A stretch of DNA of 64,000 nucleotides from Symbiodinium natans (Eukaryota; Sar; Dinophyceae; Suessiales; Symbiodiniaceae). The first letter of the stretch is position 1. Every line of letters begins with the position of its first letter. A model generated the notes under the pieces. That model did no database searches, was not told where the DNA came from, and saw only the letters and a program-made list of their open reading frames with translations. The DNA lies in the NCBI GenBank assembly GCA_905221605.1, contig CAJNDS010000031.1, positions 92,501-156,500 of the forward strand, read 5' to 3'. Both the position numbers and the translations under genes were made by a program. Below are positions 1-64,000 of the stretch, in pieces.

Positions 1-164
1 CACGCCTTGTGACCTTCGTTTTGCGCCTCTCTCTTTGTGTTAGTATTAGAAGTCGTCGTTTGCAATTTTTTGCCAATCAGTCACAGAGTTTAACAATATG
101 AGAATAATAATTGAATTGGAAGTCTTTCTGATTCTGATGATCGGTTGTCTTTGTCTCTTTATCT

Positions 165-412
<248 letters not shown>

Positions 413-435
413 CACTATCACTCTCAGCCGTGGCT

Positions 436-612
436 TTGGGTTTAGGGTTTAAGGGTTAAGGGTTCAGGGTTTAGGGTTTTAGGGTTTTAGGGTTTTAGGG
501 TTTTAGGGTTTTAGGGTTTTAGGGTTTTAGGGTTTAGGGTGTTTAGGGTTTAGGGTGTTTAGGGTGTTTAGGGTGTCTAGGGTGTTTAGGGTTTAGGGTT
601 TAGGGTTTACTC
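436..612 (+). repeat. Telomere-type TTTAGGG/TTTTAGGG tract
   Basis: About 25 degenerate units (TTTAGGG, TTTTAGGG, GTTTAGGGTG). The unit is the plant/dinoflagellate telomere heptamer. It is internal: unique sequence with exons follows at once, so it does not mark a chromosome end unless the assembly is broken here. Dozens of shorter tracts of the same unit occur further along the window. Confidence 0.95.
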
Positions 613-624
613 TCCCTTCCTACC

Positions 625-2832
625 TCACTGCTGAGTCCGAGATTCGTTGCTGTGTTTCAAATCAGGGACAACACCGTGTCTCCCGAAGAGCAAGTTCCTC
701 ATCTCCGCCAAGACCTCGTCGCCTTGTGAAGGCTTGGCCAAAGCGATCCTGCCAGAAATGCTTGAAGCCGGTGATTGATGCGCTGGGGCCCACCCCTGAC
801 TCAACAGTCTAAACCTGGCTCCTCACCGCGTGTGCTCGGTCTCTGAAGTGAAAGGCCATCGCAGGGCAGTGTGATCTCAAGAGACCCGCAACTTTTGGCA
901 TGGCGCTCGCACCATCCACGGCTGCCCCCCGGATTTTCCCTAGAAAGGCCAGCATCTTCTGTTCCTGCAAAACGCCATCAAGGCCAGTGTAGAAATCCCG
1001 CACAGCGGCCAGGATCTCTTCCTTCCATTTGCACACAGACCGGTCAGCATGAGCACAACAGCGTCTTGGCATTACAAAGTCACTGGACAGACCATTCACC
1101 ACTTGCTGCTGAGAGGCACTCTTCACTTGAGACCTGTCCGTCTCCATCGACGCAAGAGAAGGGAGGCCAGCAGACCATGCGGCCAGCACACCGCATTGAT
1201 GCCGACCCAAGACGTCGCCTGACCAAAGATAGGATCCGTAATTGAACCACGTTAGTTTCATCTCCGAAAAGAATTTTGTCAGTCCAAGCCGCATCTGTAG
1301 CGGATCACAAGGGCAGGACATTTCTCGTCAAAGGACAAAAAGACCGTGGTGGCCTTCTCCAAAACAGCTATCTTCTGCTTCCTGATGACACCGCAGTAAA
1401 TCCGGACTATGCTGGATGCTGCTCTGCGGGAGACCTCCTGCCGAACCCCTGCCAGGAAGGTTTCAGTGAGAGTAATATTGGCCATCGCATAATAGCTCAC
1501 CGGGTTCAGCAAAAATGTCTGGACTCGCAGCAGGTCACTGAGCTGCGGCACATGGCCTGGAGGGTGGATGTGTGTATTAAGCATGCGCCACTGACAAATG
1601 AAAACAATGACGACTGACCCCAATCAAGGCCGCGCAAACCCCAAGCTGAACTGAACAAATGCGAAGCCCTCCAGGTGACTCAACCCCTCGGCCTTGGAGC
1701 AGGCCCTGATCTTCCGTGTTCTGCAGGAGCAGCTCTTCTGGCTGGCCTCCTGGCGAATAGTATGCTGCCACGGCCACCTGGTGTATCCGGCTTGCAGCGT
1801 GGTTTCGAATGGCGGAAGCCTGCATACTTGCCAGACCAGAAACCGAGCTCAAGGCCTGGCAGCGCGTGTCTGTAAGCTCTGCAAGCAGAATGTCGACAAA
1901 TTTACTTAATAAACACATATGGCAACTCGCTAATGAAGCATCTGTCCGGAGCACCCACTTGGTTCCGCCTCGTGCTCTGCGTGATGTGGCTCGGTTTGCA
2001 TGGTTTGCGTACCAAGCACAGAAGAAACAACCGATACCAAAGCCATCCTGTCCTGCTGGCTTCTGTATCAGAAAGCACACTTTCCGACCAGTCCGGGGGT
2101 CCACTAGAGACCCTGGCCCCTGCTTCCAAAAATTTGCATACTTCAAATACCGGCATTCTGCGCAGTCCTCTTTGGGAGCTGGATGAACCAACTTGTGCGA
2201 AGACCTCGTTGACCCTGAAGCTGGCACTGGAAGCACGCCGCGGTCACAAGTTTTTTTGGAGGCCTTTCCATTCTTCACCTTCTTATTCTGGGAGAGTTTG
2301 CCTCAGTCAGTTGAGTGTAATTGCAGTACTTGACACCATGCTGCAAGGCGCCATCTCACAGCGAGGCTCGCGTTGCCGAGCGACCTCTCAGGCGTTGCTT
2401 GAGACCTGGAGCTGCTGGCCTTGGATGTGTGAGCACAGCATGTGTGCGTGCGCCTGTGTATTGCACTGCCACCAACTCTTGTCAATTGTTGCGGACAAGA
2501 CTCCGAAGCCTAGACCTCGAAGAAGCTGTAGAGGCCAGGCAAGTCATCGTCTTGGTCTTTGACGTTTTTGAAGCGCGACCCATTGCCATCCTTTTCTTCA
2601 GAGGCTTGCCGGCGCAAGCCTTTCTCTTGGGCCTGCTAGACATTGCCACGACAGACCGAGCTCGCTTCCTCTGGCTTGTCTTAGTGGCCGTTGCAGACCG
2701 TGCTGAGCGTTGAAGTTCGACTGCGCCCCTGCTTTTAGACCTGGAACTTCGGTGAGGCCCGAGACTTCCGCCCAGGAGCAAGCGGGTCACACTTTTCTTG
2801 CCACTGAAGAGGTCCATGCTGGAGGACGACAA
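625..2832 (-). CDS. Zinc-finger/transposase-like protein, multi-exon, probably one gene
   Basis: Not a single reading frame. Pieces in minus-strand order: a Lys/Arg/Ser-rich start (about 2832-2500); a block with a C-x2-C...H-type finger (GIGCFFCAWYANH, later QASAIRNHAASRIHQVAV) at about 2280-1700; a strand-like block LSFDEKCPALVIRY at about 1340; a helical block ending RDRAHAVRS at about 1270-810; and a block FGRHGVVPDLKHSN at about 700-640. This order of motifs matches, from memory, an expanded dinoflagellate family with an N-terminal zinc finger and an RNase-H-like transposase-derived core (hAT/KRAB-A-like). Between 1320 and 1280 the frame changes without an obvious intron, so it may be a decayed copy. 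The 3' end is open: after the last block a TGA at 627-625 or a donor at 623 is possible. The family call is recollection and should be tested. Confidence 0.55.
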
Positions 2833-3284
2833 CTGGACTAGTGATTCTGATTCTAAATGACTGACTGACTCTGACGAGTTACAATGCCTAGATCGCCACT
2901 CGTCATTGTCGTCGTGTCATTGTAAAAAGCCCAATTTCAATTCGAGGCCGTTAACCGTGAGAAATGTTACAGATATCTGCAGACTGTCATCTCTGAGAAG
3001 ACCGGCTGCCAAATCAATTTAAGATTCAGGGCGTTCGGGCCAGGTCTTTCCGTCAGCAGGTGTTGCAGACTGAGACACAAATGAAAATCCAACCAGTCAG
3101 TGACGGTTGCCGGGCCTCTTTTGTCACGGCGGCGAGCTGATGTCCACCTGCGGCGACAACAAACTGAATGAGTCTGAATCGTCAGTCAGTGCCATGCGAA
3201 CACAAGCAGCATGACAGCGACTCCAATTTTTTTGTTCAGCCCCAGACCAAAGAGTAACTGCTGCTGACTGATGCACAAAACCTC

Positions 3285-3430
3285 AACGGTGGATATGTAT
3301 CCACGGACTTAAGGCCAGCAACTTGACACAGCAATGGTTTGTAGAAACTGATGCCGTAAATTTCTGTACAATGACAACTGAATAATGCCTTAACGACTGT
3401 GGATATTCCACGGACTTAAGGCCAAAGAAA
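3285..3430. repeat. Short direct duplication near TCCACGGACTTAAGGCCA
   Basis: The 18-mer TCCACGGACTTAAGGCCA with a similar left flank (GTGGATAT...) occurs at about 3299 and again at about 3404. The stretch 2840-3590 otherwise shows no exon I can support, only scattered TGACTGACTC-like simple sequence. Confidence 0.7.
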
Positions 3431-3589
3431 ACCCAGGCGTGGAGGTGAGATGCATTCAACGCCCCTGGCTTGCTAGACCAGTAACAGTACATGTACGCGG
3501 GGTCATTGTTGTGAACGCATCTCTTCTCCAGCTTAGACCCCGACCCCAACCCCAGTCACACCCTAAGAGGCGTGGTTCTGTCTACGTAG

Positions 3590-4283
3590 TAGTGGCAAAA
3601 TCAACAGGCTCGCTCTCCACATTCTGGAAGACCTTGGGGAAAAGCTTCATCAGACTGTCTGCGCCGCCTTCCTGGAAAAACATGTGAGTCCGGTCTGCCA
3701 TGCACCTGAGACGCGCCAAGCGGGCCATCAAGTCTCAGACTCAATTCAAACTCGCAGGAAGGCATTGACATGACAAGTCAAGGAACTCCAAGCAGTACTG
3801 CGTCGCCACGTTCTCTGCCCAAGCCGCATGCTGCTGCTTTCGCACCAGACCACAGTAATAGGAATTGCCCTCACGCAAAACTGCATGGCACAGTGCTGTC
3901 CCTGGACCTTGGAAGACTCAGGCTCAGTCTGAGTCTTAAGTCTAACTGATGACGACGTCGTCAGAAAAAACTTTGGAGACAGTGTCTGCAAGGGCCAAGG
4001 CACTGAGGTCCACAACTGCCACACTCCGAGTCATGCGCAGAATCGCAGACCACGCAGAGGCCGGCAAATGCTCGCCAAAGTGAAGTGGCACATCAACACC
4101 ATCCCACCGGCACGGAATCGAGGCCTCCAGACTGCCTCTGATTTGATTCTTCTCCTCTGGGCTGATTAGAGGCAGCTGGTTTGGCGTCATAGGCTCCACA
4201 CCGACCAAAGTTGTTGACGAGAGGCAATTCTCCTTGAAGCAGTAGGGGTCCTGTGACCAGGACGCTTTACGTAGACGGAACAT
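3590..4283 (-). CDS. Dinoflagellate-type protein with Rossmann-like C-terminal module
   Basis: Three exons are visible. Exon a, 4283-3972, carries VDVPLHFGEHLPASAW and RSVAVVDLSALALADTVSK. A GT-AG intron (3971-3870) joins in phase to exon b (3869-about 3770), GNSYYCGLVRKQQHAAW. A third exon at about 3718-3600 carries HMFFQEGGADSLMKLF and ends at a GTAGAC donor. The pattern 'DVPL-F ... VxDLS ... YxGL-RxxxHAxW' resembles, from memory, a module repeated in many predicted dinoflagellate proteins that looks like the first half of a nucleotide-binding or methyltransferase fold. No catalytic motif could be confirmed. The 5' side runs into the G-rich tract and N gap, so the gene is probably incomplete. 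The product is otherwise unknown. Confidence 0.45.
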
Positions 4284-4304
4284 GGACGAGGATGACTATG
4301 ATTC

Positions 4305-4480
4305 GGGAGGGGGTATGGGGGCAGTGGGGTGGAGTGGGGGGCAGCGGGGGGGAGCGGGGGGTAGTGGGGGGTAGTGGGGGTGGGGTGGGGGGGGTGGGTG
4401 GCGGGCGGTGGCTGACAAAAATTCAAAATTATTATTTCAAAAAATTAAAGAGGCGGGAGGGATTGGGGGGGGGGGCAAAA
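4305..4480. repeat. G-rich tract (GGGGGTGGGG-type)
   Basis: A purine-rich plus strand of G3-G6 runs separated by T or A, followed by a second G10 run near 4465. Such sequence can form G-quadruplexes and is a common cause of assembly breaks. It lies just upstream of the N gap. Confidence 0.85.
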
Positions 4481-4693
4481 AAAAAAGTGGCCTCCCTTTC
4501 CCAGAAGATCCAGAGCGTAGATTGCCCACACCACTCCCCAGGAGGCTGAACAGCCCGCACCCCTCAGCACGCTGAGAGGCCCTCCTGTCATATGCCAGGG
4601 ACCTTGGCACGTTGGCCCCAAAGAGTGACTTCAGCCTGGCAGTGCCCTAGGCCTCGATACCAGACCGAAGATCCGGATCTTCACCCCCACACC

Positions 4694-4793
4694 NNNNNNN
4701 NNNNNNNNNNNNNNNNNNNNNNNNNNNNNNNNNNNNNNNNNNNNNNNNNNNNNNNNNNNNNNNNNNNNNNNNNNNNNNNNNNNNNNNNNNNNN
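4694..4793. other. Assembly gap of 100 N
   Basis: Exactly 100 Ns, the conventional size for a scaffold gap of unknown length. Left flank is ordinary sequence and right flank is satellite. The sequence order and distance across this point are therefore not secured. Confidence 0.99.
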
Positions 4794-5417
4794 CGTGCGC
4801 GTCAGCGTGCGCGTCAGCGTGCGCGTCAGCGTGCGCGTCAGCGTGCGCGTCAGCGTGCGCGTCAGCGTGCGCAGCGTGCGTGCGCGTGCGCGTGTGCGTG
4901 CGCGTGCGCGTGTGCGTGTGCGCGTGCGTGTGCGTGTGCGTGTGCGCGTGCGTGTGCGTGTGCGTGTGCGTGTGCGTGTGCGTGTGCGTGTGCGTGTGCG
5001 TGTGCGTGTGCGTGTGCGTGTGCGTGTGCGTGCGTGTGCGTGTGCGTGTGCGTGTGCGTGTGCGTGTGCGTGTGCGTGTGCGTGTGCGTGTGCGTGTGCG
5101 TGTGCGTGTGCGTGTGCGTGTGCGTGTGAGTGTGCGTGTGCGTGTGCGTGTGCGTGTGCGTGTGCGTGTGCGTGTGCGTGTGCGTGTGCGTGTGCGTGTG
5201 CGTGTGCGTGTGCTTGTGCGTGTGCGTGTGCGTGTGCGTGTGCGTGTGCGTGTGCGTGTGCGTGTGCGTGTGCGTGTGCGTGTGCGTGTGCGTGTGCGTG
5301 TGCGTGTGCGTGTGCGTGTGCGTGTGCGTGTGCGTGTGGGTGTGGGTGTGGGTGTGGGTGTGGGTGTGGGTGTGGGTGTGGGTGTGGGTGTGGGTGTGGG
5401 TGTGGGTGTGGGTGTGT

Positions 5418-5510
<93 letters not shown>

Positions 5511-5515
5511 TGTGG
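4794..5515. repeat. Compound satellite: GCGCGTCAGCGT, GTGCGT, GTGGGT, then GT
   Basis: About 720 bp of successive blocks: a 12-mer GTGCGCGTCAGC (4794-4875), mixed GTGCGC/GTGCGT (to about 4935), long GTGCGT (to about 5337), GTGGGT (5338-5412) and (GT)n (5413-5512). Each block differs from the next by one base in the 6-mer, as if one array mutated and re-expanded in steps. The long Cys-Val and His-Thr reading frames are repeat translations and are not genes. Confidence 0.97.
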
Positions 5516-5728
5516 GCGCTCTGCTCCTTCTCCTGATGAAAAGGGTCTCCCTCGTTGCCGTCGAAACTGTACGCCCCTGAGTACTCCTGAGCACACGCGC
5601 TTTGATCTCTAGGGCGAAGCTGAGAACGCAGGACAATTTACCGGCAAGCCCTCTCAGTTGGTACTCATGATTCGTGAAGGCCATTCCGAGAAGCATGTCC
5701 CATAATTAATGATCTCACAGCATCTCAC

Positions 5729-6610
5729 GGCCAAGATTCTCGGAAGGTCGTTGCATCAGCCGTTCTGCGCGCCTCCAATGCGGCCGTCTTGCCAGCAATG
5801 CTCTCCTGGAAGTGAAATGATTCTTCCGTTCTCCCGGCGGATGGCGGGGAAGGAGGGGGGGGGGGGGGGGTACCTGCTGCATGCCCTGCCAGCCAAGGGT
5901 CGATCAACATCCCGATGGTCATTCGAGATGGGAAGCCGTGTGGATTAAAGAGGATGTCGGGAGTGAGCCCTCCCTCGGTGAATGGCATATCTTCGCCCGG
6001 CCACAGCACGCTCATCACACCTTCCAGGCAGACTCTTCAAAGGTTTACCCCATCAAATGACAACTGCAAGTACTGCCCGATGACGATTGCTGATGCTGCG
6101 CACGCGTCTTTCGGCATTGCCAGCCTTTCTGCCCATGACGCGAAGAGAACTTGTCACCCACGACTGGGTTCCGTGTGTAGCGCAGTTTCCTCGAAAGAGC
6201 ACATCGCAAACGGAACAGCGGCGCTTTCATTCGAAAACATCGCATGTTGAAGCGAGGCTCAGCAAAGCACGTCTGCACCGTTGCGACCCAATGACCTCGC
6301 GGCCATCCAGCTTCACAACCTGCTCAACGTAAGCTGGTTCATCGTCCTCATTGGCTGCTGGAATCTTCAGAAAGCTACGGCAGCTACGTGGCCAAATCGG
6401 GCTACTAAACCTCCTTTCCTGCACTCTAGCGCTTGTCAAGTACGAGTCCTTGTACTTCTCGATTTTGTGCTCCCCTCTGTAGTCGACTGTGCAATACAAG
6501 TGGTCGTCCCTCTGGAGATATGTCCCGACAGGTGGGAAGCCATCGTCATCCAAATGCCTCAGAGGCGGAAAATCAGACGCCCTCTTTGCTCTTGCTTTTT
6601 CACGTCCCAG
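5729..6610 (-). CDS. RPA2: RPA2 3'-most visible exons (hybrid-binding/wall region)
   Basis: Blocks: about 6570-6450 ([20 protein letters not shown]); about 6345-6290 ([16 protein letters not shown]); 6189-6125 ([20 protein letters not shown]); 6020-5902 ([13 protein letters not shown] to GMLI); 5805-5729 ([23 protein letters not shown]). The join 6125/6020 is GC-AG (G|GT = Gly). The join 5902/5805 needs a GA donor (ATC|GACCCT) and gives [14 protein letters not shown] as in other Pol I subunits. That last intron, 96 bp, contains a C run directly after GGTACC. One or two small exons between 8288 and 6610 were not resolved, with weak candidates near 8.06 and 7.95 kb. The final exon stops at a GTGAGA donor, so more exons must follow. 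Confidence 0.9.
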
Positions 6611-9600
6611 ATTCGGTGAAAACCGCTGAACGACACCACCTTTCGTCTCAGCATTTGAGAAGCGGTTGAGATCCTGCAGGAGTGTGGAGCAAAGCCTGGA
6701 AACTGGTTGGAATAGGAATGCAGTCATAATTAACTCAGTGGTCTACGCTCTCCGTGCTCCTGCTGGTCCTTGCTGGAAAGCTTTTCACACGCATCTAGAA
6801 TCTTGGTTTTGTACCTGCCAGTGCAGGGGTGCAGTCATCCCGTGCCAAGTCTTCACACAGATTGCAAAGCACTTTGAGCTTTGATTTGGCACAAGGTCAC
6901 TGGTTAACTGTGCTTTAGGATGCCGCATGTTGTGCAAGGCGAGCGCTGTCAACAGGCAGCCTGCATGCATAAACATATCCTACCAGTGGAAGGAAGTACA
7001 CGAAGGGGGCAACGGCCACAGGATGTCACAGGCGCTCCTTCCGCGAACATCGTGGGGCACAGAAGGGCGACGTGCATTTTGGCGAGCCGCCCAGGCCCCA
7101 GGGTTTGCCGGCAAACTCTACAATAGCCGAGCTTGACAAAGCTCGCAGAAGGCCAGGTGCTTCAACAGGTACTGTAGGAGAAGACGAGATCAGTTGTGGG
7201 TGCGAGGCTTGCTCGGCTACGGAGTCCCCTTGTTGAGAAAACCCAAAGATGCAACAACGCAAAGCAAGTCAAAGCTGCAGGCGAAACGGTTCTGAAATCA
7301 CGGCAGGACAACAAGAAAATGAGGGCGAGAACCGGCGCGATTTACCCTCCACAGCCCTGCAAGCTGCAAGTGGAAAGCCAAAAAAGGAGCAACGATTACG
7401 CAAGAAGGCAAGATATTATATTGCAAGATGCAGCTGGCAAGAGTGCGTGATTGTTTCCGGACTACCACCAGACACACGGCTAACCAGAACACTTCGCGCA
7501 CACCGTGGTGCCGGATGGACTTTGGTGGTACATGGGTGGCACGATGTCGTTGCGGTCAGATTGATTTGATCTTTTGGTGATGCTAGGAACGGCTGCCAGT
7601 CATGCGCCCAACTGGTGGACCTACGAGGACGTCGGGTATCGCCCGGATCTGACAGGAACATGGCCGCATCTTGCTGGTTGCTACCGCTACCGCCGTCGCA
7701 GTGCCACCATTCCCTAGATCTCGATTCGACCGATGGCCACAAAGTACCGTGGCACCGTCGCCTGGACGTGGAAGCTCTAAAGCATTTCATGCAAACACGT
7801 GTGCGCACTTCTGGTCTGCGTGGCCATCCGTTGATGCTGAAAGGAAGCATGCGCTCTGACAGGGTCATTTCCGGGTAGTGGAGCATCATTGTGATGGTTC
7901 AGTGAGACCATGCGGAGATCGTCGTGCTACATCGGCTTCTGTATGCTCCTGTTCTTCTCTTTCGAAATCCCGAAATCCCAAGGCGCAAGGAAAAGCAGCT
8001 GTACAAGTTCGCTCAATTTACCCGAGACATGCCGAAACCACAGCTTGCTGGACGTACTTGCGCGTGAACGACATCCTCGGAATTCGAGTACCGTGCCGGC
8101 AGGCGTGGCATCAGGAAGGTGCTCCCAGTGTGTGAACAGAGTCATAGACAGACCAGGAAAGGAGGCCCCCGTCTCGGACCAGTCTTAGCGTCATGGTTGC
8201 TATTCTGGGTACTCCCAGTTATCCGAACACCCGACCCAAGGCCGGAATCTGAACTGACTTCACCAGGTCACACGACGCCATGCCCGAAGCCCCGTTCGTA
8301 CGACTGCTTGTTGATGATCATGGCATCCTCCATGTCGTATCCTGACCCAGCTAACGGGAGGCATTAATGCAGTAACGAAACCAGCAGCGGATTGACTCCG
8401 TGTGTTCTTGCGCATTTTTTCTTGCCACCCGTCCTGTGTATGTGATCACGGCAACAACTGCGTTCGTTCCAATGGGATGCTCATCACAATCCACCCTGTC
8501 GTACCTGTCTCCAGCTCTAGAAATACCAGCGCCACAGCTTCACCCTAAGAGTACTAGCTGACACCCTGGTTCTGCTCTGCCGAGTTGCATTTCGGTCCTG
8601 ACGAGCGGGCTCTGGGGGCACCACACGCGGAAGACCTTGTTGTCTGGGCGGAAGTCGTGGTTGTGATACGGTGTGGCCATCGTCTGCTTGAGCATCTGGC
8701 ACTGGTACCTCGCAGTACTTTGCAGAAGCCCGGTGACCTGCCTGGACCTACTCAGAAACCCACGGTGCCGTCGCACAGAAAGCTGCCAAGTTGCATGTTT
8801 CTTGGGCTTTGGTTGTGGTTGGAGAACGGTGTCAAGGCTGCCAACGTGGAAAAGAGTTCGGTTGGCTGGAGCTCTTCATGCGTAAACCTCATGTCAGGCA
8901 CTGCAGACAATAGATTCAGATATTCTTCTGCTACTCCCTAGCGTCACTTGCCTGGCCCACTCAGATCCACTCAGAAACACAACTGGACATTGGGAAGTTG
9001 CCCTCACGCCTAGGAAGAAGACCACAACAGTAAAGACGATACTGCCCGCCTCAAGGGTAACTGCTCAGGCACGTCATCCTTCATGTCCTCCTCCATGCAG
9101 ACAGCCCCAGTGCCAGTCTCTAGAGTCTTTTTGTGTAGAGCCTAGGCTACGTACACCCTAAACCCTAAACCCTAAACTTCATAGAATGGGCCTCTGCGCG
9201 TGGCTGGTCCAGCAACATCTGCGCTGCCTCTTTCTCGCTGCGTAGAACCGACACGCTGAGGAAAAGCTGCTCCAATGGCCTGGGCCCATGAAAAGTAAGG
9301 GGATGCTGCCTCTTTAAATATGAAAGGCCAATAAAAAAAAACAATAATCATAATCATAATCATAATCATAATCATAATAGTAGCAGTAATAATAATAATC
9401 ATGATAATCATGATAATAACAATCATCATCATCATCATCATCATCATGACAAAAAAAATAAGGCAGGTTTTGGGGGACCACCAGAACGGCAGGGTTTCTT
9501 TCTGCTGCCGAAGCTGCCCAATCCACTCTGTCTGACCCGTGCGCAAGCAGCGCACGGGGCGGATCAGCCGACCAGGCCCCAGGAAGACGAAGAGGCCCAC

Positions 9601-12600
9601 AAAGAGCTTCCCCCAGCGCCGGCTCATGCAAACAATCTCCATGTTCTTCGGGACCTGTGGAAGGAAAGCTCAGGGCGCACGGCTCAGACGTCGGGCAATG
9701 ACGCTCATGTGAGCTTCCGGAAAAGCTAAGCAGCTGGCACCGTGCTTCCCGCTGATCTTGTGCTTGCGCAGTTGCTGCTCAGCATGGTGCAGTCGACTTC
9801 TCTCGATCACACCGACTGGACGACCATCAATGAGGATCCAGGCATGCCTGGAATCTACCGGCAGCTCTCTCAGCAGCTTTGCAGTGTGCAAGACGGTGCA
9901 AGAGCCTGCCACGAGTCTCTGCTGGAGCACGGTAGGTTCCGGAGTCCCCCCACACCTGCCAGCAGCAAGTGGCCAGTGCGCCCCGTGTCTTAGAATTGTT
10001 TTCCTTCCACACATCCTTTTCATCCTTTTCTTTTGTCTTTTTGCATCTTTTCTTTTTGCTTTGATTGCGTTCCTGTTGTGGCATCATGTTGCGGCCTCCG
10101 CGCCCATGGCGCTGAGCGCGAGCGCCACAGCTTCGGCAGCGCCATCCTCGGCGGGCTCCACCACCGGTCGGCAGGAATTTGCCAGGTGGTTCAAGAGCCC
10201 ACAGGGTGAGCCATCCGGTGTGTGAACAGGACCTGCAGCGGATCTATGCATTACTTTTGGATTCAGGGTCCATTTCTGGACATGATTGGGCGTGACGACT
10301 TCAAACTCAGGTTCGGAGCCAAACCATGCAGCAAACTGTGGTGTGAAGCACGATTGTGATTCACTTCCCTCTAAGCCATAGGCCACACAAACAATAATAA
10401 GTAAGGTGAAGTCCCCCATCCTACTTGCGGAAACGCAATCGCACTAAATCCGAAAAGCACAGTTGGAGTTTCAAATTCAAATGACAAGGAGTCAAGGAGT
10501 CAAGGACTTAATGTGATGAAAAGGCTTCAGGTCCGGAGGGTTTGGGTGCATTCAGAACTCACAGTGTCGGATGCTTTGCTTGGATTCTGGACACTGACAA
10601 CAGGACAGGATGGCCCAACATGTGAGCAGCAAACAGAGCAGAAAAGTTCAAAAAGCGTGGCCTGGCTTCCCCGCTAAGATCCTGAAATCTTGAAAAGCAT
10701 AAGCCCTGAGAAACCGATACAAGCATCTTTGCCTTTCATTTTAGTCTCAGGATCCGCCACCCTCAGTGCCGTCAGGGTGCAAAGGAATCCCCAGGTCTCG
10801 GGCAGCAACTTTCGCACAGTTGTTGTCTTCATCTCGGCGAAGTACTGCCCGCGGTGGATGGAAGCAAAGTGGGAGCTGTAGCGCGCCTGTCCGAAGGTCC
10901 GAAGGTGCTAAGGCGCGAGGACAGTTCCCACTCATGTCCTGTGCTGAGCTGGCACCGACCTGATTCAACTTGTCGGCAACGATGGTGTAGCCGGACACCT
11001 GCGTGCGTGGCACACTAAGTCACTAAGTACTACAAAACTAATGAGACTTCCTACGCCTTCGTGTGGCCATTTGAAGCCATTTGCCTGGCCTGCATGAGGT
11101 CGAGGCCACTCCGGGAAGTTACGTTCCCTGTTGCGAGAAAGTTCTCCATGCGCTTCCTTGCAGTACGGAAAAGCCACGCTTCAAGGAAAGAACAAAAGGG
11201 AGAGCGGTGCTCCGTTCTGCTTTGTACCTTAAGGAAAATGCAAACCGCTTGAAGGGAACTGCTAAGTCACGAGACTTGAGCGGCATCTTGCTGCTACGCA
11301 TGGGACCATGAGCCACTTCCAGCTGTACGTTTATCAGATTGGAGGCCCTGAACGGGACATGCAAGATTTGACAATGGGAACAGGCACTGCCGACGCCATG
11401 TCATCTTTCACACTTTTCAGGAACTCCCCATGTCTTTGAAATGCCACCGAAGCACTGGATGTCGCAACTTTGCACCATCGTCTTGGTGAAGAGACTCTCG
11501 CTGTCGTAGAAGTCTGCAATAGACTTCCTCCGAGCGTCAGGAGATGAGAGGGTACCCCATCGCTTTCCTTAAGTTGTAAATCCAAGCCGAGAGACTTATT
11601 CTTAGTATCCTTCCGAGTCAGCTTGCGCACCTGCACGTGCTTAGGCGGCACCGCTGGCAGCATGTGATGCTGGCGCACAAGTATCTGCCTGGGCCCGAAA
11701 TCTCTGGAGCATCACTTCAAGCGCCTCCTTCAGGACCATGCCATACCTACAAGTAGAAGCATGCAAGATCATGCAAGCATTCTCCAAGTGTTGTTTGTGC
11801 CCTTGACGCCATCAGTCTCTCAGTCTAGTCTCAGTCTAGTCTAGTACGAGGCGCAGCTGGCCAGGGTGGAGAACCTCGTGGCTGCTCATCGTGTCCTCCA
11901 CATCCGAGCAGGAGAAGTCTCCGAACCCTGGTGACCTCTTATCTGCTGGCTGCCCACCTTTTCAGAGCCACTACGGTGACTGCCAAGAACCTTCTCATTT
12001 TTCAAAACCAATCCGCCGACAGCACCTGCGGAAGAAATATCAAAAACCTCCACCGCCTGGCACCGAGCCAAAGGACGCCAAACCCGGAGCCAAGCCAAGC
12101 CAAGCCAAGTCGCAGCACACGCACTTAGGAAGACACAGAAAAACTCCACTAGAGAATCCCAGAGAGTATCTTTAAGGCGGCCACTGATGCGGAAGACCGC
12201 TTTCCACGGGCTTGAAAATCATTCATCGGTTTGAGACTGAGAACTTGCTGGACATGCTGGAGCATCGGCCCACGTCATGCCCCCCCCCCCCTTCCCTGCA
12301 TGCGAGACTGGCTCCTGGTTGTCTGCCTCCACTTCGCCACGGACAAGGCCCATGAGCTTCTGAAACCTTGGCTCAGCCATCATCAGCCATCATCCTACAG
12401 CACGTGTCTTGCCTCTGAAACTCACAGACCATGCCGGCCGAGGGTAACAGATGCTTCGCCCGCAGAACCCAAACTTCGACCAGAAAGCTTCGTTTTGCCC
12501 GGGGCGACAGGATTCGGAACTACCGGTCGGAAGCAATTCATCCCAGCCCAAAGCTCAGAAATATCCTCAAAAAAGCCTTCTGTTGAGGGCTGGAGAGGGA

Positions 12601-15600
12601 TTTGTTCGATCTGTGGAAAAGTTACTTCGAGTCAGAGCGGCATGACACACAGCGTACTGAGCTTTAGCCAACCATCTTCAGTGTGGACCAGGAAGAACTT
12701 CCTGACCATCCACTCACCAATCTCCTGCACCAGTGAAACATAAGAAAATATCAAAGTCCAGTCTCACAAACGGAATCTGCCGACCCTCTCTCGCTCTCCC
12801 TTCCCGGAGAGGCGCCAGTGAAGTGCTCGTTGGTTTCTATTCTCCCCTGGTCTTCCTATTGGAAGGGCTTTTGGGTCGCCCAAAACACCCCTCCAAGGTC
12901 TTCACCCACATCTCCCCCCTCCCCCAACCCGCCAGCCATACTCGCTACTTGGTGAGCCACCCCACCACACAGGGACCCTGTTCGACACGCACTTCTTTTG
13001 TGTCCCGTTCAACGCGGAACAGGACGTGTCGAAGGGGTACCATGGGTGGCAGCTCAGCCCACCAAGAAGCCCGCGGGACCAGCATCGTGAGCATCAGTGG
13101 CCATGCCGTGGACGCCATGAGGCAAGCCTCCTGTCCGGTGCCTCCACTGCCGGCCCTTGAGTGCAGCCCCTTGAAGAAACTTGCAACGCAGAGCATCGCA
13201 GAGCAACACATGCATCGGCGCATCGGAGGCCCTAGGCCCTAGGCTTGCTCTCCTCATCGGTGTATCTTCTGGGCACCTCGCTCCCGAGGACGATGCGGAA
13301 GGTGCGGCCAAGATATTGCCGAGCGTCGCTCATGCCACCTTGGCACCAATCATGGCAGGATAACGGGAAGCTGCTCAAGGGCGGTGGCGTCAGAGCCCTC
13401 ATTTTTCTACAGTCTTCGTGTTTTGTACTGTCCAGGCGCCAATGCGTAGCTTGGCATTCTGCTGCTGCAGCATCACCAATACCTTGTCTGCGTTTGATCC
13501 ACGAATTCGGAGCAGCCGAATCAAAGCAGCAACAACTTGCTCTACAAGGCTATGCAAACTGCCGTTCAATTGACTTCCCGACTCTGCAGCAACGAAAATG
13601 GGCGGGAGTACAGAATGGCATGAAATAGAAGGCGATCTAGAGAATCTGCGTATGACCAGCAGTCATGGCTGCCTTTGCATCCCGTCAACAAGACTTGTAA
13701 GTGTGGAAAGGCATTGTGATCCTCGACCCAAGTGAGACAAAAAAAGGCAGCTTTTGTGATTTTCTGGGTCCAAGCAAAACAAAACCCCTTCTGCGCCGGC
13801 AGGCTGTCTCCCAGAGGTCATGGTTCGGGCCAGGCTCGTCCCCTGCTTCGCTGTCGGGCACGCCACCTCCTGCTTCCGCAGTCAAGCCACGCAGGAGCAC
13901 CTAAACCCTCAGCCCTCAGCCCTAAACCCTAAACCCTACCCTACATTGGACCAAATCCAACAAGCAAAATCCCGAAAAAACCATTGCCACTCCCCCCAAG
14001 TCCTGCAAACATCTCGACGAGGAGCCGATCTGAGACCTGACCCAGGACTCAAGAGATCTGGGGGTTTACGATATCCCCCCTGATTCTTAGCCAGTATTAG
14101 GGGTACCCGATTGGGGTCCTTAGTAGAAGGGAATCTCCCTATTGGGGGTCGATTAGGGGTTCCCCTATTTTCGTAAACCCCCATCGAGAGAATCGGATGT
14201 TGACAGAGGTTAAACCCTAAACCCTAAACCCGAAACCCTAAACCCTAAACCCGGAACCTGGTAGAGGCTGTGGGCCACCACGGACAGCGGGATGAGCCAC
14301 TCCTCCCGGCCGTGGCTGAAGCGCAGGTTGCACGATCCATCCACGCAGTAGTGTAGCCTGCCCAATGTAGGGTTTAGGGTTTTAGGGTTTAGGGTTCAGG
14401 GTTTAGGGTTTGGGGTTTAGGGTTTGGGGTTTGGGGTTTGGGGTTTCTTTAGCAGCCCTTCAAGGACCAGAACAGCGGATACCACTCCATTGCCAAGCAG
14501 CGTGTTTGTCTGAGTAGTTCCATCAGACCTGCAGCACCTCATTAAGACCGCATGGGCGGTATACAGTTTGCCACGATTCTTGTATGACGGCCGCGTGATA
14601 GCCATCGGATAGTTTGAACCTCGACACATGTTCACAATGGCCAAGAATTACAGGGGGGGGGTCTCGAAACTACACCACCTCCGAAAGGTCCTTCGCAAAA
14701 GAAATTGACTGCGTCGAGAGGCGTGGCATCACGAGTAAGCGAACTACACGCTCGAGGCCCCGAAGCAAGAAGTAGCCTCCAGATTCCGTGCCTGTGCCAC
14801 TTTGACGCGAGTAAGAAGATTCGATTTTATCTAAAAATGTCTTAATATCTTGCCAGACTCATACCGGATCTTCATTGTTGGGGTGACAATTTTGTACAAA
14901 TGTATATGGTGCCCCATGTATCCATGCTTTCTGTTTCAGGTAATTTCTCTGCACCGCCAAATGGCTGCTTCAGAAGCTAGATAAATCCCACATTCACTCG
15001 AAACCCAAACCAAAACAAGATGCCACGGAAGCAACGAAATACTGCATGGAGAACTTCCTGGAAACCAAAACCAAAAAAACATGCAGCGATCACTATGTCG
15101 AAGCCCAGACGAAAAAACAAAGCCAACAAAACTGCAGGGAGACTTTGGCTTCGGTTTCTGGAGAAATCCTCCTGCATCTTGGCTTTAGTGATTTCGGTTA
15201 TTTGGCTTACTCCCTTCTTCTGCTTCCTTTTTTCCGGTCTTGATTTCGAGGAAATTCTAGGCTTAGGGTTTGGGGTCAAGAGCCGAGGGCTGTTTGACAT
15301 CCAACTTAGATGGGCATCTTGATTTTCATTGTCCCTAGGGAATGTGCCTCTTTTGCAGTAGTGCAAACGTTGCAGTTGCTGCCAGGGTGCAGTCCTCCCT
15401 GGCCTCGACCAGCTTTTCCTGGCTGAGGCCGTGGAGGTTGCACTTCTTCGAGCGCACCATGATCTGCACACGGGGAAAAGCTAGGGCAGACACCAGAGCT
15501 TAGGGTTTAGGGTTTAGGGTTTAAGGTTTAGGGCTTAGGGTTTAGGGTTTAGGGGGTTAAGGGAACTCTGTCAAAGGCTCCGTGATGTGATGTGACATCT

Positions 15601-15649
15601 TATTCACGCACCAGGCACCGGAATCTCACCCAGCTCAATCGTCGCGCTC

Positions 15650-15691
<42 letters not shown>

Positions 15692-17790
15692 CTGCTTGGG
15701 CGTGTCCTTTCATTCAGGGTCCCTCTCCAAGACCCTGAAACCTTGCGGGCCCTGCTGGCTGGAACCTGAAGCCCCGGAAAATCCTAAGCCCCGTGGATCG
15801 AAGTCCTGATGCAGGGCTCGGAGTTCAATGTTGCCAGGCGAGAAGGCGGAGAGCGGGTGCAATATTAGAGTGGTGACATGAGGTGATGGCCAAAAAGTTC
15901 ATTGAGGGAATAGTTGCGCCTGTGGTTTCGGTAGGCAAAGCCGCTGATGCTTATGCTGCCGCTCAAGAATGGATTGCAGTGCGGCCACGAACTCAGCGTG
16001 CTTGCCAAAACTCCGAAAGCAAGAACAAAAACACAGTGCCATAAACCCGAAAAAAACCCTAACCCCTAAACACTACAACCTGTAAACCCCAAACCCTTTA
16101 AACTTTAAACCCTGCATCCCGAAACCCTTAACCCTAAACCCCTAAGCCCTAAATCCTAAACCCTAAGCCCTAAGCCATATAAGCCCTAAGCCCTAAGCCC
16201 TAAGCCCCAAGCCCTAAGCCCTAACCTAAGCCCTAAGCACAAACTGGCACCCCAAGCCCTCTGACAGTCCCAGCTTCCAGGGGCTCTTCTTGCCCATCCG
16301 GCACTCGAAGGTGGCCGTCAGCGCTCCTCCGTAGGTCGAGTGGGCCATTCGGCAGTCCTGGGCTGCTCTTGGGTCATACCTCCTAAACCCTAAACCCTAA
16401 ACCCCAAACCCGGAACCCTCTAGTCATAATGGGTCATGAGGGGTCCGAATGGGTAAGACTATGTCCATAATGGGTAAGAATTTGGGTCATCATGGGTAAG
16501 GTGATTTTGGGGCCAAGCGTTCGAAGGTCAAAAGTGGGACAATGCGCTGTGTCAAGCGTCAAGATTCAGTCAATGGAAAGTCACTGGGGTCAGCGTGACT
16601 TCTGTATACTTTCGATGCTTAGACTTGTGCTTGCGAGTACTTCTTTGGCTTGCAACGTCGCATACTTTACCGAGGCCTGGGGCAGTAGGTGTTTGGGGAG
16701 CCAAAAGCTGGTACCCCTCTTCTAACCCCTCCCCAACGGCACGCCAGATTGCACCCATTCATTTGGCACCTTTTTTGCTTGGAATGGGTACCCTCCCTCC
16801 CTAGCCGACAGGGAGCGGACGGTGCATCAGGACCAGCGAGCATTTGGGCCCGACCGCTGCGTGGTGGGCGGCCCCCCCCCCCCCAGCCTCCACCCTGCCC
16901 CCCAGCTACCCGGACCCTGGTAGTTTTTCTTGTTTTGCCACTTCCACAAATATGGGGTGCCAGCAAGGGAATCACTGCACCAAGCCTCTCAAAGCCCTGA
17001 AGCCCAAGAGTACCTTCACATCCGGGATCTCCGGTCTGCCGCTGCGTAGGCCCCGGCCGAGGCGGGTCGCGCAGCGTAAGCTACACAATTAAGACTTAGT
17101 AGTTCATGCAGGGTGCAGATGGCAACCATTTCCTTGTGAGGACGACGTCCGACTCGCCGCCTGCGAACAATACAGGGACCACTACGCCGACATACGCCGA
17201 CTAAGCCATGTGCCTTCTGCTTTGTGATCTGGGTGGGCTTTGTTCACCGGCTTGGAGATCAACAGCTCGGAAAGATAGACCGTCCTTACCAGCAACCCCT
17301 TTGCAAGAATCTTCGGGAATACATCGAGAGCTCCCCTCTCGCTCTTTGGCGTATGGAAGCTTGAAGATGAAGCTTGAAGATGAGGCTACAATAAATGAGT
17401 CACAGCATCAGGCTGTCACTCCCATCATCGTCCGGAGGCTCCACTTCCAGACTAGATAAACCTTCAACGAGTCCTTGGCTCAAGGTCTCTTTGCCACAAC
17501 TTGTTCACACTGCACCTGCAATCACCTACCCTGTCCTGCCCTCGTGGGCGGAAATCCCACATTACGCGCGAGCGTCGATCCAGACCATGATCCAAGAAGG
17601 CGTCGAAGGATGCGACGTGGTTGCGTACTGCGTGGCTGAGCATCCCTCGCCCATGGTGGGCCTGATCAGCCAGGACTAAGCGCTGTGCTCCATGTAAGTC
17701 TGCATATGTCTGCATGTACCTCGACAGCAGATCGCACTCAGCATTGACCCGAGCTGCCGCCGCTGTGCTTTCTGCCGATGCTCCGGCCAT
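5729..17790 (-). CDS. RPA2: DNA-directed RNA polymerase I subunit 2 (RPA2/POLR1B), about 27 exons found
   Basis: Second-largest, catalytic subunit of nuclear RNA polymerase I, which makes the large rRNA precursor in the nucleolus. Identified by reading the minus strand exon by exon against the family. Signature stretches in the right order include [95 protein letters not shown] and [19 protein letters not shown]. The form [15 protein letters not shown] separates Pol I from Pol II (which has NPHAIPSRMTIG). From about 11.5 to 8.3 kb nearly all exon phases join without a break, so the gene looks intact there. Translation most likely starts at 17790 (MAGASAES). The C-terminal clamp/zinc-ribbon part (about 240 residues in other eukaryotes) was not found below 5729. 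Telomere-type repeats fill several introns. Confidence 0.95.
5806..5901 (-). other. 96-bp RPA2 intron with GGTACC-poly-C
   Basis: The flanking exons fix this intron. Read on the coding strand it starts GACCCTTGG, contains AGGTACC followed by about 17 C, and ends TTCCAG. The GGTACC-(C)n string is the same as at the ends of the (TA)n-flanked elements at 56.9-61.3 kb, but without the TA repeat. Confidence 0.7.
8288..10998 (-). CDS. RPA2: RPA2 exons around the hybrid-binding and active-site region
   Basis: Exons: 10998-10960 ([13 protein letters not shown]); 10886-10781 ([19 protein letters not shown] through LPETWGFL); 10232-about 10090 ([17 protein letters not shown]); 9847-9739 ([15 protein letters not shown]); 9654-9518 ([29 protein letters not shown]); 9279-9178 ([17 protein letters not shown]); 8887-8795 ([21 protein letters not shown]); 8708-8589 ([20 protein letters not shown]); 8504-8434 ([19 protein letters not shown]); 8341-about 8288 ([18 protein letters not shown]). 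The junctions from 9847 to 8341 all keep phase. YDMEDAM and the following Asn-Lys belong to the active-centre region of multisubunit polymerases. Confidence 0.93.
9154..9177 (-). repeat. Telomere-type tract that starts an RPA2 intron
   Basis: Plus strand CCCTAAACCCTAAACCCTAAAC. On the coding strand the exon ends ...ATGAA and the intron begins GTTTAGGGTTTAGGG, so the first telomere-type unit supplies the GT donor. The phase to the next exon (AA|G = Lys, giving [11 protein letters not shown]) supports this boundary. Confidence 0.8.
9333..9455. repeat. (AATCAT)/(CAT)n trinucleotide tracts in an RPA2 intron
   Basis: AATCAT hexamers at about 9345-9380, a TAATAA stretch, then (CAT)n at about 9423-9450. 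They lie in the intron between the exons ending at 9518 and starting at 9279. The poly-Met, Ile-Met and Asp frames across them are not coding. Confidence 0.9.
11090..13583 (-). CDS. RPA2: RPA2 central exons (lobe to external regions)
   Basis: Exons: 13583-13483 ([19 protein letters not shown], fit moderate); 13338-about 13253 ([24 protein letters not shown]); 12724-12642 ([17 protein letters not shown]); 12366-about 12315 ([17 protein letters not shown]); about 11905-11848 ([13 protein letters not shown]); 11746-about 11650 ([15 protein letters not shown]); 11527-11456 ([19 protein letters not shown]); 11156-11090 ([11 protein letters not shown] to LDLMQ). The exon pairs 12724/12366 and 11527/11156 join in phase, giving LCVM-FQKLMG and CDIQ-KRMENF. 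The stretch 13.05-13.22 kb, which has a long open frame, is intronic. Confidence 0.85.
13905..13946 (-). repeat. Short CCCTAAA tract
   Basis: CCTAAACCCTCAGCCCTCAGCCCTAAACCC and a few more units, in the RPA2 intron between 14258 and 13583. Confidence 0.85.
14211..14257 (-). repeat. Telomere-type tract at the start of an RPA2 intron
   Basis: On the coding strand the exon ends CTCTACCAG and the intron begins GTTCCGGGTTTAGGGTTTAGGG. The tract again begins within 10 bases of the donor. Confidence 0.8.
14258..17790 (-). CDS. RPA2: RPA2 N-terminal exons (protrusion and lobe)
   Basis: Exon 1, 17790-about 17530, runs [16 protein letters not shown] to [13 protein letters not shown] and ends at CAGG|GTAGGT. 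A probable exon lies at about 17310-17215, frame uncertain. Next: 16379-about 16266 ([18 protein letters not shown]); 15463-about 15375 ([13 protein letters not shown]); 14791-14723 ([18 protein letters not shown]); 14619-14502 ([17 protein letters not shown]); 14357-14258 ([13 protein letters not shown], ending LYQ). The 14722-14620 and 14501-14358 introns are GC-AG and keep phase (C|GT for Arg, AC|G for Thr). The joined reading [17 protein letters not shown] matches the Pol I family closely. I could not fix the residues between HGL and YDPRAAQD. Confidence 0.9.
14364..14452 (+). repeat. Telomere-type tract making up most of a 144-bp RPA2 intron
   Basis: TTTAGGG/TTTGGGG units fill about 85 of the 144 bases between exons 14619-14502 and 14357-14258. 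Here the plus strand reads TTTAGGG, so the repeat is antisense to the gene, opposite to the tract at 14211. Confidence 0.85.
15498..15556 (+). repeat. Telomere-type tract in an RPA2 intron
   Basis: Six to seven TTTAGGG-like units (TTTAGGG, TTTAAGG, CTTAGGG) just upstream, in gene direction, of the exon starting at 15463. Confidence 0.9.
15650..15689. repeat. (AG)n microsatellite
   Basis: Pure GA repeat of about 38 bases inside the RPA2 intron between the 16.3 and 15.4 kb exons. Confidence 0.95.
16050..16262 (-). repeat. Degenerate CCCTAAA/CCCTAAG tract
   Basis: About 25 units drifting from CCCTAAA to CCCTAAGC. It ends next to the exon carrying [15 protein letters not shown] second short tract (16381-16412) directly precedes that exon, and on the coding strand the unit TTTAG-GAG|G provides the acceptor. 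Confidence 0.9.
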
Positions 17791-17799
17791 GTCAAATGT

Positions 17800-20700
17800 C
17801 AACTCCTGGAAGGATTGGAAGGCCACGGTGCAGTACAGGAACACGCATGTGGTTCACAGGTCGAACCCCCCTACCCCTAAAGCTCACTTTAAGGTTAGAG
17901 ACTGTACGGCCCTGACAGGTGTACAGGCGTGCCTATGGACGAAGTGGTCATTGCACGCTTTCACTTGGACCCAGCTGTCTCAGCCACCACTGAGGTCCTC
18001 CGACTAGAGGCCGTCCCACATTTCGCCAGGAAGGGGCGGCATGGGCGAGTGAGAGAGGCATGGCATCGATAGAAGGCGCCATAGGGTTGTGCTTTCAGTG
18101 GGTTGTAAGGAGTTGGTTGAGGTGCAAGGTGAGTAGGGGTGAAGGGTGGAGGTCAGCTAGATGTTGGGTGGCATGTTGCTTGTCGAAGCATCATGTGGAT
18201 GGTGCCACTGGACTTGGCTTGACTTTCCGTCTGCTTCACCAAAATGCTGCAGCAGTCTTCCACACGCACGACAAGCGAAGTCGGTTGGCAACTTGCACAG
18301 CCGTCCCATGGGACAGAATTTGTAGATGAATGTAGTCGTACACATGTCAGCCACTGTCTATGCGCAGAACTGCTTGAGCTGGTGACAGTTGAGCAGCTGC
18401 TGTGCTTGCAGGCAGGCAGCCCGGGATCGTCGCAGTCTCTACAGTACCAGTGTCGTTGCGGAGGACCCGCAAGCGCCAAGAGTTCTGCAGAGGAAAGCTG
18501 CTCGGGATGAGCACCTGACACCACTCCGCAAGCTCTCCACTCTCGTGCCTGAGAAACCTGGACACTGTCTGGCCTCAACATAGAAGGCATACAGCAACCG
18601 GCGCTGTAGCGTGGTGCCTCAAGATACCAGGACATCCAAACGCCAACCCGATCGCCCAGCACACAGCAGCCGCAGTAGTCGAATCGTCTACATATGTTCT
18701 AGACCCTGGACACACCGCCTGGAAAGAGAGAGAGAAGCGCCACCTGTCGATCTTGCACCGAAGCCTCCGCACAGAGCGCGGGACAAGCTTTCAAGGTCCA
18801 AGATCACGGAGGCTTGGGATGGCTCTTTGAGATTCGAAAATTCTGAGAAGCCCCCATCCCGCCGTTCCCTACAGGCACTGACGAGGATGATCAATTATAG
18901 GAATTCAGAGCTCCGAAGGCTCCCTCACTCTGCGCCACTTTTGATGGGTTCAGCGAGGCAAGGCTTCCCATCGCCTCCACCGTGCTTTGGTTCTCGGGGC
19001 TGGCATAGAGCCCCGCGCCTCTGGGAGTTTCTGAATCGTGAGAGCTGGACTGCTTGTGCTTGCTGGCTTGGCTCAATTGCCGGAGACTTAGGAGACAAGG
19101 ATTCTTCAGGCACCCGCTGCTCACAAGCGGACAAGGGGCATCCGGATAACGACCCTTCTGGGAGCCAAGTGTAACCTTGGTTGTCAAGTGTACAACCAGC
19201 ACGAACACTCCAGAGAAAGTCGTATGTCCTCAAGGTCCTCAAGTCCTGCAAATTGCAGCCAAGAGGCCGTCAATCTCCAGGTGGAGAGGGGAGATTCGAT
19301 TGAAAGTGCACGCCTCCCCGCCAGCACAGCATCGCTTCAAGAGGTGTGTGCCGATTGTGAGGGGGGGGAGGGGGGGGGAGGGGCTTTGGGTGGCGCCTCC
19401 GGAAAGCTGAACCCGCTGGGTGCCAGCAGCTCCACTGCAGACCTTGGAATGAGCCATGCCTTCCCCCGCCCGGCTCTACTTCTCCTTAGACGCGCGGCCA
19501 GTGGTTGCGATTGTAGAAGTGATGACCATAGCTATCTGAAGGATCCTACGGTCAAATGTTTGAAGCCTGGCAGCAGTACTGCCGGGGGTGCAGTGAAGCT
19601 TGTGCCGAGGCGGAAGGTGACCATGACCGGGAGCCTTGGGCGAAACACTGGCGAAATGACTCTAGCAAGAGCCGGAGAACTTAGAACCATCATGCTGAAT
19701 CATGCGAACACATATCAGACATATCATGACACGTGGAAACACCAGCATACACAGGCGAAAAAAACAAAAACAAAAAAAACGGTGCCGAGCAGCGGGGTAG
19801 TGGAGGACAGCGGCAGCCACGGCTGGACCTCCGCCCCAGTGATGGCCTGCAGGGCAAAGCCTGACAGAACGAGCGAGTGAACGGCTCAGACTCAGCTCAA
19901 AGCTGCGAAATCTGCGGATTGCGCTCAGCAGGACAAGGGCAGAAGCAGCAGGCTCAGCCTGGCAAGATCCCGGCTTGCTTGCGGGTCTCATAAAACAGAT
20001 AGCCCGCCCCTGGCTCGTAAATTTCCTCAGGCAGTACAGGGACACATGGACGCAAGTCATGCTAAAACCCTGCACAGGCACAATGGTGACTCAGAAGCCG
20101 CGTGGCCTGCTACTTAGGCTAAGCCTGAGCTAGGCTTGGCGACCAAATGACGAAACGCGCGAGGGGACGGATGCTGTACATGTGTTCGCCGTCACACAGC
20201 AAGGCAAAAGACATTCAAAAACACCCGCCACGAACTACCCTCAAGCCCGTACCCTGTTGGAAGCGTGGTGCCAGCATCCAGATGTTCGCGCTCTGGAAGA
20301 TGTTTTGAAGCTCGGGATCCCTTGCCGCATTCTGGATGGTTCCTCGGGGGCCGGAGAATTGCGAAGCCTCTCGTCCGTTGCTGGGTCTAATGCTGAATTG
20401 CTATGGTCTGTCGAAGCAGTCCAAGGCCACGGATCCTTCCAAGCGCATGTCAGAGCCAGCCAAGATCTGCGGATTGACCTCTGCAACGTCTGGGGCTCGT
20501 CCGAGGAGACTGATTGTGGCTGCGAGCAGGGCCCAAGGATCCGGCCAGTGTCAGCTCCAGCTGGTTGTGTGGCTCAATTGAAGGTGGAAAGGACCTGAAA
20601 CGTCCGGGAGTTTGAGCTCAGCTTGGACTGAAAGCAAGGCAAAGGATAGCGTGGGGCCCATCCGAGAAGCCTGACTTAGCCCACACCAAGGGATACCAAG

Positions 20701-20900
20701 AGAGAGCCAAACGGGATACGCGGGAGGCCGGGCGAAGGCCTGCCTCTTGTACCTGTGTTCCCCTGGGTTTGTTGCCTCATGGATCTGCTTTGTTTTGACT
20801 TCGTGGCGCCTTCACCTTTTTCTGTGTGACCTTTGAGTTGCCTTTCTTTCTAGCTTGGGAGGCACCGCTGCTTGTACCCCGTATCTTGTGCAGATCTACT
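17800..20900. other. No gene supported upstream of RPA2
   Basis: The long open frames here (for example plus 19188-19880 and minus 18153-18662) have low-complexity or shuffled composition with no family motif, and no run of phase-compatible exons was found. The region upstream of 17790 must hold the RPA2 5' leader and promoter. No TATA-like or TTTT-box element stood out, and no spliced-leader acceptor could be proved. Confidence 0.5.
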
Positions 20901-20911
20901 TTGTCCTACTT

Positions 20912-21487
20912 TCATCCACGCTTCGGTCGCTCTAAGACAACGCATATGTTACAATTGCAGGCACGAAACACGTCGTAGACCAAGGTGGACAGTGTCACAG
21001 GCGACTCCTTCATGAAAAGCTTTGGATCACCACCTGCGCCCCAGACTGAGAGCGCTTCTGCACAGCCCTTGTGCCAGCATGCCTGGTTGTGTATAACATG
21101 CTGCCTGTTGCTACAGCATCTTTGCCTCTGCGTGTATCGTGTAGTGGTATCACGGTACGAGTAGCAACGAATACAAACCCCGTGACTGGCACCTATTGGC
21201 CAGCGGTAGCCATGCGGTGCAGTGATGCGCAGGCGCTCGCCATGGACTGAGATGGCGACCTGAAACATAGCCGCTGCAACAGGGTGCGGGTTAGGCAAAC
21301 CAGCCCGTTCGCATGCATCCGTCCACATCATGCACGCTCCTCTGTGGGCTGGCGGACAAGGCGCCGCGAGCCGGAAGCGCAGCGTTACCACATTCTGCGC
21401 GGAGGGCTCCCGCAGCGACGGCTGCACCAAACCAGCGGAGACCTTGGAGTCGGGCAATCGGCATGTCAATTGAGATGGGAGAGGCAT
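20912..21487 (-). CDS. Unrecognised protein, possible exons
   Basis: A 191-codon open frame. The central part (VTLRFRLAAPCPP ... ACERAGLPNPHPVAAAMFQ ... VAISVHGERLRITAPHGY) has natural amino-acid composition and is probably coding. The C-terminal part, rich in Cys, Arg and Thr, looks like intron read-through. I recognise no domain. In dinoflagellate style it is likely one or two exons of a larger minus-strand gene. Confidence 0.3.
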   Translation of the reverse strand: MPLPSQLTCRLPDSKVSAGLVQPSLREPSAQNVVTLRFRLAAPCPPAHRGACMMWTDACERAGLPNPHPVAAAMFQVAISVHGERLRITAPHGYRWPIGASHGVCIRCYSYRDTTTRYTQRQRCCSNRQHVIHNQACWHKGCAEALSVWGAGGDPKLFMKESPVTLSTLVYDVFRACNCNICVVLERPKRG

Positions 21488-21499
21488 TTGAGTGATGTT

Positions 21500-23590
21500 C
21501 GATACACATTGCCTGGGATCTTGAGGCTTGACGCACGTTTCAGCTCCGTCTTAGCTCGACGCCGCGTGCGGGTAGATGCTGAAACCTTTCAGGTACGGGC
21601 CGACCGGGATGCTTCCTGAAGTGGAGTACAGCAGAGGCAGAAGCATAAAGCACCAAAGTCTGGCACAATTGTCCACGAAACTGGCACCACTCCGGCTTTT
21701 GGGCAAAATCACCCTCGCAACTTCCCTGCCACCGAGGGTCGGGACGTCTCTAAGACTTCACCACCTCTTGAAAGGAGGTCAATCCTGGAAGGCTCATGAA
21801 GAAGGCATGCCACAGTCCCATCACCCGAGGCGCCCTGAAACTTCAAAAGAACCTCCATCCTCCGTGGGCCAACCCCAGCACTCCTCCAAGGCAGGTCATC
21901 CAGGCTTCCAGAAAAGCTGCCCGGATAGGGATTGCGCAGAGGGAAGAGGTTCGCGGCGTAGAACGTATCCGCAAAGAAGGCCACCGACCTCGGGCCCAGT
22001 TCACCGGGGCCATGTGCTTGCTACCACTCTGAGTGTTGGGGTTCGATCGTTGAATGTCCCAAACTCACTTTAACAGCTTTAAGAGCCATCTTCAGCATCC
22101 TGGCACCGCTGTATCACATGCAGAGAGAGCTACATCGGCAGCTGCAGAGAGTAGAGGTTGCGTCCAACTTCGGAGAGAGGATTGGAACCTGGGCGAGGCA
22201 ATATCCCCAATCGCAGAACACGATCGCAAGACAGAACACGATCGCAAAACAGAATGCAGGGACCTCTTCGTGAAACAACAGAGCCCTGTTCACACGACGC
22301 CGGGCCCCTGAATCGTAAAAACAGGGAAGCACTGATCAGAAAGCTGGGAGCCCTGAGAGGCCTAAACCCCTAAACACTTTAAACTTTAAACCCGCCTCCG
22401 TGGTTTTGCAGGCATCAAGGGCATGTTTTGTGAACGAGGCCCAGTTTTGAAAACAGGGTCCGACGTTTTGGACTAGGGCCCCGCTTGTTTTCTGATCCCG
22501 TGGGTCCAGGGCTCAGAGGGCTTAGATGGGCTTAGGGCTTGGGGGTGTTGTGGTGTTGGGCTTCGTTTTGTGATGAAGGCTTCGGTTATCGGAACCTAAC
22601 CAGGCGACTGAGTCAAGCTAAGCCGAGATTCTGCAAAGCATTGAAGCCGCAAACTGAGGCTCTCACATGTAACTCCAGGGTCGGGAAAGCCCGCGGAAAT
22701 CTCGAAGGAACAAGGCACCTCCTGTCTCAAGATTGGATCTGCACATGCCGACCTTTCATTGTGAAATTTCATCGTGTATCCAGTCTGCTGGAATCAGAAG
22801 CCAAAGTCAGCCCTTGTTCCACTCCGAATCAGCATACATCCACCGAGTTTCGTTTGCAAGTTGAGCTTTATATCCATAGCAGCCGAGGTTCAAAGTGAAA
22901 AGCAGATGGTGCCACAATCATGGCACGTGCCTCCTGGCCAACAGTGCTTTGGACAGGCAATGCTGTTCCGTGCTTCGTGACTCCACACCTGTGGCCCGTG
23001 GCCTGCAGAAACTTCAGTGACTGCTACAAGACCACATCCGGCCTCTGGCGAGTTGCTACCTGGAGTCTGCGATAGTTGGGGTGCTTTGTTGGGGTCGGGT
23101 CCTTGTAATAAGGGGATCCTTTTACCGGGGGACTATATTAAACCCTGACCTGGATTGGGTTGCAAAAACACCCAGACCGAGCTCAAGAAGCAGTTCACTG
23201 CAAACGATGCGCCGTGTCATGACGCAAAGACTGTGCAAATCTTTTTCAACCCTTTCACAGACGCACCGGCAGCCAATCCGAGCCAAGCAACGCGGCTTGA
23301 AGAAGACCTGAACCTCGTTCCATTTGGCGAACTCCATCCTTTCCGTGTCTTTGGACTGCTAAGGACCTGCTATACTCTCAGAAAGTAAGGCAAGTCAAGT
23401 CCGAAGTGATTACAGCTCATCAGGATTCACCGTGCGAAGGCAGCTCTGACTCCCTTCTTTCAGGGATCTCCATGCTTTGCCACGACTGTCACGTACACCT
23501 GAATCCTCTTTCCGGTGCCCAGCGTCGTCATAGGCATCAGGAAGGCCTCTTAGGCGGCATTAGCAGCGACGGCTCTTCAGGCTTGACATG
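21500..23590. other. Spacer, no recognised gene
   Basis: Contains two short CCCTAAA-like fragments near 22360-22395 and a GCTTAGGG-rich stretch near 22520-22550. Open frames such as minus 21709-21984 have plausible composition but no motif. Nothing further can be supported. Confidence 0.4.
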
Positions 23591-23592
23591 GC

Positions 23593-24492
23593 TCAAGATT
23601 GACTTGGGACATGGTAGCGCAGTAGCAGGGCATGTGCCTGCTGCAGCGCAGCCACGACAGGCCATCCACGAAGCAGGGCTGTGGTAGACATCGAGCCGTC
23701 GGCAGACTCCAAGGTCACCTGAATTCTCGGCAGAAATCTGACTAAGGGTGCACCAGGGTGCACCTCCCACACAGCGCACAAACTGCACGAGCGAGCGAAC
23801 TTCCATGATGCTTCAGGCCTGCCAGTCTTCTGCCGGAAGAGCCACCTGAGTTCCGACGTAATGCGGATGCATGTAGCTGCACTGAGAGTGCTGGAACGTG
23901 CTATAGACTTTGCAGGCCTGCGGGTTGCTGACGTCCAAAGTGATTTGAACTGCTTGGTGAGCATACAGGTTTTGGTTGTCCTGATGATCACTCTTGTGAT
24001 CTGTTCTAGCTAGGGGGATCATCGAAAACTGAGTAACCCTGCTGTCCTCAAAGATGAGCTGGCAATAAGCTGCGGTGAAAAGCCCAACCAGCTCAACGTC
24101 CTGGGCAAAGAAAACAATGCAGTGCAGGACAAGAACGCAGAGCTCCTTCATGAGGAACCTGCTATATATTTTTTGTGCATGGTGGCATCTGCGACTGGAG
24201 CCGGCTGGAAACACTCAACCCAGCAGCCAACGCATAGCTGCTTTGTAGTGTTCTCGACAAGCTCAAGCACTCTGTGCTGCCAGGAAGCAGGATGTGGCGA
24301 GTCGACCGAGCAAGAAGTGATACTGTGGAATGTCGGGGAGACAACACGTAGCTTGTCCGGGCTTGCCGTCGACCCCAGGATGTTCACCTTAACCAGCGAT
24401 TGCCACGGGTTGATCCGTGCAATCCTGCCATTTCTCAACCCTTTTCCAACTCTCTGTCCACAGCTCATTGAAACCCATGTGGCAGCCGTCAC
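23593..24492 (-). CDS. Unrecognised multi-exon protein
   Basis: Blocks with natural composition on the minus strand, changing frame: RINPWQSLVKVNILGSTASP and CSVDSPHPASWQHRVLELVE (about 24420-24230), CQLIFEDSRVTQFSMIPLA (about 24060), AVQITLDVSNPQACKVYS (about 23960-23900), and VHPGAPLVRFLPRIQVTLES (about 23770-23700) leading to ALLRGWPVVAALQQAHALLL. Hydrophobic spacing suggests beta-rich structure in the middle. No family was recognised and exon borders were not fixed. Confidence 0.35.
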
Positions 24493-24696
24493 ATCCAGGG
24501 CACTCGCGGGAAAACGGTCAGCTGCAAGGACTGCCGGGCTGCGAAGGTAGTGAGCGCCGAGGCGAAGCCAGGAGCCTCAAATCTGCAAGACTCATCACGC
24601 ACAGCAAAATCAGTAGATTCAGTAGATGTTCAATTGCCTCTTGGACAGAGTCTTGGGCACACCTTCAGGTTCCGGAAAGTGAGATTGCAGATCGTG

Positions 24697-24725
24697 ACAC
24701 ACACACACACACACACACACACACT
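24697..24725. repeat. (CA)n microsatellite
   Basis: Pure (AC) repeat of about 26 bases. Confidence 0.95.
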
Positions 24726-25344
24726 CGCCCCTGTGAGTGCGACACCTCGCGCGCCCTCCAAACTGGTCTGGACCAGCCACACCCATTTTCAACCCAAGTA
24801 AGACGATACTGCACTTCGTTTTCGTTTGCTGTATCCATGTGAGCACCAGATCGATGACCGATCACGACGGCACACGACGTAGGAGGCAAGATCAAATCGT
24901 AGGCAAGGATGGGTGGGACTACTGGGCCTACTGAGCAAATTTGAGGTCTACATGCCCTCAGCATCCTTTGTAAATGGGGAGACGTGGGATCTACGCGAAT
25001 GGCTTACAAAATTTTTGAGAAACAGCATCTCAGCTGCTCGACGCACAAACTACATCAGAACCGCGAGAAAATGATGCAACTACATAGGTGGGAAGGCAGA
25101 AGCACCCCATCACCTTGGCACTTGCGCGCCATCCTGATTCGGCATCTCAAAGCAAAACCCATGGACAGTACCCGATGCAACCTCGTTGTACTTCGGTGCA
25201 TGGCAAACCTACCGCGCCCGCCCTTTACATATTCAGCGCATTGATACTCCCAAAAAAGTATGCTGCACCGAGGACCCCGCCAAAACCTCCATTTGAGGCT
25301 GCACGAAAAAGGGTCTGCTAGCCGCAACGACCTGATCTGCACTA

Positions 25345-25525
25345 GGTGGTCTTGCTACAATCTCCGACATGCCTCTTTCTCTGGCAATGGAAAGTGTCTC
25401 CAAAGCTCCCTCCGTGCATCTCCACACCTTGTCAAAGACCGCTGCTCCATCGCGAGAAGCCGCGTACCAGTAGCCGATCGAGCCGTCACCTTCGAGCTGG
25501 GCTGTTGCTACGTCTCTGGCATTCC
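25345..25525 (-). CDS. Unrecognised exon
   Basis: A block reading RDVATAQLEGDGSIGYWYAA, then SRDGAAVFDKVWRCTEGALE and TLSIARERGMSEIVARPP. Composition and helix periodicity look like real protein. The minus strand on either side gives no second block that I can join with confidence, and no family was recognised. Confidence 0.35.
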
Positions 25526-26599
25526 AGACGACTCATGCAGCATGGGGCGGTAGCTGGACGGCGGTCAAGATGGTTTTATGGGGCAGAGCACAGGTTGGCC
25601 ATTATTTGCAGCTCTTGCCGTTTCATCTGCTCGCTCGCCCGTGTTCAATATTCAATTGTGCCACTTATCTGACCGGTCGTGCATCGTCTTGCTGCAGCGC
25701 TGGCCTTTTGCGGTCGCAAGAGATACACGGAAATACCTTGGCCGGCTGTGTGCACAGACACGGTTTCGACTTTGACAAAACACCTTGCTGCAAAGGCGCT
25801 GTGCCGTGGAACCCAAGGAAGCCCCGCTGCCGAAGCGCAGTACCAACATGTTGTAGCCCGCACGGCCATCCTCGCAAGTCTTGGCTGTCGGCTCCCCCTG
25901 TCGCGCTGTGCTTAGGATGTGGACTTGAAAATCGACCTTGTGGCCCCGTGCTAAGAACACACGTCATGAACAAGTTGCACAGAAAAGATGAGCGTTGACA
26001 ATGCCTCGACAATAATAACAAAGAACCACGTGACGCAACGCTTGGGGCTTAGGAAAAGCGGCGCAATCAGAGAAGATGACGTACAAAGAATTCTGGAAAC
26101 CTCGTTCGGAAGGTATCGAGAAGATCTTTTGAAGTTTGGTGGCATCTCTCATATCAGCTCCGTCTCCCTGATCAAAGACGTCCGACTCGCTGCAGCCTTG
26201 TTGCTGCTGTGAGGGTCGCAGTGGCACCCTCAAACCGACAATCACACAGCAGGCAATTTTAATCCGCCATCGTCCACGGCTCAGGGCGCTTGGGGGAACA
26301 GAGCAACATAGAAAAACCCACCTTCTTTATGCCCCTTTTGAGAAAAACCGGCACGGGTAGCCTAAATGTCCAAACTTGTTTTTCCCCCCGATTAGAGACT
26401 CAAAGGCCCATGGTCCCCCTCGCCTCCGCCGTTTTAGCACGGACCCCCGCTTTTTGTGGAGAACTGCCAGAAGACCCCGCTATGACAAGCGGACTTGCCT
26501 TAGTAGTGGCCTTGTCGGCAAACGCGATTGAGCAACGAATAAGCAGAGTCGGAGATTGAAAACCCGATGAAAAGAGATTGAAAAGAGCACAGAACGTCC

Positions 26600-26895
26600 T
26601 ACAAGTACCTTCATGACTTGGACCCCGAGTATCTGGAGCTAGCTGTCGGCAAACCAATTTTTGTTCCTTTGTCGGAGTCCTCCGGGATGGCCTCCACGGT
26701 GCAGGTCGCATGCATCAGCGGATCCGCGAACCTGGCACTCAGCAGCCCAGGCCCTGTCGCAGCTTGCGGAAAAAGACGTGCCAGCAGGGCCCAGAAACAT
26801 CGAAACCCGGGCAAAAGCCGCCGAAGCTCAGGCCCTCGTCTGCGAAGAGAAAAGGGGAAGAGAAGATCCGGATCCTTGGCTTGATTTTGTTTGAA
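26600..26895 (+). CDS. Unrecognised plus-strand exons
   Basis: The first block, SYKYLHDLDPEYLELAVGKP (about 26598-26657), is followed in another frame by SAAQALSQLAEKDVPAGPRN and IETRAKAAEAQALVCEEKRG (about 26726-26890), a charged helix that may be a coiled coil. If real, this is one of the few genes on the plus strand. No family was recognised. Confidence 0.35.
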
Positions 26896-27049
26896 GGCTC
26901 GCCTCTAGGAACTTGGGCACGGATGTGCGAGGATATCTCCAGGCACAGGCACTCGTCACCAGCAACAAAGGGAGTGCTGGAGCCAGCGATCACGAAGCTA
27001 TACCTTAGGAAGCCCCCAGAGAAATACTCAAAGTAGCAGACGCCTAAAC

Positions 27050-29200
27050 CGACAAGTTAACTTGCGTAGAGACATGATATCTCTCTTCAGCAAAGCCGCT
27101 GGTGCAAATTCGTCCCCGGACTTGATACCTAGTGATGGACTCAAGGCTGAACATCACTGAACATAGTGCGCAGGCAACAGTTGGCCAAACAGTGGAATAT
27201 GGGCCCTACAAACTGGTCAGTGGAATGCAGGAGATGCTGGCTGACAACATAGCACACCAAACACATTTGCATCTTGAGCAAAGGAATCCAGCTGAAGCTG
27301 TCATGTGGCTTGCGGTGCAGCATCCTGGAAGCTCGCTATGTACTTGCTACCCGTTGCTTTGGTCACGTACTCGGGGACCTCGGCATCGGCTTGGCAGATG
27401 GACCCGCAACACGCTGGAGGAGGTAGTGACTGCAGGTAGTGCACACTGGCATTGCACTTCACGCAACGGACACCCAGGCCGCCAAGTTGCAATCTGCACA
27501 GTAGCCTTCCATGTTGCTTGTAGTGGGCTTCTTACGCATGCGGCTGCGAGAAAACACGTCACCAGTGTGGACCCGCTACTGTGCAAAACCTACACCAGTA
27601 GCAGAATTACATCACGACAAGGCCGGATATGCAGCCGCCAGCCATTTTGTCAATATACACAACTGGAACTAGGTATATCTAGGCTTTGAAGGCAGATCCC
27701 CCACATTGACGTTGGAAATGCAACTAGCGATGTGAGTGTGACACTGATGAACTCGAGTTTGACGGTCAACGGTCACTGTGCAACGACACTTTCTTTGAAT
27801 CACCTTTAGCCGTCGACGCATGGTGGGTTTTGCAGAGCGATCGGCTAGCATCGAATATCGGCTAGCGTCCAAGGTCCACATGCAGATCTGCCCAGGCCTC
27901 CTCAAGTGCAGTGACCTGCGTCACATCGAGATAGGCACCTGACAAGAACAAAGCTCTTTGCTCTGCGGATGTCGTGATTTGTCGTTTAAAGTCATGCTCC
28001 TACCTGCAGGAAGCGTTCGCGTAATGAAGGTCTGGATTCGCTTCCCCGTTGATGGCAAGGTGGCCAGAACCAAGAGGTCGTATCCTTGGAACGATTGCCG
28101 CAAATGCGATCAACATTTTCAAAAATCAGCCAGAGTGACGGCTCAATTGTTCAAACAAGGCCAGAAAAGCTAACACTTTCGTCAATTCCACGTCCGCACT
28201 TGCTTCATCTTGCTGAATTGGAAGGAACAGCTGAGCGTCGCGTGTTTCTCGCAAGCGTCCCTCGGAGCTCGAGGGTCATGATCCCAAACGGCCCCATCAC
28301 GCCTTTGGTGTAACGGCACGCGCCGCACACACAGGCTCACAGGAAACTCCAACTGTCACCACTGAAGCCTCACGGGTAGGCCTTTAGGGGGTCAGATTTT
28401 TGCCACGTCTTGGCTGCATCCAGTGAGTTACGAGCTATACTCTTTCGTGACCTGCTCAGCCTACATGCAAGCTCACGAACCAGTGCTCCCAGCGATCACG
28501 AAAACAGTTCTTTCGGATTTGACAGGCTTCCGGGCCCTCTCAGGCGTCTAGAAGCTTTGGGACTAGTTGATGATGAGCCATACTCAGTATGGGCATGGCA
28601 AGGGCCAGTTCAAACGAGCATGGTCCACCTCATACCTGGTGCCCAGCTTTGGGTGAGACCTTCGGACGTGTCACAATGGATGGTTGGTACTGGTATCAGT
28701 AGATATGCTTGAATGCTTGATCCTGGCGAGTCTCCGGCTCCTGGATTTGCAAACGAGGGATGAGCAAAGAGGAAGGAAAGGAAAAGCAGGAGAAGAAATG
28801 GAATTCCATGCGGGGCTTTTTTAAGCACATTTTTGGCCGTCTGAAGGCCTCGATTGCCTTCTCGTCCAAGTCGGGTTGTATGCTTTCAAAGCTTACCTGA
28901 TTTGGTTGAGGTGTCTTATCCCGCGCGCCTCCGGTTCGGACAGTTTCATGCAACAAGCTGAAAGCCCCGTTTCCGGCTTCCTTGCCCCCCTTCCCCCCCT
29001 TCCCGCCCTGACAAAGCTCTCTTCCACTCGCCCTCCTACGTATCCCTACATCCGCGAAGGCCCGGACAGCGCTGGATGGGGGGCAGCAGCGGTGCCTCCA
29101 AGACCTCCAAGCAGATTAATGAAACATGCTCACCAGGTGTACAAGCCGCGTATCTCACGACCTGCAACTACTTGCTGTCGACACCACAGTGGCTTGTGTA
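27050..29200. other. Spacer, no recognised gene
   Basis: Several open frames, but none with a motif. A short minus-strand block SFESIQPDLDEKAIEAFRRP (about 28885-28825) has protein-like composition and could be a lone exon. Nothing else can be supported. Confidence 0.35.
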
Positions 29201-29241
29201 GGCTGTAGGCTCATGCACAGGTCTCCATAACTTTGCAAAGT

Positions 29242-30040
29242 TCATCTGGCTCGGAAAGTCAAGTAGTGTTGCATGGTTGCATGTGTCCATCCTGGAAAAT
29301 GATCATCTTCCCTGGCCTTTCGGCAGTTACTGTTCTCTCCCAGGTCGACATACTGGCCTGGAAGCACATGCCACTGCGCCGAGTTAACAACTCGATCATG
29401 TGCTTGTCGAATCGACAGACATGTGCTGAATCTGGGCCAGCTGCAAACCTCAAGCAAAGGCTGGCAGAAGACTGTCAGCTGGAATGAAACCATCATCCTG
29501 CTCAGGCAGAGGTACTTAGCTTTCATCAAGCATTCTGCCGAGGCCCCGTAATTTGCAGCTCCGATCTGATTTCAGAAGCGTGAAACATCTGACAATTGCC
29601 CACTGACCTGGTGGATCCATCATCCTCGAATGGCACGCCATACTGTGGATGTGAGCCTGGAGGGCACGACGCACTAACATTACGCCGTACAGTTGGCCCT
29701 ATCAGCACCCCATCGCAGCGAGGCGCCTGTCGTGAAGGAGAGTACAACCGGCACCTCTGCCGAGGCCTCCAGGGCCAGCCTTGAGAGGAGAATATTATGA
29801 ATATGATTAATATCATTAATATTCTTAATATTATGCATATTACGAATATTATTAATATTAGCAATGTGATTAACAATATTAATATGAATAAATTACTGTG
29901 TGCACTGAGGATGGCCCCCCAATCGCTGCCATGGTGCGGCTCCGCGAAGACATCGCTGAGCGCTGCCGCATGAAAAGCAGAGAGGCTGACGAGGGCCAAG
30001 GCCAGAACTGCCGGCTGCATGGCCAGCACCGCGGCTTTCA
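29242..30040 (-). CDS. Putative secreted or membrane-targeted protein with signal peptide
   Basis: The first exon starts at about 30023 with MQPAVLALALVSLSAFHAAA and continues LSDVFAEPHHGSDWGAILSA: a textbook signal peptide (short n-region, Leu/Ala core, Ala-x-Ala-like cleavage near HAAALS). It ends at about 29898 near a GTAATT donor. The next intron is an AT-rich AATATT repeat (29794-29890). A second exon after CTCAAG reads LALEASAEVPVVLSFTTGAS, then LRWGADRANC (about 29780-29690). Further blocks at 29.65 kb (SCPPGSHPQYGVPFEDDGS) and 29.26-29.48 kb are possible but of uncertain frame. No family was recognised. Confidence 0.45.
29794..29892. repeat. AATATT-rich palindromic intron repeat
   Basis: About 100 bases made of AATATTAATAT-like units, strongly self-complementary, inside the predicted first intron of the signal-peptide gene. 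It is far more AT-rich than its surroundings. The poly-Ile/Leu frame through it is not coding. Confidence 0.85.
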
Positions 30041-30049
30041 GGCGCGTCT

Positions 30050-31380
30050 CTCCATGATTCCCCCACGCGCTACACCCGCTACGCCAGGCACGTCAGGCGT
30101 TCAGGAAAGGCAAACCAGTTGCCTGCGAGCCTGGTTTTGCTGCGTGTCAGGTCGGTGGCCAAGACATGCCAAGACCAGTAAACAACCCCATCCACACTCA
30201 TGTCAACTCAGAGTTTTCCGATGCTTCCCATAAGTGATGCGATGAAGAAACATGCAGTCTACCAATATCCACAAGCATCAGAGACTCATGTTGGGCGGCT
30301 TGCACAGCATAAACGTAACTTGACATGCTCGCTGCCCGAAACCTTCACACTGACCTTCCTTCACTCCTGTAGCACACTTACCTAGCAACTGGAATTGCAT
30401 TGAACTCTGCGAAATCTCCCAAAGCTTGCCAAGACCAGGGCCATTTGAGGCTTCAGCGTCCATGCTTGCTAACGTGTAGAAGTAGCTGATCTAATGAACC
30501 AACCTAATGCTTTTCTGTTCTGAGAACGACTCCTGAAGGTTTTGAAAGCGTGGGTTATGCTTTTGGTTTCGGCGTTTTTCTTGAGGAAAAGCACCGAAAA
30601 GGACTCTAAACGGTTAATAAGTTTAGCACAGGATTCCGGGCTGCTTTTCTACCCTTTGATCATTATAGGCTCACTCTGTCCGAACTGATGATGCTTTGCT
30701 TAACGGCTTTGAGAGCTATTCATGCTCAGCCAATGCTTGGGAGTTTGTCAACTTCGGATCCACGGCCGCTTCCTGGGCCGAAAGGACTCGCGCACAAAGG
30801 CAAAAGGAGAAGGAACAGTGTCAAGTGTCGCTCTGCAGGCAATGGCCCGGCTTGACCACCTGATGGTTGCAGAAACCGGAAGCGAGCGCATGTTACGCAG
30901 TGCAGGCCCATGTACATGCGACCCTTCGTAACAAAGCAGATTCCAGTGGATCTTTGGGCGGATTTTTTTGCAGCAGCCAGTATGGCAACAGCTGCAGTGT
31001 CTTGTGCACGCGGCGCTTCTTGCGCCAAAGCCAGAAGCCGATTTCGGCTTCTGCACATGCAGGGACGTCACTGAGCCTCCTCCTCCTGGCCACACCGATA
31101 ACATTAAGGCAGTTGCCATCGCGCCGCCAGGAGCTTGTGATTGAGGGGCGTAGTCTGGGCATATCCGATCTTTCGACAACTGCAGGCAAGAAAACAAAGC
31201 AAGCCAACACCGGCAGGCATGACCGGGCCTGATAGGGCAGGGGCCGGTAGGGAGGACGGAGGGAGAAAGAACACCCGACAATGCCCGACACTCCCGAAGA
31301 TGGCAAGCGATAGATATAAAGGCCCACAAAGTGCGGCATGGGCATTTCCCAACATACGATGCCCCTACTAGCGCCCCAAA
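30050..31380. other. Spacer, no recognised gene
   Basis: A 274-codon minus frame (31572-30748) and a 121-codon plus frame cross here, but both have Cys/Arg/Ser-rich composition typical of random GC-rich sequence. Only the first part of the minus frame, near 31560-31480 (PKFVLGVVAGRQGNILEFAY), looks protein-like and could be an exon. Confidence 0.35.
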
Positions 31381-31604
31381 TTCTTTCATCCCTACATGAT
31401 AGGAACCCTGAACAAGGGTACAGTACCCCAGCCACCACATCTCAAACTCAGACTTGCAGCCGACATCGCTCGACACATCAGACGGACTGGACAAGTCATA
31501 TGCAAATTCCAGAATGTTGCCTTGACGACCGGCAACAACTCCGAGTACAAACTTTGGACTTTCCGCGGACATGCTGCAGGTGAGATTGCGAGTCCAAGCC
31601 GATC

Positions 31605-31662
31605 AGGAGGGAACCCTGAACCCTTAAGCCCAAAACCCTGAAGCCTAAACCCTAAACCACGG
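31605..31662 (-). repeat. Telomere-type tract
   Basis: CCCTGAACCCTTAAGCCC... to CCTAAACCCTAAACC, about six degenerate units. Confidence 0.85.
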
Positions 31663-31833
31663 CCCCGTGGCCTTCGGAGCAGTCTTCTGTGCAAAGCTCC
31701 GGGTTTGGTCGTGGAGCCTCTCTTGCAGGGTATCCTTTTGTTCCCTCAGAGAGCCCATCAAGTTTTCTACTTTGTAAAATGGCATAGAGATCAACCAGCG
31801 AACGTGAGAGCTTCATGTCCGTAACCTTTGATG

Positions 31834-32935
31834 CTATGACCCTGGATGGCAGTCAGCAGGACGCATGGCCCGTGAAGCCTGCCTGCTCTTCACATGGTCG
31901 TAGGCATGATTCCTGCAAGACCGGCGTGAGTGGCCCAAATGTGCGACGTGGACTGCGAGATGTTTAACATCATGCGCTCCGAAGAACCGTGCCTTTGGAC
32001 TGTCTGAGTCTGAGATGCACCGCGCGGTATTGCCTCTCCAGGCACGCATGATCACGCATGCTTCGAGACCAACCGAGACACCCAGGGCGACGTGAACTCT
32101 GCGGATACCGATCCCATCCTGCAGCTTCTTCGTCAGCATGGCCAGATTTCGCTGTACCTTACTGCCATGCTGTGCACCAAGGCTCTCTAACCAACATGCA
32201 CTTCGTGCTGCTCTTACCTCTGAGAGCACGGCAATGCGCTGGCGATCCTCCTGATAGATCGCTGCTAGTCTCGTGCTGCTGACTTCTTGTGACTTTTGTG
32301 GCTTTGACGCAATTGACTTCACTCGGTTTGTGGATTCTGGCTCTCCTCAGATAGGGCCCGCTGCGAAGCTTGGGAAGACAGCAAGAGGGCCGCCTCACAG
32401 CAATGTTCAGAAAAGCCCCGTGAAGTGCAGAGAGATGCCTTGGAACACTCTTCGAGGGTTCTGCGAACTGCTTTAGGGGAGCTTAAATGTTTGGGGGGTA
32501 GGAGGCGTGACATTGCAACAGCAGCACCGCAAGACAACCAGTGAATCAGGGCTACTGGGAAGCGAACGCATTCGCACTGGACAGCTCTTGCATTCCCAAC
32601 ACCACTGCTGCACAGGCATTATAACGCATCTCGGAGGAGCGGCTCATCACCCCAAATCAGCGTGCTGGCGCTAACGGCAGCCATTTGGGCGTGATGGAAG
32701 ATTTCTCAGAAATTCGTGAGCCTGTCGCTTCTCCTCGTCCCTTTGCTTCCGGTAGGCCTCATGGATTGAATGATTGAACATGGGAGAATGCGAGTCATAC
32801 AGTTCTCCATAGAAACTTCATACCAACTGCCTCCGCAAACTCCTTCAGCTTCTTCTGATGCCGCCTCTGTCGACGCTTTGCATCTCGAGCCTGACCATTT
32901 CTTCCCACTCCCATCTGTATAGCTGCCCCCATCCC
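31834..32935 (-). CDS. Basic helical (coiled-coil-like) protein, several exons
   Basis: Minus-strand exons: 32935-32826 MGAAIQMGVGRNGQ then ARDAKRRQRRHQKKLKEFAE, ending AV|GTATGA; about 32785-32690 MFNHSIHEAYRKQRDEEKRQ then AHEFLRNLPSRP; about 32275-32220 TRLAAIYQEDRQRIAVLSE|GTAAGA; about 32160-31990 VQRNLAMLTKKLQDGIGIRR then VHVALGVSVGLEACVIMRAW. The donors GTATGA and GTAAGA support the boundaries. Lys/Arg/Glu-rich helices with a W-x3-T repeat end suggest a structural, perhaps cytoskeletal or nucleic-acid-binding, protein. No named family. One or two exons between 32.65 and 32.30 kb are unresolved, and the gene may extend on both sides. Confidence 0.5.
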
Positions 32936-33424
32936 ATTCCTAGCGGCTCCCCTGCACGAGAAGCATGTACAGCTCCCCTACCAGCATGACCAAGGTGCAT
33001 AGTTCAGCCAAAACCCCCCTTAAGTTTGAAAATCACTGCATCCACCCTGCTGGTACTGGTGCCACCTGGCCCGATGCCCGGAAAACCGCGTCATGACGAA
33101 GTGCAACCGGAATGACCCAATGTGCTCCTACTTTCGTGATGTAATCTTGCGGGTCTAGGGCAGATGCGATGAGGCACCCAGATGAAGCTTGTGCAAAACG
33201 AAACCATGTTTGGACTTGCTGCTGGTATTGTACTCGTCCCTGTTCCATTTGCCACCTCCACTTTTTAAGACAACATCCAGCCCAGTTCAAGAGGTTACGC
33301 TGTGGACTGTTGTAGATCTCCGTGTAACTAACATGCATGAAGTCACCTTGTTATCCGCCGACCCCAGCCGGGGGCGGCGTCAGTGAAGACCCACTGCGTG
33401 TTAGACCTTCCACCTCATCTATGA

Positions 33425-36400
33425 CAGGCTTGCCGCTCCCACCCCCACCCCCCACCCCCACCCACCCCGCCATTCCCCATGGTCCCATGGCCCCAGCCTT
33501 CTACCATAGGCCCTAAGCTGAGTTTTAAGGGCTCCAGTTCGCACTTGCTCCACTTCCCCCCCCATGACCCTCTGGCCCCATGGCTTCATGGCCCCAGCGC
33601 CCCAGGGCCCTACCCCCATGGTTCCATGGCACTATAAGGGCTCCAGTGCGTGCCCGCTTCCTCCACTCCCCCCGACCGCTCCCCATGGCCCTCTGGCCCC
33701 ATGGCTTCATGGCCCCAGCGGCCCAGGCCCACCCCCAGGTCCATGGCCCTCTGGCCCCACGGCTTCATGGCCCCCGCAGCCTGGCTCCAGCCTTCTATCA
33801 AAAACGCTTCCTCCACTGCGCCCGACCACTCTTTCATGCCCTCTGCGGCCCAGCCCTGACACGCGCATGGTCCAGGGCCCTACCCCCATGGTCCCATGGC
33901 TGGCCCCATGTCCCCAGCGCTTCAGGGCCCTACCCCCATGGTCCCATCCCTACCCCCATGGTCCCATGGCCTCAGCCTTCTTACCCTGGCTATGGCTTCA
34001 TGGCCCCAACAGCCCAGGCCTGTCCCATGGCCCCAGCCCCCAGCGGCCCAGGGCCTACCCCCAGGTCCATGGCCCCGGCCTTCGCCTACCGTGTGCCCAA
34101 GACCCAGCCTTTTGCCAGTTGCTCCACCCGCCCCCACCCCACCCCCTCACGGACAAGGCAATGATTTAAAGGGTTCCAGCACACGCCCGCCCTCCCTGTG
34201 CCCCATGCCCTTGATGCGAATTCTTGACGGCTCCCGTGCATGCCCGCGCCCCCTCCGTTTTCCCCCGCCCGCTCCGCCCCCCCCCTCCTCACCCCCCCAC
34301 CCCCACCACCCCCAACCCCACCCCCACCCAACCCCCACCCCCACCCCCCCCCCACACCCCCCCCCCCACACACCCCCCCACCCCACCCCACCCCCCCCCC
34401 CACCCACCCCCCACCCCCCCCCCCCACCACCCCCCCCCCACCCCCCCCCCCCCCCCCCCCCCCCCCCCCACCCCCCCCCCCACAACCCCACCCCCCCCCC
34501 CCCCCCCCCCCCCCCCCCCGCCCACCATCCCCCCCACCACCCCCCCCACCCCCCACCCGCCCCCCCCCCCCCCACCCCCCACCCCCCCCCACCCCCCCAA
34601 ACCCCACCCACCACCCCCCCCCCCCACCCCCCCCCCCCACCCCCCCACACCCCCCCCCCCACACCCCCCCCCCCAACACCCAGCCACCCCACCCCCCCCC
34701 ACCCCCCCCCACCACAACCCCCCGCCCCACACCCCCCACCCACCCCCCGACCCCCCACAACCTCCCCTCCCCCCCAACCACCCCATGGCCCTCAGCCTTC
34801 TTACCAGGCTCCAGTGCATGTTCGGCACCCGCCCTCTCCGCCCTGGCTGCCCTGGATATGGCTTGCCCCATGGCCCCAGCCCGCAGCGGTCCAGGGCCGT
34901 CCATGGCCCCAGCCTTCACCAGCCTTCACCACACCCCGCATTCCCATGACCCAGCCTTCTGCCAGTTGCTCCACCCGCCCCCACCCCAACCCCTCACGGA
35001 CAGCACATTGATGCTAATTCTGAAGGGCTCCAGTGCATGCCCGCGCCCCCTCCGTTTGCCCGCTCCGCCCCCCCCCCCGCCCCACCCCCACCCAACCCCC
35101 ACCCCCACCCCCCCACCACCCCCCCCCCCCCCCACCCCCCCCCACCACCCCCCCACCCCCCCCCCACCCCCCCCCCCACCCCCCACCCCCCCCGCACACC
35201 CACCCCCACCCCCCCCCCCCCCCCACCCCCCCCCCCACCCCCCCCCACCCCCCCCACACACCCCCACCCCCCCCCCCCCCACCCCACCCCCCCCCACCCG
35301 CCTTTACCAGAGCAATGCCTGCTGGCCCTCTGACCCCATGGCTTCATCCCAGGCCTCTTCCATGGTTGAGTTTTAACGGTTTCCACCCGACCGCCCCCAT
35401 GGCCGATCATGGCCCCACAGCTTTCATTGCTTCCTCCACTCCCCTCGACCGCTCTGCATGGCCCTCTGGGTCCATAACCCCAGCGGCCCAGGGCCTACGC
35501 CAGGTCCATGGCCCCAGCCTTCACCATGCCCAAGCTGACACCTCCATGGCATCTACAAACCCCATGACTTCATGGGCCCAGCGAGTTTTAAGCGCTTCCT
35601 CCACTTCCCCCCGACCGCTCCCCATGAGCGGCCCAGGGCCTACCCCCCCCCCAGGTCCATGGCCCCAGCCTTCACCATACCCAAGCTGAGTTTTGGGGCT
35701 CACCCCCCATGGTCCCATGCCCGCCCTCTCCGCCCACTCCCCATGGCTGGCCCCATGGCTTCATGGCCCCAGCGCCCCGGGGCCCTACCCCCATGGTCCC
35801 ATGGTTCAGCCTTCTACCATAGGCCCCAAGCTGAGTTTGAAGGGCTCCAGTGCCATTTTCCTCCACTCCCCCCGCCCTCTCTGCCCACTCCGACTGCTAC
35901 CCATGGCCCTCTGGCCCCATGGCTTCATGGCCCCAGCGGCCCCAGGCCCTAAGCTGAGTTTTAAGGGCTCCAGCGCATGCCCCGCTTCCTCCACTTTCCG
36001 GGACCGCTCCCCATGGCCCTCTGGCCCACGGCTAGGGCTCACCCATGGTTCAGCCTTCGGCCCCAGCGGCCCAGGGCCTACCCCCAGGTCCAGCCCCGGC
36101 CTTCACCATGCCCAAGCTGAGTTTTAGGGCTCACCCCCATTCTAACATGGCCCAGCCTTCTGCCATGGACCCTAAGTTGCTCCACCCCGCCCGCCCCAGC
36201 GCCCCTTCAGGGCCCTACCCCCATGGTCCCATGGCCCAGCCTTCTACCATAGGCCCTAAGCTGAGTTTAAAGGGGTCCAGTGCATGCTCCAAGGGCATGC
36301 CCGTTTCCTCCACTCCCCCCGCCCTCTCCGCCCACTCCCACTGCTCCCCATGGCCCTCTGGCCCCAGCGGCCCTAGGCCCTAAGCTGAGTTTTAAGGGCT

Positions 36401-37070
36401 CCAGCGCATTCCCGCTTCCTCCACTCCCCCCCCCATGGCTACTCCCATGGTCTTCTGCCATAGGCCCTAAAGTTGTTCATGGCCCCAGCGCCCCAGGGCC
36501 CTACCCCCAGGGTCCCATGGCCCCAGCCTTCTACCATAGGCCCTAAGCTGAATTTTCAGGGCTCCAGTGCATGCCCGCTTCCTCCACTCCCCCCGCCCTC
36601 TCCGCCCTCTCCCACCCCATGGCTTCATGGCCCCAGCGGCCCAGGGCCCTACCCCCATGGTCCCATGGTCCAGCCTTCTACCATTGAACTGAGTTTTAAG
36701 GGCTCCAGTGCATGCCAGCTTCCTCCACTCCCCCCGACCGCTCCGCATGGCCCTCTGCCCCATGGCTTCATGGCCCCAGCGGCCCAGGGCCTTCCCCTAT
36801 GGTGCCAAGGGCTCCAGTGCATGCCCGCTTCCTCCACTCCCCCCGCCCTCTCCGCCCACTCCGACCGCTCCCCATCATGGCCCTGGCCCCATGCTTCATG
36901 GTTTCAGCGGCCCTAGGTAAGCTGAGTTTTAAGCCGGGACCGCTCCCCCCCACAATCCCCCACCCCACCCGCCCATATGCCCCCCCCTCCACCTGCCTTC
37001 CGCCCCCCCACCCACACACCCCCCACCCCCCCACCCCACCCCCCCACCCCCCACCCCCCCTCCTGTCGGG
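33425..37070. repeat. C-rich minisatellite array with poly-C cores
   Basis: Variable units of about 105-165 bp containing GGGCTCCAGTGCATGCCCGC, TTCCTCCACTCCCCCCGACC, GCCCTCTGGCCCCATGGCTT, TACCCCCATGGTCCCATGG and TAGGCCCTAAGCTGAGTTTT. The marker GGGCTCCAG recurs at about 33528, 33639, 35027, 35839, 35965, 36398, 36560, 36701 and 36809. Two segments, about 34285-34785 and 35070-35300, are almost only C with single A interruptions. Proline-rich and glycine-rich frames up to 378 codons are translations of the repeat. There is no splice or codon evidence for a gene. Confidence 0.93.
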
Positions 37071-37267
37071 GTTGAGCCGGACAGAGCGTGCTTCAATTCT
37101 TAGGATGGGGTCGGCGGCATTGGCGGTAGCCATTAAATAAAGAGCACTTCGAAGAGTCTGCGTAACTGAGTCCCAACGGACGCAATGCACCTGCTCCAGC
37201 TCAACCTGCCGCTGCTCCGCTGCAAGGCGGCTCTCCTGAGCTCTTCGCCAGAACCACTTCCAAAGAG

Positions 37268-37321
37268 GGGTCTTAGGGCTTAGGGTTTGGGATTTGGGGT
37301 TTAGGGTTTAGGGTTTTGGGC
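37268..37321 (+). repeat. Telomere-type tract
   Basis: GGGCTTAGGGTTTGGGATTTGGGGTTTAGGGTTTAGGG, about six units just right of the minisatellite. Confidence 0.9.
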
Positions 37322-37727
37322 TGACAGACTGAGCGAACCCAGTAGGAACTTTCACTCCCAGCTCCTCCTCCTCCCGAGCCTCTCGCCAGGCCTGCACCTC
37401 AGACTCGTCGACACTTGTCAAAAAGTTTTAGCAGAGTCCACGTTTCTCTCTCTCTCTCCCTCTTTCCCTCTCTTGTCCCCTTCAGGTGTAGTCTTTCAAC
37501 GCGCGAGGGAAGTCAAATAAAGACTCTCACACCTGCCGTGCCCCGGACTCGCCGGCGCTGCTCCTCGCGGCTCCGTCCACGCGGTTCCTGGGTCCGACAG
37601 CCAAGACGAGTCAAGATCTGAAAATAGAGCAGTTGTTCCATGTTGTTCCTACACGCATGTACAGTAGGGGTCCGAACGCGGACTGGTGCCTCGCAGTGGT
37701 TCTGGCTGGCCTCAGCTTGCTCGCGCT

Positions 37728-38222
37728 TCAAGCATGCAAGTGAACTGCAGGGCAGGGGCTCTCAAGTGAAGGTGATGGTCCAGCTGCCATGATGATTCTG
37801 TGACAAGATGATGTGTCACAAGCCTTTTTCCCATGCTGCCGGGAAGCTTGGTTTTGTAGCATGGACCGTCGCTCCCGCCATCGCACCAAGAGCAAACGCC
37901 TTCTGGCCTGCCGCAGCATCTCACACACACACACACACACACACGTCCAACACTGCTCATAGCAGTGTCCCTGCACCGTCCCGACACGAACTTCACCTGT
38001 TGAGGGCTGCGCCTGCCGTGCCTGGTGGTCACTGTACCATCGCACATGATCTGCCAGAGCAGCCTCAAGCCAAGGCAGGATTCCGACAGTCATCAACCGC
38101 AAAAACGTGTAGCAGTAAAGGGGCGATGGGCGCACCTCTGGCAGATCTGGAAAGTGGTATGCCAAACGAGCGTAGCATTGTGGAGTCGCCTGGGCAAGCT
38201 GGACAAACCAGTCAGCGCACAA
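37728..38222 (-). CDS. Unrecognised protein, possible exon
   Basis: The first half of this frame (about 38220-38000) reads CYARLAYHFPDLPEVRPSPL, YCYTFLRLMTVGILPWLEAA and LADHVRWYSDHQ, with aromatic and hydrophobic spacing typical of a real exon. The second half is a (CA)n microsatellite (37921-37943) and random-looking sequence. No family was recognised and the splice ends were not fixed. Confidence 0.35.
   Translation of the reverse strand: MCADWFVQLAQATPQCYARLAYHFPDLPEVRPSPLYCYTFLRLMTVGILPWLEAALADHVRWYSDHQARQAQPSTGEVRVGTVQGHCYEQCWTCVCVCVCEMLRQARRRLLLVRWRERRSMLQNQASRQHGKKACDTSSCHRIIMAAGPSPSLESPCPAVHLHA
37919..37944. repeat. (CA)n microsatellite
   Basis: Pure CA repeat of about 24 bases. 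Confidence 0.95.
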
Positions 38223-38324
38223 GAGCCAGGGTCCTCACTACGTAGACGATGTCATGTCCCTACCAGGGTGGAAGATCTGCCTGATCTGCCAGATGGTCTT
38301 TGCTCATTGCCATGGCTTTAAGTC

Positions 38325-38585
38325 ACTGTGATGATTATGACGCTGATGATAGTGGTGATGATGGTGATGATAATGATGATGATGATGTTGATGATGTTGA
38401 TGATGTTGATGATGACGATGATGATGATAGTGGTGATGATAATGATTGAGAATGCAAATTTGCTTGCGGCTGCGACTGCTACAGCTACAGTGATTTTTGA
38501 TGATGAGGATGCTGGTGACGAAGACGACGACGACGACGACGACGAAAATGACCATGACGATGACGATGACGATCATGCCGAGGAT
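38325..38585. repeat. (GAT)n/(GAC)n trinucleotide array
   Basis: TGATGATGATGT-type units, a unique insert at about 38450-38500, then ACGACGACGACG and ATGACGATGACG. The Met- or Asp-rich frames are not supported as genes. Confidence 0.9.
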
Positions 38586-38829
38586 AGGAGCCAGTCTGAA
38601 GATCTGCTTAAGGCTTAAACTTGTAGCAGCTATCTCCTCTCCCGCCACCCACCCCCTGATGACGGGGGTGAATGAACAGACTCCTCTCAGCGAAAACTAC
38701 TCGAAGTTGGTGGAGCCTGCATCCGGAAGATTCGAAGGATCCGCACGAATACCTGGCATCCGTGAGCTTGGGGCAGCATAAGATCTGCTACAGGGTTGGC
38801 TGCTTGGCTCAGAGAAACCAGAGGTAAAA

Positions 38830-38872
38830 AAGAAAGAGAGACAGAGTGAAAGACACACAGAAAAATTGAAAA

Positions 38873-38917
<45 letters not shown>

Positions 38918-38925
38918 TGCTGGGC
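38830..38925. repeat. (AG)n-rich purine tract
   Basis: AGAGAGACAGAG-type repeat, pure (AG) from about 38879 to 38908. Confidence 0.92.
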
Positions 38926-38939
38926 ATGAAAAGAAAGGG

Positions 38940-40560
38940 AAGCAGTGAAGCTGTGCTCAGAGCCAAGGAATGAGTGTCTTAGGCCTCATGGTCAGCCGCA
39001 ACCCAGCCACCACAGGAAGCTTCCTGCGCCTTGCAAAAAAACTTCTCAAATGTTATGGGATCGGTTTCCGCAAAAAGAAACAATAGGACCTACAGACGCT
39101 CAGCCGCTGCACTCTAGACCTGCACATTCCGAGACACTTTCTTGCCTCGGCTTCTTCGAGTGTCTTGAGCTCCGCCTTAAGCAGCTGCAGCTCGGCATCT
39201 TCCTCGATTCAAAAACGCCGTCACTACGTCACTGCAGATCCTGTTGGGTTGTTGTACTGATTACTACCAGTATGGTACCGCTAGTGGCCATTTCTGCTTC
39301 CGAAAAACTGAGGACTTTGGACCTTCCGGACGTGAAAGATCAGTTGTACAACGCAGTATAGCGATTGGACTGCTTCCAGCTTCGTGTGAATGCGCGCGTG
39401 TGTCTTTCTGGTTTGGCAGCCTAGACAGAACCCACAAACCAAAGCATGACAAAGGATGACGAAGGAGCACGAAGCAGCTTCTGAACATGGTACTCAAGAA
39501 ATTTGACATCTGTGCTATTGAGCATAGCTCCTGGAGCAGCGTCTTGCGAGCAGCAGCGCCTGACAAAGTTCCAGGCGAATTAGGTTGAGTTTGATTAAGG
39601 GTTGAAGGGGCTGCCTTGCTTGGCAAGAATCTCTGATCGAGGCACGGTTCATGGGTCCCCGACACATGTTGCTAGTCGCAGACTTGAGGCTTGCTTGAAC
39701 TTGCCCCGATGTCAACAACCGAATACAAGCCCACAAGCGAGACCGCACGGTCTCTGGGACCATCAAAAACAACTTGGTTGGCTTGGTCGCTTGTGGTCGC
39801 TTGTGGCAAATTTCGAGAATCCGAAGCTGCATCGGCCTTGAAGATCATCAGAAGACTTGGAACGCTCCTGCTTGGCAAACAGGAATCATAGAACTGAGCA
39901 TAATGTACACGCCGAAGCTTTCCTCTGCTACTAGGTTTGCTCCGAGCAGTTTGACATAACCACGACTTCCGCAGATGACTGGCACCCGGTACCCGGTAGC
40001 CCTTCCAAACATAGCGGTGACCAACAAATCCAGGGGTTACAGTCTGATGCACGCCATCGCTCTCCTTGGCGGATCCTGCGGTCCTTGCGCGTAGCATGCA
40101 CTGAATCCAACTTTATGGACGAGGGACTAGAAGAAAAGCTGGTGCAGGTCTCTGAGAAGGATGTTGGGGATTCCTGAGTATTCTAAGACTCTAAGACTCT
40201 ACAAGCGAATAGAGTAAGCATACTAAACATGCCACATTCAGTTTACATGCGGAGTCAACAAGCTGTTTGGGGAGCCTTGAGGCCACCCCTCGACAGCAAA
40301 AGCTACGAGATGTCCGCGGGCTGTAGGGAAGGTGCAAGGGTCGGGAGATATGAGATTTTGTGAGACCCTCCTCAAGATGGGTCAAGGTTAGTGCTCTCTC
40401 GAGATGCTGGTGCATGTTGCACGACCATCGTCCTGTTGCTTCTGTACAATCTCCACGTGTTCTTGAGCTGACTTGCAGTGTGATTCGCGTAGATCTAACA
40501 GGGAAGTTGGCCGAAGTGCATCCGTTTGGAGCCGTATGCTGACATGGCCACCAACTTTCC
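38940..40560. other. No gene firmly supported
   Basis: A minus frame (40097-39672) begins GFVGHRYVWKGYRVPG, which looks protein-like for about 20 residues before the signal is lost. Other long frames have no motif. Possible single exons only. Confidence 0.35.
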
Positions 40561-40604
40561 ACCCCTGCAGAGCATGATCCCCAGAAAACAATGCAGGTCC
40601 GACC

Positions 40605-41435
40605 CCTGTTATTGCCTGAATCAACAACAGCAGGGCATAGCAAGGCTTGTGAAAAATTAGCGCCCACTCCGGCCACCCCGGCTCCCTCAAATGCTTGCGA
40701 AGAAAACCCACAGCCCTCGAGGCCCTCGAGGGCTGTCGCCTATACAGTGTAGTTGTAGGCCTACCGCATCCAATAGCACATAATCGCACCAAGTCCTCTG
40801 CTGCGACGGTGTGGAGGGCAGCCCTCCTGGTGCGCCCAGATGTTTTTTTCAAAGGCCAACGCGCTTTGGGTCATCCGTTCAGGTCCTACCCAACGGTCGA
40901 AGCGCTTTTCCAAGGAGGCCAGCGTATCCTCGAGTAGGACGGAAAACTCAGCAAACGTCACTCGGGACACTCCATGCTCGACACGCTCCTCGAGAAGCCG
41001 CTGCTCAGCCAGGAGGCCCTCGAAATCCCCACTGTGCTGGGCCTCATCCCAGAACGAAGCCATGAGGGTCAGGAGTCATGTGGGAGACTGCGAGGCATGC
41101 GTGAATCGTGGCATGTTGCAGCGCTCACAAAGTCTCCTCCTTTCCTCAGAGCATTAGCATTCCATCTTCCATGGGCCTTGCCTTGAACGCACGCAGGGAC
41201 CGCCCGACGTCCTCGGACAGGCCGCACAACATCAACACATGCTTGTGGGACCAGTGCGGATTCTCACAGTCTCCTGCGCCGTCGAGGAGGGCTCAGATGG
41301 CAGGCGCTTCACCTCAAGCTGCTCAAGCTCCGACTACCGGTATTTCGCAGGTGCCTCTCAGAAGCGACGGCTTGATTCAACTTGGTTCCTGACACTGGCA
41401 CGCAGCTCGGCGAGGCTAGCCCAGAGATTGTTGGC
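40605..41435 (-). CDS. Unrecognised helical protein, at least four exons
   Basis: Minus-strand blocks: about 41431-41365 ASLAELRASVRNQVESSRRF; about 41335-41250 SELEQLEVKRLPSEPSSTAQ then ETVRIRTG; 41063-40775 MASFWDEAQHSGDFEGLLAE, QRLLEERVEHGVSRVTFAEF, SVLLEDTLASLEKRFDRWVG; about 40720-40610 AVGFLRKHLREPGWPEWALI. The 41.06 kb block has clear heptad spacing (L-x3-L-x2-L) and acidic/basic alternation, so a coiled coil is likely. No named domain. The frame at 41820-41416 (ARELEDGGERLCPTMQDF) may be a further upstream exon. Confidence 0.5.
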
Positions 41436-41989
41436 CCAACTTAGACAAGAAAAGGTGCACAACGCATTTGCTTTTTTTTTCGTCAATGCTGCATATTGTA
41501 CAGCAATCGGACACTGCGTGCTGGTTCAGCCCATCATGGCTTACCTGGGAATGGATCAGTGTCCCTGCCGGGGCACTCCTCCAAAGCCTCTTCGGAGTCA
41601 TGGCAGGCAAGCCTCTTGCAAGAGGCGCAGAGGCACTCTTTGCTATCGGCCATGGGATCTTAAGTGGTCGAAAGTCTTGCATTGTGGGGCAGAGCCTCTC
41701 GCCACCGTCCTCCAGCTCTCGAGCCTCCCGGGGGGACAAACCGTGACTGAGGGCTCCAGGCTTGTGCAAGTAAGGCATCCACAGCCGGGTGTGATTTAGC
41801 TCTTCTTGAGCAAAGTCCAATCTCTCACCAGTTCCCCTTTAGCGATGTCAAGCGAACTCGAAGAGTGTCCCCCAACCCATCATTCTTACTGTGGGTCCAG
41901 GCACGTCACGCTTCCCCTAGTAAGTAGTATGCAGGATGGCTCAAGAAACAGGCATTTGTCCTTGGAGGTCAAGCTTTTCCTAGAGCTCA

Positions 41990-43800
41990 GGCACGGCTTT
42001 TAGGGGCTTAGAGCAGTTTTGGGTTTAGGAGTTTAGGGTTTGAGGTTCAGGCTTTGATAATTAGGTGGAAAGCTCGTGCGCCAATGGGGAGCAAGCTCAG
42101 AAGGATGCCCCCCCCTCGTCCCTTAACCACTTCTTGCACTGAAGTGGAAAGCGTTAATGCTGCAATACAGTGCTGTACTTCGAACCCACCCTCCACAAGT
42201 GCATTCTGCGGGGGTCTAAATGTTACAGCTGAGAGGCGGAAGGACAGGAAAAAGAGGTAATTGAAGGAAAAAACTTAATGACAAGAATGGCAAGACCCGG
42301 AAAGAAGGAAGGAACACAAAAGGAAGATGCGCGCGGCGACGAGCTTAAGGACGCCATGGAATCTGAAACTCGACCTGCCATGACCTGCCTCTTCCTTCAG
42401 CGAAGTCCATACCGATTGCCAGGATGATTCCTGTTGGACAATTCGTTGGACATTCTGGCGTCAGGATCACAGAAAAGTCATGGCAGCTCCGGTGGCAGCT
42501 ATGTCGCGCTTAGGCCGCGCAGAACCACTGGATTCACATGATCAACAAGCCATTCCTGCAATCCATTCATCGCGCCTCACATGCTGCTTCTGGAGGGGCT
42601 TCCCGTGGACCTTCGAGAGTTTGTTGCTTGTTACGGGCCCTCTACGACCTGCAAGCATGACAAGAGCACGTGGCCCACAGGGCATTCTGAGACTGAGACT
42701 GGGCAGCTCAGCTTCAGGCTCCTGTGGAATAAGAACGGGGAACGAGCAAGCACGCTGCCTTCGGCTCACAAGTCAGGACATCACTGATCCAAGCGATCGG
42801 GGGCTCCTCCATGAGGTCAATAGCAGCTCCGCATTAAGGCATTCCGTCAGCTCTTGAACATTGTGTCGGATTTTGCATTGCTGCGTGGCTTGCTGCTTGA
42901 GTAAGTTGAGTGTGGGATGTAAACATGATCAGCGAAGTACATCACATTCTGAGCTCTCAAAGCTTCAAAAAGTAACAAGAGGCGACAAGTCTAGTTGTGT
43001 CAATACCCAAGGTATCTTCATTACCGCCGACCCAACTGCAAGCGCAGTCAGCTGGCAAGATGTCGCCACCATGCAGAAAAGCATGCCAGGGAACTACTTA
43101 ACTTCCTGAAGAACCGAAGTAGTGTCGAACTTGTGGTGTCGTTCCCGCGGCATTTTCTTCTCCAGTCCAGCTTTCAAAGCTTCGTCCGACACTTGGGCAT
43201 TCCTCCCTTCAAAGAGGCCGGCTGCAACGTGATGGTGCGCATTCGACATCGGGTATACGGTGGACAAGTTCTGCGAGGCCCACCTGTGCATGTTCTGCAA
43301 GCGTGGCCGACATGAATGCGCCTGCAAGCTGACCATCCCCCTAGGCCAACTTGAAGACCAAAGCGGACCAGCCGTCCTCTTCGGGACGTTCATCTGCAGG
43401 AGCGGACGAGGGAAGCCCTTCATCTGCAGGGGCACGTCGTCTGCAGCCCCCCACTTGCGGCCCATGCCGAGCACTTCCGAGCACCTCACGCTTCTGTGAG
43501 TCAGACAGGCAGAACCTGGCCGAGACTTGTAACTTGTCAGGCTGGCTAACCAGTATCCAGGCAGAGGCTTGTCAGGCTGGCTAGCCTGTCAGACACGCCG
43601 AGATTTGTAACCAGAAAGAGACTTGTAACTTGTCTGGCAGATTTGTAAAGATTTGTAACCAGGCAAACCGGCAGAGACGAGGGCTTTGTATGGGGCCTGC
43701 ACGGTGTCGTAAGAGTATCTGACGAAACAATTGCCTTGTGGCCACCAGGAAGTCAAGCCCCCGTGCAATGTTTGAGCGAACGTGTCAAAACCCCCCCCCC
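41990..43800. other. Spacer with weak repeats
   Basis: A TTTAGGG-like fragment lies at 42015-42055. From about 43520 to 43680 the motif GACTTGTAACTTGTC / GGCTGGCTAACC / GATTTGTAACCAG recurs in degenerate form about six times. A plus-strand stretch at 43260-43340 reads FCEAHLCMFCKRGRHECAC, a Cys/His cluster that may be a zinc-binding exon, but nothing joins to it. Confidence 0.4.
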
Positions 43801-43833
43801 AGATACGTATACACAAGTTGAGGCTTTGACAGC

Positions 43834-45016
43834 TCACCAACATTTGGCTTTGTTGGCTTGTCTCCAACGGCTCCAGCGCAAGCGCACATAAGCATCGCGG
43901 CAACGGAAGAAGCCCGTGTAGATACACAAAACCGTGAGCAAGCCAACCCAGGCAGCGGCCAAAACAACGAAGGTTGGACCTGGCTTGTTCCAGTCGATGA
44001 TGTCATAGAGGGGGCACTTGTCATCTGGGTAATTTGCGCAGGGCCTCCCGTTGCCAATCTCCAAACGGTGATGGAGGATGGTCCACACAAAATAAACGAC
44101 AGAATAAATCACAGCCCAAGAAGAATTTCTCACAGACCTCGGCACTCTCGAGCTCGACAGTCCGAACAAAACACAGAACAAAGCAAACAAATCTGTGGAC
44201 CAACAATCAGCTTCAATCCGTTTCAGTCAGCATCGATCAGGCTGTCAGCTTCAATCAGTTTCAATTTGTTTCAGTCTGTTTCAATTAGCTTCAATCAGCT
44301 TCAAGTTCCAATCAGCTTCAATGAGGACCCAACATGATGCAACAGCTGAACGAACATGTGCTTTGACAATGAATTACAGCAACCGTTCAAAGATTCTAGT
44401 GACTGGAGTGATGGGGGTCGCTGATGCTGCCCCGGTACCATGGCAAGTTGGACATGAACAAACTCAGAAGGAGCACCAGCCAGTTAAAGAGGTGGGCCCA
44501 GTAGTCATAGTGCGTCGCAGGAAGCGGACGCCAGAATCGGTTCACAGTGGTCCAGTACAGAATCATCACAATCATCGAAATGGGCTGACAAATGTACCAC
44601 AAGGCCAGAGTAAACCTCACAAAAAAAGGGACATTTGCCTTAGCAGCTGCAGCATCAGCACCTGCATTTTGTGGCTCACGCGTCTCAAGCAGAGTGTAAC
44701 CCCAAAGAGTTGAGATGAAGAGCAGGACCAAAGTGGTGGTCTGAAGGAGTAGAGACCAGGCAGTAAGGTACACCAAGTAGAAACCACCAATGTGCGGTAT
44801 AAAGTTCACCATGTCCAGGATCTGCATCACCACAAAGAGACCTGCAACAAGGCCCACAAAAATCACGTAAGCCAACGGCGGCAGGCATGGCGAGGTGGAC
44901 ACATCTGTTGGCCACGCGACATCTATTTGAAAGAGGGCAATTATTTTCATTGTCCCCGCAGCATTTGTCGCGGCTGTAGGCAACCTTGGGCCAAATCTGC
45001 TTCGGCTGAAAGGCAA
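43834..45016 (-). CDS. Rolling-stone-like multi-pass membrane protein
   Basis: Two exons. Exon A (about 45000-44439) has hydrophobic segments at LAYVIFVGLVAGLFVVMQIL, FYLVYLTAWSLLLQTTTLVL, VRFTLALWYICQPISMIVMI and WAHLFNWLVLLLSLFM. Exon B (44137-43838) has SSWAVIYSVVYFVWTILHHR, then CPLYDIIDWNKPGPTFVVLA and a final segment. The join TG|G (W) is GT-AG and in phase, giving SNLPW-SVRNSSW. The pattern 'FxYLTxW', 'H-xx-N' in a helix and 'YxIIDWNKPG' near the end matches the rolling stone family. FAR-17a/AIG1-like hydrolases are a related alternative; I cannot assign chemistry. A stop follows at 43836-43834, but TTG|GTGAGC at the same place is a good donor, so a short last exon is possible. The 44438-44138 intron holds a CAGCTTCAAT repeat. 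Confidence 0.7.
44200..44330 (+). repeat. Degenerate AGCTTCAATC/GTTTCAATC intron repeat
   Basis: About eight imperfect copies of a 10-12-mer (CAGCTTCAAT, CAGTTTCAAT, TTAGCTTCAAT) inside the intron of the rolling-stone-like gene. Confidence 0.8.
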
Positions 45017-45098
45017 CTCATTCTTGTTCTAACAGGGTCAATTGCAGTTTGCCGTCACAGGCTGTCACCAGCATGGCCGACAGCCAGTCTGAGAACAG

Positions 45099-45221
45099 CA
45101 TATGAAGTAGGGTTTATATTTCTTGTGGCCCCAAATTTCAAAAGGACACCCAATATATACACTCACCAACGTTGAAAAGGAACCTTCTATACACTCACCA
45201 AGATAAACCCTGCTTCATATG
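45099..45221. repeat. 19-bp inverted repeat with internal direct repeat
   Basis: CATATGAAGTAGGGTTTAT (45099-45117) and ATAAACCCTGCTTCATATG (45203-45221) are complementary with one mismatch, separated by 85 bp. Inside, TATACACTCACCAA occurs twice (45156-45169 and 45188-45201). The shape resembles a very small foldback or MITE-like insertion just upstream of the membrane-protein gene. Confidence 0.75.
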
Positions 45222-45639
45222 GCGCCCCAGTGGTGCCCCTGTAACCACTCGCCCAAACGAGCACTGCCACTCTGACCCTGAAGCAGCTTAAAGCCTGTCA
45301 GAACTAGCCGTTTGTCCTGGCACAACCGAGCCCATGTCACAGGATGTCAGGCATGGATGGAAATTGTGCGACAAAATCCGTGACCGCCAAATGGTAATCC
45401 AATGGGATTCGAAACAAGCGATGCATCCTGCTTCATCACGTCACTCAAGAGAACAAGCCGCAGATCTGCACGCCGAGCGCATCCGAACGCATCACCCAAA
45501 GAGGGCCTCGACGGCGCGAACAAGACAAACGGCCATCACCTCCCTTGCCGCCGAGTTTTCCCCGAAATGGCAACGCACCGCATGGCATGTGCCGCACCTA
45601 CATAAAGAGCAACAGCTTAGGCGGTGAATCCCGAACTCA

Positions 45640-46050
45640 AAGCTGCCCTAAATCCTAAACCCTAAGCCCTGGACAGATTTAAACAATAAAATGAGTATGG
45701 CCGTCAAGGCCGCCTTGTCCCTAAACCACGATATTTACGAAATAAACACAAACAAAAACAAAACTGACTGAAGCCACTTCGGGCATCATCACCCTGAACT
45801 CTAAGAGTTTGCTGACACTCCTGCTTGCATCATCTGAAGGGGTTGGGACAAGTTCGGGGGTGGGCACCCTGGACCCTAAAGCCTGAACTTTACAACCTAA
45901 ACCCACAACCATATTCACAAGAGGGTGGTGGGGAGGAAATATCGGATCTTTTCAACCAACGCGCACCCCCTAAACCTAAACCTGAAAACCTAAACCCAAC
46001 CCCTAAACCCGAAACCCTACATTCTAAACTCTAAACCCTAAACCGCAAAG
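45640..46050 (-). repeat. Scattered CCCTAAA-type tracts
   Basis: Short tracts at 45650-45670, 45880-45905 and 45970-46045 (CCTAAACCTAAACCTG, CCCTAAACCCTAAACC). No gene is visible between 45230 and 46090. Confidence 0.85.
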
Positions 46051-46092
46051 TTTCCTCAGATCTCTCTTTCGCGCATCCGGAGAACTGCCAGC

Positions 46093-47863
46093 TCAGAAAA
46101 ATCTATAGTCAAAAACGCCAGCTTTACGCTTGCGCTGTGGGGGCGTTCCCAGCTGAAGCAGGCAGTTCATCAAAAAGCAAGACAGATCTGGATGCTGAGT
46201 TGCGATTTGAGTCAGCTCCTCCTTGTGTATCTTCAAGACCCTGCATTCATGAGCTTCTACCATTTGCTGACAGTTCTTCTCTAGCAGGCTGCCACTTCCA
46301 TGCACCTGCTTCATGAACATGAGGACGTTGCTCTCAGAGAGCAAAGTCTCCAACTCCGCATCTGCCTGTTCGACAAGGCCCTGCAGCCGACATCGATCTG
46401 CAAAGCGCCGAACAGAGAATGCGAACTCCACATCACCCTCAGCGCAGAATGTGTTCATGAGCAAGAACAACAGCACTGCCCGTATCGTGGCAGTTGTTGC
46501 TTGAGGATCATTGGTCAGATCGATCTCGTTGCGAAGTCCCTCTTTCCATTGCGCACCAGTCAGCATCGTCTTGAAGTACTCCGACCGGGCCACGAGAATT
46601 CGTTTGTCGAAATACTGCGGTGGTCCATCAGCCAATAGAATCTTACAGAGGGCGGACTCTTCACTGAAATCAAGAGCGTGGAAAAGGGCAGGAGGCGCAT
46701 CTTCGGAAAGTGCGAGCAGCGGAAAATCGACAGAAGCATGTACCGTAAATTCTCTCTCGTCAAGCCAGTCTGCGGGGCAAACGTGGAACCACCCTCTCGC
46801 ACAGCTGCGGAACCTATCCCCATTGAAGTTGAAGCTGGCAGACCGGTCCCGGGACCAGCCTTCGGCAAGCAGTGTCGCCTGGGTCATCTGAGTGCTTCTC
46901 AATACGTTTAGGTTTAGTGGGCCCTTTAGGGGCCTTGGGGGGGGGGGGTACCATATATATATATATATATATATCTATATATATATATATATACATACAT
47001 ATACATATTCGAGGGATATATTATGGGGATTGTAAGGGTCGCTTTTTCCAGGCTTTAGTTTAGGGATTATTTTGAGAAACTACCATACAAAGTGGATATG
47101 AGAACTTCCGGGGGTTGATGTTGTCCAGGACTTAGGGATTAGGTACCTTGCATATGGGGTTGGTACGCCATCATATCTTGAAAGCATTCAGAAACAGTCT
47201 AGGTCACCGTACAATGCACATCATTGACGGCCCAATGGTCTTGATGATCTGTGGTCATCTCAATGTAAATTCGAACATTGCCGGCATACTTACTCACATG
47301 AAGCCTCCAGGCCAATGAGTTTGGAGGCCCAATCTCACAAGAAGCCAAAGTTGAATTGGGCTCGCCGTCGCCTGGAAGTTCCGATCTCTTGAAAACCATT
47401 TCCGTGTGCTCCCGGCGCCTGCTGCGGCGCGGCGGTCCCACGAATGCCTTGCCGCGGATATGAAGCTTATCGATAGAGATGTCAAGGTCCTTGCCGCCGC
47501 AGCAGTAATGATTGAAGTCCACGACATCACCGAATCCTGCTGAAGGCGACGTGTCCGTGAAATCGAAAGTGCTGGACCGGACTGCAAGCTCTTGTCCTTT
47601 TTCGGTCGAGATGTTCAGCTGGAAGCACACATTCCTACAGGACCATCGGCTGCCTTGGAGCTGCTCTGGAGGAAGCATTTCCATATACACACACAAGCGA
47701 CAGTCATCGTCGTAGCAATCCCAGCATGTCTCTCCCGCGGGATACACCATCAACCGCATGCGAAACGAATCTGTCTGGTGGCTGCTCTCCGTGGCGACAC
47801 AATCGCAAAGGTCATACTTGTGAACAAAATCGGCGATGGTTGTCTCTATCTCGTCGTGCCATC
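46093..47863 (-). CDS. MATH-MATH-BTB domain protein (probable cullin-3 adaptor)
   Basis: Two exons, 47863-47208 and 46878-46093, joined ACG|GTGACC...CCCAG|GCG in phase 0 (VHCT-ATLLAEGW). The first MATH domain is RMRLMVYPAGETCWDCYDD, CRLCVYMEMLPP, VCFQLNISTEKGQELAVRSS, GFGDVVDF. A second starts AWRLHVSKYAGNVRIYIEMT, continues across the intron to RSCARGWFHVCPADWLDERE and ends FTVHASVDF. The BTB/POZ domain follows: DGPPQYFDKRILVARSEYF, KTMLTGAQWKEG, LLFLLMNTFC, ADRCRLQGLVEQADAELE. MATH domains usually bind substrates and BTB binds cullin-3, so a ubiquitin-ligase adaptor role is inferred. It ends with a clean TGA after a basic RKRKAG stretch. The 5' end is incomplete: an in-frame stop at 47870 next to an AG acceptor shows an earlier exon must exist. 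Confidence 0.88.
46879..47207 (-). other. Intron of the MATH-BTB gene with a (TA)n-GGTACC-poly-C terminus
   Basis: A 329-bp intron. In plus orientation it contains GGGCCCTTTAGGGGCC (palindromic core), a G12 run, TACC, then (AT)n to about 46993 with ATACATACATA interruptions. This G-run/GGTACC/(TA)n order is the same as at the ends of the elements at 56.9-61.3 kb. Only one terminus is present. Confidence 0.75.
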
Positions 47864-47879
47864 CTTCTGATCAGGCTGT

Positions 47880-49300
47880 ACCCTAAACAAAAGCCCTAAA
47901 CCCTAAACCCGTGAAGACACATGGAACAAGGACTAGGTCTTACGGTTGAAGGTGTAGAGTTTCGGATGGCCCTAAACCGTGTATTCCTAACCTGAAAAAA
48001 GCCTAAGCTGGCAAACCCCGATGTCTCATCTCCCACTCCAGGAGTCCTGGGGGCAAGGAGTCTGCAATCTGCTCCGAGCCCATCGCACCTCCTGGCTTGC
48101 CCTTTCGAAGACTTAGCCAAACCGATGTAATATTTCTACTACTCGTACTAATCACAAGTCTTACAAGGCTTATAATGCCATTACAGCAACATTAACACGG
48201 AACAACTGTAGCCATCGTCCTGGTAAAAACCGCCAGTAGTACTGTTCGAACAACACTACTCTGCACAATCATACTATCCCAAACATTGAACCGTGAACGC
48301 TAACCTGAAACCCTAAACCCTGAAACCCTGAACCCTAAGAACTAAAACTTGAAACCCTAAACCCAAAAGCATGACCTGAGCAGGAATGGCTGCTTCAGCA
48401 GATGCACTCGACTCGCGGACGACAAACCGGCGAACTTTCCAAGTCCAAGGTTTTAGGGTTTTAGGGCCTACGGCTTGGATGTGAGAATTTAGGGCTTAGG
48501 GTTTCGGGCCCCAGAGCATTGCGGTTTTCTGATTTTAGGGTTTTGGGGTTTGGCGCTTCAGGCTCGTGGCTTTAGGAAGCAGCATAACGCCGCATGTCAA
48601 ACAGCATACTTGCTGGAACAAAGGACCTGATGTCTATCTCTTTTCCGACCTGTCATCCTCAAATCTAACCAAAATGTTCATTCGTTTTGTCTTTTCGTGC
48701 TCCTGCCGACATCATTTTAGAAGACTCGCGATGGACACGGTGATAATTATCAAAATCTTCTACACCTACATCTTGCAGATCCCCCCAAAGCCAGTGCAAA
48801 CCCAACATTCGATGTTGGCGTCTTTCCGGAGACTCTTCCCTGATCAGCTTCTCTTAATTCCGTTGCGTTCTCTCTGCTGCTTATCCGTAAACCCATGAAA
48901 CCCAGCTGTGTGTCATCATCCCTGGCTCCACTTCTTTTCCTCTCACACCTCGGCCCTTAGATGTCGACATCGCCCATCTCCTGTCCATCCGGCCCATAGC
49001 CTTGGCTCCAAAAACAATCTTGGGAGAAGGTGGCATAGGGCTTTTAGAGTTTTGGGCTTAGGGTTCAGAATCTTAGGTGGTACATTCTGGTGCAACAAAA
49101 GGGAGTGTCCAACATGGGCACGCGCAATGCACCAGTCAGCCCAGGGGCGCTTGACCTTGTCTGCGCTGCCATACTCGCTCTCCTTACTTGGAGCTTCATG
49201 GGTAGGTGTAAGTAGGTCAGAAATACGGTTCTAATGGGTTCTACCCGACATTAGTTTAGGAACTAAGGCTACAGCTACAATACTTATAACCCTACTTTGA
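47880..49300. other. Telomere-type tracts and spacer upstream of the MATH-BTB gene
   Basis: Tracts at 47880-47910 (CCCTAAA), 48305-48368 (CCCTAAA/CCCTGAA), 48450-48560 (TTTTAGGG, opposite sense) and 49036-49065. No upstream MATH-BTB exon could be identified. Plus frame 48566-48898 has no motif. Confidence 0.6.
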
Positions 49301-49304
49301 ACCT

Positions 49305-50096
49305 CTAACCTGTTGCTGAACCTATCTCAGAGTGAGTTTTTCCTCCTGACTTCTTGCGACACGGCTCCTTGAGCTGCGGGAGCAGAGGAAGGCCCTCTTC
49401 GTGCTCCGGAAGCCGGGGGTCCTCCACATTTGCCAACTCCAAAGTGCCAACAAGACGACGTCTCTCAGCTCGACACAGAAAAGTACGGGCCTTCACCTGG
49501 AAATGATCCCAGCGCCCTTCCATACCGTGCTTTTCTGCACCGAAGTCAATGTGATAGGCCGGGTTCGACTGCAACCTGACTGCAAGCTTTGGGGATCGCG
49601 CAGTCGCGAATGGCTGCACACAGCTGCTATAGCAGCGCAACGCTGTGCTTCCAGAGGGCTACAAGCTAGAGTCAAGGCAGCAAGCACGGCACTCTTCTTG
49701 CGAGACTGAGCCCCACTATGCAAGGATGGAAGCGATGCATCCACCGTTTCTCAAGGTTGCAGGGGGCCAAGGTTGAGGTGTCTTGGAGCCTTGAGGGCTT
49801 TGACTGGACTTGGAAACGTGATATGGCGCTATGTTGACTGGAACGCCGATTATGCTGCATGCTCGAGACCATGCAGCAACCTCAACGGACCAATCACGCT
49901 GCCGAGGAACTGTCTCCAGTACGAGTAGGTATGGTAGAAACCTGAGCCGGGATCTCGCAAGCAAGCAAATTGGAGACATGTCCGAGTCCAGCTGTACACC
50001 GGATGTGCTTCTTGCATCGAAGCTGCAGTAGGCCCAAAACCTCAGCACCAAGCCATAAAAACCCTCGCATGGCCCTGCAGCAATGGCCCATTGCAC
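49305..50096 (-). CDS. Unrecognised protein, several exons
   Basis: Blocks: about 50030-49800 LDSDMSPICLLARSRLRFLP, YLLVLETVPRQRDWSVEVAA, WSRACSIIGVPVNIAPYHVS; about 49720-49570 SLHSGAQSRKKSAVLAALTL; about 49570-49330 NPAYHIDFGAEKHGMEGRWD, HFQVKARTFLCRAERRRLVG, TLELANVEDPRLPEHEEGLP. The last block is strongly protein-like and acidic near its end. No family was recognised. Same strand and spacing suggest it may be the 3' part of the membrane-protein gene at 50.8-52.3 kb. Confidence 0.4.
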
Positions 50097-50814
50097 TATC
50101 GCACTGGAAGCCTAGCCTTGCTACTGCTGAGAGTGATCAGATTTCCCTTCACACCAGGACTCAACTCCCCGAGCTGGAGCCCAGATTCTTGTCGAGGGGC
50201 CCTTGAACCATCAGGCTGCCCACCATGTATGCGAGGCGGGCCCACGGACAGACTCCGGCCTGCCAAACAGCAAGGCATGGAAAGGGGTGCCCCAAATTGG
50301 GGCCCCAATTTTTGCTTTTAGCTGGGTTGCAGCGTTTCCTCGAGTGAACTTGCACTTACAGCCACTCACCCAGCCAACTTTCCTGCTCAGACTTGCCCGA
50401 GCAACATTTTAATCAACGTCTCCAGTTTAACTCTTTTAGGCTTAGGCGTTCCTTCTTGCATCATTCATCATGATTCCCATTGCAAGCCACACTTGGCCTT
50501 TGACAGGAGCTGGGGAACGGGGGACTCAAGTTTGCGATGCGAACAGCTTGTTCGCCCTCTCCTCTGAAAGGGAGAGGAGCTGCTGGTTGACTTCCCGAGC
50601 GCGATCTGAAGATGTTGGCCAGCTCTCACCTCACTTTGGCTATGGACTGATGTGCAAGGCTTCGGCTGCGTGCTGCAATGGCACTCTGCAATACTATACT
50701 CTGAGATGCTCCCATGGCTAAAGCAGAGCATCAAAGCCGCGTCCCATTTTGCGCACAAGTTCCACATGACTCTGAACAACATTGTATTGAACTGCACTGA
50801 ACTGTACTGGACAG

Positions 50815-52230
50815 TACTCTATCTCGTCGTCCTCAGGGCCCTGGCATTTCCAGAGCGTGGAGTAGTCAGCGATGCTCGTCACCAGAAGGGCCACCTGCTT
50901 GACGCCGAGGTAGTAGACGAGCCAACGCAGCCATGCCCTTAGACATCCAGGCACGCAAGCGCTCTTCGCTTCCAGATCCAGTCCATCAGTGGCTTGCGTG
51001 TGTGCGCGTGCGTGTGTCACCGTGCGGCCGCAAAAGGCGCTTGGCTCTTGGACCCCCACGGCTTGTCATCGTAAATACCAAGCAGGCCGGAGAAACCTCG
51101 GGATGCTTGCCAGCTGATATAGTGCAACTATATGCAACTTTGACACTGAGGACTGAGAAATGAACGGGAAAACTTGTTCAGCTTACGCGGAGGCAGGCTT
51201 TTGGTGTTGGGCTGGTGGCATAGAACGGCTTCACAAGAGACTCCAGCAAGGAAGCGCAGCGAGGGTCGATCAAGGCAACTTAGGAATTTAAGTAGGATAA
51301 ACAAAAATGAGTGTTGTGCTTGTTCTGACTCAGCAACACTACTACCGTTTCATTCCCTCCCAAGTCTTTCATCCGTCGTTCCAGTTTGCTGCCCGCCATC
51401 CCTTCCTTTCGTCCTTCCTTCTGTGACAGAACTGAAAGCCACGCATATCACTAACGTAGCCACCCCGACCCGCGCTCCTTGGTTAGCCCTACAGAGGAAG
51501 CACAAGAAGAAACTCTTGTGGGCCAGAAAGCCAAAGAATATTCCGAAGACGCCGATGAAGACGGGGACTCGGTAGAAATGCTCATTGTAGCCTCAGTCAT
51601 AACAGTGTCAGTTAGTAGCACATTTCATATCATGTCATGCACTCACCAAATGGCTTCCGGTCTGCGTGCGTCCGCTTACACACCAGCCGCAACGCGGGTT
51701 TTCTGGCCAAGAAGTGCCTAGATGCCGAGCGGCCATTCGGCTGAAAGCGGATGTCTCCCGTGAATGTGGCAACTATGGAGACGACGGAGTCAACAAAGGC
51801 CCTGAAAGTGATCACGTCTCTGCATGTCGCTGACCGTGCCGGATGCCAAGTTTAAGAAACTACGTGATTTCTGGAGCAAGGAGTCTTCGGATGCTTCGGA
51901 TCAAAAAGCAGCGGATCTTCACGAGTCTTCACCTCTGGGTTTAATCTGAGGCCTTCGTCGCAATACGAAGCCAAGCCACAGCATGGCAACCAACGACACG
52001 CCGAGCTTCAAGGGAAGCACGATGCAGCATGTGCCTCTGCATGTGGAGCACCAGAAACTTTATACTCGCATCAAGGGCAGCAATTGAGGTGATGGCGATG
52101 ACATCATGCGCAAGGGTTCTGGCATGTTCTGTGGCCAACAGGCACGTGGCAAACAGCCTACATTCGTCTAGCTGCTGCATGCCCGCTGCTTGCACATCAG
52201 ACCTCGGCCCTATGAAGGAAGGAAGCCCCA
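50815..52230 (-). CDS. Unrecognised multi-pass membrane protein, at least four exons
   Basis: Blocks in gene order: about 52230-51950 QAAGMQQLDECRLFATCLLA, TEHARTLAHDVIAITSIAAL, DASIKFLVLHMQRHMLHRAS; about 51815-51730 DVITFRAFVDSVVSIVATFT; about 51577-51498 NEHFYRVPVFIGVFGIFFGF, LAHKSFFLCFL ending CTCT|GTAGGG; about 50935-50815 AWLRWLVYYLGVKQVALLVT, SIADYSTLW, PEDDEIEYC. Three or four hydrophobic segments are evident. The acceptor GACTGAG|G before NEHFY and the GTAGGG donor support the third exon. I recognise no family. Joining of the exons is inferred from strand and order only. Confidence 0.45.
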
Positions 52231-52299
52231 CAGAACACTTGAAACCTCTCACAAACTTCTCCTGTCCCGGCAGACCCGCTAAGCTTCTGCAGCGGCTTC

Positions 52300-53520
52300 T
52301 GCAAACAAGCGGCCATGATCTCTTGTGAACGCCATGGATGCGATAGTCTCTCGCGTCTGGAGACCACGTTGGATTAACGATTCAATGTAAGCGGTCAGGA
52401 TCTTAGTTTCCTGACTTTACGGGATGTGCAAGGATGACTGACGGATACCATATGCTGCCAGGAGTGTACATCACGCCCACGTATGCCCGGTTTGTGTTTC
52501 GGATCAGCTGCAAATGATATCATGTGTTAAAGAGCACTCGGTCTAGATAAGTTTCAGGGTATGAGGGGTTCGCTACCCAGGATAAGGCGGCACTCGGCCT
52601 CGAGCCAACACAGGTTGTTCACGAACTCCTGGGGTGGGGGAGCCGTTTGGGAGCCTCCGCTCATCTCTTAGCCACTTTCTGAAGAGATTCAATGCTGAGA
52701 ATCCCTTTGGATGTGGACGTGTTTTGACACTTAGGACTGATGACCTGGAAACATCTTGAAACCAGGAAACAAGCCAGTGAAGAGAGTGAGGGCTGCATGA
52801 TTTGTTGCCTTCGTCCCGGGATCAAAGTCATCCGCTTGCGCACTTGCACGGCGGCTCTGGCTTGGGGCCACCAATACCGAAACCCCTCAACTCCCAGGTC
52901 GCAGCGGGTCGTTCAATGAGCTCTCAGGATTTTTCCTTACTCCGAAAGCACGACGGGCGTCTACCAACTCTCAGGTGGCGTGCATCAGCTGAAGAGCATG
53001 TCGAAGTCATCTTTCGGCTTTGGCGCCTTGCAAACAACAAGTAGGCCCGTCGGCTTGTGAGGTGATCCGCCCTGCACCCTGGCGAGCCTGGGGCGGTGCT
53101 CCAGAAGCATAGCCTGGAAGCAGGCTACAGATCTGCTGACTGCAAAAAAAAAAGTTGCAGACCTCTGCAGACTGCAGACTCCCTCTTCTCTTGTTCATTT
53201 CAGATCGTCCCATCGTCCCACCTGCCGGAGCCGCCGAAGGCGCCGAAGGAGGGGGCGAGGGTGCCACCACAGGACCTCACATGCCAGGCAAACTTTCTCT
53301 CGGAAAGCAGCTCTCTGCTGTCTCTGCTTTCTGATTTTGTTCACTGAGTGTGCTTAGCGCAGTGCTATCGAAAGAAAGCACATCCGGAGGTGGTTTGGGC
53401 ACCTGTTCAGACAGGTCAGATCTTCCCAGGATGCAGAGGTGCCATACCAAGTCCCTTTGATCACGCCGCTCGGTTGAACTATCGGAGCCTGCGCCTTGCC
53501 CGTGCCATTCACAGCTGCGT
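52300..53520. other. Spacer, no recognised gene
   Basis: No motif-bearing frame. A poly-A run at 53143-53153 and short pyrimidine stretches only. A plus frame 53348-53860 is the shadow of minus-strand exons. Confidence 0.4.
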
Positions 53521-53529
53521 CGTCCGTCT

Positions 53530-53990
53530 GGCAAAGGTTCAATCAGCTGCCCACTTGGGGGCTACGTTGTGCGTCAGGTCAATGTCACATGCAGCTCAGG
53601 TTAGCATGAAAAGCATGAGCAGCCCTGCAACCCTGTTGCTAGCGTCCAACCGCGGAGCAACTTTGAGGCAACGCTCCGGCACTCTCGGCTCTCCCTGCAC
53701 CTTGGACTCCCAGCTTACGCGCGTCACCTGCACCAGCTGCGGATCCCCTCCAATCCATTCATGCCCAGTCCGTGGGCGCGATCCTTTGCCACGACCCGGC
53801 CGTCAAACATCGGCACCTGTGCGGCCTGCGTCGCGGCAGCAATGCATCCGTAGCAGCTGAGGGCTAAGGGGGCTTTCATCACAGAAGCGAGCCATGCCTC
53901 GTTCGTGACATCCATCCACGCCACGTGCACAGGATCTGGGCCCCATCTCATCTTAAACCGGAAGTGATACCTGGCAAGCGAGCAAGCAGA
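53530..53990 (-). CDS. Unrecognised protein, two exons
   Basis: Block 1, about 53975-53745: RYHFRFKMRWGPDPVHVAWM, DVTNEAWLASVMKAPLALSC, YGCIAAATQAAQVPMFDGRV. Block 2, about 53725-53535, in another frame: VQVTRVSWESKVQGEPRVPE, RCLKVAPRLDASNRVAGLLM, LFMLTWAACDIDL. Block 2 contains one likely membrane segment (GLLMLFMLTWA). Composition is convincingly protein-like. No domain was recognised. Confidence 0.45.
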
Positions 53991-54237
53991 ACAATGACAA
54001 TGGCATACCATCAGCATTCTCAGTCACGCAAAATGTCTGGAGCCTAAGCATCCCAACAGAACCAACAATGATATCGAATGCCCTATGAACCTGATGAGTC
54101 TCGAAACTTCTTATTCTCAAGTGTCAAGCATTACAGTGTTCGAAAAGCTTGTATGATTGCGTGACACAGGCGATTCTTCGACTTACCACACCTGGGGCAG
54201 ATGGCCCACAAGCAGATGCTCCGTGCTTTCGTGAACC

Positions 54238-54585
54238 TCAGTGAACCTCATGACCGTCGTGGCCGCCCCACTGTCTGACTGTACAAACTGCAGGAAGCGC
54301 AGAGGTCAACATCGCCACATTACACAGCAGGAGCATCACCCACTGCCTCACAGCAAATTCAGGAAGACACCAAGCCGGGCCTTTGTTTCCCGCTAAACCT
54401 ACAAAGCAACGCCGTGCCGCCGTGCCACAAAAGTGTCCCTGCAAAGGCCGAACCGTTGCGTTGATCTGTAGTTGGCCAATAGTGTCAAGCTGTGCCTCTG
54501 CTTCTTCCCTGCATTTTTCTGCAAAAACAATGCTCTCTAGGAAGCTTTGGCATAGGACACGTGTCAACTTTGAAGCAATGTACAT
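54238..54585 (-). CDS. Unrecognised protein with one membrane segment
   Basis: An open 115-codon block: MYIASKLTRVLCQSFLESIV, FAEKCREEAEAQLDTIGQLQ, INATVRPLQGHFCGTAARRC, FVGLAGNKGPAWCLPEFAVR, then QWVMLLLCNVAMLTSALPAV. The amphipathic helix CREEAEAQLDTIGQLQ followed by a single hydrophobic segment could be a tail anchor. It ends with a stop at 54238-54240, or is spliced at AGTG. It may continue into the exons at 53.5-54.0 kb on the same strand. Confidence 0.45.
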   Translation of the reverse strand: MYIASKLTRVLCQSFLESIVFAEKCREEAEAQLDTIGQLQINATVRPLQGHFCGTAARRCFVGLAGNKGPAWCLPEFAVRQWVMLLLCNVAMLTSALPAVCTVRQWGGHDGHEVH

Positions 54586-54779
54586 AGTTCTAGCAGAACT
54601 GGCCGGCGATGCGTCCCAGGCAGTGGGAACTTGCTGCGGACGTCCTGCAGGTCACTGGCAGATGCAAATCAGATGCTCAGCTACAAAGCGGCCCAGCCTG
54701 CAGAAGGATGTGACCATCAGGCTTCAGGACAGGAAACGCATTGGGCATCTCCACCTTTGACAGAAATCAGCTTCAAATG

Positions 54780-55778
54780 CACGCGGCGTTGTTGCTTTTT
54801 TCTGCATTTCTCTCTTTCTCTCTCGTTCTTTCTGTCTTTCGGCTTTTCTCTTTTCTATTCCTTTATTTTCTTTATGTTCTCTCTTTTCTCTCTTTTCTTG
54901 CTTTTCTTTTCTGTTCTTTTCTTTTTCTTGTTTTTTCTTTTGTTTCTTTCTTTCTTTCGTGGGGCGAGGGGCGGACCCCCTTCTTTCGTGGGGCGACAGG
55001 CGGACCCCCGGTCGTCCTCGCCCTTGGCTCTCGCTATTGCTTTCTTTCTTTGGGGCCAGGGGGCAACCCCCGCGCCAAGGCGAGCCCCGATCCTGCATCT
55101 CTCGGAACTCTACCACCCGCGAAGCGGCCGCTTGTCGTCCGCGCCACCGCTGCCCACCTACGAGGCCTGTCTCGGTCCCTTCTCGGCCTGCCCCCACGCT
55201 CTTGCTTTCTTTCTTTGGGGCTTGGAGGGAGAACCCTCCGCGCAGACTGCGCGCCCCGATCCCGCACAAATCTACCACTCACCTGATGGCCCCTTTAGCC
55301 ACCGCAGCGCCACCTGAACAGGGCCTATTTGCGACCTCTGCTCGGCCTGTCACAGCACCATGCCCCTTCATGTCCTGCTTATCGGCCCGCTCTTGCTCTT
55401 CTTCTTCTTCTTCTGCAGGGCTTGGGGGAAAACCTCCGCGCACCAGGCGCGCCCGGAGGTGAGTCAGGTCTCGGTGAAAATTATGGCGATGGGCTCATGT
55501 GGTTGGGTCCCCATGGTGCTGTCTTAGTTTCCCCGGCCCTGTTGGCCCAGAGGGCCCCCACTTCGCCGACCATCGGTGAAAATCGGCGCCTCCATCCCGT
55601 GTTTCCTTGCTAACCACCCCAATCCAACACTACCGCTCTTGTTCTCTCTCTCTCTCTCTCTCTCTTTCATTCTTTCGTAGGGCATGGGGTGAAGCCCCGC
55701 GCCAATACGCCCGCCCTGATCCTCAGGATTGGCCAGAAGGATTCGGCGAGACACGTCTCTTTTTTGTTTCTCTCTCTC

Positions 55779-55824
<46 letters not shown>

Positions 55825-55975
55825 GTTGGATTCGGCGAGACACGTCTCTCCCTTTGTTTCTTTCTTGGGGCATGGGGGCTTCGTGCCCGCCCCATGATTC
55901 GGGACGCCTCTGTTGTTGGCTACGCAGGTGAGACACGTCTCTCTCTGTCTCTCTCTCGCTCTTGGTCTTTGTCTC
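54780..55975 (-). repeat. CT-rich region with seven copies of a GC-rich core plus pyrimidine tract
   Basis: Plus-strand CT/CTTT tracts, each followed by a GC-rich hairpin-like core such as GGGGCCAGGGGGCAACCCCC + GCGCC...GGCG. Full cores lie at about 55051-55093, 55216-55263, 55416-55458, 55678-55722 and 55866-55905, with two shorter ones at 54952-55010. The common form is GGGGC-x2-GGGGG-x-AACCCCCGCGC-x-GCGCGCCC-GATCC. Read on the minus strand each copy is a GC-rich head with a (GAAA)n/(GA)n tail, as in tRNA-like or other SINEs. A second motif, GGCGAGACACGTCTCT, recurs at about 55745, 55834 and 55930. Confidence 0.75.
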
Positions 55976-55979
55976 TAAA

Positions 55980-56132
55980 CGCAAACGGTGACATGGGATG
56001 GGCCTCGTCGCCATCTCCAGGAATGTGGTAGAACACGAGGATGGGCTTTGCCTCTGCCATACGTTGCTTTGCATCACCCTCTGGGGTAATGGTCCAGACT
56101 GCAGCTGTCACTGCCAATAAGAGTCCTCGCAC
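55980..56132 (-). CDS. Unrecognised exon with signal-like start
   Basis: MRGLLLAVTAAVWTITPEGD, AKQRMAEAKPILVFYHIPGD, GDEAHPMSPFAFRDKDQE, then read-through into the GA-rich tail. The start resembles a short signal peptide and the rest is protein-like. It is probably the first coding exon of a minus-strand gene whose continuation lies in or beyond the CT-rich region. Confidence 0.4.
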
Positions 56133-56149
56133 GTTCTGGGCCCGGAACG

Positions 56150-56880
56150 CTCATGTGAGCAACGCAGACCTGCAAGGGGCTTGCATGCAACAGGCATCTC
56201 CTACATGGTGTGTCGAAACCGACAGCGCAATCCCATATGTTCCCATTGTACGGAAGCGTTGCACTGCTTCACGCCAACAGCAGCATCTGCTTTTGGCAAA
56301 CTAGCAATTGCAGTAGCATTGCAGTTCAAGCGTCTGGATACCATTTTCTGGCACAAACTGACTCTAGCATGTTCGCGCGTGTGGATCACGAGATGCATCA
56401 CTGGCGCCAGGCCTAAGCCAAGAGAAATGTTTGCGACATGGCGCAAGCACTTCGGGCGTCTGCGACACCGAAAGTTGAGGAAGTGGGCACGGACTGAGAT
56501 TTTGCATGCCAACGCACGTCTTTCATGTACGCTGCTGCTAGGCTGCAGTAAATGCGCGTCAGTGCTTGATGCTCTGTATGGTGGTGGGTAAGTGGAGGAA
56601 GTACTCAATGGACTTTGAGCAGATCGAACTTGGCAAGCTTCAATCAGCTGCAAATGAATGTGTCAGGCTTGTGAGGTGTGCTTTCTACTGATACGGTGAC
56701 CAGGCAGACCCTCCTTCACATTTTTTGGCTCAGCGCGATTCTACAAGGAATTGTATCTCCGCTTCACTTCCATCAGGACCTGCAGCGCAATACGAAAGAG
56801 GAAATGTAGCGGCCGTGGTCAAAGGAAGAAGAACACAAAAGCTAAACAAATAACAAAATAAACGAATAAAAAGAATAAAA
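56150..56880. other. Spacer, no recognised gene
   Basis: Overlapping long frames on both strands (plus 56181-56591, minus 56653-56201) show no motif. An A-rich stretch precedes the first (TA)n at 56885. Confidence 0.4.
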
Positions 56881-57049
56881 GCAAATATATATATATATAT
56901 ATGGTACCCCCCCCCCCCCCCCAGTGACCTACCCTTTTTCGCCTTGTCTCAAGTCACAGCTGCACTGCAAGCAAACTCGGTGTGCAATATAGCGTATTTC
57001 CTAGGGCGTAGCCTAAAATACAACTAAGATCGCATACACGGGACAGTAG

Positions 57050-57324
57050 AAAAACCAAAAATACCAAAACCAAAAAAACCAAAAAACCAAAACCAAAAAA
57101 AACAAAAAAAAAAAAAACAAAACCAAAAAAACCAAAAAAAACAAAACCAAAAAAACCAAAAATACCAATTTTCCGGGACTCTCAGGAAAATCCTATGAGG
57201 CTTCTCCAAGAGCGCCAGAAAATTGGTGTTTTTGGTATTTTTGGTTTTTTTGGTTTTGGTTTTTTTGGTTTTTTTGGTTTTGGTATTTTTGGTTTTTTGG
57301 TTTTGGTATTTTGGCTTTTTGGTT
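57050..57324. repeat. Long inverted repeat of (CCAAAAA)n and (GGTTTTT)n
   Basis: The left arm (57050-57173), AACCAAAAATACCAAAACC..., ends ATACCAATTTTC. The right arm starts GAAAATTGGTGTTTTTGG (57217) and runs to 57324. The loop is 43 bases (57174-57216). The arms are about 110-120 nt and could form a long hairpin. The Phe/Trp-rich frames over it are repeat translations. Confidence 0.9.
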
Positions 57325-57354
57325 CGCCTTCACGGTCACGAGGCAACAACTACG

Positions 57355-58040
57355 CATTTTTAAGTGTGCTTATGCTAATTGTGCTTTTCAAAAATAGTAT
57401 ACAAGTGGTCTTTCTAGTGCTTCAGAACTTTTTGTTTCGTTATCATGTAAGTAGAGCCGCTAGTGTTTAGTGCATCTTTTGGTTGCACTCAAGTGTAGTA
57501 GACCTTATTCAGCCATTACTTGGTGCTCTGGTAGCTAAATTCGCATGGATAATATTTGCCTGGTAAATGCGATTAATTATCTAGAAGCAGCATTTGCAAT
57601 ACTTGTCTTGAGAAAAAGCATTTATTGCTTAGAATTGTTTGCTTAAAAAGTGACTCCTACTCGTCCAGGGATACCCCAAAACCCTAAAATCCAAACTTCA
57701 CCAGAGATTCTCCTGAAAAGCTTGCGCTTTTGGATGTTTTTACGTATTTGTGAATTTGCTTGTGGTATGGCCTTCACTTTAGAAGTACTTTTCTAGGATT
57801 CTTGTGCATTTTTTAAGCCTGATTGTGCAAGTTGCGTTTTTCAAGCATAGTATATATGTGGTCTTTATTGAATACTTCAGACATCTTTGTTTCATCGTTA
57901 TGTAAGTAGAACCGATTTCCATTATTGTGCATTTTTAAGCTTGCTTATGCAAATTGTGCTTTTCAGACATAGTATACAAGTGGTCTTTAGTGAATACTTC
58001 AGCAATCTTTGTCTCATTGTTATGTAGGTAGAACCGTTTC
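57355..58040 (+). repeat. AT-rich satellite family A, three copies
   Basis: Copies at about 57355-57460, 57803-57914 and 57926-58036 share GCATTTTTAAG, CTTATGC, ATAGTATACAAGTGGTCTTT, ACTTCAG, CTTTGTTTC and TTATGTAAGTAGAACCG. The last two are tandem with a period of about 123 bp. Confidence 0.85.
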
Positions 58041-58054
58041 CATTTCCGCAAGTG

Positions 58055-58835
58055 TTTATTTCGTATTTGGTTGAGTATGGTCCTTTAAATAGTATTCACT
58101 TGAGTCAAATTGGGCTATTTGCTTAAGAATTCCTCTAGTAGTTAAATTCGCATAGAATGAATACTTCAAAAAAGATTGTTTCATGAATATGTAAACATAA
58201 GGTGTTTCATTTGACTTTGCAGATAGTATTTCAATAATACTTTGCCTGGCATAAACACAACTGTTTCAATGCATTAGTTGCTCAACAAAGCACTATTTGC
58301 CCTTTAAACCACACTTTGCCATATGTTGGTTGTATATGGTGCTTATTTCGTATTTTGGTTGAGTATGGTCCTTTAAATGGTATTCACTTGAGTCAAATTG
58401 GGCTATTTGCTTAAGAATTACTCTAGGAGCTAAATTCGCATAAAATGATTATTTCAAAAATACAAACGATTCATGAATATGTAAACATAAGGTATTTCAG
58501 TGGACTTTTCAGAGAGCATACTTTGCCTAGTACAAGCACAATTGTATAAATACAGTATTTGCACTTTAAACCCACACTTTGCCATATTTTGGTTGAGAAT
58601 GGTGTCTATTTCGTATCTTGGTTGAGTATGCTCCCTCAAATGGTATTCACTCGAGTCAAATTGGGCTCTTTGCTTAATAATTACTCTAGTAGCTAAATTC
58701 GCATAGAACCAAGAAAAATGTTTCACTATTTGATTAATACTTTGCCTCGTACAAACACAATTGTATAAATAAATTAGTTGCTCAACAAAACATTAATTGC
58801 CCTTTAGAACGCACAATTTGCATAGAAAAACACTG
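58055..58835 (+). repeat. AT-rich satellite family B, three tandem copies
   Basis: Starts at about 58055, 58343 and 58606 (periods about 288 and 263). Shared strings include TATTTCGTATTTTGGTTGAG, TATTCACTTGAGTCAAATTG, GGGCTATTTGCTTAAGAATT, AGCTAAATTCGCATA and CAACAAAGCA. A weak earlier copy may lie at 57470-57600 (GTAGCTAAATTCGCAT). Confidence 0.9.
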
Positions 58836-59337
58836 ATCTAAACATCTAAAAACAGCATTGTCCGCTTCAGATTCAAAATGTAGATTCTTCCAAATGCTGG
58901 CTTATCGGGGTCTGTGAGGTGGGTGTCCCAGTAACTGTCCTTCATTACCCGGTGATTAACTACGCGACTTTTGGGCCTTGTTTGTTATTTTTTGTTAAAA
59001 AGGCCTAAAAAGGCCTAAAAAGGGTAGGTCGCTGGGGGGGGGGTAGCATATATATATACATACATACATACATACATATATATGCTACCCCGCCCCCCTT
59101 ATCCACGTTTTTTTGTGGTTATCCACGCTGGTTGTGGTTGCGAGCCAATTAAATCGTTCACGGGCCGTGGTGACCCCTGAACTCCCCCCCCCAATAACCC
59201 AATCCTCTACAAAACGTAGATGTATGCAACTTGAGATGTCGAGTCCTCTCCATCTGTCCAAACACTGAGCACAGCGACCTCCTCCCCTCCCTTCCGCTCC
59301 GCTGCGCTCCCTGGTTTTTGTAAATGCTTTTTCTTTC

Positions 59338-60320
59338 AGGGCTTATCTCTAAAACCCTATCGGTTAAGGTTTAAGTCTTATAAAAAGAGACGCCCCGAAA
59401 CCCTATAGGGTTTAAGGCTTAGAGCCGATACGGTTTAGGGTTAAACCTGAAACCTGAACCTTTAGATCCATAGGGTTTCAAGGTTAAGAATTAAACCTAA
59501 ACCCTTAACCTTTAAATCCTATAGGGTTAATAGGTTTGAAGATTTAAGACCTAGGTATTTAAACCTAAGCCCATAGAGTTTAAACCTTAAGGGTTTACGA
59601 TTTAGGCATCTAAACCTGAACCCTTTAGGGTCAAGACCCTGAAAGCCTATAGGGCTCCAAAAGCCTCAAAAGTTTTAACCCCATAGGCGATGAAGGTACA
59701 CCTTAGGCTTTTAAGCCTTTGAACCCCATAAAGTCTAAAGGCTTAGGGCTTTTCAGGGTTTATCTCTAAAGCCCTCACGGGGGTAGCCCTACAGGGTTTG
59801 AACCCTCTAGGCCTATAGGGGTCAACAGTTTAGGGCTTAAGGTTTAGGCAATGCCTATAGGATCAGAGCCTGAAAAACCCTATAAGGCTTGAGGCGTAAA
59901 TCCCTAAACCTAAAATCCCATATGGTTATGCCTGTGTTTTTAGGGGTTGGTGGAAATGCAAAGAACAAGCAGGTATCGGGTTCAGAGGTTTAGGGGTCTT
60001 TAAGGTTTATAAGCCCATAGAGTTTAAACCATAAGGGCTTACGGTTTAGGCATTTAAGCCTAAATCCTAAGCCCTTCTGGGTCAGAACCCTGAAAGCCTA
60101 TGGGGCTCTAAAAGCCTCAAAAGTTTTAACCCTATAGGCGCGTGCCCAGACCTTAGGTCTTTAAACCCCTAAACCCCATAAAGTTTAACGGTTCAGGATT
60201 TTTCAAGGCTTATCTCTAAAGCCCTCACGGGGTTAGCCCTATAAAGTTTAGACCTACAGGCCTAGAGGGTTCAAAGGTTTAAGCTGGAGGCATTGCCTAT
60301 AGGATTAGAACCTTATAGCC
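59338..60320. repeat. 444-bp tandem duplication rich in CCCTATAGGG-like palindromes
   Basis: Copy 1 starts at 59570 (CCCATAGAGTTTAAACC) and copy 2 at 60014 with the same start. Both contain GGCATNTAA, GAACCCTGAAAGCCTAT, AAAAGCCTCAAAAGTTTTAA and TTATCTCTAAAGCCCTCACG in the same order. Copy 2 is cut at about 60320. The whole region is built of short AAACCCTATAGGGTTT-like units, as if derived from telomere-type repeat by inversion. Confidence 0.85.
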
Positions 60321-60549
60321 CTGTGTACGAACCACCTTTTACGTACTATTTGATGGTCCCGTTTCTCCTTTCAAACTTTTGAGGATTTTAAGGAATTTAA
60401 AGGACCCTTCAATTCTGCAAAACCCTCAAACTCCTTAAGATTTTGAAAGGCCTCCAGCCTTCAAAATTTTAAGGATTTTCAGGAATGCAAAAGGCCACTT
60501 AAATACTTTAAACTCCGAAAAAATTGAAAAATTGAAAACAAGCTAAATT

Positions 60550-60670
60550 ATTTTGGGAAAGGCCCGGCCCGTTTGAACTTTTTAACATCCGTAATTTCCT
60601 TAAATCCTTGACATTTTGAAACAAAATAATTGTTTTGGGAAAAGGCCCGGCCCAGTTAAATTTTCTAAAG
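60550..60670 (+). repeat. Direct repeat TTTTGGGAAAGGCCCGGCCC
   Basis: TTTTGGGAAAGGCCCGGCCC at about 60551 and TTTTGGGAAAAGGCCCGGCC at about 60633, each followed by an AT-rich AAATCCTT segment. Confidence 0.85.
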
Positions 60671-60700
60671 CCCTTGAAATCCTTCACCTGTCGAGACACA

Positions 60701-61036
60701 CGGGCCGGTACAAGCCGGTACAAAACGGTACAAGTTGTACAACCAAGAACCAAGATTGCAGGGAGGTCTTGCCCTGCAATCTTGGTTCTTGGTTCTTGGT
60801 TCTATGGGGCTGGTACAACTTGTACCGATTTGTACCGGTTTGTACCGGCCCGTATGTTGTGACAATATAGAGAGCGGTACAAACCGGTACAAATCGGTAC
60901 AAGTTTGTACCGGCCCCATGGAACCAAGAACCAAGATTGCAGGGCAAGACCTGCCTGCAATCTTGGTTCTTGGTTCTTGGTTCCAGTGGCTAGGGCCGGT
61001 ATAACTTGTACCGATTTGTACCGGTTTGTACCGGTC
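60701..61036. repeat. Two tandem near-perfect palindromes of about 155 bp
   Basis: Unit 1 is 60701-60852 and unit 2 is 60875-61036. Each is arm GGTACAAACCGGTACAAATC (and similar, 40-45 nt), then an inner hairpin with 22-24-bp arms (AACCAAGAAC + CAAGATTGCAGGG; 60741-60763 with 60772-60794, and 60920-60943 with 60954-60975), then the complementary arm CTTGTACCGATTTGTACCGG. Neighbouring arms of unit 1 and unit 2 are also complementary over about 43 nt (60805-60852 with 60875-60918), so several cruciform or hairpin forms are possible. The Tyr/Arg/Thr-rich frames over them are repeat translations. Confidence 0.93.
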
Positions 61037-61599
61037 TCTACTGGTGCAATATAAACATATAGATAAGCAACCAGATATAAAGAAAGAAAAAAACATAAAT
61101 CAACACGCTGGGACAAAGAAAACAAATCACGAACAAAAAGCAAGGAATACGCAGTGCCAGAACAAGAAAAAACACAAAACAAGCAGAAAATGTGTGGATA
61201 ACTGGGGGGTGGGTACCATATATATATATATATATATATACGTATTATGTATATATATATATATGAACTGAGTGCCATCGCACCGATGTGAACTGGCCTC
61301 TGCGAGCTGCCCGTCCGTGGCCGGGCCCTGGGCGTCGTGCCGCTTGTCTGGATGGTACCTCCGGGCGCAGCATACCAGAAAGCGGCTACCGGGTACCGGC
61401 TTTGACTAAAAACCGCCCACAGCCTGCGCTTGAAAATTGAAATACCAAATACCTGGTAGGATGCTCCCTGGCGACACTCAAGACGACCCGGACATCGCTG
61501 CTGCGACGAGCGAGAGAAAAAAAAACACACAAAAGATGACAAAAACAAAAGAGGAAGAGAGAGACCAGGAGGGGTCTGATAGTAAATTGTAACTAAACG

Positions 61600-61800
61600 A
61601 CGTTCGTGACTGCCCTGCACCAGCAAGTTGTCTCCAGATGGTGCTTGAAAGGGACGCCATTCAAGCACCACGAAACCCTTTGCTTCAGAAGTCTTCAGCA
61701 CGGCCTCAGCATTGCCTTCTTCCAAAGCACTTTGTGCTCAGCAGGCGGTTGCGAGGCAATCTCGGCTGCTAACATAGAAACCTGGCCACGAGCTTCTAGG
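61600..61800 (-). CDS. Unrecognised exon(s)
   Basis: GNAEAVLKTSEAKGFVVLEW then RPFQAPSGDNLL (about 61722-61620), and in another frame EARGQVSMLAAEIASQPPAE (about 61795-61735). Composition is protein-like and the two may be adjoining exons of one minus-strand gene. No family was recognised. Confidence 0.3.
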
Positions 61801-62594
61801 TTTGGAAGCCGCCAAACAGGGCGGTGTAGTTAGTTGGCTCCCGTGCGCCTCGTTTGCTGCCCACTGCGACATTCGCAGCGGCTGCGGCTCCCGCTTCGGC
61901 TCCCTCTGCTCCCGCTGCTGATGCTCATGCTGGCCTGCGCGCTGATGCATTCGAAAGGCGCGTAGATGCGAGGGCTGCTCTCCATGTTCTGCTCTTGTGG
62001 GCAGCATGCGACATGTGAACTGCACAAGTCACCATCGACATGCTCATGCACAAGTGTCTCATCTGTCTCTCATCTTGCGGTGCAAATGCATCTCGTGGGA
62101 GACAGACTCTTGCCTGGATGACGCGGAGTGTGCTTCTGGCAGGGCCAGGGGGTTACTTGCGGTTACTTGCATCTTTGCCCAACATTGCAAACCTAAGAGC
62201 TTCCATCGTAGCAAAGATGCTTGGCATGGTGCAAGAAGAGACATCTCAGAAAACGCACACGCGCACCCACCTCTCAGTCGCTCTCCCGCTTAGCATTGTG
62301 ACTCGAGTAAAGTTTGCGCACTTACGTCCTTACATGTACCCAACACTTAATCAGAACGCTCCATAGAGAAATCTGGCAGCTTGCCTATAGTTCTACTAAC
62401 CATACTCCGCCTTGATCCAACTTTCAATACTTAAGTCACTCTCTGAACTCTACCGAAAACAGCGGGTAAGACCCCGGGGATTTGCTACCATGAGTTTCGA
62501 GAAGCAAACAAGACGCACTGCGTGCATTCAGGAGCGCAACATCGAGCAGAACATGCGCAAAAGCCTCGAGCCACTGCCCCACGCGCAAACGGCA

Positions 62595-62652
62595 TACCCT
62601 AAACCCTAAACCCTGACCCTGAACCCTAAACTTTAAACCCTAAACCCTAAAT
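62595..62652 (-). repeat. Telomere-type CCCTAAA tract
   Basis: Eight units of CCCTAAA with two CCCTGA variants. The interval 61830-63590 otherwise shows only weak coding signals (for example minus frame 63376-63053, GKVLWLAAVTASEPLKSIRA). Confidence 0.92.
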
Positions 62653-63599
62653 GCAACAGGATCCAGGCCATGGGATTTGATCACGATTCGGAGTCACAGC
62701 GAGACGCAAAAACCGAGCCCGGCGTGTAGTGGGCATGGCCCTATGCCTAATCCCTTTCCCGTGTTGCATGCATTGGGCTTATTCGGCTGGCCCGGAATTC
62801 AACTTAACAGCGCTTGCAAACTTAATTCTGACTAGGGTTCAGCTGACAACGAATAATCCACTCGAAGGCTCTAGATCCCCTTCAATCTTCAACTTGCTTC
62901 TTCTGTCGGTGCGATACATCCATCGATACTGGAAGTAACATCCGGGCATGCAATCTCTGACGAGGACAGACAGTATTCCCGGTCCACATTGACATATCTG
63001 GAGCACTTCGCAAAACTGTCAACGGCCAAGTGCAAGGGAGCTGTTAAAAAAGTTAGCCGAACATTCGAACATACACAATAAGAACAACGCAGAGGAAAGA
63101 AACCTGGTGACCCCCTTCGGGAAACACGTGATGATTCCGTTCATGCGAATCTGTCCAAAGAGCCTCAGCAGCTGCATGCGGGCGAAAGAGCTTGCACCTG
63201 AGGTTAAAGCTAAGTGAGGGTGATTGCACGTAACAAGATTGTGTCCAGTCTAGCAGTGCCCTTATGCTTTTCAAGGGCTCTGATGCTGTCACTGCTGCAA
63301 GCCAGAGCACCTTTCCGTGTGTATGGGATGCCCGCAAGTGCAGCCAGGAACCTCCATGGAGCAAACAAAAAGGCATTCGTCAAGAAGTGACGAAGCTCCT
63401 CTTAAGCTGCAAAAGAGTTAGTTCTCGTACTCAATACTAAGCATTGGCAGAGGATGACCCCCCTTCTGCGCAAATTGAAACTTCGTCTGACAAACTACAT
63501 CCGCCTGCCACGCTGCGTGAGATCGAGATGTATCAGACTTGAGCGACTCGATGCGTTCTGCCTGTGGGTCTCCATCCAGACACGCTTGACACATTAACA

Positions 63600-63960
63600 G
63601 CCGTTGCATGCTTGCTTGCCGAATTTGCCTCGCGACGGGAGCGGTCTTTCTCGTCAGCCAGCCGCTGTTTCCTTTGAAGCCTAGCAACTTCAGCACAGAT
63701 GTCAAGACCGTCGGAGCTGCTTGGCTGCTCGTGTCAGATGCGGCTGACCATCAAGATCTGAGGCAAACTCCGACTTGTCGAGAGCTTCTCTCCCGATGCC
63801 TGCCTCGCGCATCCATGTGGTAGAGACCCATTCAGTGGTCGCTAGAGCGCTTCCGAGCTGCCTCTGCAGCTTTTGCGCCACCTCGTCGGCCAATCTTGTT
63901 GGCGACAGCTCGCCCTTGGCAACATCTTCCAGCAGCTTCGTCCAGCGCTGGCCCTGTGCC
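63600..63960 (-). CDS. Unrecognised coiled-coil protein, partial
   Basis: Exon about 63959-63830 after CACAG|GG: GQRWTKLLEDVAKGELSPTR, LADEVAQKLQRQLGSALATT. Another exon at about 63695-63610: AEVARLQRKQRLADEKDRSR, REANSASKHATA. Both are charged amphipathic helices with heptad-like Leu spacing. The gene enters from beyond the right edge, so its start is not seen. No named family. Confidence 0.45.
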
Positions 63961-64000
63961 GAAGATCAGTGGCAGAAAATACGAGAAAGACGCAGCGTGG

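What the first reader, a model, noticed from the sequence alone, without database searches (positions are those of the whole stretch)
56885..61264. Two abutting elements with (TA)n-GGTACC-poly-C inverted termini, a possible new class of TA-microsatellite-nested foldback element
Seen directly: three of the four boundaries read (TA)n then GGTACCC or GCTACCC then a C run, and each pair of ends is inverted and shares a private sequence (AGTGACCTACCCTTTTT for the first, TTATCCAC for the second). The two elements meet outward end to outward end across a shared TATACATACATA spacer. Interiors lack genes and are filled with satellites and palindromes, with composition unlike the flanks. Known analogy: some plant MITEs (rice Micron) sit inside TA microsatellites. 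That these are mobile, and move by recognising the TA repeat, is inference.
Basis: partly seen in the sequence, partly recalled or inferred. Interest (0 to 1): 0.9.

Follow-up and report, generated by a model that had tools for sequence, protein, structure and literature searches.

The report
Algal jumping genes inside TA repeats
Two back-to-back DNA segments in a dinoflagellate alga are non-coding members of a large, recently mobile group of jumping genes that sit inside TA-repeat tracts and whose full-length relatives carry a transposase of a bacterial type next to a helicase that resembles viral replication proteins.

Summary
The window lies in a 759-Mb dinoflagellate genome (Symbiodinium natans or close kin). 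All four ends read (TA)n-G[G/C]TACC-polyC; each element has one GGTACC ("A") and one GCTACC ("B") end. Genome-wide the exact patterns count 536 A, 523 B and 3 with A/T at that base. Of 57 neighbouring pairs among listed ends, 49 are inward A/B, 0.9-6.2 kb. Copies of element 1 at four other loci are 94-95% identical; 12 of 13 elements tested have a foldback block beside the A end. A 6.2-kb element of this anatomy encodes ORF1 (unknown), ORF2 (Rep-like SF3-type ATPase) and ORF3 (zinc-ribbon DDD transposase; NCBIfam IS1595 in 17 of 37 homologues, best 2.8e-8; integrase fold). Among the 20 best ORF3 loci, 18 have ORF2 upstream and 19 a B end. Near-identical copies at different sites lose identity at the end. 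So these are non-autonomous DNA transposons of an IS1595/Merlin-like lineage housed in TA microsatellites. Such arrays are known from plant Mutator-like elements; I found no report of this transposase with a Rep-like helper. Empty sites and target-site duplications are untested.

The parts
56886..56902 (.). outer (TA)n tract at the A end of element 1
56903..59047 (+). element 1 (A end to B end), 2145 bp, non-coding; family with private end motif AGYGACCTACCC
   Evidence: L015 copy 95.0% identical over 2152 columns, from the C tract of the A end to the last base of the B end; L031 94.4% over 2026; L007 and L009 94-95% over the ~1.5 kb held (L011 is the same locus as L015)
56903..56939 (+). A end of element 1: GGTACC-polyC-AGTGACCTACCCTTTTT
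57050..57324 (.). A-side subterminal foldback block (inverted AAAACC/GGTTTT repeats; best pair 93-nt arms, 83% complementary)
57798..58821 (.). diverged tandem satellites (122-bp period; 263-288-bp spacing) in the interior of element 1
59017..59047 (-). B end of element 1: GCTACC-polyC-AGCGACCTACCCTTTTT
59048..59083 (.). shared (TA)/(CATA) spacer between the two B ends
59084..61217 (-). element 2 (A end at 61217, B end at 59084), 2134 bp, non-coding; family with private end motif TTATCCAC
   Evidence: A-end relative L025 83% over 139 bp; coding relatives with TTATCCGCG B ends at L039, L040, L053
59084..59107 (+). B end of element 2: GCTACCCCGCCCCCCTTATCCACG
59334..60330 (.). degenerate telomere-like (AAACCC/GGGTTT) repeats, denser in the B half of element 2
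60689..61040 (.). A-side hairpin modules of element 2: about 3 x 10-bp (GGTACAAACC-type) and 2-3 x 7-bp (AACCAAG-type) iterons in inverted order, two modules
   Evidence: 541 nt 60660-61200 as ssDNA: -164.5 against shuffle mean -58.7, sd 5.3, z -20
61191..61217 (-). A end of element 2: GGTACCCACCCCCCAGTTATCCACACA
61218..61264 (.). outer (TA)n tract at the A end of element 2
46946..46973 (-). solo A-type end ((TA)n-GGTACC-polyC) with no partner seen, between MATH-like and BTB-like ORFs

Best explanation
The two segments are non-autonomous copies from two families of one lineage of DNA transposons in a Symbiodinium genome. SHOWN: a unit bounded by an A end (GGTACC-polyC-private motif) and an inverted B end (GCTACC-polyC-same private motif), nearly always with a foldback block beside the A end, occurs at many different loci inside TA-rich microsatellites. 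A larger unit of this anatomy encodes, in order A end - ORF1 - ORF2 - ORF3 - B end, a Rep-like SF3-type ATPase and a zinc-ribbon DDD transposase of IS1595/Merlin type; ORF2-ORF3-B end recurs in other families. The private end motif tracks the transposase clade. INFERRED: ORF3 of a coding relative binds the private inverted ends, cuts at G[G/C]TACC and joins the element into TA-rich DNA. Any 8-bp duplication, as in IS1595/Merlin, would read ATATATAT and be invisible, and slippage afterwards changes TA and C tract lengths. New insertions land in TA tracts bordering older ones, which gives end-to-end arrays as in the window. ORF2 probably binds the A-side iterons/hairpins or melts the TA target and helps the transposase.
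Against: 51 of 100 listed A ends had no exact-pattern B partner (the exact pattern is strict and also misses the real B end of element 2). Of 20 fetched loci 9 show no complete partner, and 3 of 28 loci (L014, L026, L029) carry the pattern without a C tract plus private motif, so 536 includes some non-elements (my reading). No empty site or target-site duplication was seen. The L027 ORF3 itself hits no Pfam or NCBIfam model; PF12762 matches 2 of 37, best E 0.067; Foldseek gives no PDB hit at E <= 1e-3 for ORF3. Non-coding interiors are not simple deletions of the coding copy: at >= 82% identity and >= 120 bp L024 and L027 share only about 0.7 kb at the A side. Some flanks (L016, L017) show no other microsatellite, and TA tracts could partly expand after insertion.
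Confidence: 0.87

Rival explanations
1. The elements insert at short TA-containing sites, and the long TA (and C) tracts grow afterwards by repair synthesis or slippage; the microsatellite is then mostly a product, not the target (as reported for maize TAFT elements in PMC5907723 section 19).
For: Tract lengths differ between near-identical copies; C runs vary several-fold within a family, e.g. 9 against about 28 at the two ends of one element, L017. L040 and L053 have pure AT runs of only 4 and 6 bp outside the B end.
Against: Several flanks beyond the TA are other, compound microsatellites, which suggests a pre-existing repeat.
Confidence: 0.3
2. Circular or replicative cycle: ORF2 acts as a replication initiator on the A-side iterons, makes B-A-joined circles or concatemers, and ORF3 or recombination in TA tracts integrates them.
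For: ORF2 resembles viral Rep proteins. Iteron-hairpin blocks sit at the A side. The C2074 locus holds two B ends joined head to tail to A ends by TATAAT.
Against: The junctions come from one tandem array, which unequal crossing-over also explains; a genome search for more such junctions did not complete. No conserved HUH pair or tyrosine is evident (H63 in 34 of 40; W150 in 35 of 40).
Confidence: 0.25
3. The repeated motif is only a compound microsatellite ((TA)n-GGTACC-Cn) that arises by slippage, and the paired ends are coincidence.
For: TA and C tracts vary; solo or motif-less matches exist (46952; L014, L026, L029).
Against: Inward A/B pairing in 49 of 57, private inverted motifs, full-length dispersed copies and adjacent transposase.
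Confidence: 0.01
4. Segmental duplication rather than transposition spread the copies.
For: One tandem cluster (C2074) and one tandem A-end duplication in L033.
Against: In the pairwise comparisons run (L035-L038 among themselves; L042 against L043-L047 and L049) identity stops at the B end and its AT-rich tract, and the flanks printed for 13 elements differ by eye.
Confidence: 0.02

Closest known systems
Sy.m_F1 and other Merlin-like families of Symbiodinium (PMC8101967; section 11 read in full)
   Same: Transposase with weak DDE_Tnp_IS1595 match (E 2e-01 there), 5' region of tandem repeats duplicated in opposite orientation, imperfect TIRs in sister families, 5' TIR starting GG (as our A end)
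   Different: Sy.m_F1 is reported with 8-bp TSDs, 51-bp TIRs and 2.57 kb; no helicase gene and no TA-microsatellite habit are mentioned in that section. Its sequences are not held here, so kinship is untested
IS1595 (ISXO2) family of bacterial insertion sequences
   Same: N-terminal zinc ribbon and DDE-fold transposase; NF033547 matches 17 of 37 homologues
   Different: Third acidic residue is D, not E; extra ORF2 and ORF1; A/B asymmetric ends; housed in TA microsatellites
MuTAnT, SaTar and pineapple mt-MITEs (plants; PMC4486113 abstract, PMC5907723 abstract and section 19, PMC8449440 passages)
   Same: Elements flanked by TA microsatellites, many non-autonomous families, end-to-end non-nested arrays
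   Different: Those are Mutator-like; none of 37 ORF3 homologues gave a MULE Pfam hit and the transposase here is IS1595-like
Rep proteins of CRESS-DNA viruses and parvoviruses
   Same: ORF2 has Walker A, B and an SF3-like C motif, and Foldseek ranks Vientovirus Rep and AAV Rep68 first
   Different: No conserved HUH pair or tyrosine evident; low TM-scores; encoded beside a DDE transposase in a chromosomal element with inverted ends
Teratorn (PMC10175614; listing and start of abstract only)
   Same: A precedent for a DNA transposon combined with foreign genes; [quoted passage not shown]
   Different: 180 kb, piggyBac-like transposase

Membership tests
IS1595/Merlin transposase superfamily | IS1595-type catalytic domain | tested here: met
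   NF033547 in 17 of 37 homologues, best 2.8e-8; PF12762 only 2 of 37, best 0.067; the L027 protein itself hit neither
IS1595/Merlin transposase superfamily | DDE triad in an RNase H fold | tested here: met
Merlin | 8-9 bp target-site duplication | tested here: inconclusive
   any duplication would be hidden in AT repeats
Merlin | TIRs start with GG | tested here: inconclusive
   A end GG but B end GC, 536 against 523 exact matches; the exact terminus is not proven
Merlin | no N-terminal zinc domain; a single transposase gene | tested here: not met
   C96 36/37, C99 36/37, C119 37/37, C124 35/37; ORF2-type gene upstream in 18 of 20 loci
TA-targeting MULEs (MuTAnT/SaTar) | TA microsatellite on the flanks | tested here: met
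   AT run of 11 bp or more within 40 bp outside the B end in 15 of 19 transposase-selected loci
TA-targeting MULEs (MuTAnT/SaTar) | Mutator-type transposase | tested here: not met
   no MULE Pfam hit at E <= 1 in any of 37 homologues; IS1595 hit instead
Rep/SF3 helicase | SF3 motifs A, B, C | tested here: met
Rep/SF3 helicase | HUH endonuclease with catalytic Tyr | tested here: inconclusive
   E1 DNA-binding domain prob 0.80, TYLCV Rep 0.57, none significant by E; candidate H63 34/40, W150 35/40 where a Tyr might sit

The most novel reading that the evidence does not exclude
A eukaryotic transposon-replicon hybrid: a DDE-type transposon that carries its own Rep-like SF3 initiator/helicase and an origin-like block of family-specific iterons and hairpins at one end, moves through a replicated (perhaps circular) intermediate, and uses TA microsatellites as reusable docking sites so that elements pile up end to end.
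Probability: 0.28. Interest if true: 0.9.

Novelty: new variant of a known kind. Interest (0 to 1): 0.76.

Why it matters
In the papers seen here, TA-microsatellite docking with end-to-end arrays is described for plant Mutator-like elements; a transposon with an unrelated transposase in a dinoflagellate shows the same habit, so the habit apparently arose more than once. The coding copies add a viral-Rep-like ATPase to a DDE transposon, with iteron-hairpin blocks whose sequence changes with the family, which makes a concrete test possible of whether an accessory ATPase chooses the target or replicates the element. Two coding families look very young (98.2-99.6% identical copies), so live movement might be caught in culture.

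Tried and rejected
Rejected: chance or simple microsatellite; segmental duplication as the main route. Led nowhere: Rfam at gathering scores (0 hits); tRNA (0); TATATATGSTACCCCC in viral contigs gave 6 stretches that look unrelated. With the pattern-plus-tblastn tool the ORF3 profile found no relative in viral contigs or genome contigs and the ORF2 profile none in viral contigs. Pfam on ORF1-3: 0 families at E <= 1. PDB by sequence: none for ORF2 alone; profiles gave E 0.12 or worse for ORF3 and 0.9 for ORF2. PHROGs for ORF2: best E 0.031. Pfam for ORF2 homologues: AAA in 8 of 40, best 0.01, and IstB in 2 of 40, best 0.068. ORF1: 2 homologues. Neighbours of the 13 elements are not claimed to be free of Merlin: the PF12762 genome search did not complete.

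Literature: searches (open-licence PMC library only). Searches held 0 papers; one search held 2 (Teratorn; thaumarchaeal elements), judged from title and abstract start; one search listed 15 of 116 and 12 of 96. Read: PMC8101967 passages and section 11 in full; PMC5907723 outline with abstract, and section 19; PMC4486113 outline with abstract; PMC8449440 and PMC8045281 passages.
Full report
Setting. The window is G000:C31:92501-156500 of a 759,417,921-bp assembly in 2543 contigs.

The observation. Both elements are as described, with small corrections. ATATGSTACCC occurs five times in 64 kb against 0.02 expected. The runs of five or more TA in the window all lie at these ends or at the solo end near 46950. 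Element 1 is 56903-59047 and element 2 is 59084-61217; they meet B end to B end across a 36-bp TA/CATA spacer. Each element has one GGTACC end (A) and one GCTACC end (B).

It is a genome-wide system. TATATATATATGGTACCC occurs 536 times and the GCTACCC version 523 times; the reversed-pattern controls gave 0. With any base at that position the count is 1062, so only 3 ends carry A or T; that control also gave 3. Only the first 100 places of each search are listed. Using those 100 A ends and the 79 listed B ends on the same span of contigs, 57 neighbouring pairs lie within 12 kb; 49 are inward A/B pairs (24 A-first, 25 B-first) with median spacing 2184 bp and range 941-6185 bp. No inward A/A or B/B pair was seen. 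The 8 others are neighbours in other orientations, and 51 of 100 A ends lack an exact-pattern partner. The pattern is strict: it misses the real B end of element 2, whose TA run is too short.

Anatomy. I fetched 20 stretches of about 10 kb at listed A places besides eight 3-kb loci. By my reading, 11 of the 20 show a complete partner end (L030 with a variant GCTGCC end); 9 do not (L031 has lost the C tract of its B end, L019 holds 1001 N). In 3 of the 28 loci (L014, L026, L029) the pattern is not followed by a C tract and private motif. Behind the C tract each family has a private motif; I count nine families with the motif seen at both ends. Element 1 has copies at L007, L009, L015 (= L011) and L031 with 94-95% identity; L015 matches over its whole length (95.0% over 2152 columns). 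I tested 13 elements with both ends for inverted repeats, leaving out L021 (damaged A end, same family as L034) and L030. On the A side 12 of 13 have a long inverted-repeat block (alignments of 168-836 bp); L022 has only 28 bp. On the B side 8 of 13 have an inverted match, longer than the A-side one in three (L022, L008, L024), and 5 have none. The 13 include two members each of four families, and only the element 2 block was set against shuffles. In element 2 and in the coding element L027 the block is built alike from different sequences: about three 9-10-bp iterons and two to four 7-bp iterons in inverted order, repeated. As single-stranded DNA the element 2 block folds at -164.5 kcal/mol against a shuffle mean of -58.7 (sd 5.3).

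Linkage and mobility. The ORF3 search of the genome gave 152 match rows. The 20 loci returned are the best rows, on 18 contigs and from only five motif families, so they are not independent. Of these, 18 carry an ORF2-type gene just upstream on the same strand (not L048, L054), and 19 a B end on the 3' side of ORF3 (L048, which is rearranged, has a variant GCTACG; none seen in L050); 15 of the 19 B ends have 11 bp or more of pure AT within 40 bp outside. These loci were chosen by protein, not by TA, so the TA association is not a selection effect. Four coding copies on different contigs are 98.8-99.5% identical over 3.3 kb, with identity ending at the B end and its AT-rich tract; six copies of another family are 98.2-99.6% identical to L042 with the same stop. 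The A ends of two of the four (C1783, C605) also lie in AT tracts next to CT and CATA repeats and lose identity there; the third stretch fetched (C2180) fell inside the element. In the tree of ORF3 from the 20 loci each private motif corresponds to one clade (L041 a singleton, L050 without a motif seen). So the private motif is very probably the transposase's own recognition sequence.

The window's elements within this. Element 1's ends resemble those of the C2074 coding cluster (AGTGACCTACC, with GCCTTGTCTCA..GTCAC following on the A side). Element 2's B end resembles those of L039, L040 and L053 (TTATCC[G/A]CG...GTGGTTATCCA). Neither element encodes ORF2 or ORF3. They are therefore non-autonomous; that a coding relative mobilised them is inference.

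Mechanism. Shown: unit, ends, dispersal, linked genes, residence in TA tracts. Inferred: ORF3 cuts and joins at the private ends; the target is TA-rich DNA; the ends of resident elements offer new TA tracts, producing abutting arrays such as the window, L036 (two B ends) and L016. An 8-bp duplication would be invisible. ORF2's part is open: target selector/melter in the manner of accessory ATPases, or replication initiator on the iterons. Two head-to-tail junctions joined by TATAAT in the C2074 cluster allow but do not prove a circular or concatemeric step.

Known relatives. PMC8101967 (section 11) describes divergent Merlin families in Symbiodinium; Sy.m_F1 has a weak IS1595 domain (E 2e-01), 8-bp duplications and inverted tandem repeats on its 5' side, so it may belong to the same broad lineage; I could not compare sequences. 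TA-microsatellite housing and non-nested arrays are described for plant Mutator-like elements (PMC4486113, PMC5907723, PMC8449440). The searches showed no paper pairing such a transposase with an SF3 helicase, judged from listings; only the open-licence library was searched.

What is missing. No empty site, no target-site duplication and no movement was observed. The own-genome searches with joined flanks, with ORF2, with PF12762 and with the junction pattern were sent and never answered.

Noticed in passing
window 46093-47759 (-): MATH-like (PF00917, E 0.0057) and BTB-like (PF00651, E 0.0022) ORFs, both below Pfam cut-offs, separated by a TA tract with a solo A-type end.
   Followed up: partly
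L054/L052/L051 (G000:C2074, about 251-264 kb): Tandem cluster of coding elements with two head-to-tail B-A junctions GGTAGC-TATAAT-GGTACC.
   Followed up: partly
L033 8966 and 9077: Tandem duplication of an A end with its flanking GATA/TA microsatellite, 111 bp apart.
   Followed up: no
window 4794-5512: 719-bp hexanucleotide satellite (CGTGTG)n, open in more than one frame (overlapping ORFs of 314 and 349 aa on opposite strands).
   Followed up: no
window 33438-37060: C-rich satellite region with periods such as 10, 48, 141, 221 and 430 bp, GC up to 0.77.
   Followed up: no
window, many places (e.g. 441-608, 14211-14446, 16054-16238, 62596-62651): Interstitial telomere-like (CCCTAAA)n arrays; degenerate versions also fill parts of several elements.
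   Followed up: partly
P0061 (Pyramimonas, EukProt): An ORF3 homologue attributed to a green alga: horizontal transfer, wider distribution or contamination.
   Followed up: no
L016 about 3040-8564: A further A-type end abutting the first element, an ORF3 fragment in the frame 6874-7398 and a B end at 8564 with a different private motif; possibly a chimera.
   Followed up: no
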